A stretch of DNA of 64,000 bases, from positions 62,001-126,000 of the forward strand of contig NZ_LR824569.1 in NCBI RefSeq assembly GCF_903969135.1. The letters are read 5' to 3'. Shown in pieces: positions 1 through 64,000 of this stretch. The notes below the pieces were generated by a model that ran no database searches, was not told where the DNA came from, and saw only the letters and a list, made by a program, of their open reading frames with translations. Both the position numbers and the translations under genes were made by a program. This stretch comes from Chryseobacterium sp. JV274. Lineage in GTDB: Bacteria > Bacteroidota > Bacteroidia > Flavobacteriales > Weeksellaceae. Every line of letters starts with the position of its first letter. The first letter of the stretch is position 1.

Positions 1-552
1 CAATATCTGTTTCTTGCCTGTTTCCAGTACTGCCAATTCATCCAGTCTTGAGGGAAGCTGCGGTAGAAGATCTCTTTGAAACATAACATCATCTACAGGA
101 AGCATTTCCTTGATCTTAGGAAGGATTTCAATTTTACCATCCCTATATTCCAGTTGAAAATATTGATCCAGATCAGGTTCATTTTCAAGGCCATATGTTT
201 TGGCTTTAGGGAGAAAAGCTTTTTTACGGAGCATATCATCAAAAAACAGGCGGTAATTTTTATCCTCAATGATACAATGGATAATTTCTGCCTGATGGGA
301 ACAAAGCTGGTCTTTCTGATTATCACATGTGCAGGAGCATAATAATGAACTGCCGACCTTGCTGATGCTGACCATTGGAAAATCCTGTAATGAAGATTGC
401 TTTGTAAATATTCCTGTATTGTTTTCAATAGCTGCAGGGTATATTTCTCGGAAATCCCTGATTCCAATGAATGTGCTGTCTGAGGTATGTTTCAGCAGGT
501 CATATACGGAAAGTGTACTGATATTGATGTTGTCAAGAATATATTCTGCCAT
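1..552 (-). CDS. SWIM zinc-finger protein, N-terminal part (cut by window edge)
   Basis: An open frame starts at ATG 552 and runs off the left edge, so only the first 184 codons are visible. Residues 72-86 hold a SWIM-type zinc-binding signature: C74-x-C76, a seven-residue spacer, then C84-x-H86, with an extra Cys at 72. SWIM fingers bind zinc and often nucleic acid or protein partners. In Bacteroidota a SWIM domain near the N-terminus often precedes a SNF2/DEAD helicase body, which would lie outside the window. That is family knowledge, not something visible here. Short open frames on the other strand are shadows. The frame is certain; the product class is moderately so. Confidence 0.6.
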   Translation of the reverse strand, partial: MAEYILDNINISTLSVYDLLKHTSDSTFIGIRDFREIYPAAIENNTGIFTKQSSLQDFPMVSISKVGSSLLCSCTCDNQKDQLCSHQAEIIHCIIEDKNYRLFFDDMLRKKAFLPKAKTYGLENEPDLDQYFQLEYRDGKIEILPKIKEMLPVDDVMFQRDLLPQLPSRLDELAVLETGKKQIL

Positions 553-686
553 AAGAATTGATGAAGGCAAACTTACAAAAAACAAATGTATTTAAGAATC
601 CATTTTGGCTACAGCTTACCGCATTTTGGCAACTTCCGGGTTTATTCTAATGCTGAACTTTGTCCTATAATTTTAAACAAAGAAAA

Positions 687-1484
687 ATGAAAACAATTTT
701 TATAACAGGTGCTTCTACAGGATTAGGAAAAGCAACTGCCCAATTATTTCAAAATAATGGATGGAGAGTAATCGCTACGATGAGAAACCCTGAAGCAGCT
801 GCCGATCTTGCAGCCCTGGAGAATGTAACTGTGCTTCCATTGGATGTTACCAATCCGGAGCAGATAAAGTCAACGGCTAAACAGGCTATTGAACTGGGAG
901 ATATTGATGTGGTTTACAATAATGCAGGATATGGGCTTATAGGCCCTTTGGAAGCGCTTTCAGATGATCAGATCGTGAAACAGCTTGACACGAATTTATT
1001 AGGGGTTATACGCGTTACACAGGCATTTATTCCTTACTTCAGGGAACAGAAAAAAGGAATGTTCATTTCTACAACGTCTATAGGAGGACTGGTTGCATTT
1101 CCGCTGGGTTCTACTTATCATGCTACCAAGTGGGCGCTGGAAGGCTGGAGCGAAAGTTTAGCTTTCGAGCTTAATACTTTTGGAATAGATGTTAAGACTG
1201 TTTCTCCAGGAGGAATCAAAACAGATTTTGTAAGCCGTTCTCTTGACTCGGCATCCAGTCCGGCGTATGAAGATATCACAAACTCTCTGTTTTCTAAAAT
1301 GGAAGGAATGATGGAAGCAGCTTCTACTCCGGAACAGATTGCAGCAGTGGTGTATGAGGCTGCTACAGACGGCAGAAAACAACTGAGGTATGTAGCCGGA
1401 GAAGATGCTAAAGCGATCTACGCACAGCGCCTTGAATTAGGTGATGAAGCATTCAGAGAGCAGTTTGGCAAACAGTTTATTTAA
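687..1484 (+). CDS. Short-chain dehydrogenase/reductase (SDR)
   Basis: A 265-residue classical SDR, probably an NAD(P)-dependent oxidoreductase in the cytoplasm. The N-terminal Rossmann motif TGASTGLG lies at residues 7-14, NNAG at 78-81, the catalytic serine region STTS at 128-131, and the YxxxK pair at Y144/K148. An in-frame TTG at 660 would add nine residues, but ATG 687 gives the usual SDR start just before the glycine motif and is preferred. The substrate cannot be read from the sequence. An AraC regulator follows on the same strand after an intrinsic terminator, a common arrangement for inducible SDRs, so it may control this gene. Confidence 0.88.
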   Translation: MKTIFITGASTGLGKATAQLFQNNGWRVIATMRNPEAAADLAALENVTVLPLDVTNPEQIKSTAKQAIELGDIDVVYNNAGYGLIGPLEALSDDQIVKQLDTNLLGVIRVTQAFIPYFREQKKGMFISTTSIGGLVAFPLGSTYHATKWALEGWSESLAFELNTFGIDVKTVSPGGIKTDFVSRSLDSASSPAYEDITNSLFSKMEGMMEAASTPEQIAAVVYEAATDGRKQLRYVAGEDAKAIYAQRLELGDEAFREQFGKQFI

Positions 1485-1498
1485 TCAGTTTTTTTGGA

Positions 1499-1534
1499 AG
1501 ACAGTATAAAGTAAATCATATTTATACTGTCTTT
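1499..1534 (+). terminator. Intrinsic terminator after SDR
   Basis: A perfect 12-bp stem pairs AGACAGTATAAA (1499-1510) with TTTATACTGTCT (1521-1532) around a 10-nt loop. It sits 14 bases after the SDR stop codon. The following T-tract is short, so termination strength is uncertain. Confidence 0.7.
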
Positions 1535-1562
1535 ACAATCAAATAATTTATAATTTTATATC

Positions 1563-2477
1563 ATGGAAAAGAAAGATAATATTCCGCTTAAAATTTCATC
1601 TATATCAGAACTGCACGACATGTTGCAGCTCCCTAAACCGCTTCATCCGTTGGTAAGTCTTGTGGATAATACGAAAATGAGCATTAAAAAGGATATGCTG
1701 AAGAGAAGCTTTATCCTGAATTTTTATAAAATTTCGTATAAATATTCTACCACAGGAAAAATGGGCTATGGGCAGGGATATTATGATTTCAACGAAGGAG
1801 GAATGATGTTCACCGCACCCGGACAGGTGCTTTCCACTGATGAGAATGCAGAATATTGCGGTTATACGTTACTGGTACACCCGGATTTTATCAGAAGCTA
1901 TCCTTTAGCAAAGAATATCAAGAACTTCGGCTTCTTTTCTTATGATACGAATGAGGCGCTGCACTTGTCTGATCAGGAAAAATCAACGATAACAGGATTG
2001 CTGAATAATATTGAAAATGAACTGAATACCACGATTGATGAAGTAAGCCAGGATGTTATCATTTCTTATATGGAGGTTCTTCTCAATTACAGCAACCGTT
2101 TTTATAAAAGACAGTTTATTACAAGAAAGGCTGTAAACAGTGATCTGCTGACCAAAATGGATGTTGTGCTGGAAAACTATTTCAATCAGCAGGAAACATT
2201 GAATAAAGGCCTTCCTACAGTAGAATTTCTTGCTTCCACACTCAGTTTGTCACCTCATTATTTGAGTGATATGCTTCGTAACCTTACCGGATTGAATGCC
2301 CAGCAGCATATTCATGAAAAACTGATTGAAAAAGCAAAAGAATACCTTACCACTACAGGTTTCTCTGTGTCTGAAGTAGCCTATGCTTTAGGATTTGAAC
2401 ATCCGCAGTCATTCAATAAGCTGTTCAAAAAGAAAACTGATAAAACCCCTCTGAGTTACAGACAATCATTCAATTAG
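1563..2477 (+). CDS. AraC-family transcriptional regulator
   Basis: A 304-residue regulator. The C-terminal 100 residues form the AraC double helix-turn-helix: a first helix pair around 'LASTLSLSPHYLSDMLR', then 'VSEVAYALGFEHPQSFNKLF' and the closing 'TDKTPLSYRQS'. The first 180 residues look like a cupin-type ligand domain. It binds DNA in the cytoplasm and responds to an unknown ligand. It follows the SDR gene on the same strand, and AraC genes of this type often control an adjacent SDR; that link is inferred from position only. Confidence 0.9.
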   Translation: MEKKDNIPLKISSISELHDMLQLPKPLHPLVSLVDNTKMSIKKDMLKRSFILNFYKISYKYSTTGKMGYGQGYYDFNEGGMMFTAPGQVLSTDENAEYCGYTLLVHPDFIRSYPLAKNIKNFGFFSYDTNEALHLSDQEKSTITGLLNNIENELNTTIDEVSQDVIISYMEVLLNYSNRFYKRQFITRKAVNSDLLTKMDVVLENYFNQQETLNKGLPTVEFLASTLSLSPHYLSDMLRNLTGLNAQQHIHEKLIEKAKEYLTTTGFSVSEVAYALGFEHPQSFNKLFKKKTDKTPLSYRQSFN

Positions 2478-2483
2478 AAATAT

Positions 2484-2513
2484 CATCCGGTTCAACTGCC
2501 GGGTGTTTTTTTG
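2484..2513 (+). terminator. Intrinsic terminator after AraC gene
   Basis: The stem CATCCGG (2484-2490) pairs with CCGGGTG (2499-2505) with one G-T wobble. A run of T bases follows to 2513. It begins seven bases after the AraC stop codon. Confidence 0.75.
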
Positions 2514-2577
2514 TTATTGGTTAAAATGGAACATAAAAATGACAAAAACGGACTAGATTTTAATAGCAGAGCGTGTT

Positions 2578-2585
2578 TACATTTG
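2578..2585 (+). promoter_or_regulatory. Bacteroidota -7 promoter element before MFS gene
   Basis: TACATTTG matches the Bacteroidota -7 consensus TAnnTTTG, 28 bases before the MFS start codon. No clear -33 TTTG element is visible at the usual distance, so the assignment rests on one element and its position. Confidence 0.45.
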
Positions 2586-2613
2586 CAAAAGGAATTTTTA
2601 TCACCCTGTTATA

Positions 2614-3774
2614 ATGAACGAGAGAGAATCTTTTAATGCCAAAATGCCAACAGCCTGTTTTTTACTTTTCTTTGCCCATGGACTTGTTTTTTCTTCCTGG
2701 GCGAGCCGGATTCCTATCATTAAAACTGCACTTTCGATCAATGAAGCAGAGCTGGGAACGCTATTGCTTCTGATGCCTATAGGACAGCTTTCAACGATGG
2801 TTTTGGCTGGGAAACTGATCAGTGTGTATGGAAGCAGCTGGATTATTAAAAGAGTATTTTTATTATATCCCTTTTTCCTTTTGCTGATTGGCTTATCACC
2901 TTCTTACTGGACGCTGGCGGTTGTTCTGTTCTTCTTTGGGGTTTCCGGGAATATGTGCAATATAGCGATTAATACGCAGGCCATTGAAATAGAATCCATT
3001 ACCAAAAGATCCCTTCTTTCTTCCTATCATGGAGCCTGGTGTTTTGCTGGTCTTACAGGAGCTGTTGTGGGTTTATTGATGATTAACCTTCATGTGGGAA
3101 CTTTCTATCATTTTGTTACTGTTTTTATCCTGGTAGGAATACTTTGGTTCTACAGTAAAAGAAATCTGACTAATATTATCCATAAAGCAGAACCGCAAAC
3201 CCGGTCAATTTTTAAATCTGTAAATCCTACATTGTTTGGTTTGGGAATCATAGGATTTCTGAGTATGGCGATTGAAGGAGCGATGTTCGACTGGAGCGGG
3301 GTTTATTTTCAAACTATAGTTAAAGCTCCTGAAAATCTTGTTATACTGGGATATACAAGTTTTATTTTAATGATGACTTTAGGTCGTTTTATAGGGAATA
3401 GAATTATAGAAAAATACGGAAAGAAGATTGTTTTACAATGTTGTGGTATTCTGATGAGCGGAGGACTTTTTCTAAGTGTTTTCTTTCCGGAACTCTGGAT
3501 TTGTATTATTGCTTTTATGATTATCGGTCTTGGCAGCTCGCTGAGTGTACCGTCCGTTTATAGTACAGTGGGTAAGGTGAGTGCAGTTGCTCCAAGTATT
3601 GCTTTATCATTTGTTTCCAGTATTTCATTTTTAGGATTCCTGATGGGACCGCCTCTTATCGGATACATTGCTGAAAGCTTTGATCTAAGGTATTCATACG
3701 GACTTTTTGCCTGTTTTGGGATTTTACTGGCGGTTATGGCTGGGCAGATGAAAGTATTCAGAAATAAAAATTAA
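2614..3774 (+). CDS. MFS transporter (YbjJ/fucose-permease-like)
   Basis: A 386-residue inner-membrane protein with about twelve hydrophobic segments, the usual size of a major facilitator. The N-terminus 'FFAHGLVFSSWASRIP' and the early 'GQLSTMVLAGKL' loop resemble the YbjJ/fucose permease branch of MFS. The cytoplasmic motif 'GRFIGNRIIEKYGKK' between TM7 and TM8 is a recognisable MFS motif A variant. It probably moves a small solute by proton coupling; substrate and direction cannot be told. It stands alone between two AraC genes. Confidence 0.82.
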   Translation: MNERESFNAKMPTACFLLFFAHGLVFSSWASRIPIIKTALSINEAELGTLLLLMPIGQLSTMVLAGKLISVYGSSWIIKRVFLLYPFFLLLIGLSPSYWTLAVVLFFFGVSGNMCNIAINTQAIEIESITKRSLLSSYHGAWCFAGLTGAVVGLLMINLHVGTFYHFVTVFILVGILWFYSKRNLTNIIHKAEPQTRSIFKSVNPTLFGLGIIGFLSMAIEGAMFDWSGVYFQTIVKAPENLVILGYTSFILMMTLGRFIGNRIIEKYGKKIVLQCCGILMSGGLFLSVFFPELWICIIAFMIIGLGSSLSVPSVYSTVGKVSAVAPSIALSFVSSISFLGFLMGPPLIGYIAESFDLRYSYGLFACFGILLAVMAGQMKVFRNKN

Positions 3775-3791
3775 TAGGTTTGTCGGGTTAA

Positions 3792-3838
3792 TTTTGACAT
3801 CTGTTAGGCGGTTTTTGACATGTTCCTGCTCCTTATTG
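3792..3838 (+). promoter_or_regulatory. Putative AraC operator (repeat shared with 4776-4801)
   Basis: TTTTGACAT occurs at 3792-3800 and TTTTGACATGTT at 3813-3824, followed 20 bases from its start by TTATTG (3833-3838). The same TTTTGACATGTT with TTATTG at the same offset lies before the next gene at 4776-4801. The site ends 67 bases before the AraC start codon, consistent with autoregulation. Confidence 0.5.
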
Positions 3839-3905
3839 TTGGCTAATCTTGCATTTCAAAAATACTGTTTCTAAAAACTCTTTATCTTTATTAAAATTTA
3901 TCTCG

Positions 3906-4763
3906 ATGAAACCGGTCTCAGGAATTTTAACTGAATCTGTTATTGATCATTCTTTTTCCGTAAAGCGGCTGGAGGATGATGTTCCTTATTCCGGAAGCTT
4001 CGTAAGACTCAATTATCATCATATTCTAATGGTTGAGAGCGGTAGAGGGGTGCTGACCGTAGATGGACACTCTTTTGATATTGCAGGTCAGAAAATCTTT
4101 TTACTGTCTAAAGGCCAGATCTGTAAATTTGAGAATCATTCTGATGTTTTTGGCTATCGTCTTTCCTTTGGAGACTGTTTTTGGGAAAGAGTGCCTTCCA
4201 GTGCCAGTAATTGTAAAGCTGTTTTGTTTAATAATGCCGCTGCGAATCAACAGCTACTACCGGATCAGACTGAAAGAGACGAATTCTTAAGTTTGTTTAA
4301 AATCTTACTGGCAGAATACAAAACTGAGTCTTACACTAATCAGATGGATGTACTGGCTGCCTATTTAAAGATCATCATGATCAAATTAGCCAATATAAAA
4401 ATTGTAAAAGAAGAAACTTTTAACAGTCAGGATTATATTATCTACCGCAAATTTATGGAGCTGCTGAGCAGCCAGTATCATAGTCTGCATGCGGTAAATG
4501 ACTATTCGGAGATATTGAATATTACTCCACGGAGATTGAGTGAGCTATGTAAGCGGTGCAGTAATAAAAGCGCAAAAGAGATCATCAACGGGCAGATTAT
4601 CGCAGAAGCCAGAAGACTTCTTCAGTTCAGCTCTTATACTGTAAAAGAGATTGCTTATCAGTTTCATTTCGGGACCTCAGAACAGTTCAGTCACTTTTTC
4701 AAAAAAAATACGGAAATATCTCCGGCAAACTATCGTAGTAATTTCATTCATATCGGGGTGTAA
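3906..4763 (+). CDS. AraC-family transcriptional regulator
   Basis: 285 residues from ATG 3906; a TTG at 3849 would add 19 residues that do not look like domain sequence. The N-terminal half is a cupin-like sensor ('ILMVESGRGVLTVDGHSFDIAGQ'). The C-terminal third is the AraC double helix-turn-helix, with 'ILNITPRRLSELCKRC' and 'VKEIAYQFHFGTSEQFSHFFKK'. It is followed by an HD-domain gene on the same strand. Both genes have the same upstream repeat, which suggests that this protein controls itself and that gene. Confidence 0.88.
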   Translation: MKPVSGILTESVIDHSFSVKRLEDDVPYSGSFVRLNYHHILMVESGRGVLTVDGHSFDIAGQKIFLLSKGQICKFENHSDVFGYRLSFGDCFWERVPSSASNCKAVLFNNAAANQQLLPDQTERDEFLSLFKILLAEYKTESYTNQMDVLAAYLKIIMIKLANIKIVKEETFNSQDYIIYRKFMELLSSQYHSLHAVNDYSEILNITPRRLSELCKRCSNKSAKEIINGQIIAEARRLLQFSSYTVKEIAYQFHFGTSEQFSHFFKKNTEISPANYRSNFIHIGV

Positions 4764-4775
4764 AACAGCTTGAAA

Positions 4776-4801
4776 TTTTGACATGTTATTGGTATTTATT
4801 G
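4776..4801 (+). promoter_or_regulatory. Putative AraC operator before HD gene
   Basis: TTTTGACATGTT (4776-4787) and TTATTG (4796-4801) repeat the arrangement found before the AraC gene at 3813-3838, with identical spacing. It ends 54 bases before the HD gene start. Confidence 0.5.
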
Positions 4802-4854
4802 ATATTCCCAGGCATTTGTAATCAGGATATCTTTGGATAAAATTACATAAAGCT

Positions 4855-5505
4855 ATGTCAGTAAATCGTATGAAAGAAGTCGCGGGAATCATCATTCCGG
4901 ACAGTAAAATTGCAACTGAAGCCACAGAACTTCTATTGGAACACGGAACAGAATTTATTTACAATCACTCTCTGCGTGTTTTCCTATTTTCATCATTAAA
5001 TGCAAAGCGTGACAACAAAGCTCATGATTCGGAGCTGTTATACGTTGCATCCGTATTTCATGATCTGGGACTTGTTTCTCATTACAGCAGCCCGGATCTG
5101 AGGTTTGAGGTAGATGGAGCCAATGCAGCACGAGATTTTTTGAAAGGTCATGGGATTGCTCAGGATAAACTTCAGCTGGTTTGGGATACCATTGCGCTTC
5201 ATACCACCATTGGAATTGCAGAACATAAGGAAAATGAGGTAGCCTTAATGTATTCAGGAGTTGGATTGGATGTGATGGGAGAAGGATATGAAAACCTGAG
5301 TACAGAACATCGGGAGGAAATTATCAAAGCTTTTCCGAGAAATGACTTTAAAGAGAAGATTATTCCTACCTTTTTCGGTGGTTTTGAGCATAAAACAGAA
5401 ACCACTTTTGGAAATATAAAAGCCGATGTCTGTGCTTTTATGATCCCCAATTTCCAAAGAAAAAACTTCTGCGACTGTATTTTACATTCTCCATGGTCTG
5501 AATAA
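4855..5505 (+). CDS. HD-domain hydrolase-like protein
   Basis: A 216-residue cytoplasmic protein with an HD metal-binding core: 'NHSLRVFLFS' (first His), 'VASVFHDLGL' (the His-Asp pair near residue 67) and later 'IALHTTIGIAEH'. Length and motif order resemble the cyanamide-hydratase-like branch of the HD superfamily, which acts on small molecules rather than nucleotides. That assignment is tentative. It is the likely target of the upstream AraC regulator, because the two share a repeat in their promoters. Confidence 0.78.
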   Translation: MSVNRMKEVAGIIIPDSKIATEATELLLEHGTEFIYNHSLRVFLFSSLNAKRDNKAHDSELLYVASVFHDLGLVSHYSSPDLRFEVDGANAARDFLKGHGIAQDKLQLVWDTIALHTTIGIAEHKENEVALMYSGVGLDVMGEGYENLSTEHREEIIKAFPRNDFKEKIIPTFFGGFEHKTETTFGNIKADVCAFMIPNFQRKNFCDCILHSPWSE

Positions 5506-5530
5506 GTGAAAGAAATTTACCATTAAGCTA

Positions 5531-5566
5531 AACAGCCCTGATCATCTAAGGATGTACAGGGCTGTT
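5531..5566. terminator. Bidirectional terminator between convergent genes
   Basis: A perfect 10-bp stem, AACAGCCCTG (5531-5540) with CAGGGCTGTT (5557-5566), lies between the convergent HD and SnoaL-like genes and could serve both strands. Confidence 0.7.
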
Positions 5567-5589
5567 GACTGTTCAAAAAATGTGAAGAT

Positions 5590-5979
5590 TTATATCCAGT
5601 TTTCAACAAGATGAAGCCATATTGCCTTTTCTTCATTCAGCAGAAAAACGGCTGATGATGTTCTTTTAGTAGTGATATCTCCCGTAACCTGTGTTTCAAT
5701 ATAAGTAGCAAGACCATGATGCTCAGAATCATGTACTACTATATTTTCAACCTGAATATTTCGTTCCGGAAACTTTCCAAATATGGTAGGAAGCCAGTCT
5801 CCAAACATAGACAGAGTAACAGTATCTCCATTTCCATTAATCATCTTGAAATCTGGGGAAAATCCGGATAATAATTCGTTATAAAGACTTTCCTGATTTT
5901 CTGTTTTACCCTGAAACCATTTTTCAATATTCCTGTGAAATTCTTCTATTTCCCAAATAATTTTTTCTGTATTGCTCAT
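5590..5979 (-). CDS. SnoaL-like/DUF4440-type small protein
   Basis: A 129-residue soluble protein. Its pattern of a long first helix ('IIWEIEEFHRNIEKWFQGKT') followed by strands ending in 'AVFLLNEEKAIWLHLVENWI' fits the NTF2/SnoaL fold, often annotated DUF4440. Members include enzymes and binding proteins for small ligands, so no reaction can be named. It lies 36 bases downstream of the MFS exporter gene on the same strand and may be its last operon member. Confidence 0.6.
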   Translation of the reverse strand: MSNTEKIIWEIEEFHRNIEKWFQGKTENQESLYNELLSGFSPDFKMINGNGDTVTLSMFGDWLPTIFGKFPERNIQVENIVVHDSEHHGLATYIETQVTGDITTKRTSSAVFLLNEEKAIWLHLVENWI

Positions 5980-6015
5980 ATTTTAAATATAATATTTTTA
6001 TTATTTAAATGTCTT

Positions 6016-7392
6016 TTAATCAATGATCTTTCTCAACCTGCTTCCTGCCCATATTCCAATAAGTTGAAAAATACCGATCATTCCTACCGCTGCAACAAAT
6101 GCTTTTGTGAACCCCAGAATAGGTGTCAGATTAAAAAATAAAGTCCCAATAACAGCTCCACCGGTCACACTGCCAATCTGAATGCCGATACTTATCAAAC
6201 CTGAAGCCTGTCCTGCTTTATCTTTAGAAACTAAAGAAATAGCTGTACGCATCATAACAGGCATAATGGTACCATGCCCGAATCCAGCTATAAACAAAGT
6301 GATATGAGTGAGTAAAGATGGTTTTTGCTGAAAATAAAAAGTTACTGCACTTATCACAAAGCCTGTCATCAACAATCCCAATCCTACGTAGATCATTTTA
6401 GAAGCGCTCAGTTTTATCCGCGTGGTAATCAAAGGCCCCAGGAAAAAGGCAAGTCCATAAGGAACGATAGCCAACCCTGTCTGCAATGAATTCTGATGGA
6501 GAAACTGCTGCAAATAATAAGGATAACAAATGAATAAACCTGCCGTGAAATTGTAAAAGAAGATGATCAGAAGACTTAATGCAAAAGGTTTATGGTGCAA
6601 CAGTGCCGGATCTATGAGTACCGGACGGCTTTTTTGAAGTTGTTTCTTCTCATATTTTAAAAATAAAATAAGTAATAAAATTCCTCCAAGAAGAATCCCG
6701 AAGATCCACCATGGCCATTCAAATTTTTGTCCGAAAATAAGAGGACAGATAAGCATAAGCAAAGCCAGAATTAATAATAAAGCTCCTGTAAAATCAATAC
6801 CTGTCTGTTCTTTCTTATTATCCTCATTCATAGTAAAATGGATTCCCAGAATACAGATAACCGTAATAGGAACATTTACAAGAAAAACCATTTCCCAGGA
6901 AAAATTTCCCCAATGCATACTTAGAAGAACTCCGCCAAGCAATTGTCCGGCCACTGAAGCAAGCCCAAATACCGAACTGAAAAGACTTACTGCTTTAGGC
7001 TGCTCCTGACTGCTGAAGAGATCCTTTATAGAAGCTAATACCTGAGGGGCGAGCAGTGATGCGCCAACGCCTTGAAACAGCCGGAAAATAATCAACCACA
7101 TAACATTAGGAGAAAAAGCGCAGGCGAGGGATGAAAACAGGAAAGTATATAATCCTGATATAAATACCTTTTTACGGCCGTAAATATCACCCAGCCGTCC
7201 GCCGCAAACAACAAGCGCTGCATAAGTAAGTCCATAAATGGCAATAACCATCTGAAGTTGATGATCGCTGGCACTGAATGCTTTTTTGATAGAAGGCAAA
7301 GCCATATTGACAATAAAATAATCCAGAGGTGAGAGAAAAGCACCTGCGATCAGAAAATTGAGTGCCTGCCACCGTTTCGGATATGTGTTCAT
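6016..7392 (-). CDS. MFS drug exporter, DHA2 (EmrB/QacA-like) family
   Basis: A 458-residue membrane protein with about fourteen hydrophobic segments, as in the 14-TM DHA2 exporters. Motif A 'GGRLGDIYGRKKVF' is clear after TM2, and motif C-like 'LFSSVFGLASVAGQLLGGVLL' marks TM5. DHA2 proteins export drugs or dyes by proton antiport. It is divergent from an AraC gene, with facing -7 elements in the 71-bp gap, so that regulator is its likely controller. The SnoaL-like gene follows it closely. Confidence 0.88.
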   Translation of the reverse strand: MNTYPKRWQALNFLIAGAFLSPLDYFIVNMALPSIKKAFSASDHQLQMVIAIYGLTYAALVVCGGRLGDIYGRKKVFISGLYTFLFSSLACAFSPNVMWLIIFRLFQGVGASLLAPQVLASIKDLFSSQEQPKAVSLFSSVFGLASVAGQLLGGVLLSMHWGNFSWEMVFLVNVPITVICILGIHFTMNEDNKKEQTGIDFTGALLLILALLMLICPLIFGQKFEWPWWIFGILLGGILLLILFLKYEKKQLQKSRPVLIDPALLHHKPFALSLLIIFFYNFTAGLFICYPYYLQQFLHQNSLQTGLAIVPYGLAFFLGPLITTRIKLSASKMIYVGLGLLMTGFVISAVTFYFQQKPSLLTHITLFIAGFGHGTIMPVMMRTAISLVSKDKAGQASGLISIGIQIGSVTGGAVIGTLFFNLTPILGFTKAFVAAVGMIGIFQLIGIWAGSRLRKIID

Positions 7393-7403
7393 ACTTTTTT
7401 ATG

Positions 7404-7444
7404 CAAAAATACCCGCTTTATGTTCTGCTAAAATTGTACTTTTG
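7404..7444. promoter_or_regulatory. Divergent promoters between MFS exporter and AraC
   Basis: On the plus strand TACTTTTG (7437-7444) matches TAnnTTTG and lies 19 bases before the AraC start at 7464. On the minus strand TATTTTTG (7411-7404) matches the same element and lies 11 bases before the MFS start. The two are close enough to share one operator. Confidence 0.55.
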
Positions 7445-7463
7445 GAGGAAAATACAGTGTATA

Positions 7464-8312
7464 ATGAAAGGACTGCCGCTTGAAGAAATTGATGTAAGAG
7501 AAATAAAACTGAAAGAAGAAGAGATTGTGTTTAAAACAAAGACTTTTCTCACATTCGTTTATGTTGTCAAAGGGGAAGGTACACTCGCGTATGATGATCG
7601 CAGTATTAATTTTTCTCAGGGTAAGCTTTTTATTATTCCTCAGCAGGAAGAGTATCGTTTTAAGAGTGAAATGGCTCAGCTTATCAGCATTCAGTGTCCG
7701 GCTGAATTTATTGATAAAATCCGGCTGGAAGCAGACCGTATTGAAAGCTGTGAGAATTTGCATAAGCTGCAATATATCAGCCATAATTATCATGCAAGGG
7801 CTGGTTGTATCTTCAGGAATAAAAATGATGAGCAGTTTGCCGAAACCCTTATTCTTCAGATCGCTAATGAGTTCAAAAACAAAGCAGAAGATTACCTTAT
7901 TATCCGCAACTGTATGTCGATCCTTCTGAATCTGATTGCCCGGAATATCATTCAGAGTGAAACCTCTGACCTTCAGGAAAACCGCAAAGCTTTTTCGATC
8001 ATGAAGATCATCACTTATATTCAACAGCATATAAAGGACCGTGAGAAAACCGGAATTCAGGTTATTGCTGAACATTTTGGGATTTCCGGAAATTATTTCG
8101 GAGAGTATTTTAAACAGCAGACAGGAGTTTCTTATCAGAATTATCTGCTGGACTATAGACTGAAATTGGTAGAAACGTATCTAAAATACAGCAGTGTACG
8201 ACTAAGTGAAATTGCTTATGAACTTCAGTTCAGTGATGAAAGCCATCTTTCCAAACTCTTCAAAAAATATAGGGGAGTAACGCCGGGTGAATATAGGAAA
8301 ACCTTCAAATAA
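7464..8312 (+). CDS. AraC-family transcriptional regulator
   Basis: 282 residues from ATG 7464; upstream in-frame starts would overlap the divergent MFS gene and its promoter. An N-terminal cupin-like region ('FVYVVKGEGTLAYDDRSINFSQGKLFIIPQQEEY') precedes the AraC helix-turn-helix pair, 'VIAEHFGISGNYFGEYFKQQ' and 'LSEIAYELQFSDESHLSKLF', closing with 'GVTPGEYRKTF'. Divergent from the DHA2 exporter, it probably controls that gene in response to a ligand. Confidence 0.88.
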   Translation: MKGLPLEEIDVREIKLKEEEIVFKTKTFLTFVYVVKGEGTLAYDDRSINFSQGKLFIIPQQEEYRFKSEMAQLISIQCPAEFIDKIRLEADRIESCENLHKLQYISHNYHARAGCIFRNKNDEQFAETLILQIANEFKNKAEDYLIIRNCMSILLNLIARNIIQSETSDLQENRKAFSIMKIITYIQQHIKDREKTGIQVIAEHFGISGNYFGEYFKQQTGVSYQNYLLDYRLKLVETYLKYSSVRLSEIAYELQFSDESHLSKLFKKYRGVTPGEYRKTFK

Positions 8313-8356
8313 AACCTTTTTTTATTAAAGAGTTGTAATTCTGTTTTAAAAAAAAA

Positions 8357-8386
8357 TATAAAGTTAACTATATAGTTGACTTTATA
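8357..8386. promoter_or_regulatory. MarR-type operator palindrome
   Basis: A 30-bp near-perfect palindrome with one mismatched pair; its core is GTTAACTATATAGTTGAC. It ends 30 bases before the MarR start codon and just upstream of a -7 element (TATATTTG, 8392-8399). Position and symmetry fit an autoregulatory MarR operator that blocks the promoter. Confidence 0.65.
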
Positions 8387-8391
8387 TTTTA

Positions 8392-8399
8392 TATATTTG
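8392..8399 (+). promoter_or_regulatory. -7 promoter element of the MarR operon
   Basis: TATATTTG matches TAnnTTTG. Transcription would start near 8405, so the GTG at 8399 cannot be the start codon of the gene and ATG 8417 is chosen. Confidence 0.5.
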
Positions 8400-8416
8400 T
8401 GGTAAATATATTTCAG

Positions 8417-8911
8417 ATGGATTTTGACTTTATTAAAGAATTAGGATATAAAGCTTTGGACAGCAGACTGAAAAGAATCAGCGACAGAATGTCTCATGAT
8501 GTCCGGAAATTTTATAAAGAATTTGGAATTGATGTTGAACCTAATTGGTATCTGGTCTTTATGCTGCTGAAAAAGAAAGAGGAAATTTCAATTACCGATA
8601 TTGCTGAACCACTGGGCTATTCGCACCCATCTGTTGTAGTTATTGTTAAAAAAATGAATGAAAACGGTTATCTCAACATCAAAAAAGACAGTGTAGATAA
8701 ACGGAAACAGATTATTTCATTGTCTCCAAAAGCCATTGAAATGCTTCCCCAGCTGGAGAAGATCTGGGACAGCTGTGAAAAAGCAATTTTGAAAGTACTA
8801 GCAGAAGATCTGGGGATTTTCACTTATCTGGATCATATTGATCAGGAATTAAAAGATGAATCTTTCCATCACAGGTTTAAACAGGAATATTTAAAATCAA
8901 TCAAATCATGA
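8417..8911 (+). CDS. MarR-family transcriptional regulator
   Basis: 164 residues from ATG 8417. It has the winged helix-turn-helix build of MarR proteins: 'EEISITDIAEPLGYSHPSVVVIVKKMNENGYL' for the recognition region, 'KKDSVDKRKQIISLSPKA' for the wing, and dimerising helices at both ends. MarR proteins are usually repressors released by a small ligand. Its stop codon overlaps the next gene by four bases (ATGA), so the two are translationally coupled. A strong palindrome just upstream is the probable operator. Confidence 0.85.
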   Translation: MDFDFIKELGYKALDSRLKRISDRMSHDVRKFYKEFGIDVEPNWYLVFMLLKKKEEISITDIAEPLGYSHPSVVVIVKKMNENGYLNIKKDSVDKRKQIISLSPKAIEMLPQLEKIWDSCEKAILKVLAEDLGIFTYLDHIDQELKDESFHHRFKQEYLKSIKS

Positions 8912-9672
8912 AAGCATTAATTCTCATCACTGCATTTCTTTTTTCCAATCTTATGATTTCGGCAACTGAAACCAAAATCATGATAAGAGCGAAAGCAAGA
9001 GATGCCAAATTTATCGGAACTTCATTAGGCGGCGCTCATATTATCATCAGAAATAAACTTAATCAAAGGATTCTGGCAGAAGGAAATACTACGGGAAGTA
9101 CCGGAAATACAGATCTGATTATGAAAACGCCTAAAATCAGAGGAAATTCCATTGCAGATGCGCAGACCGGAGGTTTTATGGCGGCTGTGGATATTGATGA
9201 ACCTACATTTGTGAATATAGAAGTGATTTCTCCTTTGAACAGCAAACAGGCCCAGGCGGTGGTAAGCACAGAATTGTGGCTGATTCCGGGAAAACATATT
9301 TTAGGAGAAGGAATTATCCTTGAAATTCCGGGATACATCATTGATATTCTGAAGCCAAGAACTCATCAATATATTGCATTGAACAGCATTAAAGATAAAC
9401 CTTTCCTTTTTCAGGCCAATATTGTTATGATGTGCGGATGTGTGATAGATAAAGGAGGTGTATGGAATTCCGATGAAATTGAAGTGAAAGGAATTCTGAA
9501 AAAAGACGGAAAATTTGTGAAGAATATAGATATATCTTTAGTTTCCACCAATTTGTTTGAAGGAAGCCACCTCATTAGTTCTTCGGGAAACTATGAACTC
9601 GTATTGTATGCTTATCATGAGAAAACCGGAAATACGGGAGTAGATAAAGTGAACTATGTAGTCTTCGAATAA
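8908..9672 (+). CDS. Secreted protein of unknown function, coupled to MarR gene
   Basis: A 254-residue protein with an N-terminal signal peptide (about residues 1-19, ending 'MISA'). The mature part is rich in beta strands, with regular 'ANIVMMCGCVIDKGGVWNSDEIEVKGILKKDG' and 'GNYELVLYAYHEKTG' segments that suggest Ig-like or carbohydrate-binding-like folds. It contains two nearby Cys residues (MCGC). I do not recognise a family. It starts inside the MarR stop codon, so it is made with that regulator; a role in an envelope response is inference. Confidence 0.6.
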   Translation: MKALILITAFLFSNLMISATETKIMIRAKARDAKFIGTSLGGAHIIIRNKLNQRILAEGNTTGSTGNTDLIMKTPKIRGNSIADAQTGGFMAAVDIDEPTFVNIEVISPLNSKQAQAVVSTELWLIPGKHILGEGIILEIPGYIIDILKPRTHQYIALNSIKDKPFLFQANIVMMCGCVIDKGGVWNSDEIEVKGILKKDGKFVKNIDISLVSTNLFEGSHLISSSGNYELVLYAYHEKTGNTGVDKVNYVVFE

Positions 9673-9695
9673 AGCAATTACAATACACTTGAATT

Positions 9696-9823
9696 AAGAG
9701 CGACTGTCGTTCTGACGAAGGAAGAATCTGATTTATAATTCTGAGATTCTTCACTACACTTCTGAACTACTGTTCGCAGACCCTTAGGTCTGTATTCAGA
9801 ATGACACTTTTGAGATCGCTCTT
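9696..9823. repeat. Palindromic intergenic repeat element
   Basis: A 128-bp element with inverted ends AAGAGCGA (9696-9703) and TCGCTCTT (9816-9823). Inner inverted pairs include GTCGTTCTGA with TCAGAATGAC and AGAATCT with AGATTCT, and a small hairpin AGACCCTTAGGTCT lies near its right end. Such nested palindromes between genes look like a dispersed non-coding element of the MITE/palindromic-repeat kind. Only this copy is in the window. Confidence 0.6.
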
Positions 9824-9852
9824 TTTAATATCCTAAACTTTCAGAAAATAAA

Positions 9853-10095
9853 TTATAAAACCTGAAGTTCTCTGAAAACCTCAATAATAGCTTCAATAAG
9901 TCCTTTGTCAATCATGTTTTCCGCAGCTAAATCTGGTAAAAGTGCTCTTAAGTCACCATGATCATCACGCTCAATGATAACTTCAGTGCCATCAACATCT
10001 ACATACAATTTATAGCCGTGTGAGAATGTGGCAAGCTTTCCGTTGAAAAGCAATTCTTTACCCTTATAGGTTACCGGGACTTCAAATTCTTCCAT
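9853..10095 (-). CDS. Conserved small hypothetical protein
   Basis: An 80-residue soluble acidic protein with no signal peptide. It has a beta-rich first half ('VPVTYKGKELLFNGKLATFSHGYKLYVDVDGTEVIIERDDHGDLRAL') and a C-terminal helix ('KGLIEAIIEVFRELQVL'). The sequence is clean and well structured, so it is probably real. I recognise no functional domain. It stands alone between a repeat element and the divergent photolyase gene. Confidence 0.6.
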   Translation of the reverse strand: MEEFEVPVTYKGKELLFNGKLATFSHGYKLYVDVDGTEVIIERDDHGDLRALLPDLAAENMIDKGLIEAIIEVFRELQVL

Positions 10096-10286
10096 TACTG
10101 TAAGTTTCTATTCATACTAAATTCCGGACAAATGTCGGAAAATTTTAATTCATATCATTATACAAATTGTAATGATAAAGCCAAGTAGTACGAATCGTTA
10201 AAAATATTTATGCACTAAAATCTGTATCTTTATCCTTAGTTATGAAATGTATTATAACGATAGAATGATAAAGTAGTTTGAATTAC

Positions 10287-11582
10287 ATGAAACATAAAGT
10301 TACCCTTTTCTGGTTCAGACGTGATTTAAGACTGGAAGATAATATAGGTCTTTTTCACGCACTCCAATCTGAAGATCCGGTAATACCCATTTTTATATTT
10401 GATACTGATATTCTTGAAAAGCTGGAAGATAAAGAAGACCGAAGGGTTGATTATATCCATCAGGCTTTGACGGATATCAATATTTCATTGGAAAAGCATA
10501 ATTCCAAAATCAATATATATTATGGTAAACCCATAGAGATCTTCAGGGAATTATCAGAAGAGTATGATATTCAGGGTGTTTTCTGCAATCGGGATTATGA
10601 ACCTCAGGCGATTGAGAGAGATAAAGAAGTCTATTATTTTTTCACAGAAAAGAATATTCCTTTTAAAGCTTATAAAGATCAGGTCATTTTTGATAAAGAT
10701 CAGATTATTAAAAAAGACGGTTCTTCTTATACTGTTTATACCCCTTTTGCAAAGAAATGGCGCGAAGCATTAACTCCGGAACATTATAAATCTGTAGAGC
10801 TCAATTTTAATAATTTCTTTCCACAGAAACATTCTGATATCCTTACTTTAAAGGAAATAGGATTCAAAAAAACGGAAATTGATTTTACAAAACCGATTCT
10901 GGATGCTTCCATTATTGATAATTATGATAAATACCGTGATTATCCGGCATTACAACGTACCACACAATTAGGAATAGCTTTGCGCTTTGGAACGATCAGC
11001 ATCAGGAAATGTGTGGCCTTTGCATTGGATCATAATTCAACATGGCTTTCAGAATTGATCTGGCGTGAGTTTTTTATGCAGATTCTGTATCATTTTCCAC
11101 AGGTGGTGCATCAATCCTTCAAAAAACAGCATGATAATATCAACTGGCGGAATAATGAAGATGAATTTAAACACTGGTGTGAAGGAACTACAGGATATCC
11201 CATTGTAGATGCCGGAATGAGACAGCTTAATCAGACAGGCTATATGCATAATCGTGTAAGAATGATTGTGGCAAGTTTCTTATGTAAGCATTTACTGATT
11301 GACTGGCGATGGGGTGAAGCCTATTTTGCCTCAAAACTGAATGATTATGATCTGTCTGCAAACAATGGAAACTGGCAATGGGCAGCAGGTAGCGGTTGCG
11401 ATGCAGCTCCTTATTTCAGGGTTTTTAATCCCACAGCTCAGATTGAAAAATTTGACAAAGATCTGTTTTATATCAAGAAATGGCTTCCTGAATGGAATAC
11501 CTCAGCTTATCCTTCTCCAATAGTAGAACATACCTTTGCCCGTGAAAGAGCTTTAACAGAATACAAAAAAGCCTTGGCATAA
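10287..11582 (+). CDS. phrB: Deoxyribodipyrimidine photolyase
   Basis: A 431-residue enzyme of the photolyase/cryptochrome family. It repairs UV-induced cyclobutane pyrimidine dimers in DNA using blue light, FADH- and an antenna cofactor. The N-terminal antenna domain begins 'LFWFRRDLRLEDNIGL'. The FAD-binding helical domain carries 'SELIWREFFMQILYHFPQV', 'YPIVDAGMRQLNQTGYMHNRVRMIVASFL', and the hallmark 'LNDYDLSANNGNWQWAAGSGCD'. The length is normal for class I. ATG 10287 is preferred to a TTG three codons upstream. A class I CPD enzyme is likeliest; a DASH-type or other cryptochrome is less so. Confidence 0.93.
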   Translation: MKHKVTLFWFRRDLRLEDNIGLFHALQSEDPVIPIFIFDTDILEKLEDKEDRRVDYIHQALTDINISLEKHNSKINIYYGKPIEIFRELSEEYDIQGVFCNRDYEPQAIERDKEVYYFFTEKNIPFKAYKDQVIFDKDQIIKKDGSSYTVYTPFAKKWREALTPEHYKSVELNFNNFFPQKHSDILTLKEIGFKKTEIDFTKPILDASIIDNYDKYRDYPALQRTTQLGIALRFGTISIRKCVAFALDHNSTWLSELIWREFFMQILYHFPQVVHQSFKKQHDNINWRNNEDEFKHWCEGTTGYPIVDAGMRQLNQTGYMHNRVRMIVASFLCKHLLIDWRWGEAYFASKLNDYDLSANNGNWQWAAGSGCDAAPYFRVFNPTAQIEKFDKDLFYIKKWLPEWNTSAYPSPIVEHTFARERALTEYKKALA

Positions 11583-11600
11583 ATAACGGATATCAGCAAA

Positions 11601-11629
11601 ATGCCCGGCAACAAAAAGTCACCGGGCAT
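11601..11629. terminator. Bidirectional terminator, photolyase/ABC operon
   Basis: A perfect 8-bp stem, ATGCCCGG (11601-11608) with CCGGGCAT (11622-11629), lies between the convergent photolyase gene and the ABC operon. Confidence 0.65.
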
Positions 11630-11652
11630 CAACCAAATATTTAATATGAAAA

Positions 11653-12348
11653 TTAAATCGTTTTCAGATACAGCTCCTGTAATTCCTGTGCTGTAAATGC
11701 TTTGGAAGGTAAGTTCTGTACAAGTTCTCCCTGTTTCATAATACCGATATTCGTGGCCACACTTACTGCATTGAAAATATCATGAGTGGCCATTAAAATC
11801 GTTCTGCCTTCTTTACCCAGCTGGCGAACAATCTCTGTAAATTCTGCCGTAGCTATTGGGTCCAGTCCGCTGGTGGGTTCATCCAGAAGAAGTACTTTTG
11901 CATCTTTAGCCAGAGCAATGGCAATTCCTACCTTTTGGCGCATCCCTTTTGAATACCCTCCGAGTGTTTTTTGATGGGCTGTTTCTTGCAATCCTGTACG
12001 CTGAAGCAGGGCAGATAGTTCTTCTTTCAGATAATTAAATCCTGCGATTTTGGAGAAAAAATCTAGATTCTCCAATCCGGTGAGCTGAGGATACAAAAGC
12101 ACTGTTTCAGGAATATAAGCCAGGTGTTTTTTTATTTTTTGAGGATGATCCTTTACCGAAATATCATTGATGAAAGCATCTCCCGAAGTGGCTTTGATAA
12201 GCCCCAGAAGAATATTAATTGTTGTACTCTTACCAGCTCCGTTTTGCCCGAGTAGCGCAAATATTTCCCCTTTTTTTACTTCCAGATTAAGAGCGTGAAG
12301 TGCCGTAAAATCGTTGTATTTTTTATGTAAGTTGATTGTTTTTAACAT
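11653..12348 (-). CDS. ABC transporter ATP-binding protein
   Basis: 231 residues from ATG 12348; the longer frame to 12426 lies inside the upstream permease gene. It has Walker A 'GQNGAGKST', the signature 'GGYSKGMRQK', Walker B 'VLLLDEPTSGLD' and the switch 'ATHD'. It powers the two DUF3526 permeases encoded just upstream; its ATG overlaps the stop codon of the preceding gene by seven bases. It is the last gene of a minus-strand operon that begins with a small secreted protein and a TonB receptor. Confidence 0.92.
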   Translation of the reverse strand: MLKTINLHKKYNDFTALHALNLEVKKGEIFALLGQNGAGKSTTINILLGLIKATSGDAFINDISVKDHPQKIKKHLAYIPETVLLYPQLTGLENLDFFSKIAGFNYLKEELSALLQRTGLQETAHQKTLGGYSKGMRQKVGIAIALAKDAKVLLLDEPTSGLDPIATAEFTEIVRQLGKEGRTILMATHDIFNAVSVATNIGIMKQGELVQNLPSKAFTAQELQELYLKTI

Positions 12349-13688
12349 AGTTTTCGGTATTTGTTTTGTGAAAGGATAATAAATAATGCAATGAAGATGA
12401 GATATGGCAGTACAAGCTGTATCCATTTTATAGGGTCAGAGAATTTGAACACTTGTATGATTTGTTCTTTCCAGTTGATAGATTCTGCCGTTTTTCCGGA
12501 GAAAATAAAAGGGTAGAAGAATAAGCGTTTTTTCTCATGGAATTTTTTAAGTGATGAAGCATAATGCAAATGATTCTGCATATCCGTTTTTGCCAGACGG
12601 CTTTCTACAAGCTGAGTATGAAGATTCGGAAGGAGGTAGCCTAAATAAGTTGCCGCCTGATTCCGTTTTTGCATCTTTTCAGTATAATGTTCTGAAGACT
12701 TCGCAGATTCAAGATCTCCCATATGCTGCATGGCATAATACCAGGTCCAGGTGAATGAATCATTTTCTTCCACAGTGAAATTTCTGTACTGAGGATATGC
12801 CTTGTAAAATTTTTCCATAGTGGGGCGTTTAGCTTCATCCCATTTGTTGTGGTAGCCTTCTCTCTGTTCCATCACTGCTTTAAGAGATTCATGAACCGGA
12901 TATACTTTTTGGATCAGAATATTACTGCTCATGGGAATAATAAAATTGATGCCCACCCAAATGATCAGAAGAATTAACGCATTCTGAGGTGATGATTTAC
13001 GGAAAGAAACAATCCATCTGCATAAGGCAAACCAAAACAGAATATAAAGGAATCCACTAATAAGAAAGGCAGTATAATAAGAGTCTAACGGTATTTTTAT
13101 CCAGGCCGAAGCAATGATTATTAGCACAAAATATACAGCTGTCACTGCCAAAAAACGTATAAACATCTTCTGATCCAGAAGCTTTTGTAAATTGCCACTC
13201 TGTACTGAAAGCAATTTCCAGGTTCCTCTTTCTTCTTCCTCAGAAATCAGATTATAACAAAACGCGACAATAACCAGTGGAAAAAGGAAAACAATCACAA
13301 AACTAAAGTCAAAATTTCCTACTGCTGCATTGGCAGGATTATAAAAATCAGAATTATAACGCTGTTCCTCAAGATTTCGAATGGTTACGCCCTGGATAGA
13401 GGGATTTAAATCCCGCATTCCAATATTTAAAGCAGCAAGCCTGGGTGTTTCATTCACCAGATTGAATTTAATATAATAAAGAACCAGCCCCAGATCATCC
13501 TTATGAAATTTTATATTCCTTTGAATGCTTTCCTCCTGAAATACTTCACTCTTAGAAATGATATCTCCGTTCCTGTCAAGAAATTTTTTCCCTGTATAAA
13601 TAGCCATAATTCCGGCTATAAGTAAAAACAAAAGAGCAATGATATACGCTTTGTTACGGTAAAATTGGGTATATAAATAACGATTCAT
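12342..13688 (-). CDS. ABC-2-type permease, DUF3526
   Basis: A 448-residue inner-membrane protein with one N-terminal hydrophobic segment, a periplasmic region, a block of five or six membrane helices (about residues 110-260), and a second long soluble loop before the last helix. The segment 'EEERGTWKLLSVQSGNLQKLLDQKMFIRF' is the cytoplasmic coupling region seen in DUF3526/ABC-2 permeases. With its neighbour it should form the membrane part of an ABC transporter. It abuts the next permease gene with no gap. Confidence 0.8.
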   Translation of the reverse strand: MNRYLYTQFYRNKAYIIALLFLLIAGIMAIYTGKKFLDRNGDIISKSEVFQEESIQRNIKFHKDDLGLVLYYIKFNLVNETPRLAALNIGMRDLNPSIQGVTIRNLEEQRYNSDFYNPANAAVGNFDFSFVIVFLFPLVIVAFCYNLISEEEERGTWKLLSVQSGNLQKLLDQKMFIRFLAVTAVYFVLIIIASAWIKIPLDSYYTAFLISGFLYILFWFALCRWIVSFRKSSPQNALILLIIWVGINFIIPMSSNILIQKVYPVHESLKAVMEQREGYHNKWDEAKRPTMEKFYKAYPQYRNFTVEENDSFTWTWYYAMQHMGDLESAKSSEHYTEKMQKRNQAATYLGYLLPNLHTQLVESRLAKTDMQNHLHYASSLKKFHEKKRLFFYPFIFSGKTAESINWKEQIIQVFKFSDPIKWIQLVLPYLIFIALFIILSQNKYRKLC

Positions 13689-15134
13689 TTAGATTAATTT
13701 TAATTTTCTTCCACTTATTTCGATGGCGATGACACAGATAACCATCCATAGAACTAATGAGGCAGCAGGTATTGGCTGTTCTTTCAGACTGTACAGAACA
13801 GAAGTATACCTGTATTTAAAATCCGGGAACTTCTCCCAGTTGTCTTTATCAATCACAGCAGGTGGTCCACCGTTTTCCGGTTTTATATTGCTGATATGCT
13901 CAATTTGTAAATCATTTAAATGCTGGGCCATCTGATAGCGATATTCTTCAGCCTGCTTTTGAAATTGAGTATAAGAGAAGAAATCTGTGCCTGTTGCAAT
14001 CATTGAAAAGTTTTTAATGGCAATGGCCGGATTGATCAGCCCTGAAAAATCGGTCAGATTTTGTTGCCTGTTGTAAATGGTTTGCAATTCTTTTTGGTGT
14101 CTGATATAAATCTGTGAACTTATTTTTTCCCCTTCTTTCATAACAAATCCTCCATAGTTGAAAGGAAGCTCATTTGTTGTTTTCACTTTATACTTTGTCA
14201 GTAAAGAATCTTTGATCTTTTTGAAATAAGGATCGTCAGGGTTGTGGCTGTCTCCAGACTTTAAAATATCCTTTTCCAGGGTTGTTTCAAAAGCAATACG
14301 GGAAGGTGCCGGATATAAATTCTGTGCTGCAAACTGAACACCTTTTGGTAAAACAATAATGAAAAGAAGCCAGAAGCCTATAAGACTGATCAATGCTGAA
14401 GAAGTACTTTTGCTGTTTGCAGAAACTACAACGGTTAAAGTGCTTATAAAAAAGTAATAGATCATATAAGCAGGCAACAGGAAAAGCAGGCGTAATAAAA
14501 TATCAGCCGAATCTGTTGTCTCGGACATGAACGCCGCAAGGAAAACAATAGGAATCACCGGAATCAGAAAGCATAGAGAAAATAACCAGAGTCCCAGAAT
14601 TTTGCCCCAGATAATATCCCTTCCGGAAGTTCCCTGTACACTAATGATTTTTAAGGTGGCACTCTCTCGTTCCTGAACAATTAATCCAAATCCTAAAAAA
14701 AGAATAATCAGCGGAACAATACTCTGCAGAATAAAAGCACTGCTGAAAGCCCCGAATCTTACTAAAGTTCCTGAGCTTCCAGCCTCCGAAAGATTGGCTG
14801 TATTCTGTTTATGGGCCTCCAGAAATATAACATTCCCAAGGTAATCATCTAATCCATTGTCAAAAATATTCAGAGGATGCCCGATTCTGAAAACCAGATA
14901 ACCATAATGCGCCATACGGTGCGGATGCTTATCAGGTCTGTGTTCCCAGCTTTCCCGGACTTCTTCCCGGTATTCTTTTATTTTTGAAAAGGAATCCGTA
15001 TATTTAGTATATCCTATACCAATACTCAGCATACAGAATAAGAGTACAGCAATAGTGGTGAGCAGATTTTGTTTTCCTTTAAACAAATCCTGCCAGGTTT
15101 TTCTCACCATCAGTTGTAAGTTTGAAATAGCCAT
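13689..15134 (-). CDS. ABC-2-type permease, DUF3526
   Basis: A 481-residue paralogue of the following permease. It shows the N-terminal helix ('LLTTIAVLLFCMLSIGIGY'), a large periplasmic loop, the coupling segment 'QERESATLKIISVQGTSGRDIIWGKILGLWLF', five central helices and a last helix at the C-terminus. Two such proteins plus the ATPase would make a heterodimeric transporter. It begins three bases after the TonB receptor stop codon, so receptor and transporter are very probably made together. Import of iron chelate against efflux or lipid work cannot be decided from sequence. Confidence 0.8.
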   Translation of the reverse strand: MAISNLQLMVRKTWQDLFKGKQNLLTTIAVLLFCMLSIGIGYTKYTDSFSKIKEYREEVRESWEHRPDKHPHRMAHYGYLVFRIGHPLNIFDNGLDDYLGNVIFLEAHKQNTANLSEAGSSGTLVRFGAFSSAFILQSIVPLIILFLGFGLIVQERESATLKIISVQGTSGRDIIWGKILGLWLFSLCFLIPVIPIVFLAAFMSETTDSADILLRLLFLLPAYMIYYFFISTLTVVVSANSKSTSSALISLIGFWLLFIIVLPKGVQFAAQNLYPAPSRIAFETTLEKDILKSGDSHNPDDPYFKKIKDSLLTKYKVKTTNELPFNYGGFVMKEGEKISSQIYIRHQKELQTIYNRQQNLTDFSGLINPAIAIKNFSMIATGTDFFSYTQFQKQAEEYRYQMAQHLNDLQIEHISNIKPENGGPPAVIDKDNWEKFPDFKYRYTSVLYSLKEQPIPAASLVLWMVICVIAIEISGRKLKLI

Positions 15135-15137
15135 ATT

Positions 15138-17486
15138 TTAAAATTTATAAGTAGCAGTTAGTAAATAATTCCTTGGAGTTCCCGGAAATAACCTTAAATA
15201 ATTCTGAGCCCCAATCCAATAGACTTTGTTGGTGATATTATTCAGATTAAAAGAAAGCTGGACAGACTTTGCCGGAGTGTAGTACAATGCAGCGTCTATG
15301 GTAGTATAGGCGGGAAGTTCAAAACTTCTTGTGAACCACGGAACTTTAGAACTCTGATAAAGCATTCCTGCCCCAATTCCGAAATCTTTTATGAATTCAA
15401 TATTTGAAAAATTGTAGCGCGTCCAGATATTGACAGAATTTTTAGAAGTGTTTTCTTTCCTTTTCCCTACAAGATCAGGATTGGTATCATCAAGTATTTT
15501 AGCATCAATATAGCTGTAGCCTCCGTAAATATGCCATTGAGGAAGAATATGTCCGGAAAAATCAGCTTCAAATCCACGACTACGGTCGGCACCTCTCTGT
15601 ACTAGTTCATCAGGTTCCGATGGATTATTGACATTGATTAAGATATTTCTCTGGTTGATCTCATACACAGCAAGATTCAATGAGATTTTTCCGAAAAGCT
15701 GTGTCTTAATTCCCAGTTCTTTAAGATCTGAAGTCAGTGGTTTAAATCGTGCTGCAGATTCGCTGCCTGTAAGACTGGAGGTATTGGGCATTAATGTCAC
15801 CGTATTGGATTGTGGCTGGAATCCGGTAAGGTAAGTACTATAAAGGTTAATATCATCCGTAAGACTGTATGTAATCCCGAATCTGTACAGAAGTTTATTA
15901 TTCCGGAATGAAGACTCATTGGATTCTTTGAAATTGGTGGTGTCCTGAAACCATTCCTGACGTATTCCTGATAGGATTTTGAACTTTTTCCATGTGAAAA
16001 AATGCTGAATATAAGCAGCGTGTGTAGTGGTAAGAGCAGAAGGCAGAGCAGTTATAACATTCAATGTATTAAAATTAGTACCCTGATAATTTTCTGCACC
16101 CGGATTCAGATCAAATGGAGTGACATTAGGTTTAGGAATGAGTGTTCCATTGTAATTGATAGTCTGGTAATCAGCAGCATTGGCTGGTTTGTAAGAAGCT
16201 ACTACAGAACCGTTCTTTAAAAGAAAACCTCTTGCAGCATTTTGTTGTCCGCCTTTGCGTTTTTCCCAGATCTGGCTGTCATAGCCTATTAAAGCCTGAT
16301 GCTGAACAGCACCTGTTTTGAATTTAAAATTAAAATAAGCATTAATATTGTCTGTTGCCCAGTTTTGTTTTCTTTGCACAAACTGCATCATCGCAAGGCT
16401 GGAAACCGGTTTATTATCCATGTCAGGAGCAAAGGAATTGGTGGTTCGGTGTTCCTGCAGGTTTTCTTTCCAGTATTGTTTCATATAAGAAGCATTAAAG
16501 CTGATAAATGGGTTAAAATGATGGGCAACACTTCCCATCAGAATCAATTCCCTGGTTTTAAAAAAATCATCGGGAGCTCCCAGATTCAAAGATCTTGGCG
16601 TACTGTACAAATCCGTTTTTCCAGCAACAGCACCGAAAATAGGCTGCCCTCTGTCCAGGTTTCCATAAAGATCATTGAAAATCATTTCTACATTCACCGA
16701 TGTTTTTTCATTCGGAACAAATGTGATGGAAGGAGAAATTAAAACACCGCTGTTTTTAACATGATCCCTGAACGACTGAGCATTTTGGTAAGCTCCGTTA
16801 AAGCGGTATAATAGAGTTTTGCTCTTGTTTAAAGGGCCTGTAAGATCTGTGGTGACACGGTAAGTATCAAAACTGCCTCCCGATGAACTGATCTCGTGAC
16901 GGGAAGTTGACAACGGTTTTTTGGTAACCATATTAATTGTTCCTCCAGGATCCACACTGGACATGGTAATACTTGCTGGACCTTTGAAAATTTCTACACG
17001 CTCAATATTGGAAGTCATAGGTTGTAGAAAATAATACTGTCGTGTCCGCATTCCATTGATAATCTGTCCTTCTTCATTTTGACTGATTCCACGGATGTTG
17101 TATTGGTTGTAATAGCTGGAAGGAGAGACTCCATTCACATTTTTCATAACATCTCCAAGCTGAAAGGCCTGGCGGTCGGTGATCAGTTCCTTGGTAACGG
17201 TATTAAGAGTTAAAGGAAGATCTTTATTTTTCATAGCAATCTTAGTGGCAGCAAAAGAGTAGTCTGATGTATAATCTTTAGACTTTCTTCCGATGATTTC
17301 AACCGTTTGTACCACTGTAGATAAGGAATCTTCAGAACGGGACTGAGCATATAGAAATGAAGATGCGGTAATGAAACTTAAACTTAAAAGTTTCGCAGAA
17401 TTTGGGGAAATACAATGAATTATTCCCGAATAATTAAAATTACTGGTAATCATGAATAGGGATGTACGGGCAGTGAAAATGCCCAT
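15138..17486 (-). CDS. TonB-dependent siderophore-type receptor
   Basis: A 782-residue outer-membrane receptor. After a signal region ending 'SSFLYAQ', a TonB-box-like 'VQTVEIIG' precedes the plug domain, with 'YNIRGISQNEEGQIINGMRT', 'IERVEIFKGPASITMSSVDPGGTINMVTKKP', and then a 22-strand-type barrel closing in 'NYLLTATYKF' with terminal Phe. The plug closely resembles FhuA/FoxA-type ferric siderophore receptors. The start is unsure: ATG 17486 or ATG 17453. It is followed at three bases by two permease genes and an ABC ATPase, and preceded by a small secreted protein. Iron-chelate uptake is likely; another metal is possible. Confidence 0.88.
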   Translation of the reverse strand: MGIFTARTSLFMITSNFNYSGIIHCISPNSAKLLSLSFITASSFLYAQSRSEDSLSTVVQTVEIIGRKSKDYTSDYSFAATKIAMKNKDLPLTLNTVTKELITDRQAFQLGDVMKNVNGVSPSSYYNQYNIRGISQNEEGQIINGMRTRQYYFLQPMTSNIERVEIFKGPASITMSSVDPGGTINMVTKKPLSTSRHEISSSGGSFDTYRVTTDLTGPLNKSKTLLYRFNGAYQNAQSFRDHVKNSGVLISPSITFVPNEKTSVNVEMIFNDLYGNLDRGQPIFGAVAGKTDLYSTPRSLNLGAPDDFFKTRELILMGSVAHHFNPFISFNASYMKQYWKENLQEHRTTNSFAPDMDNKPVSSLAMMQFVQRKQNWATDNINAYFNFKFKTGAVQHQALIGYDSQIWEKRKGGQQNAARGFLLKNGSVVASYKPANAADYQTINYNGTLIPKPNVTPFDLNPGAENYQGTNFNTLNVITALPSALTTTHAAYIQHFFTWKKFKILSGIRQEWFQDTTNFKESNESSFRNNKLLYRFGITYSLTDDINLYSTYLTGFQPQSNTVTLMPNTSSLTGSESAARFKPLTSDLKELGIKTQLFGKISLNLAVYEINQRNILINVNNPSEPDELVQRGADRSRGFEADFSGHILPQWHIYGGYSYIDAKILDDTNPDLVGKRKENTSKNSVNIWTRYNFSNIEFIKDFGIGAGMLYQSSKVPWFTRSFELPAYTTIDAALYYTPAKSVQLSFNLNNITNKVYWIGAQNYLRLFPGTPRNYLLTATYKF

Positions 17487-17587
17487 TAATAAAAGGATAT
17501 CTTTAATTGTGTGAAAACACAGGTATCCACGGCATAACAGTACAGACTACAAGAATCTGTATACAAAAATGAAGGCAGAATTATAGA

Positions 17588-17941
17588 TTAAGCTGCCGCG
17601 AAAAATGAAGATGGGGGAGCCCGGGAGCTGAAGAAGTCGAGAAGACAACGGTATGAAATGGCTTTTGGTTGAGGCATTTCGCTGTCATTCGTACTATTGA
17701 TGGCAAAATCCATGTTCAAAGCTTCAGGAAGGAGAACATTGTTCATGTGCATATGAAGCGCACACTGACATTCGTCGTCCTGTGAAAAGGTAGGAATTTT
17801 CTCTTCTTTGGAACCTTTTTTATAGATCACTTTACTCTTTGCATGTTTAGCATGATCAAGACATGTGTTTACGCCGCTGACATTAGAAACAAATATCAGA
17901 AGTAAAGAGAAAACAAAAAAGACTCTGAGAAATTTTTGCAT
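17588..17941 (-). CDS. Small secreted Cys/His protein heading the TonB-ABC operon
   Basis: 117 residues from ATG 17941; an alternative TTG at 17953 lies over a TAnnTTTG-like element (17958-17951). A hydrophobic N-terminus acts as a signal peptide. The mature part holds 'CLDHAKHAKSK' and 'ECQCALHMHMN', clusters of Cys and His that could bind metal, and ends in 'SSRAPPSSFFAAA'. Short secreted proteins with a Pro-Pro tail commonly sit beside TonB receptors in Bacteroidota. A role in handling the metal taken up by the operon is inference; no function is known to me. Confidence 0.6.
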   Translation of the reverse strand: MQKFLRVFFVFSLLLIFVSNVSGVNTCLDHAKHAKSKVIYKKGSKEEKIPTFSQDDECQCALHMHMNNVLLPEALNMDFAINSTNDSEMPQPKAISYRCLLDFFSSRAPPSSFFAAA

Positions 17942-18425
17942 AATAGAAAACAAAAGTACAATTTAATTTGATAAAAATGGGATGATCAAGAAAAAGTAAC
18001 AGATATTTTTCAAACTGTAGTTTCAAATCTAATGATTTTATTTTCCGTTGAGTGTATGGAATATTTTCCGCAGCAGTATGATCCAGATCATATTTTGTGA
18101 GAGAAACAACTTGCTATATTTGGCCCATTGAAATTTCATATTTCTGACAAATTACAGTATAACCTTCCGATGATTCGGGAGGTTTTGTTTCTATATTAAG
18201 TTTATAAGTTACAGCCTCAATAAATCCAGAGATTGAGCAAATTCAACAAACGTCTTAACAAGCCTAAGATAAGCTGCAAACAAAAAAGACAGAGGTTGGC
18301 ACATAAAAAAGAAAGTCAGCACTTAAAAGAAAATAATAATAACACTTTATAAAAACAGGTGTTTTTCCTCACTATTTTGGGATTTACAATTTTAATTTTG
18401 CTGAGCAATACATAAAACTAAATAC
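17942..18425. other. Gene-free stretch with one hairpin
   Basis: No open frame here has a credible start and domain. The only clear structure is an intrinsic terminator-like hairpin: AACCTTCCGA (18161-18170) with TCGGGAGGTT (18175-18184), one wobble, then TTGTTT. It points rightwards, though no plus-strand gene lies before it, so a small RNA or a decayed gene may precede it. Confidence 0.4.
18161..18190 (+). terminator. Orphan intrinsic terminator
   Basis: A 10-bp stem with one G-T pair and a four-base loop, followed by TTGTTT. No gene on the plus strand ends here. Confidence 0.5.
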
Positions 18426-18866
18426 ATGAAAACATCACAAAAAGGAATCAACCTGATTGTATCATTTGAAGGCTTCAGCGCTAAGCCTTATCTGGATTCT
18501 GCAGGAATTCCGACGATAGGGTATGGTAACACTTACTATCCCGGAGGAAAGAAAGTAACTATGAAAGATCCGACAATCACAAAAGAAAAAGGAGCAGAGC
18601 TATTCGCTGCAGTTTTGCCAACTTATGAAAAAATAGTGAACTCAAAAGTGAAAATAACACTTAATCAGAATCAGTTTGATGCTTTAGTTTCTCATGCTTA
18701 TAACACCGGAGGATCTGAGACTTTGTTTTTTCTGATCAATAGAAGAGCAACGGATTCAGAAATTAAAGATTGGTTTACAAAACGATATATTACCGCCGGA
18801 GGAAAAGTTTTAAACGGGCTTATCCGAAGAAGAAAGGCAGAAGCTGATTTGTTCTTCACAAAATAA
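18426..18866 (+). CDS. Phage-type lysozyme (GH24, T4-lysozyme fold)
   Basis: A 146-residue muramidase that cleaves the glycan strands of peptidoglycan. 'LIVSFEGFSAKPYLDSAGIPTIGYGNT' holds the catalytic Glu (E15) and the following beta hairpin typical of GH24 endolysins. 'LNQNQFDALVSHAYNTGG' and 'GLIRRRKAEADLF' are the other family landmarks. There is no signal peptide, as in phage endolysins that rely on a holin, but no holin or phage gene is nearby. It is probably a domesticated phage gene; a secreted antibacterial effector is an alternative. The convergent lipoprotein gene could be linked only by position. Confidence 0.85.
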   Translation: MKTSQKGINLIVSFEGFSAKPYLDSAGIPTIGYGNTYYPGGKKVTMKDPTITKEKGAELFAAVLPTYEKIVNSKVKITLNQNQFDALVSHAYNTGGSETLFFLINRRATDSEIKDWFTKRYITAGGKVLNGLIRRRKAEADLFFTK

Positions 18867-18872
18867 ACAATC

Positions 18873-18890
18873 CCCCACTGTAAGGTGGGG
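18873..18890. terminator. Terminator between lysozyme and lipoprotein genes
   Basis: CCCCAC (18873-18878) pairs with GTGGGG (18885-18890) around loop TGTAAG. It lies between convergent genes. The same stem recurs at 19574-19591. Confidence 0.6.
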
Positions 18891-18911
18891 AAAATTTTGA
18901 TTCAATTATTT

Positions 18912-19454
18912 CTAATTAACAATTATAACCCCGTTAAGGTCATGATCCATTAAACATTGAAAGTATGCCATATCATGATTACTAAGCCCCTCTAGAGCTA
19001 TCGATGTTGCTGTATAAGAGACTTGTCCTGATTTGATCCATAACTTGCCATTATCGTCAACAACTTCAATGCTATAGACTTCCCCTTTACAAGCATATAT
19101 CATATATCCATCGCCTAGATAATTTTCATTTAAAATATATATTTGGGGAACGCTTTTAGATGTATTTGAGGTACTATTATTTAATTTCTTAACTGTAAGT
19201 TGATTATTTGAATTTGAAAGCATAATATTTGTTTCTTTAATCAAATAAGTGTCTACATACTTTACTTCTTTTCCAAAAGTAACCTTTAAAACAGATTTGC
19301 CGTTTACAATAGCGGGTTCAACTTTACGTTCTTCATTTTGAGATTTTGAACGAGTTTCTTGAGTGTTTTCAGTATTATCTTGTTCACAAGAATTCATAAA
19401 CGACATTATAACTATTGAACAAGCAATAGCCTTAAAAGGAATTTTAATTTTCAT
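18912..19454 (-). CDS. Lipoprotein of unknown function
   Basis: A 180-residue protein with a signal peptide and lipobox ('VIMSFMNSC', Cys near residue 23), so it is anchored to a membrane. After a polar linker ('EQDNTENTQETRSKSQNEERK') comes a beta-rich region with 'VLKVTFGKEVKYVDTYLIKETN' and 'EVYSIEVVDDNGKLWIKSG'. It lies tail to tail with the lysozyme gene. Protection against the lysozyme is a possible reading, but nothing in the sequence shows it. Confidence 0.65.
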   Translation of the reverse strand: MKIKIPFKAIACSIVIMSFMNSCEQDNTENTQETRSKSQNEERKVEPAIVNGKSVLKVTFGKEVKYVDTYLIKETNIMLSNSNNQLTVKKLNNSTSNTSKSVPQIYILNENYLGDGYMIYACKGEVYSIEVVDDNGKLWIKSGQVSYTATSIALEGLSNHDMAYFQCLMDHDLNGVIIVN

Positions 19455-19573
19455 GGTATAAGCTTTTTTTAACTACTACAAACTTAATAATTAATACTAT
19501 TTAGAACAATTAAATATAAGTGACAGTTATCATAGCTGATTTATTAATGGGGGACAATTATAAAATAAAAATT

Positions 19574-19591
19574 CCCCACTTAACAGTGGGG
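19574..19591 (-). terminator. Terminator of the small gene at 19598-19816
   Basis: Stem CCCCAC/GTGGGG, six-base loop. Reading on the minus strand it is followed by a T-rich tract, directly after the stop codon of the upstream small gene. Confidence 0.65.
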
Positions 19592-19597
19592 ATCTTT

Positions 19598-19816
19598 TTA
19601 TCTTAACACAACGTATCCCTCAAACGGGTCTCTATTAATTGACAACAATACAGTTGCTCCTTTGTCTTTTATGCTAATATCAATAGGGTAATAACTTTCA
19701 TCTTGGTCCTTTTTGAAAACTTGAATCATGTGTTTGCCAGGTTCCTTTTTTGTGATTAGAATAGCAAACATTCCATCTAGGTTATTCCATGTTTCAACTG
19801 TAAAATCGATTGTCAT
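19598..19816 (-). CDS. Small hypothetical protein
   Basis: 72 residues from ATG 19816; an upstream ATG at 19870 would add 18 residues and is less likely. A compact beta-rich sequence ('FTVETWNNLDGMFAILITKKEPGKHMIQVFKKDQDESYYPIDISIKDKGATVLLSINRDPFEGYVVLR') with no signal peptide. It ends in its own terminator, which supports a real gene. I do not recognise a family. Confidence 0.45.
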   Translation of the reverse strand: MTIDFTVETWNNLDGMFAILITKKEPGKHMIQVFKKDQDESYYPIDISIKDKGATVLLSINRDPFEGYVVLR

Positions 19817-19959
19817 AATTATTATTTTTTTGTTAAGTTCCGAATATACAAACAATTCAAAATCAATCATTACGGTTTCCCGTAGAGTTATGACTACAGC
19901 CTCTCCGTATATTTACGGAGTTTGTATAAACTAAAAGTACAAGTCAAGTTTTTTTAATG

Positions 19960-19980
19960 TCCTCGGTTTCCGGGGATTTT
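19960..19980 (+). terminator. Orphan terminator 1
   Basis: TCCTCGG pairs with CCGGGGA around TTT (19960-19976), with one T-G pair, followed by TTTT. No gene ends before it. Confidence 0.55.
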
Positions 19981-20129
19981 TACGTTAAAAGAAAAATGTA
20001 CCACAAAAAGAACGATTTCATTAAACAGTAAGTTTATGGCATATGCATTGTTATTGATTAAAAAGAGTTTTTAAGAGATACTTTATTTAACACCACATCA
20101 TTATAACTTATAATTCATTTTGAACTTTT

Positions 20130-20158
20130 ACCTCCCTATTGACACGGGAGGTTTTTTT
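20130..20158 (+). terminator. Orphan terminator 2
   Basis: ACCTCCC (20130-20136) pairs perfectly with GGGAGGT (20146-20152), followed by seven T bases. It is strong and has no upstream gene on this strand. Confidence 0.65.
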
Positions 20159-20234
20159 ATGATTTTAATCATAATTCAATTAATGGAGATTTATTAATTT
20201 TGAAATGTTAATAAAATTTTTATTATAAGTTTTT

Positions 20235-20261
20235 ATCCCCGGAGAGATCCGGGGATTTTTC
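20235..20261 (+). terminator. Orphan terminator 3
   Basis: ATCCCCGG (20235-20242) pairs perfectly with CCGGGGAT (20249-20256), followed by T bases. A candidate promoter TAATTTTG (20195-20202) lies shortly before it, so a transcript of about 50 bases is possible. Confidence 0.65.
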
Positions 20262-20581
20262 TTTTAATTGTAGTTTTTTCTCCTTTAAAAGAATGATAAA
20301 CCGGATTTTATTGATTTACATTTAGACGGATTTGAATTTATTTTGAGTACAACGGGTAAAGGGTTCTTAATGATTTTGGAGCGGATTTATTCCTGAATTT
20401 CAGATTTTAATAATACGATATTCAGGCGGTTACAGATACAGATCTTATAAACATAGCAGATCCAAAACTTAAACGGAATGAAAGTTGAAACCATGACCAG
20501 AAATGTAAACTGATGGCTAAATAAGTGTACTGACTTTGCATGTCGAAAAAATAGTTAAACCTTTGTTGATAAATTATAAGT

Positions 20582-22621
20582 TCACCAAATTTCTACCCCT
20601 TTAATATTCAAATTGGCCGAATCTTTTTTACTACAGTTCCATGCTTGTTTAAATTCTCTTAATTGTGTCAGGGGGCCGTTTATCCTAAATCTGAAAGGTA
20701 CATGAGGGTTGGTTAATAGTTCATTACGTAGAGCTTCAGGACTGATGTTGCCATGCCACATTTGTGCCCACCCTAAAAAGAAACGTTGCTGCCAGGTGAA
20801 ACCGTTAATAGATGCAGGTTGCTTTTTTTTATCATAACTTTTTTCAAGTGCATGATAGGCCAGAGTAAGTCCACCAAGATCTGCTATATTTTCGCTTATA
20901 GTGAGCTGTCCGTTAATGTGTACTCCTGGCTGGGCTTCCATTTGGTTAAAATAATCAATGTATTCTTTTGTGAGGTTTTCAAAATTATGTCTGTCTATTG
21001 ATGTCCACCAGTTATTTAAATTACCTGAAGCATCGAATTTCGAACCTCTGTCATCAAAAGCATGGGTTATTTCATGTCCTATCGCCGCGATTATGGCACC
21101 ATAATTTATAGCATCATCTGCTTCATGATTATAAAAAGGTGGCTGCAGGATACCAGCTGGGAAACAAGCACTGTTAGTATATTGATCGTAAAATGCATCA
21201 ACAGTCTGTGGTGTCGCATGCCATTCGCTTTTATCTACTGGTTTATCAATTTTATTGATGCTTTCGTTATGATGAAAAGCTGCAACAGAAATGATATTAT
21301 CTATCAAACGTAATGGTTGTATGGAGATACCGAAATAGTCGGGCCATTTTTCCGGATATCCGATCTTGAAAGTCATTGTCTTTAATTTTTTGTGTGCCAA
21401 CGCTTTGGTGCTATTACTCATCCAGTGTAAGCTGTCTATACGCTGATGATAAACCCAGCGCACATTTTCAATCATTTCACCTATCTTTTGTTTATCTTGT
21501 TCAAGGAAATATCTTTGAACAAAAAGCTTACCTAAAGGCATGCCCAGTGCTTGCTCTAACTCTTTAATTGCCGTGTCTATGCGGCTTTTTTGTTCTTTTT
21601 TTCCAGCCATTACTGTTCCGAAAAAAGCAAAGTGAGGGTTGCTGTATTTCTGTGGCAGGTAAGGTGCAAAATGAGATAAAAGCTGCCACTGGGTATATAA
21701 TTTCAGTACAGTTAATGGTGTTTTATGCAGGAGAGTTGTTAAATTGCTCATATAAGCCCGGTCTTCAATAATAACAGTTTGGGTATTAATTCCTTGTGCT
21801 TTTAAAAACCCGTTCCAATTAAATTGTGATGCTATGTGGCTGAGCTCTGTGACAGATATCTTATTATAGGTTCTTATCTGATCGCGCAACATCAGACTAG
21901 ATAGCTGCAGACGAGCCACGTTTTGCTCCAATTCGTAAATTTTGGAACCAGGGGAAACAACTTTAAGGCCTGCGCTTTTATACATAATGTCGATGTGCTG
22001 GATCATTCTGTCTTTTAAGTTGGCATTTTTAGATTCTTCTAGTGCATAATAGCTTTTATCACCCAAAGTTAATCCGCCTTGCCCTAACGAAAGTATATTC
22101 ATTTGATTATTATGAGCATCGGCTTCCACCTTATAACTGATAAAAGTTGGTACACCAAGCTTTTGAAGTTCCCCGGAGAAGTTTACCCAATCGGTATAAT
22201 CTTTAATATGATCAATTCGTTCAAAATAGCTGTCAAGAGGTGAAAGTCCTAACTTTTCTATGGAAGCAGTATCCATGTAAGATCTGTAAAAATCAGCTAT
22301 CTGTTGAGATTCTGAACCTAATTTGAGATTAGGTAATTTACTTATGCTATCTACAATATTTTTCAGTTTCACTTTGTTGTCCCGATCAAGAATTTCGAAA
22401 GCACCCCATCTGCTTTCAGTAGCAGGAAGAGGGTTTTTCTTCTTCCAGTTACCATTAGCAAAGCCATCAAAATCAATACATGGATTTTTAGTAGAATCAA
22501 TATTGCTATTGTCAAAACCTGAATTATTGAAAACAGAACTAATGTTCGCTTTCTTTTCAGCCTTACAAGAAAAGAGTATCGTTATAATAATTAAAAGTGC
22601 TGTCAACTTATGGTTTTTCAT
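20582..22621 (-). CDS. M13-family zinc metallopeptidase, lipoprotein
   Basis: 679 residues from ATG 22621 (a longer frame to 22687 lacks a signal peptide at its start). The signal region 'LTALLIIITILFSC' ends in a lipobox Cys, so the enzyme is a membrane-anchored periplasmic or surface protein. The zinc site is complete: 'GHEITHAFDDRG' (HExxH, near residue 515) and 'ENIADLGGL' (third ligand Glu). 'WWTSIDRHNF' and the C-terminal 'HVPFRFRINGPL' are further neprilysin/PepO landmarks. M13 enzymes cleave short peptides before hydrophobic residues. The gene stands alone. Confidence 0.93.
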   Translation of the reverse strand: MKNHKLTALLIIITILFSCKAEKKANISSVFNNSGFDNSNIDSTKNPCIDFDGFANGNWKKKNPLPATESRWGAFEILDRDNKVKLKNIVDSISKLPNLKLGSESQQIADFYRSYMDTASIEKLGLSPLDSYFERIDHIKDYTDWVNFSGELQKLGVPTFISYKVEADAHNNQMNILSLGQGGLTLGDKSYYALEESKNANLKDRMIQHIDIMYKSAGLKVVSPGSKIYELEQNVARLQLSSLMLRDQIRTYNKISVTELSHIASQFNWNGFLKAQGINTQTVIIEDRAYMSNLTTLLHKTPLTVLKLYTQWQLLSHFAPYLPQKYSNPHFAFFGTVMAGKKEQKSRIDTAIKELEQALGMPLGKLFVQRYFLEQDKQKIGEMIENVRWVYHQRIDSLHWMSNSTKALAHKKLKTMTFKIGYPEKWPDYFGISIQPLRLIDNIISVAAFHHNESINKIDKPVDKSEWHATPQTVDAFYDQYTNSACFPAGILQPPFYNHEADDAINYGAIIAAIGHEITHAFDDRGSKFDASGNLNNWWTSIDRHNFENLTKEYIDYFNQMEAQPGVHINGQLTISENIADLGGLTLAYHALEKSYDKKKQPASINGFTWQQRFFLGWAQMWHGNISPEALRNELLTNPHVPFRFRINGPLTQLREFKQAWNCSKKDSANLNIKGVEIW

Positions 22622-23095
22622 ACTGATAAAAATATAATTTTTCAAACATCTGGTTAAACGGTTTAAAATAGTGAGAAATTTTATCACAATATATTTTTTT
22701 ACCGTTTAATGATATGCTGTTTTATTGTTTTATCCTATGCGTGTTAAACACAATTAAATTATAATAAAATTGTGGATATCTTGCCGATTTGGCAATAGCT
22801 GATAAAATTTTTAGTGGTAAGCCCTGTAACTATGAGAAAAAAGACCATCATGCAAACAAATACAGTTTACTGTTTCCACATGGTTCGCTGCTCATTATGA
22901 AAGGGGATTTGTAGGAGAACTGGGAGCATGGGACGTACCTATGAAAGAACGGATTCATATATGGTTAGGCTGGTTCTTAATTCTTAGGTGTGTATAGATA
23001 TTTTTGTATAAGATAACCTGTTTTTCAAACAGATATTTTACTAGTATTGAAAATATTCTAGAAATATGTTTTTGAAAAACAGGTTATTAATTTTT
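22622..23095. other. Stretch without intact gene; possible coding relic
   Basis: A 53-codon open stretch (22836-22997, plus) without a start codon encodes a Trp-rich sequence including 'WFAAHYERGFVGELGAWDV' and 'IHIWLGWFLIL'. It looks more protein-like than random, but I cannot place it in a family. The right part holds the hairpin at 23013-23087. Confidence 0.3.
23013..23087 (-). terminator. Long hairpin after the GG-leader peptide gene
   Basis: Two 17-base arms, 23013-23029 and 23071-23087, are exact reverse complements. The 41-base spacer can partly pair with itself. On the minus strand the hairpin begins nine bases after the stop codon of the peptide gene. It has no clean T-run, so it may stabilise the 3' end as much as terminate. 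Confidence 0.55.
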
Positions 23096-23236
23096 TTATG
23101 GCTCAAGTCCAGGGCCACCACATGAATTATACGGAACGCATGTTAATTTATCATTTATAAAACATAGTCTGGTACAACCTGCTCCGCCAACAATTGTTTT
23201 TAATTCTGCTTTTTTAAGCTTTTTTAAATTTTTCAT
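23096..23236 (-). CDS. Bacteriocin-like peptide with double-glycine leader
   Basis: A 46-residue peptide. The leader 'MKNLKKLKKAELKTIVGG' (residues 1-18) has the Lys/Leu pattern and Gly-Gly end of peptides cleaved during export by PCAT-type ABC transporters. The core of 28 residues holds four Cys (21, 25, 33, 39) and ends 'CGGPGLEP', so it could be disulphide-bonded or modified. Very similar leaders head the 'bacteriocin-like protein' families common in Chryseobacterium. No peptidase-transporter or modifying enzyme lies nearby. Start, leader and Cys pattern together make it a real gene; antibacterial activity is not shown. Confidence 0.75.
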   Translation of the reverse strand: MKNLKKLKKAELKTIVGGAGCTRLCFINDKLTCVPYNSCGGPGLEP

Positions 23237-23834
23237 ACTAATATTTTTTATGTTCACAACAAATCTCACGAATAATTATTATATACGGGTTTAAATTAAC
23301 GAATTTTAACGTTCTATTTGGTTGGATTTTAAAAATTGGAGTGATACCGAAATCAATAGTTTAAATAATTGATACTATGGTATGATGTGATTCTTTATTT
23401 GATTAAAATAATAATAACTTTGATTTCATTTAATTTTGAGGAAGAACATGCAGGGAAATGAAATTACTTATCAGATTTATTCTCCAGAATTGATACTTGA
23501 ACTGCTTAGCAATGGGGTCACGAAAAAATATATGAAAACCTGATCTAAATGACACAAGGCATTAGACAATACTCACGAAGCTAAAATACTGAACCTCTAC
23601 CTTAAAAATCTTTCAGAACACTCTTTCTTCAAAGGTTGTTTGATTCAGAAAAAAATATATCTGATAGCACGGGGAATTTGTGAGTTTGGCTTCTGTTGAT
23701 CTGCCAACCTTCTGTTTTGTCCATACAAAGTGATTTCGCGGAACATCTCCTGAAGCTAGCGGAGTGTAGGATCTTGTTAAGATGTACAAGATCCCACGAT
23801 TCCCCGGGATGATAAAGTGGAAATTATAGAATTT
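23237..23834. other. Stretch without intact gene
   Basis: Only a 31-codon frame (23448-23543, plus) and stop-broken traces are seen. An inverted repeat GGATCTTGT/ACAAGATCC (23769-23794) lies 41 bases after the response-regulator stop codon and could help end that operon. The sequence looks like decayed coding DNA. Confidence 0.35.
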
Positions 23835-24479
23835 TTAATGATTATACAGCCTAAGAATCTCCACCAATTCGGGTATGGATCGTATTTTCAGTTTCTCAAA
23901 CAGCCTGTTTTTGTAAGTACTGATCGTAGATGAATGGAGATTAAGTTGATTAGAAATTTCTTTGAGAGGAAGACCTTCAGCCAGTTTATTGGCAATTTGC
24001 AATTCGCGGTCTGACAGCGCTTCGAAGGGTGAGTTTTTTGTAGTGCCATTTATCGATTCTAAAAACATCGCTTCTTTTACGTGGTCACTCGCAAACCGGC
24101 CAGTATTGAGCATTGCCGTCAAAGCAGTTTCAACTACTGCATTGGAGCTTTGTTTACTTAAATAGCCACCGGCACCCATCTTTAGATAGCGCATTGCATA
24201 CACCTCTTCATCTTGAGAAGAAAATATAAGAATTTTTAAGTTGGGTTGGTGCATTTTTATGTAGTCAATGGCTTCCTGAACAGAACCATTAGGCATATTG
24301 ACGTCCATGATAGCCAGATCCAGTTCTTCCTTCAGAATGACTTTGTACAGTGATTTAAAATCCTCTACTTCAATGATTGTAGCATCAGGCCAGAGGCGTT
24401 GTATGGTTTGTATTAAACCCATCCGGACGATACCGTGATCGTCTGCTACAATAATACGAACGTTTACTTTTAAACCCAT
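23835..24479 (-). CDS. NarL/LuxR-type response regulator
   Basis: A 214-residue two-domain regulator. The receiver (residues 8-125) has the acidic pocket 'VADDHG', phospho-acceptor D59 in 'LAIMDVNMP', Ser in 'ILIFSSQDE' and Lys in 'YLSKQSS'. The C-terminal LuxR helix-turn-helix is 'LSDRELQIANKLAEGLPLKEISNQLNLHSSTISTYKNRLFEKL'. It overlaps the kinase gene by one base, so the pair is cotranscribed. It is the only DNA-binding output domain among the signalling proteins around the pilus-like locus, and so the best candidate for the TGTAGT sites at the pilin promoters. Confidence 0.92.
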   Translation of the reverse strand: MGLKVNVRIIVADDHGIVRMGLIQTIQRLWPDATIIEVEDFKSLYKVILKEELDLAIMDVNMPNGSVQEAIDYIKMHQPNLKILIFSSQDEEVYAMRYLKMGAGGYLSKQSSNAVVETALTAMLNTGRFASDHVKEAMFLESINGTTKNSPFEALSDRELQIANKLAEGLPLKEISNQLNLHSSTISTYKNRLFEKLKIRSIPELVEILRLYNH

Positions 24480-25213
24480 TATTCTATAAATTTACGTACA
24501 AAGAGGGAAACAGTGGTGCCTTTATTTTCAGCGGAAGTGATTTGAATGTTTCCATGCATCAAGGATACAAAATTTTTCACAATTTTCAAACTTAATCCAA
24601 CTCCTTTCTCACCAGCAGTACCAAGGAATAGGGGGTTACCATAAGTGAAGATTTCAGATAAATATTTTTCATCCATTCCCGTTCCGAAGTCGCTCACAGA
24701 AATTATCACCTGACGATCATCCGTAACTTCCTGCAAGTGAATGTCATTCCCGGAAAAAGAGTATTTCACTGCATTATTGAGAATTTTGTCTAAAACATAT
24801 TGCAGCAACAAACGATCGGTTGTAACAAATGCATTGGGATCTCCTTTAAAGTGAAATTTAATATTTTTTTCTTTTAATTTAAGTGCATATTTTTCTTCAA
24901 AATGGTGAAAAAGATCCATCATCATGATTTTCTCAGGTTTAATCTTAAATTCCCCATATTGCGTTTTTAACCAAGAGGTGCTGTCCTGAATGGTTTGCAG
25001 ATTCTTTTGGGCATCGCATTTTAACTGCGGCAACAACTTAAAAAAATCTTCCTCACTTATAGTCTTTTCTTCTACCGCTTCTATAAGCCACAGAAAATTT
25101 CCAAACATTTCCTTTGAATCGTGAGATAATATCGAGATCAGTCCGTTTTTAAAACTGATTTCATTTTCCAGTTTTTCAATTTTTAATTGTAGTTCGTTGC
25201 TAAGGTCATTCAT
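24479..25213 (-). CDS. Histidine kinase without sensor domain
   Basis: A 244-residue soluble kinase. An N-terminal coiled coil leads into an H-box-like 'ISILSHDSKEMFGNFLWLIE' (His near 30), then the ATP-binding domain with N-box 'KILNNAVKYS', G1 'DFGTGM' and G2 'GEKGVGLSLKIV'. There is no membrane segment or recognisable input domain, so it must sense through a partner or receive a signal in the cytoplasm. The cognate regulator overlaps it downstream; a hybrid kinase gene lies 61 bases upstream on the same strand. Confidence 0.87.
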   Translation of the reverse strand: MNDLSNELQLKIEKLENEISFKNGLISILSHDSKEMFGNFLWLIEAVEEKTISEEDFFKLLPQLKCDAQKNLQTIQDSTSWLKTQYGEFKIKPEKIMMMDLFHHFEEKYALKLKEKNIKFHFKGDPNAFVTTDRLLLQYVLDKILNNAVKYSFSGNDIHLQEVTDDRQVIISVSDFGTGMDEKYLSEIFTYGNPLFLGTAGEKGVGLSLKIVKNFVSLMHGNIQITSAENKGTTVSLFVRKFIE

Positions 25214-25274
25214 AAATTCTGTATCAAAGCTTAAAAAAAACTATTCAGGTATTTTTTTAAGCATAGTTTATTAT

Positions 25275-27272
25275 TTATTCTTTTTCGATTTCCGTACCAA
25301 ACCATTTTTGAATCATATCAGACAGGGTTTGCTTTAATAAGGGTTTGGTTAAAAAATCTGACATTCCGGCTTGCAGACATTTTTCTTTATCACCAGGCAG
25401 ACTCCCTGCTGTTACTGCAATAATAGGTATTTCGATGTTTTTTTCCAAGGCTCTTATTTCTTTGGTTGCTTCAATACCATTGAGATGAGGCATCTGAATA
25501 TCCATTAAAATAAGATCAGGACTCTCTTTTTGGTGTTTTTCAACCGCTTCAGTACCATCTTTTGCCTCGATGATTAAAGCTTGAGGAATAATCTCCTTTA
25601 AATAAGTTTTGATAAGAAGTAAATTAATAGGATTATCCTCAGCAATTAAAATTTTTATTTCGCGCATGCTCACTTCATTTGCTGCATTTTTTATTTGATC
25701 CGGTTTTTTCTTTTCAGAACTCTTTAAGGTGGATAAAATCTGGTACATCTGTTTCATACGAATTGGTTTTACAAGCCGATTTTCTATTTCTAATTCGTCA
25801 CATGCAGCCTGCAAATTAGTATCATCGGACGAGCTGTACAAAACAACATACGGCACTACATGGTTGGCGTCGGGAATAATATTTTTCATTTTTCTTATGG
25901 TTTCAATGCCATCCATAATCGGCATATGATAATCCATAATAATCACATCGAATTTGGACTTGTTCATAATCAATAGCAAAGCCTTCAACCCGCTATCGCA
26001 TTCCGTTACTTCGATATTTTTTCGTTCCAGCATCCTTTTCAGGATTTTCCGATTGTTTTCATTATCGTCCACAATCAAAACTCTCTTAATATCACTTAAG
26101 TTTAAATCATATTCCTCTTCCTCAGTGTCGAACAGAATATCAAAGAAAAAGTCGCTGCCCTTTCCCTGATCGCTTTCGACTTGTAATATACTGTCGGCAA
26201 GTGCCAAGATTTGGTTCGAAATGGTGAGTCCCATGCCAGTCCCTCCATATCTTTTAGTAATACTGCCATCTCCCTGTGAAAAAGGGTTGAAAATTTCAGC
26301 CTGTTTTTCGCTGCTGATTCCAATGCCTGTATCGCGAACTCCAAATCGGATTCGTTTTTTTCCTTCTCCTAAATCATCTAAAACTTTGACATATGAAACA
26401 ATCTCGCCTTCCTCGGTAAATTTTAAAGCGTTGCTCAAAAGGTTGACAAAAACCTGTTTTAAGCGCATCTCATCAGTCCATATATATCTAGGTATGGTGT
26501 CATCAATATCGATGAGCATTTCTACTTGCTTTTTAGTATTACTGTACGCAACAATATTGAAGGCTTCTGAAACCAGTTCTTCAATCTCTACTTTGTCGAG
26601 ATTTAGCTTAAGTTTTTGCTTTTCTAATTTTGAGAAGTCCAAAATATCGTTGATGATGCTGTATAAGGATACACCGGATTGGTTGATGATTTCCAGGTAT
26701 TGTCTTTGCATTTCGTCCAGATTGGTTTCCATAAGGAGCTCTGTAAAACCGATAATACCATTTAATGGGGTTCTTATCTCATGACTCATATTGGCCACAA
26801 ACTCTGATTTTAAAACATAGGCTTTTTCTGCCAGTTCTCTTTCTTTATCCAAATGACATTTTGCCGCTTGGTTCAATATCTTGTTGACCAACTCTTCCTC
26901 TGCTTTATCTAAATTTTTCTCTTCCCTGTCAAATAAATTTAAATGAGTGATCAGATTGTCCTCACGACCGGGGATGGGATAACTTCTATGAAATTTAAAT
27001 TCCGAGTTCTTAGACTCATAAACCGAAGTCTGGTCATTCAAAAGAAAGTGAGGATTCTGGGGATAGACCTGATTGGGGGATGCATCACTGGAAGCGAGAA
27101 CGTAAACTTGCCCTTCCGAGGTAATGCTCATGGTGCAAAGCTCCATGTTGGTCATCTTGGCCGCCGCGAATACTAAGAAATCAAAAACATCGGTATGTTT
27201 TTTTTCGAATGCACTTAATTTATCAATATAGTGCTGATTCCGCGATTGATCATTGCCATTAATGTGGTCCAT
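25275..27272 (-). CDS. Hybrid histidine kinase with two receiver domains
   Basis: A 665-residue cytoplasmic hybrid kinase. The N-terminal 130 residues resemble a GAF-type sensor. A coiled linker leads to the dimerisation domain with phospho-His H164 ('[16 protein letters not shown]'), then the ATPase domain ('[13 protein letters not shown]', 'DTGIGIS', '[10 protein letters not shown]'). Two receivers follow: '[10 protein letters not shown]' with '[13 protein letters not shown]', and '[10 protein letters not shown]' with '[13 protein letters not shown]'. It has no DNA-binding or HPt domain, so phosphate must pass to another protein. It lies 27 bases after the adhesin-like gene, on the same strand, and may share its transcript. 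Confidence 0.92.
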
Positions 27273-27299
27273 AAGGAAGGTTTTTTTTAGAAAGTATCG

Positions 27300-28733
27300 T
27301 TAAATTGCCGTGAAGCTATAATAAACATTGATAGAGTAGGTGGTATTTTCCTTACCTACCAAACTTTGGGCACCCGCAGGTGATATGGTATATCTTACAT
27401 TCAGTCCCCGGTCCAAAACCGGTGCTCCATTAAACAGTATTTTTTGAGGAGTTTTGGATAAGGGAGCATTTACAGAACTTCCGTCTATACCAATTTGTAA
27501 TATGTTGGAATTGATGCTGGTCTGCAGACCGCCTTTCTTGAAATAATTTTCGTCCGATTTTACATAGAGCTCAAAATTTTCATTATTGGACAGCATAATT
27601 TGGTTTGGAATCATTTGTGACTGACCATCGGTGTATTGGGCAGCGGTATTAAAATTGAAATTTACATTGCGTCCGGAACTGGGGATGGTGATCTCCGACA
27701 GAGGAAGCACCTTTAACTGAACAGCCGTATTTTGCAAACTGTTAATTGAGTTATCTGTACTTCTGGCATTGAAGTTCAATTCAAACGTATAAGTTCCAGC
27801 TTCAAAAAAAAGGTTTTTAAAATCATCCGAAGAAACATAAAGCTCTGGAATAAAGCTGTTTCTGTTTCCCGCCACAACACTGAAATTAGCTGCGGAAAAA
27901 TTCTGAAAATCGGCAGATAAGGCTTTGGTCGTGAGTGCAGATCCATTACTACCCAATTTAATGCTTGCTATATTTCTGGTTCCTGGAACACCTTTAGAAG
28001 AAGTGAACTGAATGTTTGTAGAAGCAGCTTTCGCCCAAAAATTAAAGTCAACCGTATGTGCGATTTCCGTATTCCCCAAATCCCACACCCGCGTGCTAGT
28101 ATTGCGGTAGTCATTCAAAGAAGATATTTCTATGTATTTTGTTAAAGAATTTGTGACCCAACGCATAGATGGAGGAATGACTAAAATTGTTTTAAAATTA
28201 CGTGGTGTAAAGTCATTATAATTCTGAGTGATATCCATGGAGTAATTCCCGGCCCGGAAGGCATTAGCAGTAAATTGTGAGGCAGGAATTTTAAATGTAA
28301 AATTGATATTTCCCCGGTTGAATCCTCCCCCGATACTTAGTGATGGCGGTTCAAACCATTTTATAGCGCTTGTACTGAACGACTGAAAACCTGGTAAATA
28401 ACCTGAAAGTCCAGTATATGGCAGCTGCCCGCCCATACTTTCTAACTGCCATAGAAGAGTGGAACTGGGCAAAGTAAATGAGGAAGAAGAGTGAGTAAAA
28501 GTTGGTCCTGAAACAGAGGTAAATGTAGGAGCTGTTGGGAGTAGCCCCAAAAAGGCATAATCCCAGTTTGTTCTGTTAGCGTTCGTCATTACTCTTGTAG
28601 GTACTGAGGTAAATTCGGTCCTGTTAAAAATATTATTATCAGGAACCGACAGATACACATCCTGAGCTTTCGTGGCTGCAAACCCACAGAACATGGTAAA
28701 AATTCCTATTAGAAAAGCCCTCATCTTTTTCAT
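27300..28733 (-). CDS. Adhesin-like secreted protein with C-terminal pilin-like domain
   Basis: A 477-residue protein with signal peptide (to about residue 23, 'ATKA'). Residues 24-335 form a large beta-rich region rich in Ser, Thr, Asn and aromatics. The last 130 residues parallel the small pilins of the same locus: 'VNFNFNTAAQYTDGQ' against their 'VDFNYATAADYNSDQ', 'NENFELYVKSDENYF' against 'TKNFNVKVKAGGANF', and 'LNVRYTISPA...TYSINVYYSFTAI' against 'LNLDYTIPAA...TYTQTVTYTATAL'. A binding domain joined to a pilin domain is how tip adhesins of chaperone-usher pili are built. The ligand is unknown. It is the last gene of the assembly block, ten bases after the usher-like gene. Confidence 0.7.
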   Translation of the reverse strand: MKKMRAFLIGIFTMFCGFAATKAQDVYLSVPDNNIFNRTEFTSVPTRVMTNANRTNWDYAFLGLLPTAPTFTSVSGPTFTHSSSSFTLPSSTLLWQLESMGGQLPYTGLSGYLPGFQSFSTSAIKWFEPPSLSIGGGFNRGNINFTFKIPASQFTANAFRAGNYSMDITQNYNDFTPRNFKTILVIPPSMRWVTNSLTKYIEISSLNDYRNTSTRVWDLGNTEIAHTVDFNFWAKAASTNIQFTSSKGVPGTRNIASIKLGSNGSALTTKALSADFQNFSAANFSVVAGNRNSFIPELYVSSDDFKNLFFEAGTYTFELNFNARSTDNSINSLQNTAVQLKVLPLSEITIPSSGRNVNFNFNTAAQYTDGQSQMIPNQIMLSNNENFELYVKSDENYFKKGGLQTSINSNILQIGIDGSSVNAPLSKTPQKILFNGAPVLDRGLNVRYTISPAGAQSLVGKENTTYSINVYYSFTAI

Positions 28734-28743
28734 ACTTTTAAAT

Positions 28744-31554
28744 TTAAAACTTTTTCACCTTAATAGTGGTGTCTTTCTTCTTATATTCAAAAACTACGGT
28801 TTTTGAATACCCTTCTTTTGTCACCTGAATAGTTTGGGTGGGTTGTGTATAGCTGTATTTGTCATTTTCAATATAGAGACTGTATTTTCCATCTTTCAGG
28901 AAAAACTCAAACTCATTTTTTTGGTTAACCACGGCAGTATAGATCACCCCATCTTCACTTTTTGCATATACCACTATTCCGGTTACATCTGTTTCCAAAA
29001 CATCGTAGGCTTGCTTGATCTCCGTTAATTTCCCACTTACCCTGATGTTTTTTACCAAGCTCACTTTGCGGTTAATATTATTATGTACCATAATGACAGG
29101 ATCCATCATCAATCGGGCACCTGCACTTTCGTTCACCTTCAGTGTATAAGTACCTTCAGGCACATTCTGAAAAACTACTTTTCCATTCTTATCCGTCATC
29201 GCTACATAATTGTCCAGTTTTACAATTTCATTAGCAAGTACCGATTCGCCGGACTCCAGAAGCCCATTGAAATTTTTATCTTCAAAGAACTGGAACGTCA
29301 CTTTATGATTTCCAAGAGTCGTAGCTGTGGCAAAATATTTTTTAATCCCCACTCTAAACTGGTAATAACTGCCACTGGTTGCATATTCAGCCGTAGATTT
29401 ATAACCGGAAAGATTAAAATAACCTGTGGTAGACCATGAAGACGAAATCTTATATTCCAGATTACCGGTGATATTGCTGTTTAAATTTTTATAAAGTTCC
29501 GAATAGAAGGCTCCGGCTGAAAAAGATCCAGTCAGATTATGATTAAGCATCTGGAAATTATACGAGGCATATACATTATAGTTGGCAAAATTACGGCTTA
29601 CATCATAATAAGAATTTAAATCAAAGACACTTGTTGCGTTCCATTGGGCTGTTCCGTTGAGGGAGAATGATTTATATCTGTAAGATAAAGTTGTTTTCAA
29701 ACTGTTGAACCAGTCCGGTTTATTGTTCTCTTTTGAATAAGAATATTCCGCCGTCAGGTTCAATCCGTGGGCACCTAATGTAGTGCTGATATTGGCTTCC
29801 AGCCGGTATGAAAAAAGTTCCTGCGATGTGTAAAAATTAGCTGTTTTTTGATTTTCAACCTTTGGAGAAAGTAAAAAATTCCACTTCTTTAAAGAAAACT
29901 GATAACCTAATCCCAAAGCTTCTGTACTGTTGAAATAATAACGTAAATTAGAGGTATTCCCAGGTTGGGTTGATGCACCCTGGAAACTCAGGAACTCGGG
30001 CTCTATCTGCGAATTCTGATATTGTATAAAAGCGCGCTGAGAAGCAGAAAATTGGCGGCCAATCCTCTGATTTGAGAAAAAAGATCCCCGTTTGATCCCT
30101 GCATAACTTTTGGTAGCAAAGGAATTGACAGATTGTATATCCCAGTTCCCTATTTTCCCATCGTAATTGGCTCCCATTGAAGCGCCTGCGTTTTCATCTT
30201 TGTTCAAAAGGCCTTTTTCGTGGCTCAGACCAACCTCCGTGCGGATTGTGTTTTTATCATTAATTAAAAATGACGTTACCGCGTTCGCTACCTGTGTATC
30301 TATGTTAAGGCGCGGATCATGATCGAATATATAAGACACTTTCCCATTGAAAGATTTAGCATTCCCAAAAGCATATTTTGCGCCCATAATGGTAGATCCT
30401 TCTGTTTGTTGGAAATAAGTACCGTACAGATTATAATTATTTTCCAGCGCAAGAATTTCAATCTGATTATTTTTACCAAATTTGGTAGAAACTTTCCCGC
30501 CTCTTCCGAAAACCGGATAATCATAATCGCTGCTATTAACATTTCCCACCCTTAACACCGTATTTTTTCTCTCCAGTTCCAGCCACGTATCATACAGATT
30601 ATAACGACCGTCTTCAACATAGTAATCTGCACCAATATTGAAGCGCGATTTCAAATTCTCAGTCACCCGAAATGCTGTATTTCCCCTTAATTGAAGATAG
30701 TTGAAACCTGAACTGTTTTCATTATAGCTAATTTCTGCAAAATTACTTCCGCTCACCGCTTCGTTTCCTCTGGCAATTTGTCTGTTGTGCGATAAAATGA
30801 CTAAATAGAGTGTGTTGCTTCCCACGATTTTATTATCAAGCAGGTCTGTGACAATTGCATTAATATTAAATTCCGGATAAAGTGTATTCTGTTTTCTGAC
30901 TGCAATTTTGATTTCAACCGTTTGTTTTTCTAAACCTTCCAGAGATACGGTTTGTTGTTTTGGCATCATTTCCAAACCATCAGGAATGGATTGCAAATCA
31001 ATCTTAACGGTTCTTTTACTATAACCTTGGTTTTCTACTGTCAGCAGAATTGAGGATTGGGGCACAGCAGGGTTAATGAAATTTTCGTAGGTGGCGGTAT
31101 AAATTGCGATGTTTTTGTTCTCGTCTTTAGCAACGAAGAATGAGGCGCTTTCAGTTTTGGTAACCGTTGGGCTGGTGTACGAAACCTGGAATTTGATTTC
31201 ATTGGATCTCAGTTTCATAAAATCCACGTTGGCGATCAGTTTCACAGGAAGATTTTTAGACTGACCTGCACCTAAGGTAAATTCATTTTTGGGATAGAAA
31301 AGCAATCCCGGATATTTTTCATTAGGTATGATATTCTGAATGATAATCTCTTCAGAACTTTTATTCTCAACGACCAGGAAATTAGTAAAAGTAGAACCTT
31401 TCTCAACAGCTACAGCTACACTGTCATTTTCAAAATGGATTTGTATATCCTTCTTTTCCTGCGCAGAGGCCAAAGAAAAGTGCAGAAGAACAAATACAAA
31501 AAATAAGATTGTTCTTCTTAGGACTGATATCGATATTCCATTCTGTAGTTTCAA
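28744..31554 (-). CDS. Usher-like outer-membrane protein
   Basis: A 936-residue secreted protein. After the signal peptide (to 'SLASA'), residues 32-250 form two Ig-like domains ('FLVVENKSSEEIIIQNIIP', 'SILLTVENQGYSKRTVKIDL'). Residues 265-730 are a long run of amphipathic strands with aromatic ends, as in an outer-membrane barrel, including 'LRVGNVNSSDYDYPVFGRGG'. Residues 745-920 hold small beta domains: 'FFEDKNFNGLLESGESV', 'TDKNGKVVFQNVPEGTYTLKV' and 'FFLKDGKYSLYIENDKYSY'. The order of periplasmic domains, barrel and C-terminal beta domains matches the general plan of a fimbrial usher, and the gene lies between chaperone and adhesin. I see no close sequence match to FimD, so the usher role is inference. 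Confidence 0.6.
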   Translation of the reverse strand: MKLQNGISISVLRRTILFFVFVLLHFSLASAQEKKDIQIHFENDSVAVAVEKGSTFTNFLVVENKSSEEIIIQNIIPNEKYPGLLFYPKNEFTLGAGQSKNLPVKLIANVDFMKLRSNEIKFQVSYTSPTVTKTESASFFVAKDENKNIAIYTATYENFINPAVPQSSILLTVENQGYSKRTVKIDLQSIPDGLEMMPKQQTVSLEGLEKQTVEIKIAVRKQNTLYPEFNINAIVTDLLDNKIVGSNTLYLVILSHNRQIARGNEAVSGSNFAEISYNENSSGFNYLQLRGNTAFRVTENLKSRFNIGADYYVEDGRYNLYDTWLELERKNTVLRVGNVNSSDYDYPVFGRGGKVSTKFGKNNQIEILALENNYNLYGTYFQQTEGSTIMGAKYAFGNAKSFNGKVSYIFDHDPRLNIDTQVANAVTSFLINDKNTIRTEVGLSHEKGLLNKDENAGASMGANYDGKIGNWDIQSVNSFATKSYAGIKRGSFFSNQRIGRQFSASQRAFIQYQNSQIEPEFLSFQGASTQPGNTSNLRYYFNSTEALGLGYQFSLKKWNFLLSPKVENQKTANFYTSQELFSYRLEANISTTLGAHGLNLTAEYSYSKENNKPDWFNSLKTTLSYRYKSFSLNGTAQWNATSVFDLNSYYDVSRNFANYNVYASYNFQMLNHNLTGSFSAGAFYSELYKNLNSNITGNLEYKISSSWSTTGYFNLSGYKSTAEYATSGSYYQFRVGIKKYFATATTLGNHKVTFQFFEDKNFNGLLESGESVLANEIVKLDNYVAMTDKNGKVVFQNVPEGTYTLKVNESAGARLMMDPVIMVHNNINRKVSLVKNIRVSGKLTEIKQAYDVLETDVTGIVVYAKSEDGVIYTAVVNQKNEFEFFLKDGKYSLYIENDKYSYTQPTQTIQVTKEGYSKTVVFEYKKKDTTIKVKKF

Positions 31555-31563
31555 GACTTAATT

Positions 31564-32364
31564 TTAAAATTTAAAGTTTTTTTCGCCTACGCGTAAATCA
31601 TTGGATTCTGCCATTTTGATAATAACCACGCCAAGGAAGTTTCCTGAAATTTTCTCTGGTAAAGAAAACTGAACAACCTGATTGGTATCCGGAAGCATGG
31701 AGATGGAAATTGCTGGCAATTTTATTTCCTTACCACTGTCTGTGTTGGTGAGTTCAAACTCAACGGTGGCATCATTGATGGTGTTTCCATCATTATGGAT
31801 ACTTACTGCTACTTTTCTGTTCGCTGCATTCTCATTACTCACCTCTGAAATATTGGTAATATCCAGACTTTTTACATGGTTTCCCGGTGGAGTATAAAAG
31901 ATGTGAAGTCCCACTTCAAATAAGGTGATAATACCAATACCATTCTGAACACGTGCCTTATCTGCCTGCTGAGGAAGCTGGGTGAAAAACAGCATACTGT
32001 TCGTAACAGCAGACTGTGATGCATTTGCCGGGATCTGCATGGTCACTACAATCTCCTTTGTGCTTTTCGCAGGAACTGTTACCGCGTTTTCTAAGGTGGA
32101 TATCCAGGAGGCATTGGAAATTTTTGAACTGCCTGCTTCAAGATAAACCTTATTTCCGTCTTCTTCTCTAACCCAATCTTTGTAGTTGAGATTAAAAACA
32201 TAATCTTTATCCGAGCTATTTTGAAGCGTGACTGTCTTTGTTACTTTTTCTCCTGGATTACCTGTGAAAAACAAGCGTGTAGGCGACATAGAGATACTTT
32301 GTGCCAGAAGTGAAGAAGACCCTGTGAAGATAAAGAAAATGAAAAGGTGAATAAACTTGTGCAT
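31564..32364 (-). CDS. PapD-like periplasmic pilus chaperone
   Basis: A 266-residue protein with signal peptide (to 'LLAQS'). The first Ig-like domain starts 'ISMSPTRLFFTGNPGEKVTKTVTLQNSSDKDYVFNLNYKDW', which parallels the start of PapD/FimC chaperones, including the Arg that anchors a subunit's C-terminus. The G1-strand region 'IGIITLFEVGLHIFYTPPG' matches the alternating hydrophobic strand and 'FYRP' end of PapD; the usual Lys there appears to be His. A second Ig-like domain follows. It should cap pilin subunits in the periplasm. It lies between the pilin array and the usher-like gene. Confidence 0.75.
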   Translation of the reverse strand: MHKFIHLFIFFIFTGSSSLLAQSISMSPTRLFFTGNPGEKVTKTVTLQNSSDKDYVFNLNYKDWVREEDGNKVYLEAGSSKISNASWISTLENAVTVPAKSTKEIVVTMQIPANASQSAVTNSMLFFTQLPQQADKARVQNGIGIITLFEVGLHIFYTPPGNHVKSLDITNISEVSNENAANRKVAVSIHNDGNTINDATVEFELTNTDSGKEIKLPAISISMLPDTNQVVQFSLPEKISGNFLGVVIIKMAESNDLRVGEKNFKF

Positions 32365-32384
32365 GGTGTAAATAGTTTAATAAT

Positions 32385-32427
32385 AAAGATTCCCAAAACT
32401 ACTGAAAACATCGCAAAAGGAATCTTT
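32385..32427 (-). terminator. Hairpin between pilin and chaperone genes
   Basis: AAAGATTCC (32385-32393) pairs perfectly with GGAATCTTT (32419-32427) in the 80-bp gap between the first pilin gene and the chaperone. It has no strong T-run, so it may act as a partial terminator or RNA-end stabiliser that keeps pilin output above that of the assembly genes. Confidence 0.45.
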
Positions 32428-32444
32428 ACAAACTAAAATTTTTA

Positions 32445-32990
32445 TTATAAAGCGGTCGCAGTATAAGTTACCGTTTGTGTATAAGTTCCGGCTGGTTTAC
32501 CTAAAATATCAGGAGATGAGGATTTTGCTGCTGGAATGGTGTAGTCCAGATTCAGTGTTAATGCACTTCCAAGAGGAGCATTTGATACTAAGGTTTGATC
32601 CGTTGCAGATAAAACAACGGTGCTTTTTGTTCCGCCCATGGTTCCGGCAGCTGTAGCAGCTTTGATAGTCAGAACATTTACAGGGATCAGGTTGGTTCCA
32701 TTCATGAAATTAGCACCTCCTGCTTTTACTTTAACATTAAAGTTCTTCGTTGAAGTAACTTTTAAGGAGTTGGCTTTAGTAATTGTTTGATCAGAGTTAT
32801 AGTCTGCTGCAGTAGCATAGTTAAAGTCAACCGTATTACCAATTGCTGTACTTCCCGCGTCGATGGAGATTACATCGTTCAGGGTAATGTTTACCGTTGT
32901 GGTTGCTGTAGTATTTTGAGCTTGAACATTGTTAGTTCCTAATATGATTGCTCCAAAAGTTAAGGCTGAGATTACGATTAGTTTTTTCAT
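32445..32990 (-). CDS. Pilin-like subunit (copy 1)
   Basis: 181 residues from ATG 32990; the longer frame to 33026 runs through the promoter leader. Signal peptide to 'NNVQA', then a Thr-rich N-terminal strand 'TTATTTVNITLNDVISI' that could serve as a donor strand. An Ig-like body without Cys ends 'GTYTQTVTYTATAL'. This end and the overall size resemble spore-coat-U/DUF4402-type pilins of archaic chaperone-usher pili. It is nearly identical to copies 3 and 4. It has its own promoter and shared operator upstream; the chaperone gene follows after a hairpin. Confidence 0.7.
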   Translation of the reverse strand: MKKLIVISALTFGAIILGTNNVQAQNTTATTTVNITLNDVISIDAGSTAIGNTVDFNYATAADYNSDQTITKANSLKVTSTKNFNVKVKAGGANFMNGTNLIPVNVLTIKAATAAGTMGGTKSTVVLSATDQTLVSNAPLGSALTLNLDYTIPAAKSSSPDILGKPAGTYTQTVTYTATAL

Positions 32991-33023
32991 GATAGTAATA
33001 TTTAATTGTTCTTTTGTATACTG

Positions 33024-33092
33024 CAAATTTATAGCAGCGATAAAAGTTTCTTTGTAGTGGAAAAAGGAAGTTCATGTAGTAAAATCACTACA
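33024..33092 (-). promoter_or_regulatory. Pilin promoter with TGTAGT operator (copy 1)
   Basis: On the minus strand TAAATTTG (33031-33024) matches the -7 element. Upstream lie sites written on the plus strand as TGTAGT at 33053-33058 and 33075-33080 (22 bp apart) and ACTACA at 33087-33092. They sit where an activator would bind. The -33 region lacks a TTTG consensus. The same block precedes pilin copies 3 and 4. Confidence 0.6.
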
Positions 33093-33112
33093 GGATTATT
33101 CATTTTGTTTAA

Positions 33113-33149
33113 ATAAAAAAGCCCTCAATACCTGGAAAGTGCTGAGGGC
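33113..33149 (-). terminator. Terminator after pilin copy 2
   Basis: Reading on the minus strand, GCCCTCA (33149-33143) pairs with TGAGGGC (33127-33121), followed by a T-run. It isolates copy 2 from copy 1. Confidence 0.75.
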
Positions 33150-33169
33150 ATATATATTGATGTGTTTTT

Positions 33170-33715
33170 TTATAAAGTAGTCGCAGTATATGTTACTGTT
33201 TGGGTATAAGTTCCAGCGGGTTTACCTAAAATATCAGAAGATGAGGATTTTGCTGCTGGAATGATGTAATCCAGATTCAGTGTTAATGCACTTCCGAGAG
33301 GAGCATTGGATACTAAGGTTCTTTCTCCTGGAGATAAAACCACATCGTTTTTGGTTCCGCCCATATTTCCGGGAGCTTCTGCAACCTTGATTGTCAAAAC
33401 ATCTACAGGGATTGAGTTTGAACCATTGACGAAATGCGGTCCTCCCGCTTTTACCTTTACATTAAAATTCTTCGTTGAGGTAACTTTTAAGGAGTTGACT
33501 TTGGTAATCGTCTGATCAGAGTTATAGTCTGCTGCAGTAACATAGTTAAAAGCAACTATACCACCAATTGCTGTACTTCCTGCATCTATAGAGATCACAT
33601 CGTTCAGGGTAATATTTACCGTTGTGGTTGCGGCTGTATTTTGAGCTTGAACATTATTAGTTCCAAATATAACTACTCCAAAAGTTAAGGCTGTGATGGC
33701 GATTTGTTTTGTCAT
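33170..33715 (-). CDS. Pilin-like subunit (copy 2, diverged)
   Basis: A 181-residue paralogue of the same length and plan as copy 1, with signal peptide and the ending 'GTYTQTVTYTATTL'. It differs mainly in the middle: 'GPHFVNGSNSIPVDVLTIKVAEAPGNMGG' and 'SPGERTL' replace the shared sequence. It lies only 58 bases after copy 3. A -7 element TAGATTFG-type match (TAGATTTG, 33767-33760) is present but the TGTAGT sites are not, so it may be read through from copy 3 or expressed at a lower level. A terminator follows it. Confidence 0.7.
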   Translation of the reverse strand: MTKQIAITALTFGVVIFGTNNVQAQNTAATTTVNITLNDVISIDAGSTAIGGIVAFNYVTAADYNSDQTITKVNSLKVTSTKNFNVKVKAGGPHFVNGSNSIPVDVLTIKVAEAPGNMGGTKNDVVLSPGERTLVSNAPLGSALTLNLDYIIPAAKSSSSDILGKPAGTYTQTVTYTATTL

Positions 33716-33773
33716 GGCAGTAAGATTTAATTATTATTCTTGTTCTCTTTTGAACATTACAAATCTACAGCTG

Positions 33774-34319
33774 CTACAAAGCAGTTGCTGTATACGTTAC
33801 TGTTTGAGTATAAGTTCCGGCTGGTTTACCTAAAATATCAGAAGATGAAGATTTTGCCGCTGGAATAGTGTAGTCCAGGTTCAATGTTAATGCACTTCCA
33901 AGAGGAGCATTTGATACTAAGGTTTGATCCGTTGCAGATAAAACAACAGCGCTTTTTGTTCCGCCCATGGTTCCGGCAGCTGTAGCCGCTTTGATAGTCA
34001 GAACATTTACAGGGATCAGGTTGGTTCCATTCATGAAATTAGCACCTCCTGCTTTTACTTTAACATTAAAGTTCTTCGTTGAAGTAACTTTTAAGGAGTT
34101 GGCTTTAGTAATTGTTTGATCAAAGTTATAGTCTGCTGCAGTAGCATAGTTAAAGTCAACCGTATTACCAATTGCTGTACTTCCCGCGTCGATGGAGATT
34201 ACATCGTTCAGGGTAATGTTTACCGTTGTGGTTGCTGTAGTATTTTGAGCTTGAACATTGTTAGTTCCTAATATGATTGCTCCAAAAGTTAAGGCTGAGA
34301 TTACGATTAGTTTTTTCAT
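33774..34319 (-). CDS. Pilin-like subunit (copy 3)
   Basis: A 181-residue near-copy of copies 1 and 4; I see about three differences from copy 1 (Phe for Ser in 'AADYNFDQ', Ala for Thr in 'GTKSAVV', Ser for Pro in 'SSSSDIL'). Signal peptide, Thr-rich N-terminal strand and 'TVTYTATAL' end are all intact. It has the full promoter and operator block upstream. The identity also extends over silent positions and the upstream region, which points to recent duplication or gene conversion. Confidence 0.7.
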   Translation of the reverse strand: MKKLIVISALTFGAIILGTNNVQAQNTTATTTVNITLNDVISIDAGSTAIGNTVDFNYATAADYNFDQTITKANSLKVTSTKNFNVKVKAGGANFMNGTNLIPVNVLTIKAATAAGTMGGTKSAVVLSATDQTLVSNAPLGSALTLNLDYTIPAAKSSSSDILGKPAGTYTQTVTYTATAL

Positions 34320-34369
34320 GATAGTAATATTTAATTGTTATTTTTATTTAATTGTTCTTTTGTATACTG

Positions 34370-34438
34370 CAAATTTATAGCAGCGATAAAAGTTTCTTTG
34401 TAGTGGAAAAAGGAAGTTCATGTAGTAAAATCACTACA
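34370..34438 (-). promoter_or_regulatory. Pilin promoter with TGTAGT operator (copy 3)
   Basis: TAAATTTG (34377-34370, minus strand) with TGTAGT at 34399-34404 and 34421-34426 and ACTACA at 34433-34438. Every distance equals that in copies 1 and 4. Confidence 0.6.
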
Positions 34439-34517
34439 GGATTACTCATTGGTTTAAATAGAAAATCCCTTAATACTTTCTAAGTGTTGAGGGCGTATCT
34501 AATTCCTGTTATTTCTA

Positions 34518-34550
34518 TTATAAAGCTGTCGTGATATAAATTACCGTTGC
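34518..34550 (-). pseudogene. Remnant of a sixth pilin gene (3' end only)
   Basis: Read on the minus strand this encodes 'ATVIYITTAL' and a stop, matching the pilin ending 'QTVTYTATAL'. Upstream the frame meets a stop at once, and no more pilin sequence is found. A degraded copy of the GCCCTCA-type terminator follows at about 34464-34496. The intervening 34551-34711 shows nothing recognisable. Confidence 0.5.
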
Positions 34551-34711
34551 TTATAATTTTTCTTTAGATTTTCACAAAATTTACTGAATGTTTGGTGTGA
34601 TGTATTAATTAGATTTAAATGTCCAAAAGCATAGATTCTACCTTACAGATGACAGATACTTATTCCCGGATTTTGAATTTTATCTATATCGGTACAATAC
34701 ATACAAAATCA

Positions 34712-34732
34712 AAGGCCTCCTGAGGAAGCCTT
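34712..34732 (-). terminator. Terminator after pilin copy 4
   Basis: On the minus strand AAGGCTTCC pairs with GGAGGCCTT around TCA with one wobble pair, 40 bases after the stop of copy 4. Confidence 0.55.
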
Positions 34733-34771
34733 CGAAACACCAAATCACAAAATATTAATATGAAAATTTAT

Positions 34772-35317
34772 TTATAAAGCTGTTGCAGTATAAGTTACCG
34801 TTTGTGTATAAGTTCCTGCTGGTTTACCTAAAATATCAGAAGAAGATGATTTTGCCGCTGGAATGGTGTAGTCCAGATTCAGTGTTAATGCACTTCCAAG
34901 AGGAGCATTTGATACTAAAGTTTGATCCGTTGCAGATAAAACAACAGCGCTTTTTGTTCCGCCCATTGTTCCGGCAGCTGTAGCTGCTTTGATAGTCAAA
35001 ACATTTACAGGGATCAGGTTGGTTCCATTCATAAAATTAGCACCTCCTGCTTTTACTTTAACATTAAAGTTCTTCGTTGAAGTAACTTTTAAAGAGTTGG
35101 CTTTAGTAATTGTTTGATCAGAGTTATAGTCTGCTGCAGTAACATAGTTGAAGTCAACCGTATTACCAATTGCAGTACTTCCCGCGTCAATGGAGATTAC
35201 ATCGTTAAGGGTAATATTTACCGTTGTGGTTGCTGTAGTATTTTGAGCTTGAACATTGTTAGTTCCTAATATGATTGCTCCAAAAGTTAAGGCTGAGATT
35301 ACGATTAGTTTTTTCAT
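34772..35317 (-). CDS. Pilin-like subunit (copy 4)
   Basis: A 181-residue near-copy of copies 1 and 3, differing mainly by Val for Ala in 'NYVTAADYN'. Same signal peptide, donor-strand-like N-terminus and C-terminal strand. The full operator and promoter block lies upstream and a terminator downstream, so it is a self-contained unit. Confidence 0.7.
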   Translation of the reverse strand: MKKLIVISALTFGAIILGTNNVQAQNTTATTTVNITLNDVISIDAGSTAIGNTVDFNYVTAADYNSDQTITKANSLKVTSTKNFNVKVKAGGANFMNGTNLIPVNVLTIKAATAAGTMGGTKSAVVLSATDQTLVSNAPLGSALTLNLDYTIPAAKSSSSDILGKPAGTYTQTVTYTATAL

Positions 35318-35369
35318 GATAGTAATATTTAAATTTTATTTTTATTTAATTGTTCTCTTTTGTATACTG

Positions 35370-35438
35370 CAAATTTACAGTGGTCATAAAAGTTTCTTTG
35401 TAGTGGAAAATGGAAGTTCATGTAGTAAAATCACTACA
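35370..35438 (-). promoter_or_regulatory. Pilin promoter with TGTAGT operator (copy 4)
   Basis: TAAATTTG (35377-35370, minus strand) with TGTAGT at 35399-35404 and 35421-35426 and ACTACA at 35433-35438, the same geometry as in copies 1 and 3. Confidence 0.6.
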
Positions 35439-35460
35439 GGATTACACATTTTGCTTAAAT

Positions 35461-35501
35461 AAAAAGCCCTCAACACTTCTAAGTGTTGAGGGCTTTTTAT
35501 T
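35461..35501. terminator. Strong terminator after pilin copy 5
   Basis: A perfect 13-bp stem (35466-35478 with 35481-35493) and a two-base loop, with A-run on one side and T-run on the other. It ends the transcript of copy 5 and insulates the operator of copy 4. Confidence 0.8.
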
Positions 35502-35518
35502 TAAAAATTGATATTTAC

Positions 35519-36061
35519 TTACAATGCAGTGGCAGTATAAGTTATTTTTTGTGTGTAAGTTCCTTGTGGTTTCCCCAGAAGTACTTTGGATGCATTTTCC
35601 GACGAAATAGAGTAGGCAATATTTAAAGACTGTTTAGTACCTAAACTTGCATTACTCACCAGTACCTGATCAGTTGTAGATAAAGTGACCTCATTCAGAG
35701 TCCCCACCAGACTTCCACCTGGTATTGCCTTTACCTGTAATATATCTACAGGAATTACGTTTGCACCACTTACAAAGTGTGTACCTTCAGATTTTACTTT
35801 TACATCAAAATTTTTGGAGGAAATAATGACTAAACTATTGGGAACGGTCACATTTTTTGATGAGTTATAGTCTTTTGTGCTCCCATAATTAAAATCTACA
35901 GCACCTTCTGACGCATCAGTGCCAATGTCCATTGCAATAACGTCTGCTAAAATAATATTTACGGATGTACTAACCTTCTCAGAATTTTGTGCAAGAACCC
36001 GGTTGGTTCCTATAGTGATTGCTCCCAGGGATAGGGCAGTGATAAAGATTTGCTTTTTCAT
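35519..36061 (-). CDS. Pilin-like subunit (copy 5, most diverged)
   Basis: 180 residues from ATG 36061; a longer frame to 36142 lacks a signal peptide at its start. Signal peptide to 'NRVLAQ', then 'VSTSVNIILADVIAMDIG', 'VDFNYGSTKDYNSSKNVTV' and the end 'GTYTQKITYTATAL' align with the other copies over the whole length. It is clearly related but shares perhaps half its residues. It lacks the TGTAGT block. It may be a minor or initiating subunit; that is inference from its divergence and its place at the head of the array. Confidence 0.68.
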   Translation of the reverse strand: MKKQIFITALSLGAITIGTNRVLAQNSEKVSTSVNIILADVIAMDIGTDASEGAVDFNYGSTKDYNSSKNVTVPNSLVIISSKNFDVKVKSEGTHFVSGANVIPVDILQVKAIPGGSLVGTLNEVTLSTTDQVLVSNASLGTKQSLNIAYSISSENASKVLLGKPQGTYTQKITYTATAL

Positions 36062-36496
36062 GATTAATAAATTTAGTGAGGTGTAATAATATTGTAATTC
36101 AGAATTCATTATAAATCTAATAACATTATCCGACATTACCAAAGCTTTATTGTTATTGATTGACTAATTGTCAGTGTTATAGTTTCGATAATGAAGGATT
36201 AGCTATTATAAAGTAATTTTTTTATTTCATAGAATACTTCACTATCATTTTAGGTGAGATAATGTTAAAAGCTCTGAAAGCCCGGTATATTTGCTGAAAA
36301 GTTTAAAAAAATGAATATCAATTAAGAAAAACAATGGGAAAACCATACAAAATAAACTTTTATAAAGTTAGCAGCTTCATCTTTAAACGACTTAAATTAT
36401 ATTCATTTTCCAATATCTTCTAACGAATTTCTAAATTAATTTGTAAATATTATAAAATGACCTATTTTTAGTATTTTATTACAAAAATACCATTCA
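36062..36496. other. Divergent intergenic region
   Basis: About 430 AT-rich bases between pilin copy 5 (minus) and a hybrid kinase (plus). No gene is seen. No clean TAnnTTTG element or TGTAGT pair was found, so both promoters here must differ from those of copies 1, 3 and 4. Confidence 0.4.
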
Positions 36497-39460
36497 ATGC
36501 CGAAAAAAATTATAAGAAATCTTCAGATAGGAGTAGTGATTTCTTTGATGCTTCTGATTGCTAGTTCCATAGCATCTTATATAAGCATACATAAGCAGAT
36601 GGAGAATAGGGAAGACCTCTTGAAAAGTAAGGAATCTATAAGCTTAGCAAAAGATATCTTAAATACTCTTTTAAATGCTGAGACGGGCAATCGGGGATAT
36701 CAGCTTACCGGCCTGGAAAATTTTCTTGAACCTTTCGATAAAAGTAGGAATGAATATCCGCTGCTTGTTTCTCACAAAGATAGACTTAATCTTAGAGATA
36801 AAGATCAGATTAATATTCTAAATGAACTGCTACATACTTCAGAAATCTTAATGAAAGAATATGTTTTGCTTATTGAGAATCGTAAAAAGGGAATATTAAT
36901 AAGTCCGGAAGAACTTGTACAAAACAAGGAGGCTATGGACAAATGCCGCATGCTCGTTCAGAAATTTGTAAAACTTGAGGAAGTTCAACTTGCCATAAAA
37001 AATGAAGAGCTGAATAAGTCTTCGAAGTGGACTGTTTTATTTATCATCTTTTCTGCGGTTGCAGCCATTGGTGTAACCGTTTTTGTTTATATACAATTAA
37101 AATCTGATCTTATCCGGCGTGGTAAGTTAGAAAGCGATCTGTCTTACACTAAGGAAATGCTTGAAGAAACAGGCTCAGTAGCCCAGGTGGGAGGTTGGGA
37201 AGCCAATATGAAGACAGGAAAGCTGTTCTGGTCTCAAAGTACAAGAGAAATTCACAAAATAGAAAATAATTTCCAGCCTACTTTTGAAAATGCCTTTGAA
37301 TTTTACAAAGGAAAAAGCAGGGAGAGAATAAAATATCTTTTTAACAGGGTAATACAACAAGGAATTCCTTTTGATGAGGAACTTCAGCTTTTACGTAATG
37401 ATGGCGCTACGATTTGGGTAAGAGTAAAAGGTATTCCCGAATTTGAAGATGATACCTGTAAAAGGGTTTTCGGAATCATTCAGGACATTGATGCCTTCAA
37501 AAAAATGTTTTTAGAGGTTACCCGGAAGGAGGCCATAATGCAGTCTTTTGCCACTGATGTTCCTGTTCCTTTGGCCATGTTTGATAAAGATCTTAACTAT
37601 GTTGCTGTAAGCAGCAGATGGAGAGAGGAATTTAGTATGAATAATGTAGATCTTATCGGTAATAATCTTTTCACGATATCACCTAATATTCCCAAAGAAC
37701 GAAAAGATATCTATGACAATGCACTTTTGGGAAAAACGTACATCAACAGTGACTTTATGCTAAAGGTGGAAGGAAAAGAAGAAATTCAGCATTATGACCT
37801 TAAAGTCGGTCCTTGGTATCTTACAAAAGATGAAGTAGGGGGAGTGATTATTTCCATACAGAATATTACAAATGCTGTAAAGATAAATGAAGAACTGAAA
37901 AATGCCAAGGAAACGGCAGATATAGCCAGCAAAGCAAAATCCGAATTTCTGGCCAATATGAGTCATGAGATCAGGACTCCTTTAAATGGAGTTATTGGTT
38001 TTTCAGACCTTCTCCTCACAACACCACTGAATGAAACACAGATGCAATATCTGAATTACATCAATGAGTCAGGGGAAAACCTGCTTAGCATTATCAATGA
38101 TATATTGGATTTTTCTAAAATAGAATCCGGAAAAATGGAGCTTTTGATTGAGAAAACTGATGTTTATGATATGTTAAGCCAGGTCATAAATGTTATTATT
38201 TATCAATCCCAGAAAAAAAATATCGAACTTCTTCTCAATATTGAGCCAGGTCTTCCAAAGATACTTTTTTTGGATGAAGCAAGGTTAAAACAGATTTTGA
38301 TCAATCTTCTGGGAAATGCTGTGAAATTTACAGAAAAGGGAGAGATAGAGCTAAAAGTAGAGAAATTACGCATGGATGATAGTACTATTGTTTTGCGCTT
38401 CTCGGTAAGAGATACGGGGATCGGCATCCCTGTTGAGAAACAGAAATACATTTTTAATGCCTTTACTCAGGAAAACAGTTCCATTAGTAAACGATATGGT
38501 GGAACGGGTCTAGGACTTACTATCTCAAATAATATCCTGGGATATATGGGAAGCCATTTGTCGCTGAGCAGCGTAAAGGAAAAGGGTTCTGTATTTTTCT
38601 TTGACATTGAGATTCCTTACGAGATCTCTCAATTGAGAGAGGAGGATGAAATAACTATTAGAACGGCCTTAGTGGTTGATGATAATGAAACCAATAGGAT
38701 CATTCTTGACCACATGCTTACCTATAAAAATATCAAGTCTACCTTGGCTTCTAATGGGATGGAGGCGTTGGAAATCCTGTTGAAAGGAGAGCGGTTCGAT
38801 GTGATCCTGATGGATTATCATATGCCTGTTATGTCAGGATTGGAAACAATAGATAAAATAACAGGGCTGTTCAATCAGCGAAAAGAGACTTCTCCATTTA
38901 TAGTACTTTCTTCTTCTTCTGAAGAACTGGGCATACTTAATTCAGTTAGAAAAATAGAAAATGCACATTTACTGTTGAAGCCTATCAAATCACATGAACT
39001 ATACAAAACCTTAAAAAAGGTAGACCGAAGTTATGCAGTAGAAATTAGTAAGGATCAGTCTGAGAAAGGTTTGCAGTTATTTGCCCCAGAATTAGAAGTG
39101 CTTTTGGTTGATGATAACGTAGTGAATATGGTCCTGAATAATAGAATAATGAAGTCTCTTGCACCCAGTATACATCTAACGGAAGCCGTCAATGGGCTGC
39201 AGGCTTTGGAAGAATGCAGGAAAAAGCATTTTTCCATTATCTTGATGGATGTACAGATGCCAATCATGAGTGGTATTGAGGCAACACGAAATATAAGAAT
39301 GCTGCCGGGATATGAAAATATACCTATCATAGGCGTTACAGCTGGAAATGTGCTGGGTGAAAAAGAAAAGTGTCTGGAAGCCGGAATGAATGATTTCCTT
39401 CCCAAGCCTATCAGGCAGAAAGACCTTGTTGAAGTACTCAAAAAATATATTAATGTTTAG
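36497..39460 (+). CDS. Membrane hybrid histidine kinase (CHASE3-PAS-kinase-two receivers)
   Basis: A 987-residue hybrid kinase. TM1 lies at about residues 10-30, then a periplasmic CHASE3-like helical domain ('ILNTLLNAETGNRGYQLTG'), TM2 at about 178-200, and two PAS-type domains. The dimerisation domain has phospho-His H490 ('[16 protein letters not shown]') and is followed by the ATPase ('NLLGNAVKFTEKG', 'DTGIGIP', 'GGTGLGLTIS'). The two receivers have 'VVDDNETN', 'ILMDYHMPVMSG' and 'LVDDNVVN', 'ILMDVQMPIMSG'. From the kinase core onwards it resembles the hybrid kinase at 25275-27272. It lacks DNA-binding and HPt domains. It is divergent from the pilin array and probably senses an envelope signal for it. 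Confidence 0.92.
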   Translation: MPKKIIRNLQIGVVISLMLLIASSIASYISIHKQMENREDLLKSKESISLAKDILNTLLNAETGNRGYQLTGLENFLEPFDKSRNEYPLLVSHKDRLNLRDKDQINILNELLHTSEILMKEYVLLIENRKKGILISPEELVQNKEAMDKCRMLVQKFVKLEEVQLAIKNEELNKSSKWTVLFIIFSAVAAIGVTVFVYIQLKSDLIRRGKLESDLSYTKEMLEETGSVAQVGGWEANMKTGKLFWSQSTREIHKIENNFQPTFENAFEFYKGKSRERIKYLFNRVIQQGIPFDEELQLLRNDGATIWVRVKGIPEFEDDTCKRVFGIIQDIDAFKKMFLEVTRKEAIMQSFATDVPVPLAMFDKDLNYVAVSSRWREEFSMNNVDLIGNNLFTISPNIPKERKDIYDNALLGKTYINSDFMLKVEGKEEIQHYDLKVGPWYLTKDEVGGVIISIQNITNAVKINEELKNAKETADIASKAKSEFLANMSHEIRTPLNGVIGFSDLLLTTPLNETQMQYLNYINESGENLLSIINDILDFSKIESGKMELLIEKTDVYDMLSQVINVIIYQSQKKNIELLLNIEPGLPKILFLDEARLKQILINLLGNAVKFTEKGEIELKVEKLRMDDSTIVLRFSVRDTGIGIPVEKQKYIFNAFTQENSSISKRYGGTGLGLTISNNILGYMGSHLSLSSVKEKGSVFFFDIEIPYEISQLREEDEITIRTALVVDDNETNRIILDHMLTYKNIKSTLASNGMEALEILLKGERFDVILMDYHMPVMSGLETIDKITGLFNQRKETSPFIVLSSSSEELGILNSVRKIENAHLLLKPIKSHELYKTLKKVDRSYAVEISKDQSEKGLQLFAPELEVLLVDDNVVNMVLNNRIMKSLAPSIHLTEAVNGLQALEECRKKHFSIILMDVQMPIMSGIEATRNIRMLPGYENIPIIGVTAGNVLGEKEKCLEAGMNDFLPKPIRQKDLVEVLKKYINV

Positions 39461-39531
39461 GACTTATAAAAAATGGGCTCAATTTCTTCTGTTAATATCA
39501 TGTGACAACATATTTTAAATGTACCAGATAT

Positions 39532-40713
39532 AACCTTTATCTAAAACATCAGTTTTCGGTTATATTAATAAAATTACTGAGGATGGCAAATATAAGTTTA
39601 TTGAGCCTAAAGAACCTGAAGCTTCAATAATACGCTATTTCTTTAATGAAATAGCAAAAGGAATTGAAGCTCCTGAAACTATACGTCGACAGCTTTCAGA
39701 AAAGGGAGTAAAAATTTTGAGTAATCAAGCCTTTCATGTTGCAATAAGAAATCCAGTGTATTGTGGTAAAATATTTATAAAGAAATATCGGGATGAAGAA
39801 GCTCACTATGTAAAATCTTTACATGCTCCTCTTATAAGAGAGACACTATTTAATAAAGTTCAGTTAATTTTAGAAGGCAATAAAAGAAAAATCCGAAAGT
39901 ATATAAAATTTAGTTCTGCTGATGTTTTCTCATTGAGAGGTTTCTTGATTTGTCCAAAATGTGGAAAAATTTAACTGCCAGCGGTTCAAAGGGAAGTCAG
40001 AAAGTATATTATTACTATCATTGTAAATCATCTTGTGGATTTAGGCAAAGTGCTGAACTTACCAATAATCTTTTTGTTGAGGAATTAAAGAAATATGAGT
40101 TTCTTCCTTCAGTTCAAAAAATCTTACAAAATATTCTACTAACAGCCTATAAAAAGTATAATAACAAAGCTGATGATAGAAGAAAAAGAATAATTTCTGA
40201 AATAGAGACTTATAATGCTAAGATAGCTCTTACACGAGAAAAATTATTAGCGGAAAAGATTGAGGATGAAGATTATATGATCATTAAAGCACAGTCTAAA
40301 CAAAAAATTGAAATTCTTGAAAATGAACTTCATGCTCGTTTAGTTGCGACTCGTAATCCCGAAAAAGTTGATGATCGCTTAAACAAGGCTCATTATCAGT
40401 TATATCTAACGTATCATTATTATACCAATCAAGTAGTGTAGAAGCAAAAAGAAAAATAATTAGTTCGATATATCCAGAAAATCTTGAATTTACAGGAATT
40501 GAATATCGAACTACCAGAGTAAATTCAGTATTAAGAAGTATATCTCTTGTAACCAATGCGTTAGGTGATGTGAATAATAAAAAAAATGATAAGAAAACAG
40601 CTTATCCCTGTCTGGCAGCCCCAACGGATGATTTCTCGAATTTTTTTAAAGAAGATTTATTGCGAATAGAAAGTATATATGAATATTTTGATTCTAGAAA
40701 TAAACAGGTTTAA
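39532..40713 (+). pseudogene. Serine recombinase pseudogene (catalytic domain lost, two frameshifts)
   Basis: The central and C-terminal parts of a large serine recombinase remain. They include the 'recombinase' DNA-binding domain ('YFFNEIAKGIEAPETIRRQLSEKGVKI', 'AIRNPVYCGKIFI'), a zinc ribbon ('CPKCGKN...CKSSCGF') and the coiled coil. The N-terminal resolvase domain with the catalytic Ser is absent. A one-base loss in an A-run near 39970 breaks the frame inside the ribbon. A second shift near 40390 separates the last part, which ends at TAA 40711. It is a relic of an integrated element. Confidence 0.8.
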
Positions 40714-41148
40714 CCTCAAAATTTATATAAACGTCCCGTCCTGAAATAAGTTGACAATTAATCAACTTATTTAAAAGTGAAAAATGAACACAAAAAGACT
40801 ACAGCATTGGCTTTAAATTGAGAATAGTTTCTCAGGTCGAAAATGGCGGTTAAACCCATAAACAGACCCAAAAGGAATATGGCATAAACAAATTTCTTCC
40901 CAAAGATGTCCTTCAATTATTCCGTTAATTTTGGTTTTTGAAAAATATTATATATGCCATAATAATTTGGAAATATAATTAGAAAATAATTAATTTTTAA
41001 ATTAAGCAGGTATAGGAAAAAAATTAGCCTCCGCCGTACTCGGAGCTGTACTTTTTGGTATTGCTACATTAAAGACTGGAAATATAGCCCTGTCTACAGG
41101 ATTACATTTTGCATGGAACTCACTACATTGGATTATTTACTGATTTAT
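40714..41148. other. Decayed DNA with gene fragments
   Basis: This stretch holds an inverted repeat AATAAGTTGA/TCAACTTATT (40745-40771). A 49-codon minus-strand frame (40767-40916) is hydrophobic ('FVYAIFLLGLFMGLTAIF') and of unknown family. A CPBP protease fragment lies at 41006-41143. Together with the recombinase relic it marks a site of past insertion and loss. Confidence 0.45.
41006..41143 (+). pseudogene. CPBP (CAAX-like) intramembrane protease fragment
   Basis: 45 codons in frame encode 'LASAVLGAVLFGIATLKTG' then 'NIALSTGLHFAWNSLHWIIY', which match the last conserved part of CPBP-family proteases (GLHFAWN is the hallmark third motif). The rest of the gene is missing; a stop codon lies just upstream. 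It is not a working gene. Confidence 0.6.
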
Positions 41149-42444
41149 TTAGATAGTAAAAAACATAGCAACTGATGCTGCAGCCATGAAGAAAAATGTT
41201 GCCCATAACAAACTTTTTGACAGCCACCTGCTTTTGAATTCTCCCATAATATGCTCACTTGCAGATATCCGGATAATCAGAAACAAGAGAGGTACCGCTG
41301 CTACACCATTGAGAACTGCTGTGTAAACAAGGGCTTTCACTGGATTAATCCCAATAAAATTCATACACAGGCCAATAAATGTAGAAATAATAATGACCAT
41401 ATAAAAGCCTTTTGCTTTTGTAAATTTAAGATCTAAACTTGCATTCCAGTTGAGAGCTTCCGAAACTGCATAAGATGCTGATCCTGATAGAACAGGCACT
41501 GCAAGTAATCCTAATCCAATGATTCCAATGGCAAATATAATTTTTGATATCAATCCGGAATTTGGAAATGATTGAACTAAAGGTTCTAAAGCCTTTGCTG
41601 CATCAGCGGCAGTATTAATATCTATTATATGGGCGCTGTGTAAAACGGTTCCTCCGACCAAAATAATACACCATGTAGTAAATTCAGAGATAATCATGCC
41701 TATATTATTATCTTTTCTCATCGCATGAATATGATGCCACCCGATTCTTGGCTTTCCATCTTGAATCAGACCTCTTTTATTTTCTTCTTCCACTTCTTGA
41801 GACGCTTGCCAAAAGAACATATAGGGCGTAATCGTCGTCCCAAATACCCCAGTGATTATGAACAGAAAATTGAAAGAAAATTCAAAATGAGGAACCATAG
41901 AGGCTTTTAATATTTCTTTCCAAGGCTGATCAATCATGAAAGCTGTAAGAGGGTAGGCAAGGAGTGATAATGCCAGCCATTTGAGAACTTTTGAATATAC
42001 GCGATAACTGGTGAAGACCTCTAAAGTAAGTATGCTAACAGTAAAAAACAGCATTAGGATAACAATATCGGCAGGAATAATTAATTGTGCCGCTGCCGCC
42101 ATAGCTCCGATATCCGCTCCTATATTAATTGTATTAGCAATGACAACCAATCCTACAGAAGTATAGAGTATTTTTTTGCTATAATGCTCTTTGATAACTC
42201 CTGTTAATCCTTTACCAGTAACCATTCCTATTCTTGCACAGGCTTCCTGTACTGCAGTCATAAATGGGAGCATATAGAGTGCGGTCCATAGCTGCCCATA
42301 ACCGAATTGAGCCCCGGTCTGGGAGTATGTAGCAATTCCTGAAGGATCATCATCAGCAGCTCCTGTTGTCAGTCCAGGACCTAGTAGTCCGAAAAATTTT
42401 TTGATTTTTTTGCTTTGGTTTTGAACATTATGCTTAACGGACAT
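41149..42444 (-). CDS. NRAMP-related metal transporter with altered ion-site motifs
   Basis: A 431-residue inner-membrane protein with about eleven hydrophobic segments. 'FGLLGPGLTTGAADDDPSGIATYSQTGAQFGY' fits TM1 of NRAMP transporters and 'GVFGTTITPYMFFWQASQEVEEE' fits TM6. In canonical NRAMP the metal site uses DPGN in TM1 and the Met of MPH in TM6. Here the sequences read DPSG and TPY, so the Asn and the metal-selective Met appear to be lost. That suggests a relative with different ion preference, perhaps a harder ion such as Mg2+; this is inference. The gene stands alone. Confidence 0.82.
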   Translation of the reverse strand: MSVKHNVQNQSKKIKKFFGLLGPGLTTGAADDDPSGIATYSQTGAQFGYGQLWTALYMLPFMTAVQEACARIGMVTGKGLTGVIKEHYSKKILYTSVGLVVIANTINIGADIGAMAAAAQLIIPADIVILMLFFTVSILTLEVFTSYRVYSKVLKWLALSLLAYPLTAFMIDQPWKEILKASMVPHFEFSFNFLFIITGVFGTTITPYMFFWQASQEVEEENKRGLIQDGKPRIGWHHIHAMRKDNNIGMIISEFTTWCIILVGGTVLHSAHIIDINTAADAAKALEPLVQSFPNSGLISKIIFAIGIIGLGLLAVPVLSGSASYAVSEALNWNASLDLKFTKAKGFYMVIIISTFIGLCMNFIGINPVKALVYTAVLNGVAAVPLLFLIIRISASEHIMGEFKSRWLSKSLLWATFFFMAAASVAMFFTI

Positions 42445-42902
42445 AATTAAATAGTTTTTAGGGATACAATATACTATTAAAGGGAACTAATTGGTATATT
42501 TTTTATAGCAAATCGCAGTCCTTAATTTTATATAGTAAAATAGCTCTTTCCATAGTTAAGAAAGTCTTGCAAATGTCCATAACAATCATCTTACAGTGTT
42601 TTTTAAAGATCTTGGCATTCATTGATTCTAATTAAAGATCTATATACTGGTGATCTCTAGCGGTATTGTAAAAAATTAATTTAAAATTATTATTGTTTAG
42701 TATAAAATTAATTTATATTGTTTTTTTTAATGAATATAATGATATAAATTGAAAAAAAATAATATATTGTATATTTAAGGTCAAAAAGTGTATGAAAAAA
42801 ATAATACTATCTTCTTTCAGTAACTATAAATATTGTTCAGAATCAACTGTACTGGATAAACATTCCTTATCAATAAATGGAGTAAAAACAACTTTGTAAA
42901 GT
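42445..42902. other. Very AT-rich intergenic region with a tiny frame
   Basis: No clear gene. A 35-codon plus-strand frame (42792-42899), starting 'MKKIILSSFSNYKYCSES', ends three bases before the next gene. It could be a small peptide or chance. No operator or terminator is obvious. Confidence 0.3.
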
Positions 42903-44348
42903 ATGAATTCAACTTTATTTATTGGTATGATTTATTTTAGAAAAGTACTTTTTTTAGGGATCATTTTTTCTTTTTTAGAGTACAAGTCACAATCCAAGAT
43001 ACATGATATTGACAGCTTGCAGACAGAGGGTTTTGGTAAACTGCTGAAAAATGGTGATTTTAAAAAAATAATTTTACAAGAAAGAAAGTACCTTGAAGTA
43101 GCCAGGAAAAAGAACTATAAAAAAGGAGAAATAAGAGGGAACATTAATATTGCTTATGCTCTGACTGTATTTAAGAAAAATAAAACGAGTCTGGATTTTT
43201 TAGAAATTGCTAAAAAAGAGCTCGATAAAGATCAAGATAATAATCTTTTAGAGTACCTATATTTTGTCTATGGAGTCAATTATAATTTACTTCATATGCA
43301 TTCACAAGCAATAAGAAGTTTTGATGTTGCATTTGAATACGCACAAAGAATCGAAGATAAAAAGACGAGGGAGAAGAGATTATATAATATCTATGATTGG
43401 AAAAGAAATAGCTTTCAGGTATTAGGGATGATGGATTCAGTATATAGCAATGAAAAAAAGTGCATGCAGTCTCCAATGCCCATGCTTTTTATAACTATTG
43501 CCAACAGACATTTTCAAAACCAAAATATTGATTCAGCTGAATTTTTTATTAATAAAGCTAATGACTTATTGTTTGTAAAAGAGATTCCCATCGAAGGAAA
43601 GGCTAATGTCTTGCGGGCCTTCGGCAAACTCAACATCAAAAAAAAACATTATGATAAAGCGTTGAATTATCTGTTTAATTCATTAAAAATTACTAGTAAA
43701 GCCAATCTACGAAAAAGAAATTTGGAATCATATGAATTAATTTCTGAAGCTTATAAGGGACTTAATGATAAGGAAAAAGAACAAGAATTTGTATTGAAGT
43801 ACTCTCAGCTACGTGATAGTCTAAGAACTGAGGAAGAAACTGTTACCAACATTGTAATTGAAAAAATTCTTGATGAGGAGTTGAAAAAAGAAAAAGGTAA
43901 TAAATATTATTTTTACTATATTATTATAAGTATTTTAGTCATGAGTATCGTAGCTATTTACTTGATCCGTGATGAGTTAAAAAAACGAGAAAAGCTAAAA
44001 GATTTTTTAATAGATCAAAAAGTGCAGGAATCTCAAGAACTCAGAAAAAAGCTTAGCAATGTCCATGATGAACTGATTCAACTTGTAAAAAATTCTGATC
44101 CTTCTTTTATGAATCGTTTTAGGGAATTGTATCCTGAATTTTGTAATAATCTAACTTCGAAGTATAATCATCTTACTTTAAATGATTTAAGATTATGTGC
44201 TTTTATCAAATTAAACTTTTCCAATAAGCAAATTGCTGATTATGACCATATATCACTAAGGACTGTTGAATCTAAAAAATACAGGCTAAGAAAGAAACTT
44301 GAGCTACCAAAGGAGATCGATTTTAATAAATGGATTTTGGAGCATTAA
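42903..44348 (+). CDS. TPR-containing transmembrane HTH regulator
   Basis: A 481-residue protein of a Bacteroidota regulator type. A hydrophobic N-terminus (signal or anchor, about residues 10-26) is followed by helical tetratricopeptide-like repeats (about 60-310, for example 'GKLNIKKKHYDKALNYLFNSLKIT'). One membrane segment lies near 340-358 ('YYFYYIIISILVMSIVAIYLI'), then a coiled coil and a C-terminal LuxR-like helix-turn-helix ('LTLNDLRLCAFIKLNFSNKQIADYDHISLRTVESKKYRLRKKL'). TPRs lie outside and the DNA-binding end inside. Start may be ATG 42903 or ATG 42927. Its targets may be the surface-protein genes downstream, by proximity only. Confidence 0.8.
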   Translation: MNSTLFIGMIYFRKVLFLGIIFSFLEYKSQSKIHDIDSLQTEGFGKLLKNGDFKKIILQERKYLEVARKKNYKKGEIRGNINIAYALTVFKKNKTSLDFLEIAKKELDKDQDNNLLEYLYFVYGVNYNLLHMHSQAIRSFDVAFEYAQRIEDKKTREKRLYNIYDWKRNSFQVLGMMDSVYSNEKKCMQSPMPMLFITIANRHFQNQNIDSAEFFINKANDLLFVKEIPIEGKANVLRAFGKLNIKKKHYDKALNYLFNSLKITSKANLRKRNLESYELISEAYKGLNDKEKEQEFVLKYSQLRDSLRTEEETVTNIVIEKILDEELKKEKGNKYYFYYIIISILVMSIVAIYLIRDELKKREKLKDFLIDQKVQESQELRKKLSNVHDELIQLVKNSDPSFMNRFRELYPEFCNNLTSKYNHLTLNDLRLCAFIKLNFSNKQIADYDHISLRTVESKKYRLRKKLELPKEIDFNKWILEH

Positions 44349-44868
44349 TTTTATCAATGCAACGGTTCATGTCTCACGTGTAAAACTGTATGACGAATTG
44401 TATCTTAGGCAAGATCAGTTTTTGAGAAAACGTTTTACCGATGCTTCCCGCATTACTTTTGGTCTACTCAGACTGAGATAGATTATATTGCTTCATAAAA
44501 TATTCAGTATATACTTATCTATTTCATATTTTGTAGAAACTATATTTTGATCATACAATGTATTAATTTGTAACCTTACTGCTGCAATTATGTGGTTTGG
44601 GGTATTCCTTCTATTGAATTAATCCTTATAGTTTGAAAAGAAAGTATTCATTGGTTTAAGTTTAAGTTACACGTATTCAGTTATTTATTTATTGCAGTAC
44701 AAATGCAGTGCAGATCTTTTTGTGATATTACAATACATTTGACAAGAAAATGTAAGCATGTCATTAGGTTCCCTTTTCCATATCTATTCTATAATATTTT
44801 TATATAAATAGACCAAGATAGATTTACTTTTTTATATCCCATATTTTACAAACTCTAAAACAGCATAT
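44349..44868. other. Intergenic region without recognisable feature
   Basis: About 520 AT-rich bases. I see no credible gene, hairpin or promoter match. Short open frames here overlap the previous gene or lack a start. Confidence 0.4.
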
Positions 44869-45789
44869 ATGAAAAAAACAGTATTTTTTGCAAGTATATT
44901 ATTGTCAGCTACTACACTTGCACAAGTTGGTATTAATGAGGTAGCTCCTAGTGCCATGTTAGATATTAGATCTAAGGGAAATACAAATACAACTAAAGCA
45001 CTTGAAGTAAGTAATTCCAATGGAACAGAACTTCTGACAATTCTTGATAATGGAAATGTCGGGGTCAATGTTTCTAATCCCACTGCAAAACTACATACTA
45101 ATGGAAGTGTAAGGTATGAAAACTTACCTATTGTTTCCGGGAGTTTATCACCTCTTGCTATCAAAGATGATGGTACAGTTGGAACCTATGTTCCAGAACC
45201 TACGAAATACCTTTATATGGCAATGGCGTCAACGGTTACTACTTCTGGTTTCCCACTTTCAGACACTGGTATTTATACCAATATCCCTCTTACTTCTGCA
45301 CAGGTTGTTACCAATACTATTAGTACAGGATTTGGTACTGATGCTTCTGCCTCTTTAAATGTTAACAGTACCGTAATTTCATCCTCAAATGTAAGATATA
45401 TCACTTTTCCGGAGCCTGGGGTTTATAAAATAAATTTAAATTACTATACCAATTGCACTGGAAGTCCTACTGATTCATCCAATGGGATGTTGGGAATAGG
45501 AACAGCTCTATTCAAAGCATCTTCAGCTAGTACGAGCTACAATAGGTTAGCCGTAGTCCGTTACAATGGTTTACCCAGAAGAAATGATACTGGTGCAGTA
45601 ATTACAGGCCCTTACAATTTCCCACTTCCCCACACTGTTTTTCTAGTATTTGAAACTACAGCAGCAAATGAAAAAATTGCCCTTTTTGTAAATTATGGTT
45701 TTGGTGATAACTTTCCCACAAATGTGTGTGCCTTTGCTACTCCTCCTGGTTTATCCAATAAAATAACAATGAATATTTCCAAATTATGA
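44869..45789 (+). CDS. Secreted surface protein (tandem pair, first)
   Basis: A 306-residue protein with signal peptide (to 'TTLAQ'). The mature start 'VGINEVAPSAMLDIRSKGNTNTTKALEVSNSNGTELLTILDNGNVGVN' is the pattern seen at the start of many flavobacterial cell-surface and tail-fibre-like proteins. The C-terminal half is a beta-rich globular domain ('FPEPGVYKINLNYYTNCTGSP', 'VFLVFETTAANEKIALFVNYGFGDN'), possibly of the C1q/TNF-like jelly-roll kind. Function is unknown; surface binding is plausible. A paralogue begins eleven bases after its end. Confidence 0.7.
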   Translation: MKKTVFFASILLSATTLAQVGINEVAPSAMLDIRSKGNTNTTKALEVSNSNGTELLTILDNGNVGVNVSNPTAKLHTNGSVRYENLPIVSGSLSPLAIKDDGTVGTYVPEPTKYLYMAMASTVTTSGFPLSDTGIYTNIPLTSAQVVTNTISTGFGTDASASLNVNSTVISSSNVRYITFPEPGVYKINLNYYTNCTGSPTDSSNGMLGIGTALFKASSASTSYNRLAVVRYNGLPRRNDTGAVITGPYNFPLPHTVFLVFETTAANEKIALFVNYGFGDNFPTNVCAFATPPGLSNKITMNISKL

Positions 45790-45799
45790 TTCACTAATT

Positions 45800-46711
45800 A
45801 TGAAAAAGATATTTTTAATAATTTTAACTTCAGTCAGTGCTGAAGTTTGGGGGCAAGTGGGTATCAATACCACTAATCCTTCAGCAACATTAGATATTAT
45901 TTCAAAGGGAAATGATTTGACAACTAAAGCTCTGGAAATTAATAACTCAGATGGAACAGAATTATTTAAACTCCAAAATAATGGATACCTAGGAATTAAT
46001 ACAGGTACATCTCTACCTACTGATTTACTGCATGTAAAAACTGAGGTGAAACATGAAAATCTGCCTGTTTTGTCTTCTCCTTACAGTCCTCTTGCTGTTG
46101 ATGCTAGTGGTGCTGCTAAGGTTAAGCCTGCAACAATTCAGTATTTTTACTTTAAACGCAGTTCATCCTTTGGTAACTTTTCGCTTTATAATACAAATAT
46201 ATATACCAATATTCCTTTTCCTGCAGGAGGAGATGTTCAAGGTAATACAACAGGTTTTGGATTCGGAACGGATGTTTCGGGAACTGTCAATTCACAATCT
46301 GTCAGCAATATCAGTTATCTAACGATTCCCGAACCTGGTGTATATCTTTTTGAGATGTATCAGACAGCATTTTGTACCGGACTGCCAACAACATCATCTA
46401 ATACCGGCCAAATTGCTATCAATACCATATTTGCTACAGCCAGTAATGGAAGTTCTGTTTATTCTACCAATACAATTTTCCGAGATTATGCGATTGCACG
46501 AAGAAATGCGACAGGAGGAATTCATGTTAGCAGTTATGCGTATGCTAATCCACAGAAGCTTATTGTTGCTTATCAAAGTACGGCAGTAAATGAAAAAGTG
46601 GCGTTGTTTGTTAATTATGCTGGAGGAGACAGCTATAATACCCAAACGTGTCAAATGAATATTCCGAATGGAAGTGATAATTATGGTTACTTAATTGTCA
46701 CCAAACTTTAG
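45800..46711 (+). CDS. Secreted surface protein (tandem pair, second)
   Basis: A 303-residue paralogue of the preceding protein with the same plan: signal peptide, 'VGINTTNPSATLDIISKGNDLTTKALEINNSDGTELFKLQNNGYLGIN', and a C-terminal domain with 'IPEPGVYLFEMYQTAFCTGLP' and 'YQSTAVNEKVALFVNYAGGDS'. The gap of ten bases and the terminator after this gene make a two-gene operon. The two are diverged enough to have separate roles. Confidence 0.7.
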   Translation: MKKIFLIILTSVSAEVWGQVGINTTNPSATLDIISKGNDLTTKALEINNSDGTELFKLQNNGYLGINTGTSLPTDLLHVKTEVKHENLPVLSSPYSPLAVDASGAAKVKPATIQYFYFKRSSSFGNFSLYNTNIYTNIPFPAGGDVQGNTTGFGFGTDVSGTVNSQSVSNISYLTIPEPGVYLFEMYQTAFCTGLPTTSSNTGQIAINTIFATASNGSSVYSTNTIFRDYAIARRNATGGIHVSSYAYANPQKLIVAYQSTAVNEKVALFVNYAGGDSYNTQTCQMNIPNGSDNYGYLIVTKL

Positions 46712-47348
46712 ATGGGCTAAAATCACACTTCAAGATTCTAAAAACAAAAATAAAGAAAAACTATTCCCAGGAACTCCTACAACTTTACTCTATCCAGAGA
46801 ACAGAAGTAGGAGTTTTTAAATTCGGGATTTAGAAAAAAGAGTAATTCTATTCATATTTTACCTTCTGAATTCCTTATATATTTGCCAATTGCAATATTT
46901 ATTTGGAGGATTAGTCTGCCTCTGCATGAAAAATGATATTTCCCCGATAGATATTAACTAAAGCAGTGAGATCTCCGGTGAATGGTATTGTAGCACCACT
47001 TGCTGTTATGTTGATCATTCGGGAAGACAAAAATAACAAATACAGGGACTTCCAGAAGTGCATCTGCAGCAAGAACCAGAGGTTCATGTTGATTTTAAGT
47101 TAATTAAGAAAGGGATAATACTTTGAATTTTTTTTGGTTTTGACCAATTATAATTAGTTTGCTGAACCTTGGTATTCTCTATCAAGGTTTTTTATAATAT
47201 CAAACAATAAGCAGCATATCAGTAAAGTGTAGTTTTGAATTAAATTTATTCGGCAGAACCAACAAGTGTTTATTTGTTCTAATACTTAAATAAGCAGTAT
47301 TTGATTTTTTAAAATCATTCGTAATAAAATATTTCATAATTTTGATTA
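46712..47348. other. Intergenic region with a terminator and a small relic
   Basis: After the terminator at 46772-46818 no gene is convincing. A 35-codon minus-strand frame (46911-47018) encodes 'TGDLTALVNIYRGNIIFHAEAD', which looks like the end of a longer protein and may be a relic. Confidence 0.35.
46772..46818 (+). terminator. Terminator of the surface-protein pair
   Basis: AACTCCTAC (46772-46780) pairs with GTAGGAGTT (46807-46815), then T bases. It lies 60 bases after the stop codon. Confidence 0.6.
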
Positions 47349-47738
47349 GTGAAAAAGTTGATTTCCATATTGTTGTTATTTTTATATTTAGTTTCCACAA
47401 CCGAATTGTATCAGCTTTTGAAAATCCCGGAACTGATCGAGCATTACATCGAACATAAAGAATTGAATCCGGATATGACGCTTACGGCATTTCTGAGAAC
47501 ACACTATGATCATCCGGTGAAAGATGGAGATTACGGAAAAGATCAAAGACTTCCGTTTATTATACATTCTACACCCTTGTCGTTGGTTTTTACAATTAAT
47601 CCGGGCTTCAGTTTTGAAACAGCAACATATCATTTCAGTCCTTTACAATATCATAAAATTCCTTCAAAAGATGAAGATCTTTGCTATAAAGGTTTCCTGA
47701 ATTCTGTTTGGGAACCGCCAAAGGCTGCTTGTTCATAA
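47349..47738 (+). CDS. Small secreted protein heading the ApbE cluster
   Basis: A 129-residue protein starting with GTG. A TAnnTTTG element (TAATTTTG, 47337-47344) lies so close that the transcript would be nearly leaderless, so the promoter or start is unsure. A signal-like hydrophobic N-terminus precedes a polar body ending 'FLNSVWEPPKAACS'. The Trp-x-Pro-Pro-Lys tail is like that of short secreted proteins found beside metal or redox genes in Bacteroidota. The thioredoxin gene follows after 77 bases. No function can be assigned. Confidence 0.55.
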   Translation: MKKLISILLLFLYLVSTTELYQLLKIPELIEHYIEHKELNPDMTLTAFLRTHYDHPVKDGDYGKDQRLPFIIHSTPLSLVFTINPGFSFETATYHFSPLQYHKIPSKDEDLCYKGFLNSVWEPPKAACS

Positions 47739-47815
47739 TTTGGGCAGAAAAATGATTTGTAGTTTCTACAAATCAATATCATCAATTACTTAATTTATAT
47801 TATTAATTCAGAATA

Positions 47816-48259
47816 ATGAAAACACTATTTTCAGCCATTTTAATGGTTGTATTCGCTGTTGGCATTCATGCGCAAAACCGTTTGGAAAATGCCAAAACAC
47901 AAGCCTCACAAAATAAAGAGCTTATCCTTTTAAATTTTTCAGGTTCAGACTGGTGTATTCCCTGTATAAAACTCCATAAGAATATTATCGAAACCGATGA
48001 ATTTAAAAAGCTGGAGATGGAAAATGTGGTCGTTTACATCAATGCAGATTTTCCAAGAAACAAAAAAAATCAGCTTTCCTCAGAACTGAAAAAAGAAAAT
48101 GCTTCACTTGCTGATCAGTATAATCAAAAAGGATTATTTCCTTACACATTATTACTAAATTCTGAAGGCAAAATCCTGAAAAGCTGGGAAGGTCTTCCTT
48201 CGGAAAATGCATTGGCTTTCAGCAAAGAAATAAGAAGTATCAAAGAAAATCAAAAATAA
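47816..48259 (+). CDS. Secreted thioredoxin-fold protein
   Basis: A 147-residue protein with signal peptide (to 'GIHAQ'). The thioredoxin fold carries the redox pair in 'FSGSDWCIPCIKLHKNI' (CIPC, about residues 45-48) and the cis-Pro region in 'KGLFPYTLLLNSEGKIL'. It should act in the periplasm as a thiol-disulphide oxidoreductase. It heads a tight run with ApbE (7-bp gap), DUF4266 and DUF3570 genes. The DUF4266 protein next door ends in a Cys-rich tail and is a possible substrate. Confidence 0.85.
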   Translation: MKTLFSAILMVVFAVGIHAQNRLENAKTQASQNKELILLNFSGSDWCIPCIKLHKNIIETDEFKKLEMENVVVYINADFPRNKKNQLSSELKKENASLADQYNQKGLFPYTLLLNSEGKILKSWEGLPSENALAFSKEIRSIKENQK

Positions 48260-48266
48260 AAGGTAT

Positions 48267-49193
48267 ATGTTAAGAGAATTCAAAAGACCTCAGAAATTAA
48301 TGGGGAACGCTTTTGAAATTACCGTTGTAAGCGATGATGAAAATTCGGCAAATCAGCATATCGATGCAGCTATCGAAGAAATCCTGAGAATTGAAAAACT
48401 TCTGACGACATTCAGTGAGGAAAGCCAGACGAATCTCATCAACAGAAATGCAGGAATCGAACCCATAAAAGTGGATTGGGAGATTTTTGATCTGATTGAA
48501 AGAAGTCTTAAAATCAGCAGAATAACGGACGGTTATTTTGATATTTCCTATGGCGGAATCGATAAAAGTTTCTGGAATTTTGACAAAGAAATGAAAGAGC
48601 TTCCCAATCCTGAAGTGATTAAAGATCATCTTAAATTGGTTAATTATCAGAATATTATTCTTGATCGCGAAAAGCAAACGGTTTTCCTCAAAGAAAAAGG
48701 AATGCGGATCGGTTTTGGGGGAATCGGGAAGGGGTATGCTGCAGAAATGGCAAAACAAATGCTTCAAAACAGAGGTGTCACTGCCGGAATTGTAAATGCT
48801 TCAGGAGATTTAACGACCTGGGGAAATCAGGCAGACGGAAAACCCTGGACTGTAGGAATTGCCGATCCAGATAACGCTAAACAGCCGTTTTCGTATATGA
48901 ATATCACAGATATGGCGATTGCAACTTCGGGAAATTATGAAAAATTCGTCGTGATCAACGGTAAAAAATATTCTCATACCATTAATCCGAAAACAGGAAC
49001 GCCTGTTTCGGGCGTAAAAAGTGTTACGATCTTTTGTCCCAACGCAGAAATTGCCGATGCAATGGCTACTCCCGTAAGCATTATGGGAATCGATGCCGCA
49101 CTCAATATGATCAACCAGATCAATCATCTGGAATGTATCATTATTGATGATCAGGACAAAATTTATTCATCTCAAAACATTAATTTAAAATGA
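48267..49193 (+). CDS. apbE: FAD:protein FMN transferase (ApbE)
   Basis: A 308-residue enzyme that transfers FMN from FAD to Thr or Ser of target proteins. Landmarks are 'MGNAFEITV' at the N-terminus, 'IGFGGIGKGYAAEMA', 'NASGDLTTWG', and the Mg-binding 'HTINPKTGTPVSGVKSVTIFCPNAEIADAMATPVSIMG'. Unlike most ApbE proteins it has no signal peptide or lipobox: it starts 'MLREFKRPQKLMGNAFE'. It could therefore act in the cytoplasm or leave by another path. No obvious flavinylation target (DGxTSAT motif) is encoded beside it. It overlaps the DUF4266 gene by four bases. Confidence 0.92.
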   Translation: MLREFKRPQKLMGNAFEITVVSDDENSANQHIDAAIEEILRIEKLLTTFSEESQTNLINRNAGIEPIKVDWEIFDLIERSLKISRITDGYFDISYGGIDKSFWNFDKEMKELPNPEVIKDHLKLVNYQNIILDREKQTVFLKEKGMRIGFGGIGKGYAAEMAKQMLQNRGVTAGIVNASGDLTTWGNQADGKPWTVGIADPDNAKQPFSYMNITDMAIATSGNYEKFVVINGKKYSHTINPKTGTPVSGVKSVTIFCPNAEIADAMATPVSIMGIDAALNMINQINHLECIIIDDQDKIYSSQNINLK

Positions 49194-49411
49194 AAAACTT
49201 TATAAAAATATTAGCTTGCCTACTGATCACAGTTGCTTCAGTACAGTCTTGTACCACCGTAAAAGAATACGAAAAAAATAAATTAAATGACGCTGAAATG
49301 GCTCTCGGAAACCGAAAAATTGAAAAAACCGAACTAAGCTTTCAATCGTACAGAGAAGGATCTTCGGGCGCCAATGCCGGAAAAGTTGGCGGTGGTTGCG
49401 GCTGTAACTAA
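49190..49411 (+). CDS. DUF4266 lipoprotein
   Basis: A 73-residue lipoprotein: signal peptide with lipobox Cys at 'VASVQSC' (about residue 21), then 'VKEYEKNKLNDAEMAL', 'SYREGSSGANAGKVGGG' and a C-terminal 'CGCN'. This is the DUF4266 pattern, whose Gly-rich tail ends in two Cys. It starts inside the ApbE stop codon (ATGA). The tail could bind metal or form a disulphide handled by the thioredoxin encoded upstream; that is inference. Confidence 0.85.
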   Translation: MKNFIKILACLLITVASVQSCTTVKEYEKNKLNDAEMALGNRKIEKTELSFQSYREGSSGANAGKVGGGCGCN

Positions 49412-49446
49412 AAAGAGTAATCGTAAAATTTAATCGTGATTTAAAA

Positions 49447-50637
49447 ATGAAAAAATTGATCGTAAGTGTTATTGCTCTTTTCGGAATTTTCAACGCAAAA
49501 GCACAGGAGAACACAAACAATGAACAGCTTAAAAAACTAACTTTTGATGAAGCTAATTTAGTTTCAAGCTATTACAAACAAAACGGGAACAACTCTGCAG
49601 TTACGGGAGGAATCGGTACGGAAAAACTGACTGATATTTCCAATACCATTGACGTAACTATGATAAAATACGACAAGAAAGACAGGAAAAATAAATTCGA
49701 TTTCAGTGTTGGGATTGATCATTATACGTCCGCTTCGTCGGATATGATCGATCTGAAAGCCAATTCATCAGCTTCCCACGCAGACAACAGGATTTATCCT
49801 GCATTAAGCTGGAGTCGTGAAAATAACGAAAAAGGAACGACTTTAATGGCGGGTGTTTCTACGTCTTTTGAATTTGATTATACATCTTACGGTGCAAACA
49901 TCGGGTTTTCACAAAAAACCAAGAACAGAATGGGAGAGTTTACCGCAAAATTCCAGGCTTATCTGGATCAGGTAAAACTGATTGCCCCAATTGAGCTTAG
50001 AACAAACGGAAGCACAGGAGGTGAACACGAGAGCTACGGCACAAGCGGAAGAAATACTTATGCACTGTCGCTTTCCTATTCACAAATCATCAATCAGAAC
50101 TTTCAGGTTGAATTTTTGGCAGATGGTGTTCAGCAGACAGGGTATTTGAGTTTACCTTTCCACAGAGTTTATTTCAATGATAATTCAGTTCATCAGGAGG
50201 CTTTACCGGATAAAAGGTTTAAAATTCCATTGGGGGTAAGAGCAAATTATTTTCTCGGGGACAAAGTGATTCTGAGAGCATATTACCGTTATTATACCGA
50301 CGATTGGGGTTTAAAATCCAATACTTTCAGCCTGGAAACGCCCGTGAAAATTTCACCTTTTGTTTCGGTAAGTCCGTTTTACAGATATTATTCTCAGACT
50401 GCGGCTAAATATTTTGCACCTTATCAAGAGCACACGGCTTTTGATGACTTTTATACAAGTAATTATGACCTTTCAAAATTCAGCAGTAATTTTTACGGGG
50501 CAGGAATCAGAATCAGTCCGAAGAACGGTTTATTTGGGGTAGAGAGGCTGAATATGCTTGAAATCAGATACGGACATTACACGAAATCTGTTGGGATGAA
50601 GTCTGATATTATTTCCCTGAATTTGAGATTTAAATAG
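49447..50637 (+). CDS. DUF3570 outer-membrane beta-barrel protein
   Basis: A 396-residue protein with signal peptide (to 'NAKAQ') and a body of alternating amphipathic strands ending 'SDIISLNLRFK' with a terminal aromatic, typical of outer-membrane barrels. 'YYKQNGNNSAVTGGIGTEKLTDISNTIDVTM' and 'RPYYRY'-like strands such as 'RAYYRYYTDDWGL' fit DUF3570. It is the last gene of the thioredoxin-ApbE-DUF4266-DUF3570 operon, a conserved neighbourhood whose function is not established to my knowledge. Confidence 0.82.
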   Translation: MKKLIVSVIALFGIFNAKAQENTNNEQLKKLTFDEANLVSSYYKQNGNNSAVTGGIGTEKLTDISNTIDVTMIKYDKKDRKNKFDFSVGIDHYTSASSDMIDLKANSSASHADNRIYPALSWSRENNEKGTTLMAGVSTSFEFDYTSYGANIGFSQKTKNRMGEFTAKFQAYLDQVKLIAPIELRTNGSTGGEHESYGTSGRNTYALSLSYSQIINQNFQVEFLADGVQQTGYLSLPFHRVYFNDNSVHQEALPDKRFKIPLGVRANYFLGDKVILRAYYRYYTDDWGLKSNTFSLETPVKISPFVSVSPFYRYYSQTAAKYFAPYQEHTAFDDFYTSNYDLSKFSSNFYGAGIRISPKNGLFGVERLNMLEIRYGHYTKSVGMKSDIISLNLRFK

Positions 50638-50690
50638 CATCTTTCTTGTTAGGATTTTCAAAATTAAACTTTTATCAATATTTATTAAAA

Positions 50691-50722
50691 AATAGCGCTA
50701 CTTGGCTTCAAGTGGCGCTATT
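50691..50722 (+). terminator. Terminator after DUF3570 gene
   Basis: AATAGCGC (50691-50698) pairs with GCGCTATT (50715-50722), extended inwards by ACTTG/CAAGT with one mismatch. Intergenic 50638-50935 holds nothing else visible. Confidence 0.6.
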
Positions 50723-50935
50723 TGGCTATGTTTGAATTTGAATGGCTGCTGATTATGAAATGAATAAGATTGAGCAAAATAAATGGAAATGAATAGACAT
50801 CTGTAAGTATTCAGTTCAAGAAATATAGTGATCTCTTGAAAAGTTGAAGAAATCTATTTTTAATACATTTAAATTACCATGCCTAATCTTCCGAGCTTGT
50901 ATTTCTTCATCTTTTCTACTATAGCTAAATTATTT

Positions 50936-51610
50936 TTATTTGACATAAATTTCAGGATACTCTCTTTGCTTTTTATCTGTTTTTTCACTCACAATTATAT
51001 AAACAGACATGCTTATGATTGCCGCGAAAAAACACCAAACAGAGAGTATGTAATGATCGTAAAAGATCTCTGAAACTATATAAGAAACCAAAATGGCTAT
51101 ACCAAAAAAGTGCATTCTTTTTAGTTGGGAAAAAAACGGAGGAGCAATTGTTGCCACGCCATATGATATAATACTATAATTCCTCAATGAAGCAGGATAG
51201 TTTTGGATGTAAGTAATATGATGACCCATAATCTTTGCTTCCACATGATATGATAAAAGACAATATGCCAAATAAATACTTACGATGATTCCTACACCTA
51301 ATAATATCTTCTGTACTTTTTTTCGGGGCTCATTGTCCTCAAACATTAAAAGAGAAATAGGTACCCAAACGGGCCACAGAATCTCTGCAAAAAATAGAAA
51401 TATAAAGGTTGCAGCCCGTTGCATAATGATATGATCTGGCTGGGGAAGGGTTAGCCAAAGTATTCCTTCTGTTAGCTGTTGGACTCCAAAAATAAATGGA
51501 ATACATGCGAAAAGATGCTGTGAAGAATGCCGTGTTTTTTTTATACATGCTATACCAACAGCCGTGAGTGCTATACCTGCTGAAAAACTTGAAATTGCTG
51601 AAAAACACAT
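50936..51610 (-). CDS. DUF6629-like integral membrane protein
   Basis: A 224-residue membrane protein with about seven hydrophobic segments. It begins 'MCFSAISSFSAGIALTAVGI' and has 'IPFIFGVQQLTEGILWLTL' and 'EILWPVWVPISLLMFE', which match the DUF6629 family as I know it. Function unknown. It stands alone, convergent with the DUF3570 operon across a 300-bp gap. Confidence 0.7.
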   Translation of the reverse strand: MCFSAISSFSAGIALTAVGIACIKKTRHSSQHLFACIPFIFGVQQLTEGILWLTLPQPDHIIMQRAATFIFLFFAEILWPVWVPISLLMFEDNEPRKKVQKILLGVGIIVSIYLAYCLLSYHVEAKIMGHHITYIQNYPASLRNYSIISYGVATIAPPFFSQLKRMHFFGIAILVSYIVSEIFYDHYILSVWCFFAAIISMSVYIIVSEKTDKKQREYPEIYVK

Positions 51611-51748
51611 TTGATTGAGATTTAGAGGTTGTTTTTGTGAATCTTTTACAGAATAGTGTTAAACTTAATGGCTATTCATTATTATTAAAACAAAGTTTGC
51701 TGTAATTTTACAATTAGCTGCTATACAGCTTGAATAGAAGAGTCATAT

Positions 51749-52429
51749 CTACGATGATAAACTACTTTTTGAATATTCATAATCCACAAATAACCTGTTA
51801 TCTACAGATCTTACCCCTGGAGTTTTCCATGCAATACGGCCGGCTTCTTCTTTTTGATGCCATGAATTTACTGTTCCTGTTAAAATCACTGTAGTGCCGG
51901 ATACTTGAATGTGTATATCATTATTATAAAGTGCCCAGGTCATGTTCATTGCGTGCTCAATATCTTTTTGTTTAATATCATCCATTATGTCTGATATGAT
52001 TTTTATATGATTGATTACCCCTTTTACACCTGAAAGATACCGGATTGCATTTTGAGTAATTTCCCGTTGATAATCCCATTGTAATTCACCTTCCAAAGTC
52101 ACCTGACCATTTTCCACAATCACTTTGATTTTGTTCTCTGGAATCAATGCATTGGATTTAAAAGTTTTTAAAATCTCTGCAGCAATTTCATCATCAGTTA
52201 TAGATAAGGAATCTTGAGATTTAACGATAATGTTTTCTACTAAAACTTTTACTCCAACAACTTTTTTTGCAGCATTCTCGGCTTCTATTTTTTTTGCATA
52301 ATGATCAACTACTCCAGTAAGGGCAACGACACCGTCTTTTGCAGTTACCCCTATTTCTGCTGCATGCAATAATGGCTCTCTTTTAATGGCATCCTGAACA
52401 TTTTTTTGTAATTCTGTATTTGTCTTCAT
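51749..52429 (-). CDS. Triple-BON-domain protein (copy 1)
   Basis: 226 residues from ATG 52429; the longer frame starts six codons earlier but the paralogues begin 'MKTNAELQ' at this point. Three BON domains follow one another (about 5-70, 80-145, 155-220), each with the pattern of 'GVVALTGVVDHYAKKIEAENAAKKVVGVKVLVENI'. No signal peptide. BON domains bind membranes or peptidoglycan, and such proteins are often induced by osmotic or other stress. Two paralogues lie at 58539 and 61752. The upstream region has two Crp/Fnr-like boxes and is shared with the divergent P-type ATPase gene. Confidence 0.85.
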   Translation of the reverse strand: MKTNTELQKNVQDAIKREPLLHAAEIGVTAKDGVVALTGVVDHYAKKIEAENAAKKVVGVKVLVENIIVKSQDSLSITDDEIAAEILKTFKSNALIPENKIKVIVENGQVTLEGELQWDYQREITQNAIRYLSGVKGVINHIKIISDIMDDIKQKDIEHAMNMTWALYNNDIHIQVSGTTVILTGTVNSWHQKEEAGRIAWKTPGVRSVDNRLFVDYEYSKSSLSS

Positions 52430-52479
52430 GATAACGTAATTTATCAATCAAAATTCCAGAAACTTTGGAAAAAACACTA

Positions 52480-52513
52480 TGATATACATCACATTGAAAC
52501 CTGATACTGGTCA
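52480..52513. promoter_or_regulatory. Paired Crp/Fnr-like boxes, BON copy 1 / P-type ATPase
   Basis: TGATATACATCA (52480-52491) and TGATACTGGTCA (52502-52513) both fit TGAY-N4-RTCA, starts 22 bp apart. The region lies 50-84 bases before the BON gene start and 61-95 before the ATPase start. Confidence 0.6.
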
Positions 52514-52574
52514 AGAAGGGAAATTGAATTTGTATATAATAATTGCTTATTTTTAGATAACCTATTTATTTGTT

Positions 52575-55085
52575 ATGTCTTACAATATACCAGAAGGTCT
52601 TACAGGTCTTACACATGATGAAGTGGTAGCTTCCCGGCAACGAAATGGATATAATCGTTTGGAGGGGGTCGATAAAAATACATGGTTTGATCTGGTCATT
52701 GATATTTTAAAAGAACCTATGCTGATCTTGCTTATCATTATTTCTGTCATTTATGTGATAGTGGGGGATTATGGTGAGGCTGCCTTTATGTTTGTGGCTA
52801 TTGTTGCGGTAACTGCTATTTCTTTTTATCAGGATAATCGCAGTAAAAAAGCTCTGGAGGAACTTGAGAAACTGAACGAACCTTTAAGTAAGGTCATCAG
52901 AAACTCGCAAATAATGGAAATCCCAACCCACGAAATTGTTGTAGGTGATTTATGTGTTACAGAAGAAGGAAAGAATATAAATGCTGATGGAATGATTGTA
53001 CACAGCAATGATTTCTCTGTGAATGAATCATCTCTTACGGGCGAAAGCTTTTCAGTTTTTAAGGATAGTAAATCCGAGGACAATCTTGTATATAGTGGTA
53101 CGGTTACCGTTTCAGGTTTGGCGGTTTTCAAAGTTGAAAAAATAGGCTCAGAAACCCGCGTAGGAAAAATTGGGGAATCTATATTGAATATAAAAGAAGA
53201 AATATCACCGTTACAGATCCAGATCCGAAAGTTTGTAAAATGGATGGCTGTCATTGGGATCATTATTTTTCTTATGGTTTGTATCTTCAGTTATATTAAA
53301 ACCAGAGACCTCATAACGAGTCTTCTTAGTGGATTAACCCTGGCAATGTCTGTATTACCTGAGGAAATTCCTGTAGCATTTACAACCTTTATGGCGTTGG
53401 GAGCATGGAAGCTTATGCGTCAGGGAATTATTATTAAGCGAAGCAGTATTGTAGAAACTTTAGGAAGTACTACCGTTATATGCACTGATAAAACAGGAAC
53501 CATTACAGAAAATTCAATGCACTTGAAACATTTGTACGATTACCAATCAGGAAGGATTTATGGAGAAAAAGAATTTAATGTTGAAAATTTGAAAGAACTT
53601 ATTGATTATGCAATGTGGAGTAGTGAACCTGTACCTTTTGATCCCATGGAAATCTCACTGCATAAAATCTATGAGCAGAACCGAAAGCCTGATCAGAGAA
53701 AAGACTATCAGCTGTTTCATGAATATCCGCTGGAGGGTAAACCACCAATGATGACCCATCTTTTTGAAAATGAACACAAAGACCGGATTATTGCAGCAAA
53801 AGGAGCTCCGGAAGCAATTTTGAATGTTTCCAGCCTTTCAGAGACAGAAAAAGAAAAAATAAGGGATATTATAAAAACATTTGGACAGCAAGGTTACCGT
53901 GTTTTGGGAGTTGCGAAATCACATTTTGAAGGAAATAATTTTCCTCAAAGACAGCAGGATTTTGTATTTGAATTTCTAGGACTGACTGTATTTTATGACC
54001 CTCCCAAACAAGGAATTCATAAAGTATTTCAAGAGATTTATGATGCTGGTATTAAGGTAAAGGTTATAACGGGAGATAATGAAGATACAACCAAAGCAAT
54101 TGCAATACAGGCCGGAATTATCAACATTGCTCCTGCCATAAATGGTAGTGAAATAATGAATAATACTGAAGAAGCATTAATGGAAATCTCGGAAAAGACC
54201 ACTTTATTTACCAGGATGTTTCCGGATGCGAAACTTGCGATAGTACATGCGCTTAAAAAGAAAGGCGAAGTGGTGGCCATGCTTGGAGACGGTGTTAATG
54301 ATGGTCCTGCCTTAAAAGCAGCGCATATTGGTGTTGCAATGGGAAGTAAAGGAACCGAAATTGCCAAATCAGTTGCTGCATTGGTCATTACGAATGATGA
54401 TTTAGAAAAACTGATTGTGGGAATTGCTGCAGGAAGGAGAATTTATAACAATATTAAAAAGGCGGTTCAGTATATTATTTCAATTCATATTCCTATTATA
54501 CTGACAGTATCTTTACCTCTGTTTTTGGGATGGATATTTCCACACATATTTACGCCGGTTCACGTTATTTTCCTTGAATTAGTAATGGGACCGACTTGTT
54601 CTATTGTTTATGAGAATGAGCCCATGGAAAAAAACACAATGAAGCAGCCGCCACGAGCCATCGGAGATACTTTTTTAAGTTTGAGTGAGTTGGGAATCAG
54701 CTTTATTCAAGGGGTAGTGATAACCCTCGGAGTTTTATTTGTATATCAGTTTACAGTTCAAAACGGGGGTGATGAAGCTAAGACAAGAGCAATGGTATTC
54801 AGTACATTGATCTTTGCCAATATATTACTGAGTTTTGTTAACAGATCATTCTTTTATAGTGTGTTGGAAAGTTTCAGAAACCGTAATCCCTTGCTTATTG
54901 GTATTTCTGTCTTAGTTCTGGGATTGCTTTTTGCAATATTATACGTAAAGCCTGTCTCTCTATTCTTTAAGGTAACAGCACTTAATATAAGTGAATTGGG
55001 ATTCACTGTTTTCATCGCAGCGGTTTCTGTTTTATGGTTTGAGATCTATAAGTATTTAAGAAGAATAAGAAAAGCAAAAGTATAG
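52575..55085 (+). CDS. P-type cation-transporting ATPase (P2-like)
   Basis: An 836-residue inner-membrane pump. It starts with a cation-ATPase N-terminal domain ('GLTHDEVVASRQRNGYN'). The actuator loop has 'SSLTGES', the phosphorylation site is 'CTDKTGTIT' (Asp near 305), the nucleotide domain has 'AAKGAPEAIL', and the hinge is 'MLGDGVNDGPALKAAHIGVAMG'. TM4 has 'PEEIPVAFTTF' and TM6 'VMGPTCSIVYENEP', as in Ca2+-type P2 ATPases of bacteria. It probably exports Ca2+ or a similar ion with ATP. It shares its upstream region and paired Crp/Fnr-like boxes with a BON gene. Confidence 0.93.
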   Translation: MSYNIPEGLTGLTHDEVVASRQRNGYNRLEGVDKNTWFDLVIDILKEPMLILLIIISVIYVIVGDYGEAAFMFVAIVAVTAISFYQDNRSKKALEELEKLNEPLSKVIRNSQIMEIPTHEIVVGDLCVTEEGKNINADGMIVHSNDFSVNESSLTGESFSVFKDSKSEDNLVYSGTVTVSGLAVFKVEKIGSETRVGKIGESILNIKEEISPLQIQIRKFVKWMAVIGIIIFLMVCIFSYIKTRDLITSLLSGLTLAMSVLPEEIPVAFTTFMALGAWKLMRQGIIIKRSSIVETLGSTTVICTDKTGTITENSMHLKHLYDYQSGRIYGEKEFNVENLKELIDYAMWSSEPVPFDPMEISLHKIYEQNRKPDQRKDYQLFHEYPLEGKPPMMTHLFENEHKDRIIAAKGAPEAILNVSSLSETEKEKIRDIIKTFGQQGYRVLGVAKSHFEGNNFPQRQQDFVFEFLGLTVFYDPPKQGIHKVFQEIYDAGIKVKVITGDNEDTTKAIAIQAGIINIAPAINGSEIMNNTEEALMEISEKTTLFTRMFPDAKLAIVHALKKKGEVVAMLGDGVNDGPALKAAHIGVAMGSKGTEIAKSVAALVITNDDLEKLIVGIAAGRRIYNNIKKAVQYIISIHIPIILTVSLPLFLGWIFPHIFTPVHVIFLELVMGPTCSIVYENEPMEKNTMKQPPRAIGDTFLSLSELGISFIQGVVITLGVLFVYQFTVQNGGDEAKTRAMVFSTLIFANILLSFVNRSFFYSVLESFRNRNPLLIGISVLVLGLLFAILYVKPVSLFFKVTALNISELGFTVFIAAVSVLWFEIYKYLRRIRKAKV

Positions 55086-55172
55086 TGATACTACCAATTC
55101 TTAGGAATACTATATTCTTGAAAATTACAGGAATAAATTAAGAATAACGGATAAACAATTAATACTAAAATA

Positions 55173-55730
55173 ATGATAGGAAACCAACATCCGTGGCATG
55201 ATGTTTCACCAGGAGAGCATCTGCCACAAATAGTTACAGCAGTTATTGAAATCCCTACTGGCAGCCGCACAAAATATGAAATAGACAAACTCTCGGGATT
55301 AATAAGATTGGATAGGATTCTTTTATCTTCCATGTATTATCCTGCCAATTACGGGATTATACCACAGACCTATTACAGTGACGGAGATCCGTTAGATATT
55401 CTTGTGCTATGTTCGGAAAACCTTGTTCCCCTTACTCTGGTTAATGCAAGGGTAATAGGAATAATGGAGATGACGGACGAAGATAAAAAAGATCATAAAA
55501 TAATAGCGGTGGCTGAAAATGATTCTTCTATGCTGCACATTCATGATATTGAAGATCTGCCGGCTTATACCATTAATGAGATTCAGAATTTTTTTGAAGA
55601 ATATAAAAAATTAGAAGAGAAAATAGTACAGGTATTTGGTTTCAAAAATAGGAAAGAAGCTTTCACTTGTATTGAAGAAAGTTTAATGATGTATATCAAA
55701 GAAATTAAACCCAAAATAAAAAATATTTAA
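55173..55730 (+). CDS. ppa: Inorganic pyrophosphatase (family I)
   Basis: A 185-residue soluble enzyme that splits pyrophosphate to phosphate. It has 'VIEIPTGSRTKYEID', 'YPANYGIIPQTYYSDGDPLDILVL' with the metal-binding DGDPLD, and 'DEDKKDHKIIAVAEND', all family I landmarks. It follows the P-type ATPase on the same strand after 87 bases and may be cotranscribed. The length is normal. A second, housekeeping copy elsewhere in the genome is possible. Confidence 0.94.
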   Translation: MIGNQHPWHDVSPGEHLPQIVTAVIEIPTGSRTKYEIDKLSGLIRLDRILLSSMYYPANYGIIPQTYYSDGDPLDILVLCSENLVPLTLVNARVIGIMEMTDEDKKDHKIIAVAENDSSMLHIHDIEDLPAYTINEIQNFFEEYKKLEEKIVQVFGFKNRKEAFTCIEESLMMYIKEIKPKIKNI

Positions 55731-55814
55731 TTGGGTTCTTTTTTGCCTATCTTAATAGTACGTTGGCATTATGTAAGGATAAATGAATTATAATTTTGAA
55801 TGATTAGGCAGCAA

Positions 55815-56873
55815 TTATCTTTTTTGTTTTTCGTTTTCTTTTCTCTTTTTATTAAAATAACCCCTTAGCAAAAAATTGTTCTTAGCGGCGGCTTCTATTT
55901 CTCTCAATTCACCGACACCTTTTTCAATATTAATGATAGTGGAATCTACAGACTTCCCTAATTTAGGATTGTTTGTAAGTTTCGATAATACATTCTCATC
56001 ATTATTTATTTTCGATGTAAATTGAATAAGATCATCAGAGCTTTTTTCAAGATTGTGCAATGTCTTTTCTATTGAAAGAGCTAAAGAATCGTTGGAAGAT
56101 AATTGAGAAAATACATTGTTTTTGTCGTTTAGTTTTGTTGTAAACCTACTGATTTCTTGAGAACTGTTCCTCAAATTAGAAATACTGCCTTCAATATTAT
56201 CTGACCATTTCTTATCGGTAAATATTTTTGATGCAAATCCATTTTTATTATTCATAAGGGAGGTGAATTTTGCCAGTTCTCGGGAGCTTAGTTGCAGGTT
56301 TTCTATGGTCTTGTCAATTCTCGAAGCAAAATCTTTATTGGTCATTATTTTTGTCAATAAACTATTCTTGTTATTCATTTTACTGCTGAACTCCACAAGC
56401 TCATCAGTAATTGCTTCGGCATTGTCAGTACTTTGTTTTACACTCGAGAGTATATCATCTATCTCGATGGTTTTATAAGAAGTAATGTAGTCATTATCCT
56501 TCACTATAGTGTTAGATTGGGGGCCGGGGGTAATAATAAGTATTTTATCACCCATTAATCCGTCAGATGCAATGCTGGCAACTGCATCAGTTTTGATATA
56601 TTTTTGAACATCCTTTCTTATTAATAGCTTTACCAAAACCAATGAATCTGAAATAAAATTTATTTTGCTGACTGTTCCAATGTTAATTCCGGAAAGGCGG
56701 ACATTACTGCCTTGCTTTAATCCGCTGACGTTTTTAAACTCAGAACGAAGAACGAAGTTAGAGCCAAACAAATTTCTGTTGACACCAATAAAGTAGATGG
56801 TTGCTATGAAAAGAAGGATGCCAGCTGTGACAAAAATTCCCAATTTCCAGTTGTTTGATGACTCGTTGTTCAT
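55815..56873 (-). CDS. mlaD: MCE/MlaD-type lipid-transport protein with helical repeats
   Basis: A 352-residue protein. One N-terminal membrane helix ('LGIFVTAGILLFIATIYFIG') anchors the MCE domain (about 38-125, 'FKNVSGLKQGSNVRLSGINIGTVSKINF'), which in MlaD forms a hexameric ring for lipids in the periplasm. From about residue 158 to 322 four tandem 41-residue helical repeats follow, each built on '(E/D)L..FTSK.NN..N.(L/F)..L/I.....' ending in a Ser-rich turn. This long helical part may extend the channel across the periplasm. It follows the MlaF gene by eleven bases in the operon mlaE-mlaF-mlaD. Confidence 0.88.
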   Translation of the reverse strand: MNNESSNNWKLGIFVTAGILLFIATIYFIGVNRNLFGSNFVLRSEFKNVSGLKQGSNVRLSGINIGTVSKINFISDSLVLVKLLIRKDVQKYIKTDAVASIASDGLMGDKILIITPGPQSNTIVKDNDYITSYKTIEIDDILSSVKQSTDNAEAITDELVEFSSKMNNKNSLLTKIMTNKDFASRIDKTIENLQLSSRELAKFTSLMNNKNGFASKIFTDKKWSDNIEGSISNLRNSSQEISRFTTKLNDKNNVFSQLSSNDSLALSIEKTLHNLEKSSDDLIQFTSKINNDENVLSKLTNNPKLGKSVDSTIINIEKGVGELREIEAAAKNNFLLRGYFNKKRKENEKQKR

Positions 56874-56884
56874 GATTACTTTAT

Positions 56885-57664
56885 TTATTTCTCAAAAAAA
56901 GATTTTACCCAATCATCGGCATTATTTTCTATGTCTTTATAGTTGCCTTCAGCTTTAATGATACCGTCTTTAAGGACGATGACCCTGTCACCGGTATATT
57001 TTGCACAGGTTAAATCATGTGTTATGATAATGGATGAGGTATTGTATTTTAGTTTGATATTTCGAATGAGCCCGATAATTTCACGAGCTGTGATAGTATC
57101 TAGGCCTCCGGTAGGCTCATCATAAATGATAATTTCCGGTTTAATGATTAATGCTCTTGCCAGCCCGATCCTCTTTCTCATTCCTCCCGAGAGTTCTGCC
57201 GGTAATAGGTCAATCGCTTCCTCCAGTCCTACATTTTGTAACGCTTCTTTAACAGCTGTTTCTATTTCCTGCTCATTAAGCATTTTATTATTGTGCTGCA
57301 ATGTAAAAACTAAATTCTCCCTGACCGTCATTGAATCATATAAGGCCCCATTTTGGAATAAAAAACCAATTTTCATTCGGATCAGGTTAAGCCCTTCATT
57401 ATCCAATTTTGTTATATCCTTTCCTGATATAAATATTTCTCCTTTATCAACTTTGGTGAGACCTACTAGACATTTAACAGTAACAGACTTCCCCGAGCCT
57501 GATTTTCCTAAAATGACCAGATTTTCTCCTCTTTTAACGGTAAAGCTGATACCATTGAGTACCTTATTACTGCCATATGATTTGTAAACATTTTTAAATT
57601 CTATCAATGTTTCGCAGTTTTGTAATTCATTGCGCTCAGCTGTAAATTTTCCTCTATTTTCCAT
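56885..57664 (-). CDS. mlaF: Mla-type ABC ATPase
   Basis: A 259-residue ATPase with Walker A 'GKSGSGKSVT', Q-loop 'FLFQNGALYDSMTV', signature 'LSGGMRKRIGLARAL', Walker B 'IIIYDEPTGGLD' and switch 'ITHD'. 'NGALYDSMTVRENL' and 'MRKRIGLARAL' are typical of the MlaF branch. It drives MlaE in moving phospholipids between the membranes. It overlaps the MlaE stop by one base. Confidence 0.92.
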   Translation of the reverse strand: MENRGKFTAERNELQNCETLIEFKNVYKSYGSNKVLNGISFTVKRGENLVILGKSGSGKSVTVKCLVGLTKVDKGEIFISGKDITKLDNEGLNLIRMKIGFLFQNGALYDSMTVRENLVFTLQHNNKMLNEQEIETAVKEALQNVGLEEAIDLLPAELSGGMRKRIGLARALIIKPEIIIYDEPTGGLDTITAREIIGLIRNIKLKYNTSSIIITHDLTCAKYTGDRVIVLKDGIIKAEGNYKDIENNADDWVKSFFEK

Positions 57665-58428
57665 TATAATTCAAAAAATAAGTCGGTTATCTGTACTGCA
57701 ATAAGATCAATGATAAAAATGATCAAAGATGCTGAAACTACGGCTGAATTTGCCGCTTTTCCCACACTTTTAGTTCCCCCCGAAGCATTAAATCCTTCAT
57801 AACAACCAATAATTCCAATAAAAAATCCGAAAAAGAACGTCTTAATGATAGCTGGTAAAATGTCTTCATATTCTAGCGATTGAAATACATGGGAGAAATA
57901 ATGTTCAATATTGCTTTCACTATGCATATTGATGCCGACAAAGCCGCCCATAATCCCAATCAGATCGGCATATAATACTAAAATAGGAATCATTAATGTT
58001 GTAGCAAGAGTTCTGGTTACCACCAGATACCGATAAGGATTGATCGCTGAAACCTCCATGGCGTCAATTTGTTCTGTGACTTTCATAGAACCCAGTTCTG
58101 CTCCAATTCCTGACGAAACTCTTCCTGCACAAATCAAAGCCGTAATGACTGGTGCAATTTCCCTTATTAATGACAGTGAAACCATACCAGGTATCATAGA
58201 TTCTGCACCGAACCTTGCCATAGCCGGACGTGACTGTATGGTAAGGACTAATCCCATAATAAAAGCCGTTATCGTTACTAAAGGCAACGACTGGTAACCA
58301 ACAACAAAACATTGTCGTATAAACTCTTTAAACTCAAATCCCGGTTTGAAAATTTCTTTAAAAAATCGCCGGGAGAATAAAGCTATGTTGCCTGCTATGC
58401 TAAGGTAATTTTTAAAATAAGTTTTCAC
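57664..58428 (-). CDS. mlaE: Mla-type lipid ABC permease
   Basis: A 254-residue inner-membrane protein with five or six helices. It has the MlaE landmarks 'QSLPLVTITAFIMGLVLTIQS', 'LIREIAPVITALICAGRVSSGIGAELGSMKVTEQIDAMEV' and 'GCYEGFNASGGTKSVGKAANSAVVSASL'. With MlaF and MlaD it forms an asymmetric-lipid or phospholipid transporter. The operon lacks MlaA, MlaB and MlaC, which is common outside Proteobacteria. Confidence 0.92.
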   Translation of the reverse strand: MKTYFKNYLSIAGNIALFSRRFFKEIFKPGFEFKEFIRQCFVVGYQSLPLVTITAFIMGLVLTIQSRPAMARFGAESMIPGMVSLSLIREIAPVITALICAGRVSSGIGAELGSMKVTEQIDAMEVSAINPYRYLVVTRTLATTLMIPILVLYADLIGIMGGFVGINMHSESNIEHYFSHVFQSLEYEDILPAIIKTFFFGFFIGIIGCYEGFNASGGTKSVGKAANSAVVSASLIIFIIDLIAVQITDLFFEL

Positions 58429-58538
58429 GATGTTGCATTTAAAATATTCCAGTGCCTTTTGTTTATGATCTATAGGATTATGCCTATCAACAAAACCGAT
58501 ACCATGCAGTGCGTAAAAAATGGGTATAGGCCTATTAT

Positions 58539-59201
58539 TTATAAATTATACTCATAATCTACCTCTAACTTATTTTTTACATCCTGTATACCAGGGGTTT
58601 TCCATGCAATACGACCAGCTTCCTCCTTTTGATGCCAGGTATGTACCGTGCCCGTTAATATGACAGTGGTTCCAGATACTGATACACTGATTTCACTATT
58701 ATCAATCGAACTTCTGTCAAGTGCCCTCTCAATATCACTCTTTTCAACAGTGTCCCGGATTTCTGGGTTAATGGTGATATTATTGTAAATACCTTTAACG
58801 CCGGGAAGATACTTAACGGCATTTTCTGTAATTTCCCTTAAATACTCCCAAGATACTTCACCATCCAGATCCACCCATCCATCTTCTACTTTTACTGTTA
58901 TTTTTTCTTGTGGAATAAATGAGTTTGCATTAAATGCCGTTATAATTTCACTGGCGATTTCGACATCGGTTTTTGAGCGGGGGTCCGGTAATTTTACTTC
59001 AATATCTTCTACCAAAACCCTTACCCCTGTAACATTTTTTGCGGCATGCTCAGCCTGCAGCTTTTTTGCATAACTGTCTACATTACCTGTAAGGGAAACA
59101 ATTCCGTTATTTACAACAACACCAATTTCTGCTGAATACAGCAAAGGTTCCCATTGAATGGCATCCTGAACATCTTTTTGTAATTCTGCATTTGTTTTCA
59201 T
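58539..59201 (-). CDS. Triple-BON-domain protein (copy 2)
   Basis: A 220-residue paralogue of copies 1 and 3 with three BON domains and the same start 'MKTNAELQKDVQDAIQWEPLL'. No signal peptide. It lies divergent from the PfkB-type kinase gene; their shared upstream region carries paired Crp/Fnr-like boxes with the same spacing as in copy 1. The Mla operon follows on the same strand after 110 bases. Confidence 0.85.
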   Translation of the reverse strand: MKTNAELQKDVQDAIQWEPLLYSAEIGVVVNNGIVSLTGNVDSYAKKLQAEHAAKNVTGVRVLVEDIEVKLPDPRSKTDVEIASEIITAFNANSFIPQEKITVKVEDGWVDLDGEVSWEYLREITENAVKYLPGVKGIYNNITINPEIRDTVEKSDIERALDRSSIDNSEISVSVSGTTVILTGTVHTWHQKEEAGRIAWKTPGIQDVKNKLEVDYEYNL

Positions 59202-59253
59202 TTGTTATACGATTTTATACTTCAAAGTTCCGGCAACTTCGCAGAATATAAGA

Positions 59254-59287
59254 TGACTAACATCACAATGAATCATGATGTTAATCA
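59254..59287. promoter_or_regulatory. Paired Crp/Fnr-like boxes, BON copy 2 / PfkB
   Basis: TGACTAACATCA (59254-59265) and TGATGTTAATCA (59276-59287), starts 22 bp apart. They lie 52-86 bases before the BON start, matching copy 1, and 79-113 before the kinase start. Confidence 0.6.
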
Positions 59288-59366
59288 GGATAAATGTTTG
59301 GTGGTGTGTATTTTATTATTGAAATTTGGATAGCTATGTACGCGTGAAGCTTAAAAAATAATAAAA

Positions 59367-60299
59367 ATGGACAAAACTATTTTAACAATAACACTGAACC
59401 CATCAGTAGACAAAAGCAGCAGTGTTCAAAACATCGTTCCTGAAAAGAAGTTGCGTTGTAATTCCCCTATATATGAACCGGGAGGAGGCGGAGTTAATGT
59501 ATCCAGAGCCTTAAAAAGATTAGGAGTAGTCTCAGATATTTTTTTTACTTCAGGGGGAAGGACCGGCAGACTGCTTGAAAACTTGCTTAAGGGCGAGGAG
59601 CTGAATGTATTCCCTTTTCATATTACTTCAGAAACGCGGGAAAATTTCATTGTTTTGGATCTCTCTACCAACAAACAGTATCGATTTGGATTTCCCGGAG
59701 AAGAGCTGACGCTGGAACAGCAAAAAGATATTCTAAGCATTTTGCCTACCATAAATCCCTGTCCGGATTTTGTCGTCATCAGTGGTAGTCTACCAACAAA
59801 CACAAATCCGAATTTTCTAAGAAGACTTGTTAATATCTATAAGGCAATGGGAACTAAGGTAATTATCGATACTTCAGGAGAAGCTCTGAAAACAGCGGTA
59901 GAAGAAGGGGTATTTTTATTAAAACCTAATATTGGAGAACTTGCCTTTTTAGTGGGAAAAGAAAAACTGGAAGAAACTGATATAGATCAAGCTGCCCGGC
60001 TTATTATTTCACAGGGTAAAGCTGAGATTGTGGTAGTATCGTTGGGCTCTCAGGGAGCTGTCTTATTTTCAGAAAGTGAAAAAATTAAGATTGCGGCACC
60101 GGTTGTCGAAGTGAAAAGCACTGTTGGTGCCGGAGATAGCATGGTTGCAGGAATGGTTTCAGTTTTGGTAAAAGGGGGTAATTGTAAAGAAGCCCTTTCC
60201 ATGGGAATTGCTTGTGGATCTGCCACTACAATGACCCAAGGAACAGGACTTTTTACTAAGGAAAATGCAAAGCATTTATTTTATGAAATATGGAAATAA
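59367..60299 (+). CDS. PfkB-family phosphofructokinase
   Basis: A 310-residue sugar kinase. 'TITLNPSVDKS' at the start, 'PGGGGVNVSRALKRLG' for substrate binding and 'STVGAGDSMVAGMVS' with the catalytic Asp (near residue 257) place it in the 1-phosphofructokinase/PfkB (Pfk-2)/tagatose-6-P kinase branch of the ribokinase family. It phosphorylates a fructose phosphate with ATP; fructose-6-phosphate and fructose-1-phosphate cannot be told apart here. No PTS genes are near, which favours a Pfk-2-like role under stress. Divergent from BON copy 2. Confidence 0.9.
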   Translation: MDKTILTITLNPSVDKSSSVQNIVPEKKLRCNSPIYEPGGGGVNVSRALKRLGVVSDIFFTSGGRTGRLLENLLKGEELNVFPFHITSETRENFIVLDLSTNKQYRFGFPGEELTLEQQKDILSILPTINPCPDFVVISGSLPTNTNPNFLRRLVNIYKAMGTKVIIDTSGEALKTAVEEGVFLLKPNIGELAFLVGKEKLEETDIDQAARLIISQGKAEIVVVSLGSQGAVLFSESEKIKIAAPVVEVKSTVGAGDSMVAGMVSVLVKGGNCKEALSMGIACGSATTMTQGTGLFTKENAKHLFYEIWK

Positions 60300-60351
60300 T
60301 TCTTACTCAAAAAAGATATATCACATTTAGAACTAATTTTAGTCTGAGAAT

Positions 60352-60828
60352 TTATTCTATTATATGTGAACGTAAAAGCCAAGCCATTTTCTGATGTATT
60401 TCTAATAGGCGCGTTATAAAATGCTCTGTTGCTATATCGTGTAAGTCATCCTTACAACTCATGATATACTCACAAAGTATTAGAATTAGACTCTCATGAT
60501 CTTGTAACAATTCTGTAATAAAGGCCTGGCCGTTATGCCTTTCCTCAATCTGCTCAGTAAAATGAGTTAATCTTAAATACGATTGTAGCGTTGCCGGTAC
60601 AACATGACCGAGGGAACGTATTCTTTCTGCGATGCTGTTTATGATATCATCCAATTGTTTGTATTGAGTTTCAAAAAAAACATGTTTGCCATAACAATCA
60701 GCTCCTTCAACATTCCAATGGGCATTTTTAGTTTTTGTATACAAAATGTTTTCATCTGCCAATATTTTTATAAGTTGATCAGCGATTGCCTGACGATGAT
60801 TGTTTGCTATTCCTATCTGTATTTTCAT
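60352..60828 (-). CDS. dps: Dps-type ferritin-like protein
   Basis: A 158-residue Dps protein. 'YTKTKNAHWNVEGADCYGKHVFFETQYKQLDDIINSIAERIRSLG' holds the intersubunit ferroxidase ligands (His of AHW, His of KHVFF, Asp and Glu of DDIINSIAERI). Dps forms dodecamers that oxidise and store iron with peroxide and protect DNA in starvation. It is convergent with the PfkB gene and 45 bases from the SDR gene's stop, on the same strand as that gene. Confidence 0.92.
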   Translation of the reverse strand: MKIQIGIANNHRQAIADQLIKILADENILYTKTKNAHWNVEGADCYGKHVFFETQYKQLDDIINSIAERIRSLGHVVPATLQSYLRLTHFTEQIEERHNGQAFITELLQDHESLILILCEYIMSCKDDLHDIATEHFITRLLEIHQKMAWLLRSHIIE

Positions 60829-60873
60829 TTTAATTGATTTTACCGTTTTTTATACTGCAGACAATACATATAA

Positions 60874-61635
60874 CTATTCAGCGGACATTCCGCCGTCAAT
60901 AATCTGAGTTGTCCCTGTAATGAACTTGCTGTCTTCGCTTGCAAGAAATAAAACCAGTTTTGCAATTTCAATAGGTTCCGCATATCGTCCCAGCGGTATC
61001 GCTGCCTCAAATTGTTTTCTGATTTCATCACCGTGTCCAGCAGAAGAGCTCTCTTCTATAGAACGCATCATCCTGTTATTTACAGGAGAAGGATGAATTG
61101 TATTTACTCTGATTTTTCGCGAAGATGCTTCAAGGGCCGTAGTTCTCATAATGCCAACTACAGCATGTTTGCTTGTTACATAGGCGCTTAATCCTGCAAA
61201 CCCCAATATTCCAGCCACAGATGAAGTTATAATGATGCTTCCACCATCGTTCATCTGGGGCAAAACATATTTATTACCCAGCCATACACCTTTGACATTG
61301 ACGGATATGATTTTATCAAAAATATCCTCAGGATAATACTCAATTGGCTTTACAATCCCTTCAATCCCTGCATTGTTGAAAAACACATCTATTTTTCCAA
61401 ATAATTTTATGGTCTCAGCAACATAGTGTTCAACTTCAGCTGAATTTGAGACATCTGCAACACAATATTTTATATGCTCACTGTTGAGTTCTTGAACAGC
61501 ATCTTTTAGAGAATTTTCAGAAAGATCTACCAGCATTACTTTTGCTCCCTCTTCTAAAAATATTTTAGCTGTAATTTTTCCTATGCTTCCAGAACCACCG
61601 GTTATGATGGTAACTTTATCTTCTAACCTTTTCAT
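60874..61635 (-). CDS. Short-chain dehydrogenase/reductase (SDR)
   Basis: 253 residues from ATG 61635; a frame to 61722 adds 29 residues with no domain. Classical SDR with 'ITGGSGSIGKIT' for NAD(P), 'NNAGIEG', catalytic Ser in 'IITSSVAGILG', 'YVTSKHAV' (YxxxK) and the C-terminal 'FITGTTQIIDGGMSAE'. It resembles glucose dehydrogenase or 3-oxoacyl-ACP reductase-like members, but the substrate is unknown. It lies upstream of Dps on the same strand and may share its transcript. Confidence 0.9.
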   Translation of the reverse strand: MKRLEDKVTIITGGSGSIGKITAKIFLEEGAKVMLVDLSENSLKDAVQELNSEHIKYCVADVSNSAEVEHYVAETIKLFGKIDVFFNNAGIEGIVKPIEYYPEDIFDKIISVNVKGVWLGNKYVLPQMNDGGSIIITSSVAGILGFAGLSAYVTSKHAVVGIMRTTALEASSRKIRVNTIHPSPVNNRMMRSIEESSSAGHGDEIRKQFEAAIPLGRYAEPIEIAKLVLFLASEDSKFITGTTQIIDGGMSAE

Positions 61636-61751
61636 AAGTTCAACGGTATTTAATGAATAGATTTTGGTGATTTTTTTGGTAATAATGTATATGAACTGAT
61701 AATTGACCTGCGGAAAAGTCATCTTCCACAGGTCAAAGATTAAATTCAGGA

Positions 61752-62417
61752 TTAATAAAAATCATATTCATAATTAACTTCCAGTTCATTTTTTACATTC
61801 CATATACCCGGAGTTTTCCAGGCAATACGGCCGGCTTCTTCTTTCTGATACAATGAATTTGCAGTTCCCGTTAAAGTTACTGTTGTTCCCAAAACGGATA
61901 CTTTAATATCATTATCATAAATTGAGCTTCTTTTCAGGGCATCTTGAATGTCTTTTTTTTGTATTGCATCGTCTAATTCTGATTTAATTGTAATCTTATT
62001 GATCAAGCCCTTTACACCGGTAAGATATTTTACCACGCTGGCCACCTCTTCCTTTTGGTAATGCCATGGTAATTCCCCTTCTAAGGTTACCCATCCATCT
62101 TCCACTTTTACCATTATTTTATCATCAGGAATAGAATAATTAGATCGTAATGCATCCAGTACTTCCTTGGCTATTTCAGCATCTGCCTTTTTCAATGAGC
62201 TTGGAAATTTTACTTCAATATTTTCAACTAAAGCCTTAACACCAGCAACTTTTTTAGCAGCATTTTCGGCCTCAGCTTTTTTTGCATAGTTGTCAACTAC
62301 GCCGGTAAGGGAAATCACACCGTCTTTTGCAATAACTCCAATTTCTGCTGCATGCAGTAATGGTTCCCATTTAATGGCATTTTGAACATCTCTTTGTAAT
62401 TTTGCATTTGTTTTCAT
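61752..62417 (-). CDS. Triple-BON-domain protein (copy 3)
   Basis: A 221-residue paralogue of the other two, starting 'MKTNAKLQRDVQNAIKWEPLLHAAEIGV'. Three BON domains, no signal peptide. Its long upstream region carries paired Crp/Fnr-like boxes with the same internal spacing, but 190 or more bases from the start codon, farther than in copies 1 and 2. It precedes the SDR and Dps genes on the same strand. Confidence 0.85.
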   Translation of the reverse strand: MKTNAKLQRDVQNAIKWEPLLHAAEIGVIAKDGVISLTGVVDNYAKKAEAENAAKKVAGVKALVENIEVKFPSSLKKADAEIAKEVLDALRSNYSIPDDKIMVKVEDGWVTLEGELPWHYQKEEVASVVKYLTGVKGLINKITIKSELDDAIQKKDIQDALKRSSIYDNDIKVSVLGTTVTLTGTANSLYQKEEAGRIAWKTPGIWNVKNELEVNYEYDFY

Positions 62418-62609
62418 TTCAATTTTTTTTTTTGATTAATAAATGTTTAAAGTTTGTTAATTGGAAGAATTTTATAATTGTATCAAATTCTTATATTATT
62501 TTTTACTTAAAAGATTTTCTATTGTCTTATCACATGGTTTTCTTCAGATTCATGGTTATGCTTTATGTTAATTCATCCCAAAGGTCAGTAACCTGCATGA
62601 GAAATAATA

Positions 62610-62643
62610 TGACACGTATCACTGCGAAAAATGATGCTGATCA
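62610..62643. promoter_or_regulatory. Paired Crp/Fnr-like boxes, BON copy 3
   Basis: TGACACGTATCA (62610-62621) and TGATGCTGATCA (62632-62643), starts 22 bp apart as in copies 1 and 2. Confidence 0.58.
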
Positions 62644-62736
62644 GTTCAACAATTCAATCTTTTAAGCGCATAAAATCTTAAATCGAATTTCTTATAATAA
62701 GCGTTTGGAGAGCTTTGATAAAAAATAGATTAAAGT

Positions 62737-62770
62737 ATAGTGATATCATTTTTTTTAGTGATGGCAGTCA
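62737..62770 (+). promoter_or_regulatory. Crp/Fnr-like box before L,D-transpeptidase
   Basis: TGATGGCAGTCA (62759-62770) fits TGAY-N4-RTCA, 49 bases before the start codon. A half-matching site (ATCA at 62745-62748) falls at the 22-bp spacing. Confidence 0.4.
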
Positions 62771-62819
62771 TTATTTGATAGTGTGGTAATTTGGAAATTT
62801 GTGGTATAAACTTCATATT

Positions 62820-64000
62820 ATGAAAGCCTTTTTAACATTCACAATTATTTTTTGCTTTGCAATAATTACGCAAGCTCAGGATATAAAAACAGGGCAGGAG
62901 ATTTCTTCTTTACTAAAAGACAATGGTACGCTCTCAAAACTGCATTATCCTCAATCGGTTGTTAGGTTTTATGCCGGAATTAATTCTGAATATGCGTGGA
63001 TTACCGCAGAAAAATCAGATCAGCCTGAAACTGCAATGTTACTCTTGGAGTATTCTTATCGATTTGGTCTGTCTTTGTCTGATTATCATTGGGATGCCAT
63101 TTCTCTTCAGAAATTAAGAAAGTTGCGGGATACTCCAGTCGAAGAGAATCAAAGGGAGAAAGCTGAGTTCGATATTCTGATGACGGATGCTCTTATCACT
63201 TTCATCAATAATATGCATTTAGGAAAATACAACCCTTTGTACAAATCATCATACATTGATTCCAATGATATTAATGGTTTTCGATCCGACGATATACTGC
63301 AGAATGCAAGACAGCAGACAGATTTTCTTAAGACAATCCTTGGAGTTCAGCCTAAAATAAAAGAATATACGGACTTCCAGAACTATTTAAATACACTGTA
63401 TGAAGAAGATGACTGTATAGCTCCGGAAAGTGAATCTGAAAAAATAATGATCAATATGGAGCGCCTACGATGGATTGATACGAATGATACTTCCTATATT
63501 CTGGTAAATATTCCTTCCTATACATTGAAACTTTATCATGGGGGTAATGTGTTTGATTTTAAAGTGATTATAGGAAAGCCAGCCACTAAAACACCAGTTT
63601 TGAGGAGCAGTATTAATTATTTTACAACAGCGCCTGACTGGAAGGTTCCTCAAAGTATTTTCATAAAAGAAATGCTGCCTAAAATCTTAAAAAGCCCTCA
63701 ATATTTAGAGGACCATCATTATTCAGTTTATGATAAAAATGGAAATCAAGTTGAAATAAGTTCATCAAAGCTAAAAGAGATCCGTCAAAACCCTTCCCGA
63801 TATAGTGTAAGACAGTCATCCGGTTGTGATAATGCATTGGGAGCGGTGGTTTTTAGATTTGAAAACTCTTATGGAATATACCTCCATGATACTTCTCAGA
63901 AACAATTATTCAATAAAGATGATAGAGCTTTGAGTCACGGGTGCATTCGTGTTGAAAATGCTAAAGAGCTCGCAGCTCTCCTATTAAAAGATGATGGCTC
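62820..64000 (+). CDS. L,D-transpeptidase, YcbB-like (cut by window edge)
   Basis: 393 codons are visible from ATG 62820 before the right edge. A signal peptide (to 'ITQAQ') is followed by an N-terminal helical region ('SYRFGLSLSDYHWDAI', 'MTDALITFINNMHLGKYNP') as in the YcbB/LdtD group. The catalytic YkuD domain starts near 'SYILVNIPSYTLKLYHGGNVFDFKVIIGKPATKTPV'. The active-site Cys lies in 'HDTSQKQLFNKDDRALSHGCIRV' (SHGC, near residue 374). It forms 3-3 cross-links in peptidoglycan in the periplasm, a known envelope-stress response. The C-terminus is outside the window. Confidence 0.92.
   Translation, partial: MKAFLTFTIIFCFAIITQAQDIKTGQEISSLLKDNGTLSKLHYPQSVVRFYAGINSEYAWITAEKSDQPETAMLLLEYSYRFGLSLSDYHWDAISLQKLRKLRDTPVEENQREKAEFDILMTDALITFINNMHLGKYNPLYKSSYIDSNDINGFRSDDILQNARQQTDFLKTILGVQPKIKEYTDFQNYLNTLYEEDDCIAPESESEKIMINMERLRWIDTNDTSYILVNIPSYTLKLYHGGNVFDFKVIIGKPATKTPVLRSSINYFTTAPDWKVPQSIFIKEMLPKILKSPQYLEDHHYSVYDKNGNQVEISSSKLKEIRQNPSRYSVRQSSGCDNALGAVVFRFENSYGIYLHDTSQKQLFNKDDRALSHGCIRVENAKELAALLLKDDG

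Follow-up and report, generated by a model that had tools for sequence, protein, structure and literature searches.

Results

Gene content and organization of the locus

The window analysed in our study, a stretch of 64,000 nucleotides of Chryseobacterium sp. JV274, contains eight consecutive minus-strand genes for five pilin-like subunits, a chaperone, a 936-aa protein and a 477-aa protein (Table 1). A preliminary description of this DNA had named these genes and their order (subunits, chaperone, usher-like protein, adhesin-like protein), and the open reading frames and their coordinates bear out both. The surrounding genome is one contig of 5.2 Mb, which the whole-genome family scans cover. 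The closest homologues of the locus proteins are Chryseobacterium proteins. None of the locus proteins matched an NCBIfam family above cut-off; automatic annotation labels some homologues as 'fimbrial biogenesis chaperone' and one as 'fimbria/pilus outer membrane usher protein'.

The system occurs twice in this genome, the other copy (L146, C1:964000-976000) being divergent. Besides, the window encodes three related proteins of 220-232 aa, BON-domain-like by eye (51749-52447, 58539-59201 and 61752-62417), one of which adjoins a P-type ATPase-like ORF at 52575-55085.

Table 1. Features of the pilus-like locus, of its neighbourhood and proteins, and of the second copy L146 (window coordinates unless residues or L146 are indicated)
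Feature	Position	Strand	Basis or remark
Pilin-like subunit 1	35519..36061	-	ORF; divergent copy
Pilin-like subunit 2	34772..35317	-	ORF
Pilin-like subunit 3	33774..34319	-	ORF
Pilin-like subunit 4	33170..33715	-	ORF
Pilin-like subunit 5	32445..32990	-	ATG at 32990; longer TTG-started ORF from 33026
Periplasmic chaperone	31564..32364	-	ORF
936-aa usher-like outer-membrane protein	28744..31554	-	ORF, TTG start
477-aa terminal subunit	27300..28733	-	ORF
Palindrome TGTAGT-N6-ACTACA	35421..35438		upstream of pilin 2
Palindrome TGTAGT-N6-ACTACA	34421..34438		upstream of pilin 3
Palindrome TGTAGT-N6-ACTACA	33075..33092		upstream of pilin 5
Hybrid histidine kinase	25275..27272	-	immediately downstream of locus; homologue in 41/65 flavobacterial/saprospirian loci
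Histidine kinase	24479..25213	-	homologue in 57/65 flavobacterial/saprospirian loci
LuxR-type response regulator	23835..24479	-	homologue in 62/65 flavobacterial/saprospirian loci
936-aa protein, N-terminal Ig-like domain	residues ~37-145		predicted model
936-aa protein, second N-terminal Ig-like domain	residues ~149-253		predicted model
936-aa protein, barrel	residues ~272-740		about 26 strands by DSSP on model
936-aa protein, C-terminal Ig-like domain	residues ~750-845		predicted model
936-aa protein, last C-terminal Ig-like domain	residues ~861-926		predicted model
Terminal subunit, pilin-like domains 1/2/3	residues ~25-188 / ~189-345 / ~345-477		model and profiles
L146 pilin	L146, 1837-2361		ORF in L146
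L146 chaperone	L146, 2446-3249		ORF in L146
L146 341-aa pilin-like subunit	L146, 3242-4267		ORF in L146
L146 pore	L146, 4274-7072		ORF in L146

Conservation across Bacteroidota

Related loci were fetched from GTDB genomes by the chaperone alignment A1 alone, in a profile scan of contigs. Of the 122 matching stretches, 84 encode relatives, of which 80 loci were retained. A homologue of the 936-aa pore protein is present in all 80 loci (fragmented or truncated in L019, L054 and L059), while the 477-aa terminal subunit and at least one pilin are each found in 77. The loci lacking a pilin (L045, L048, L062) all lie at contig ends, as do two of those lacking the 477-aa gene (L054, L066); the third (L019) has broken frames. 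In pilin-bearing loci, the number of pilin ORFs or ORF fragments of at least 100 aa ranges from 1 to 8. Since loci fetched by their chaperone carry the pore, the terminal subunit and pilins, the association of the eight genes is not due to chance. Many frames are broken in the pilin, pore and terminal-subunit genes of L019 (Chryseobacterium sp. E1), possibly through sequencing errors.

Where present, the genes of L012-L076, the flavobacterial and saprospirian loci, are ordered pilin, chaperone, pore and terminal subunit. In the 15 loci L077-L091, which belong to Pedobacter, Olivibacter, Sphingobacterium, Mucilaginibacter and Niabella, the gene after the chaperone is that of the terminal subunit, and the pore gene lies nearby, on the opposite strand in all except L091. 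The system had been described from a flavobacterium, which is correct, yet its host range is wider: loci are also found in Sphingobacteriia, Chitinophagia and Saprospiria, where the classes of L077-L091 follow from looking up four of the five genera. Remoter relatives occur elsewhere in the phylum.

In a scan of 198 genomes of the phylum, a barrel-only profile matched five at E<1e-90 and two others weakly. With the chaperone profile, these five matched again (E<1e-20), as did seven others more weakly. The recovery of the five by the barrel profile is no test, because some of its rows derive from four of them; the real test is that strong matches occur nowhere else in this set and that barrel and chaperone agree in copy number per genome (2, 2, 2, 1 and 2). 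The full-pore profile A2 matched 66 of the 198, mostly via the C-terminal domain.

Two further groups of loci served for comparison. The first, b2, comprises Bacteroidota loci that encode pilins, which Pfam assigns to DUF4402 in some of them, together with a chaperone and a ~850-1400 aa pore; it consists of seven of ten stretches examined (L147-L150, L153-L155) and of L189. Among the other three stretches, L146 and L151 each carry a second copy of the system seen in the window, and L152 has no such cluster. The second group, b3, was found among the seven genomes with weaker chaperone-profile matches, five of which have an ORF of ~1000 aa beside the chaperone (cut by the contig end at 464 aa in one) and two of which have none.

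Pilin-like subunits and terminal subunit

Pilins 2, 3 and 5 are mutually 98-99% identical. Their identity to pilin 4 is 82-83%, and that of pilin 1 to each of the four others is 53-54%. The upstream regions of pilins 2, 3 and 5 are also near-identical. Because of these upstream regions and of a copy number that varies between loci, our comparison suggests that pilin copies recombine. Neither the 477-aa protein nor any of the five pilins has a Pfam family at E<=1. DUF4402 was considered as the pilin family and rejected, as 0 of 38 members matched.

Numbered after the 193-aa ORF of pilin 5, Ala36 is found in 188 and Gln37 in all of 192 aligned pilins, the end of the signal peptide having been placed by eye; no Cys occurs in columns 36-37 of this alignment, i.e. 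there is no lipobox. A pattern of the donor-strand type follows in the same 192 pilins, with a hydrophobic fraction of 0.98 at Val45 and of 1.00 at both Ile47 and Leu49. A similar pattern (Val338, Leu340, Val342) was seen in a linker of 79 terminal subunits.

The 477-aa protein had been described as a two-domain adhesin, and this has to be revised: its model (pLDDT 88.7) and profile matches resolve three tandem pilin-like domains, which match the pilin profile with 95.9%, 93.5% and 99.9% probability after signal peptides were cut (hhalign probabilities throughout this study come from small, uncalibrated alignments). In Foldseek, ranks 1-4 were CfaB/CfaE fusions (E 8e-17 to 2e-11), the best of them being donor-strand-linked CfaB pilins. 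The pattern in the pilins and the model and fold matches of the terminal subunit agree with the proposed donor-strand type of these domains, in which a pilin would be an incomplete Ig domain with an N-terminal donor strand.

Two profile matches between pilins were discarded as signal-peptide artefacts. The window pilins matched the b2 pilins with 93%, which fell to 0.64% after signal peptides were cut, and the b2 and E. coli K-12 pilins matched with 61%, which fell to 0.38%.

The chaperone

Profile alignment resolves two Ig-like domains in the chaperone. With signal peptides cut, the window family matches the b2 chaperones with 97.6% in profile-profile comparison, and the b2 chaperones in turn match those of K-12 with 81%. 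Compared directly with K-12, the window family fell from 78% to 19% once signal peptides were cut. Reversed controls gave at most 0.14% for the window family (signal peptides cut) and 1.2% for b2 against K-12 (signal peptides on). The b3 chaperones match those of the window kind with 99.5% at full length and 99.4% in the mature part, vs 0.34% for b3 against K-12 with signal peptides cut. PF00345 had 0 matches in the genome of the window; at E<=0.01 it was found in 3 of the 26 members of a mixed chaperone alignment, the window protein not being among them. The description as PapD-like is thus upheld by a profile chain that leads via b2 to PapD/FimC, but not by membership in PF00345. An HMM-HMM search had been proposed for chaperone, usher-like protein and pilins alike; the chaperone reaches chaperone-usher families via b2, and the barrel and the mature pilins gave no match.

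In PapD and FimC, Arg8 and Lys112 hold the C terminus of the pilin. Arg30 of the window chaperone, kept in 82 of 83 chaperones, aligns by eye with the Arg of the FimC stretch TRVIY, which we take to be Arg8. Position 154 (His in 69 of 83, otherwise Gln, 14/83) aligns by eye with the Lys of RIKLYYRP, presumably Lys112.

Pfam matched the chaperone to PF06030 (WxLIP_PGBD) with 30.3 bits against a cut-off of 27.3, and a mixed profile of 26 chaperones matched EfmWxLIP1 at E 8e-10 (positions 36-260 of 269). Both are what one would expect if the chaperone-like protein held the subunits at the surface or matrix, with no ordered fibre, as in a WxL/WxLIP-like display. We regard such a display as improbable, as the profile of the window family itself (A1) reaches EfmWxLIP1 only at E 0.38, and the chaperone, which ends in ...RVGEKNFKF, has by eye no membrane anchor. 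The donor-strand pattern of the pilins and, weakly, their likeness to TLP-1/TLP-2 filament chains likewise argue for a fibre.

The WxLIP matches also hint at a kinship of WxLIP and pilus chaperones. If this link is true, donor-strand chaperones would occur in both Gram-positive and Gram-negative cells.

The outer-membrane pore

The 936-aa protein had been proposed to have the general plan of an usher. Its AF2 model, predicted for the protein alone (pLDDT 84.3, pTM 0.53), agrees with this plan in the large barrel and the flanking Ig-like domains, and all of Foldseek ranks 1-11 were FimD/PapC (E 4e-16 to 7e-10); VIA-align places MtrB above FimD. However, three usher features were not found. We found no plug insertion within the modelled barrel, the longest gap between successive strands being 22 residues (518-539). 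The barrel shows no sequence homology to five K-12 ushers (hhalign 1.4% vs 0.35% for a TonB control). PF00577 has 0 matches in the genome of the window and none above cut-off in the 198 genomes of the phylum, where a single match at E 5e-5 is not to the 936-aa protein. Pfam gave only FixG_C above cut-off for this protein; carboxypeptidase-regulatory and SdrD-type domains each stayed below their own cut-offs. The protein ends in KVKKF, beyond the barrel and the C-terminal domains, and the last Phe is kept in at least 90% of 47 rows.

The N-terminal Ig pair of the pore matches the chaperone of the window family (90.9%, E 1e-6), vs 9% for b2 and 0.6% for b3 chaperones. One reading, which we consider doubtful, is that the protein represents a second, plug-less pilus pore of Bacteroidota, a 26-strand barrel gated by this chaperone-related pair. 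In that case the pore would have arisen from the fusion of a chaperone and a barrel and not from a classical usher.

The b2 ushers behave differently. Their barrel matches K-12 ushers with 85% as a whole and 89% in the first half, and the plug alone with 71% (TonB controls <0.4%); one member matches PF00577 below cut-off. Because barrel and plug match K-12 ushers, b2 appears, by sequence, to be a genuine though divergent chaperone-usher pathway, and our impression is that it is of the archaic kind.

Two matches of the whole pore had to be rejected as signs of barrel homology. The window and b2 ushers match with 97.6%, a signal that comes solely from the C-terminal domains (97.5%, vs 0.1-0.2% for the N-terminal part and 0.2-0.3% for the barrel) and therefore is no proof of homologous barrels. 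At full length, the b3 and window pores match with 99.15% (E 4e-19). This signal stems from the N-terminal pair (89.6%) and from the C-terminal domains (96.0%); the barrel alone reaches 9.8%.

The locus could nevertheless encode a true chaperone-usher member, with a barrel diverged beyond recognition and with the second N-terminal Ig domain in place of the plug. The related chaperones, the C-terminal domains common with b2 ushers and the match of b2 barrel and plug to K-12 ushers speak for this, whereas the window barrel has no sequence signal to either K-12 or b2, C-terminal domains like the common ones are widespread, and the model has 26 strands vs 24 in the FimD/PapC barrel. We give this possibility serious weight, though somewhat less than even chances; it is a sharper form of the explanation that we prefer below and overlaps with it, and the two likelihoods are not additive.

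Type IX secretion is common in the host group, and the barrel might instead be a receptor or anchor while the subunits exit by such another route. This is very improbable: no type IX sorting domain is seen on the pilins or the terminal subunit, since Pfam assigned them no family at the threshold given above, and the barrel gene accompanies the chaperone in 80/80 loci.

Regulation

Pilins 1 and 4 of the window lack the upstream palindrome found at the other three (Table 1). The full 18 bases occur at four places in the genome, three of them in the locus, and a backwards control gave 0; the fourth copy does not immediately precede an ORF of at least 120 aa. Across the 80 loci, the core GTAGT-N6-ACTAC has 117 sites, against 1.6 expected from base composition. 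All but six of these (111/117, in 52 loci) precede the start of a pilin ORF by at most 400 bases, and 96 of the 111 by 98-111 bases. Of the 65 flavobacterial/saprospirian loci, 52 have the palindrome close to a pilin; none of the 15 others does (0/15). In the rows viewed the palindrome is followed, by eye, by a third ACTACA-like copy and then by TAnnTTTG, presumably the Bacteroidota -7 element.

In the flavobacterial group, the pair of histidine kinase and LuxR-type regulator is encoded downstream of the pilus genes. Homologues of the regulator and of the kinase are each absent from all 15 Sphingobacteriia/Chitinophagia loci (0/15). The regulator is a candidate binder of TGTAGT-N6-ACTACA. A divergent hybrid histidine kinase is also encoded upstream of the pilins (window 36497-39460), and hybrid kinases like it are present in 41 of the 65 loci without a fixed place.

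Discussion

Proposed function of the locus

The locus most likely builds a hair-like, strand-sharing surface fibre with a divergent, seemingly plug-less outer-membrane pore. As far as prediction goes, it would work like a chaperone-usher pilus; we do not class it as a member, since tests for a plug and for the sequence signature of ushers found neither. Pilins would enter the periplasm via their signal peptides, and the two-domain chaperone may cap each of them in place of the missing last strand. Capped subunits would exit through the predicted barrel, and the N-terminal strand of each pilin (Val45-Ile47-Leu49) would fill the groove of the preceding subunit. The 477-aa protein would lead and form the tip, the linkers of its three-domain chain acting as putative built-in donor strands. 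The pair of histidine kinase and LuxR-type regulator may switch on the pilin promoters via the palindrome. We consider this full mechanism, that of a non-covalent donor-strand-exchange pilus, probable.

If such a conserved pilus is present in Chryseobacterium, Flavobacterium, Aequorivita, Pedobacter and their relatives, a major phylum would have a pilus class besides type V. Moreover, a plug-less pore would test the purpose of the usher plug, and the natural three-pilin chain would be a ready-made model of donor-strand topology.

Comparison with known systems

Archaic chaperone-usher pili have been placed in Proteobacteria, Cyanobacteria and phyla such as Deinococcota (PMC10104325) and across 'a wide range of phyla' (PMC10104325, PMC9452303); the string 'Bacteroid-' does not occur in the main text of either paper. 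Among the matches listed in a search of open-access articles in PMC, none is a paper on this system by its title or the start of its abstract.

In classical chaperone-usher systems (FimC/FimD/FimA/FimH, PapC/PapD) one cluster likewise encodes the pilins and the terminal subunit together with the chaperone and a large barrel with flanking domains. The window chaperone has an Arg at the position that aligns with presumed Arg8 of FimC, whereas the Lys112-like position is His or Gln and the PF00345 match of classical chaperones is lacking. For the window pore, neither a barrel plug nor a PF00577 match nor barrel sequence homology to ushers was found. The terminal subunit, with its three pilin-like domains, differs as well. 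In the b2 loci the chaperones are related to that of the window, but the plug that b2 ushers have in common with K-12 is absent from the model of the window barrel, and the window pilins do not match DUF4402, the family of the pilins in some b2 loci.

WxLIP of Enterococcus faecium resembles the window chaperone in the PF06030 match and in the mixed-profile match of EfmWxLIP1, but has a C-terminal membrane anchor that we do not see by eye in the window protein; Pfam found no WxL family among the eight locus proteins. Type V pili (FimA/Mfa) likewise are surface fibres of Bacteroidota. Their pilins are lipoproteins, whereas the window pilins have Ala-Gln without a lipobox Cys, and PF06321 (FimA family) has 0 matches in the genome of the window.

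The window pilins also match chains of the TLP-1 and TLP-2 filaments (PDB 9ikj and 9ikk; 16 chains each). Each match is weak alone, and the chains have 236-237 residues vs ~157 mature residues in the window pilins; a relationship is weakly suggested. The archaic sigma fimbriae (Csu, CupE) are represented among the fold matches by CsuE. A PDB sequence search gave no match to proteins of the CFA/I alpha fimbriae (CfaB, CfaE), but in fold the terminal subunit is closest to these, the fused CfaB trimer 3f85 being its Foldseek rank 1 at E 8e-17. The trimer of 3f85 is fused, whereas in the window three pilin-like domains are naturally one chain.
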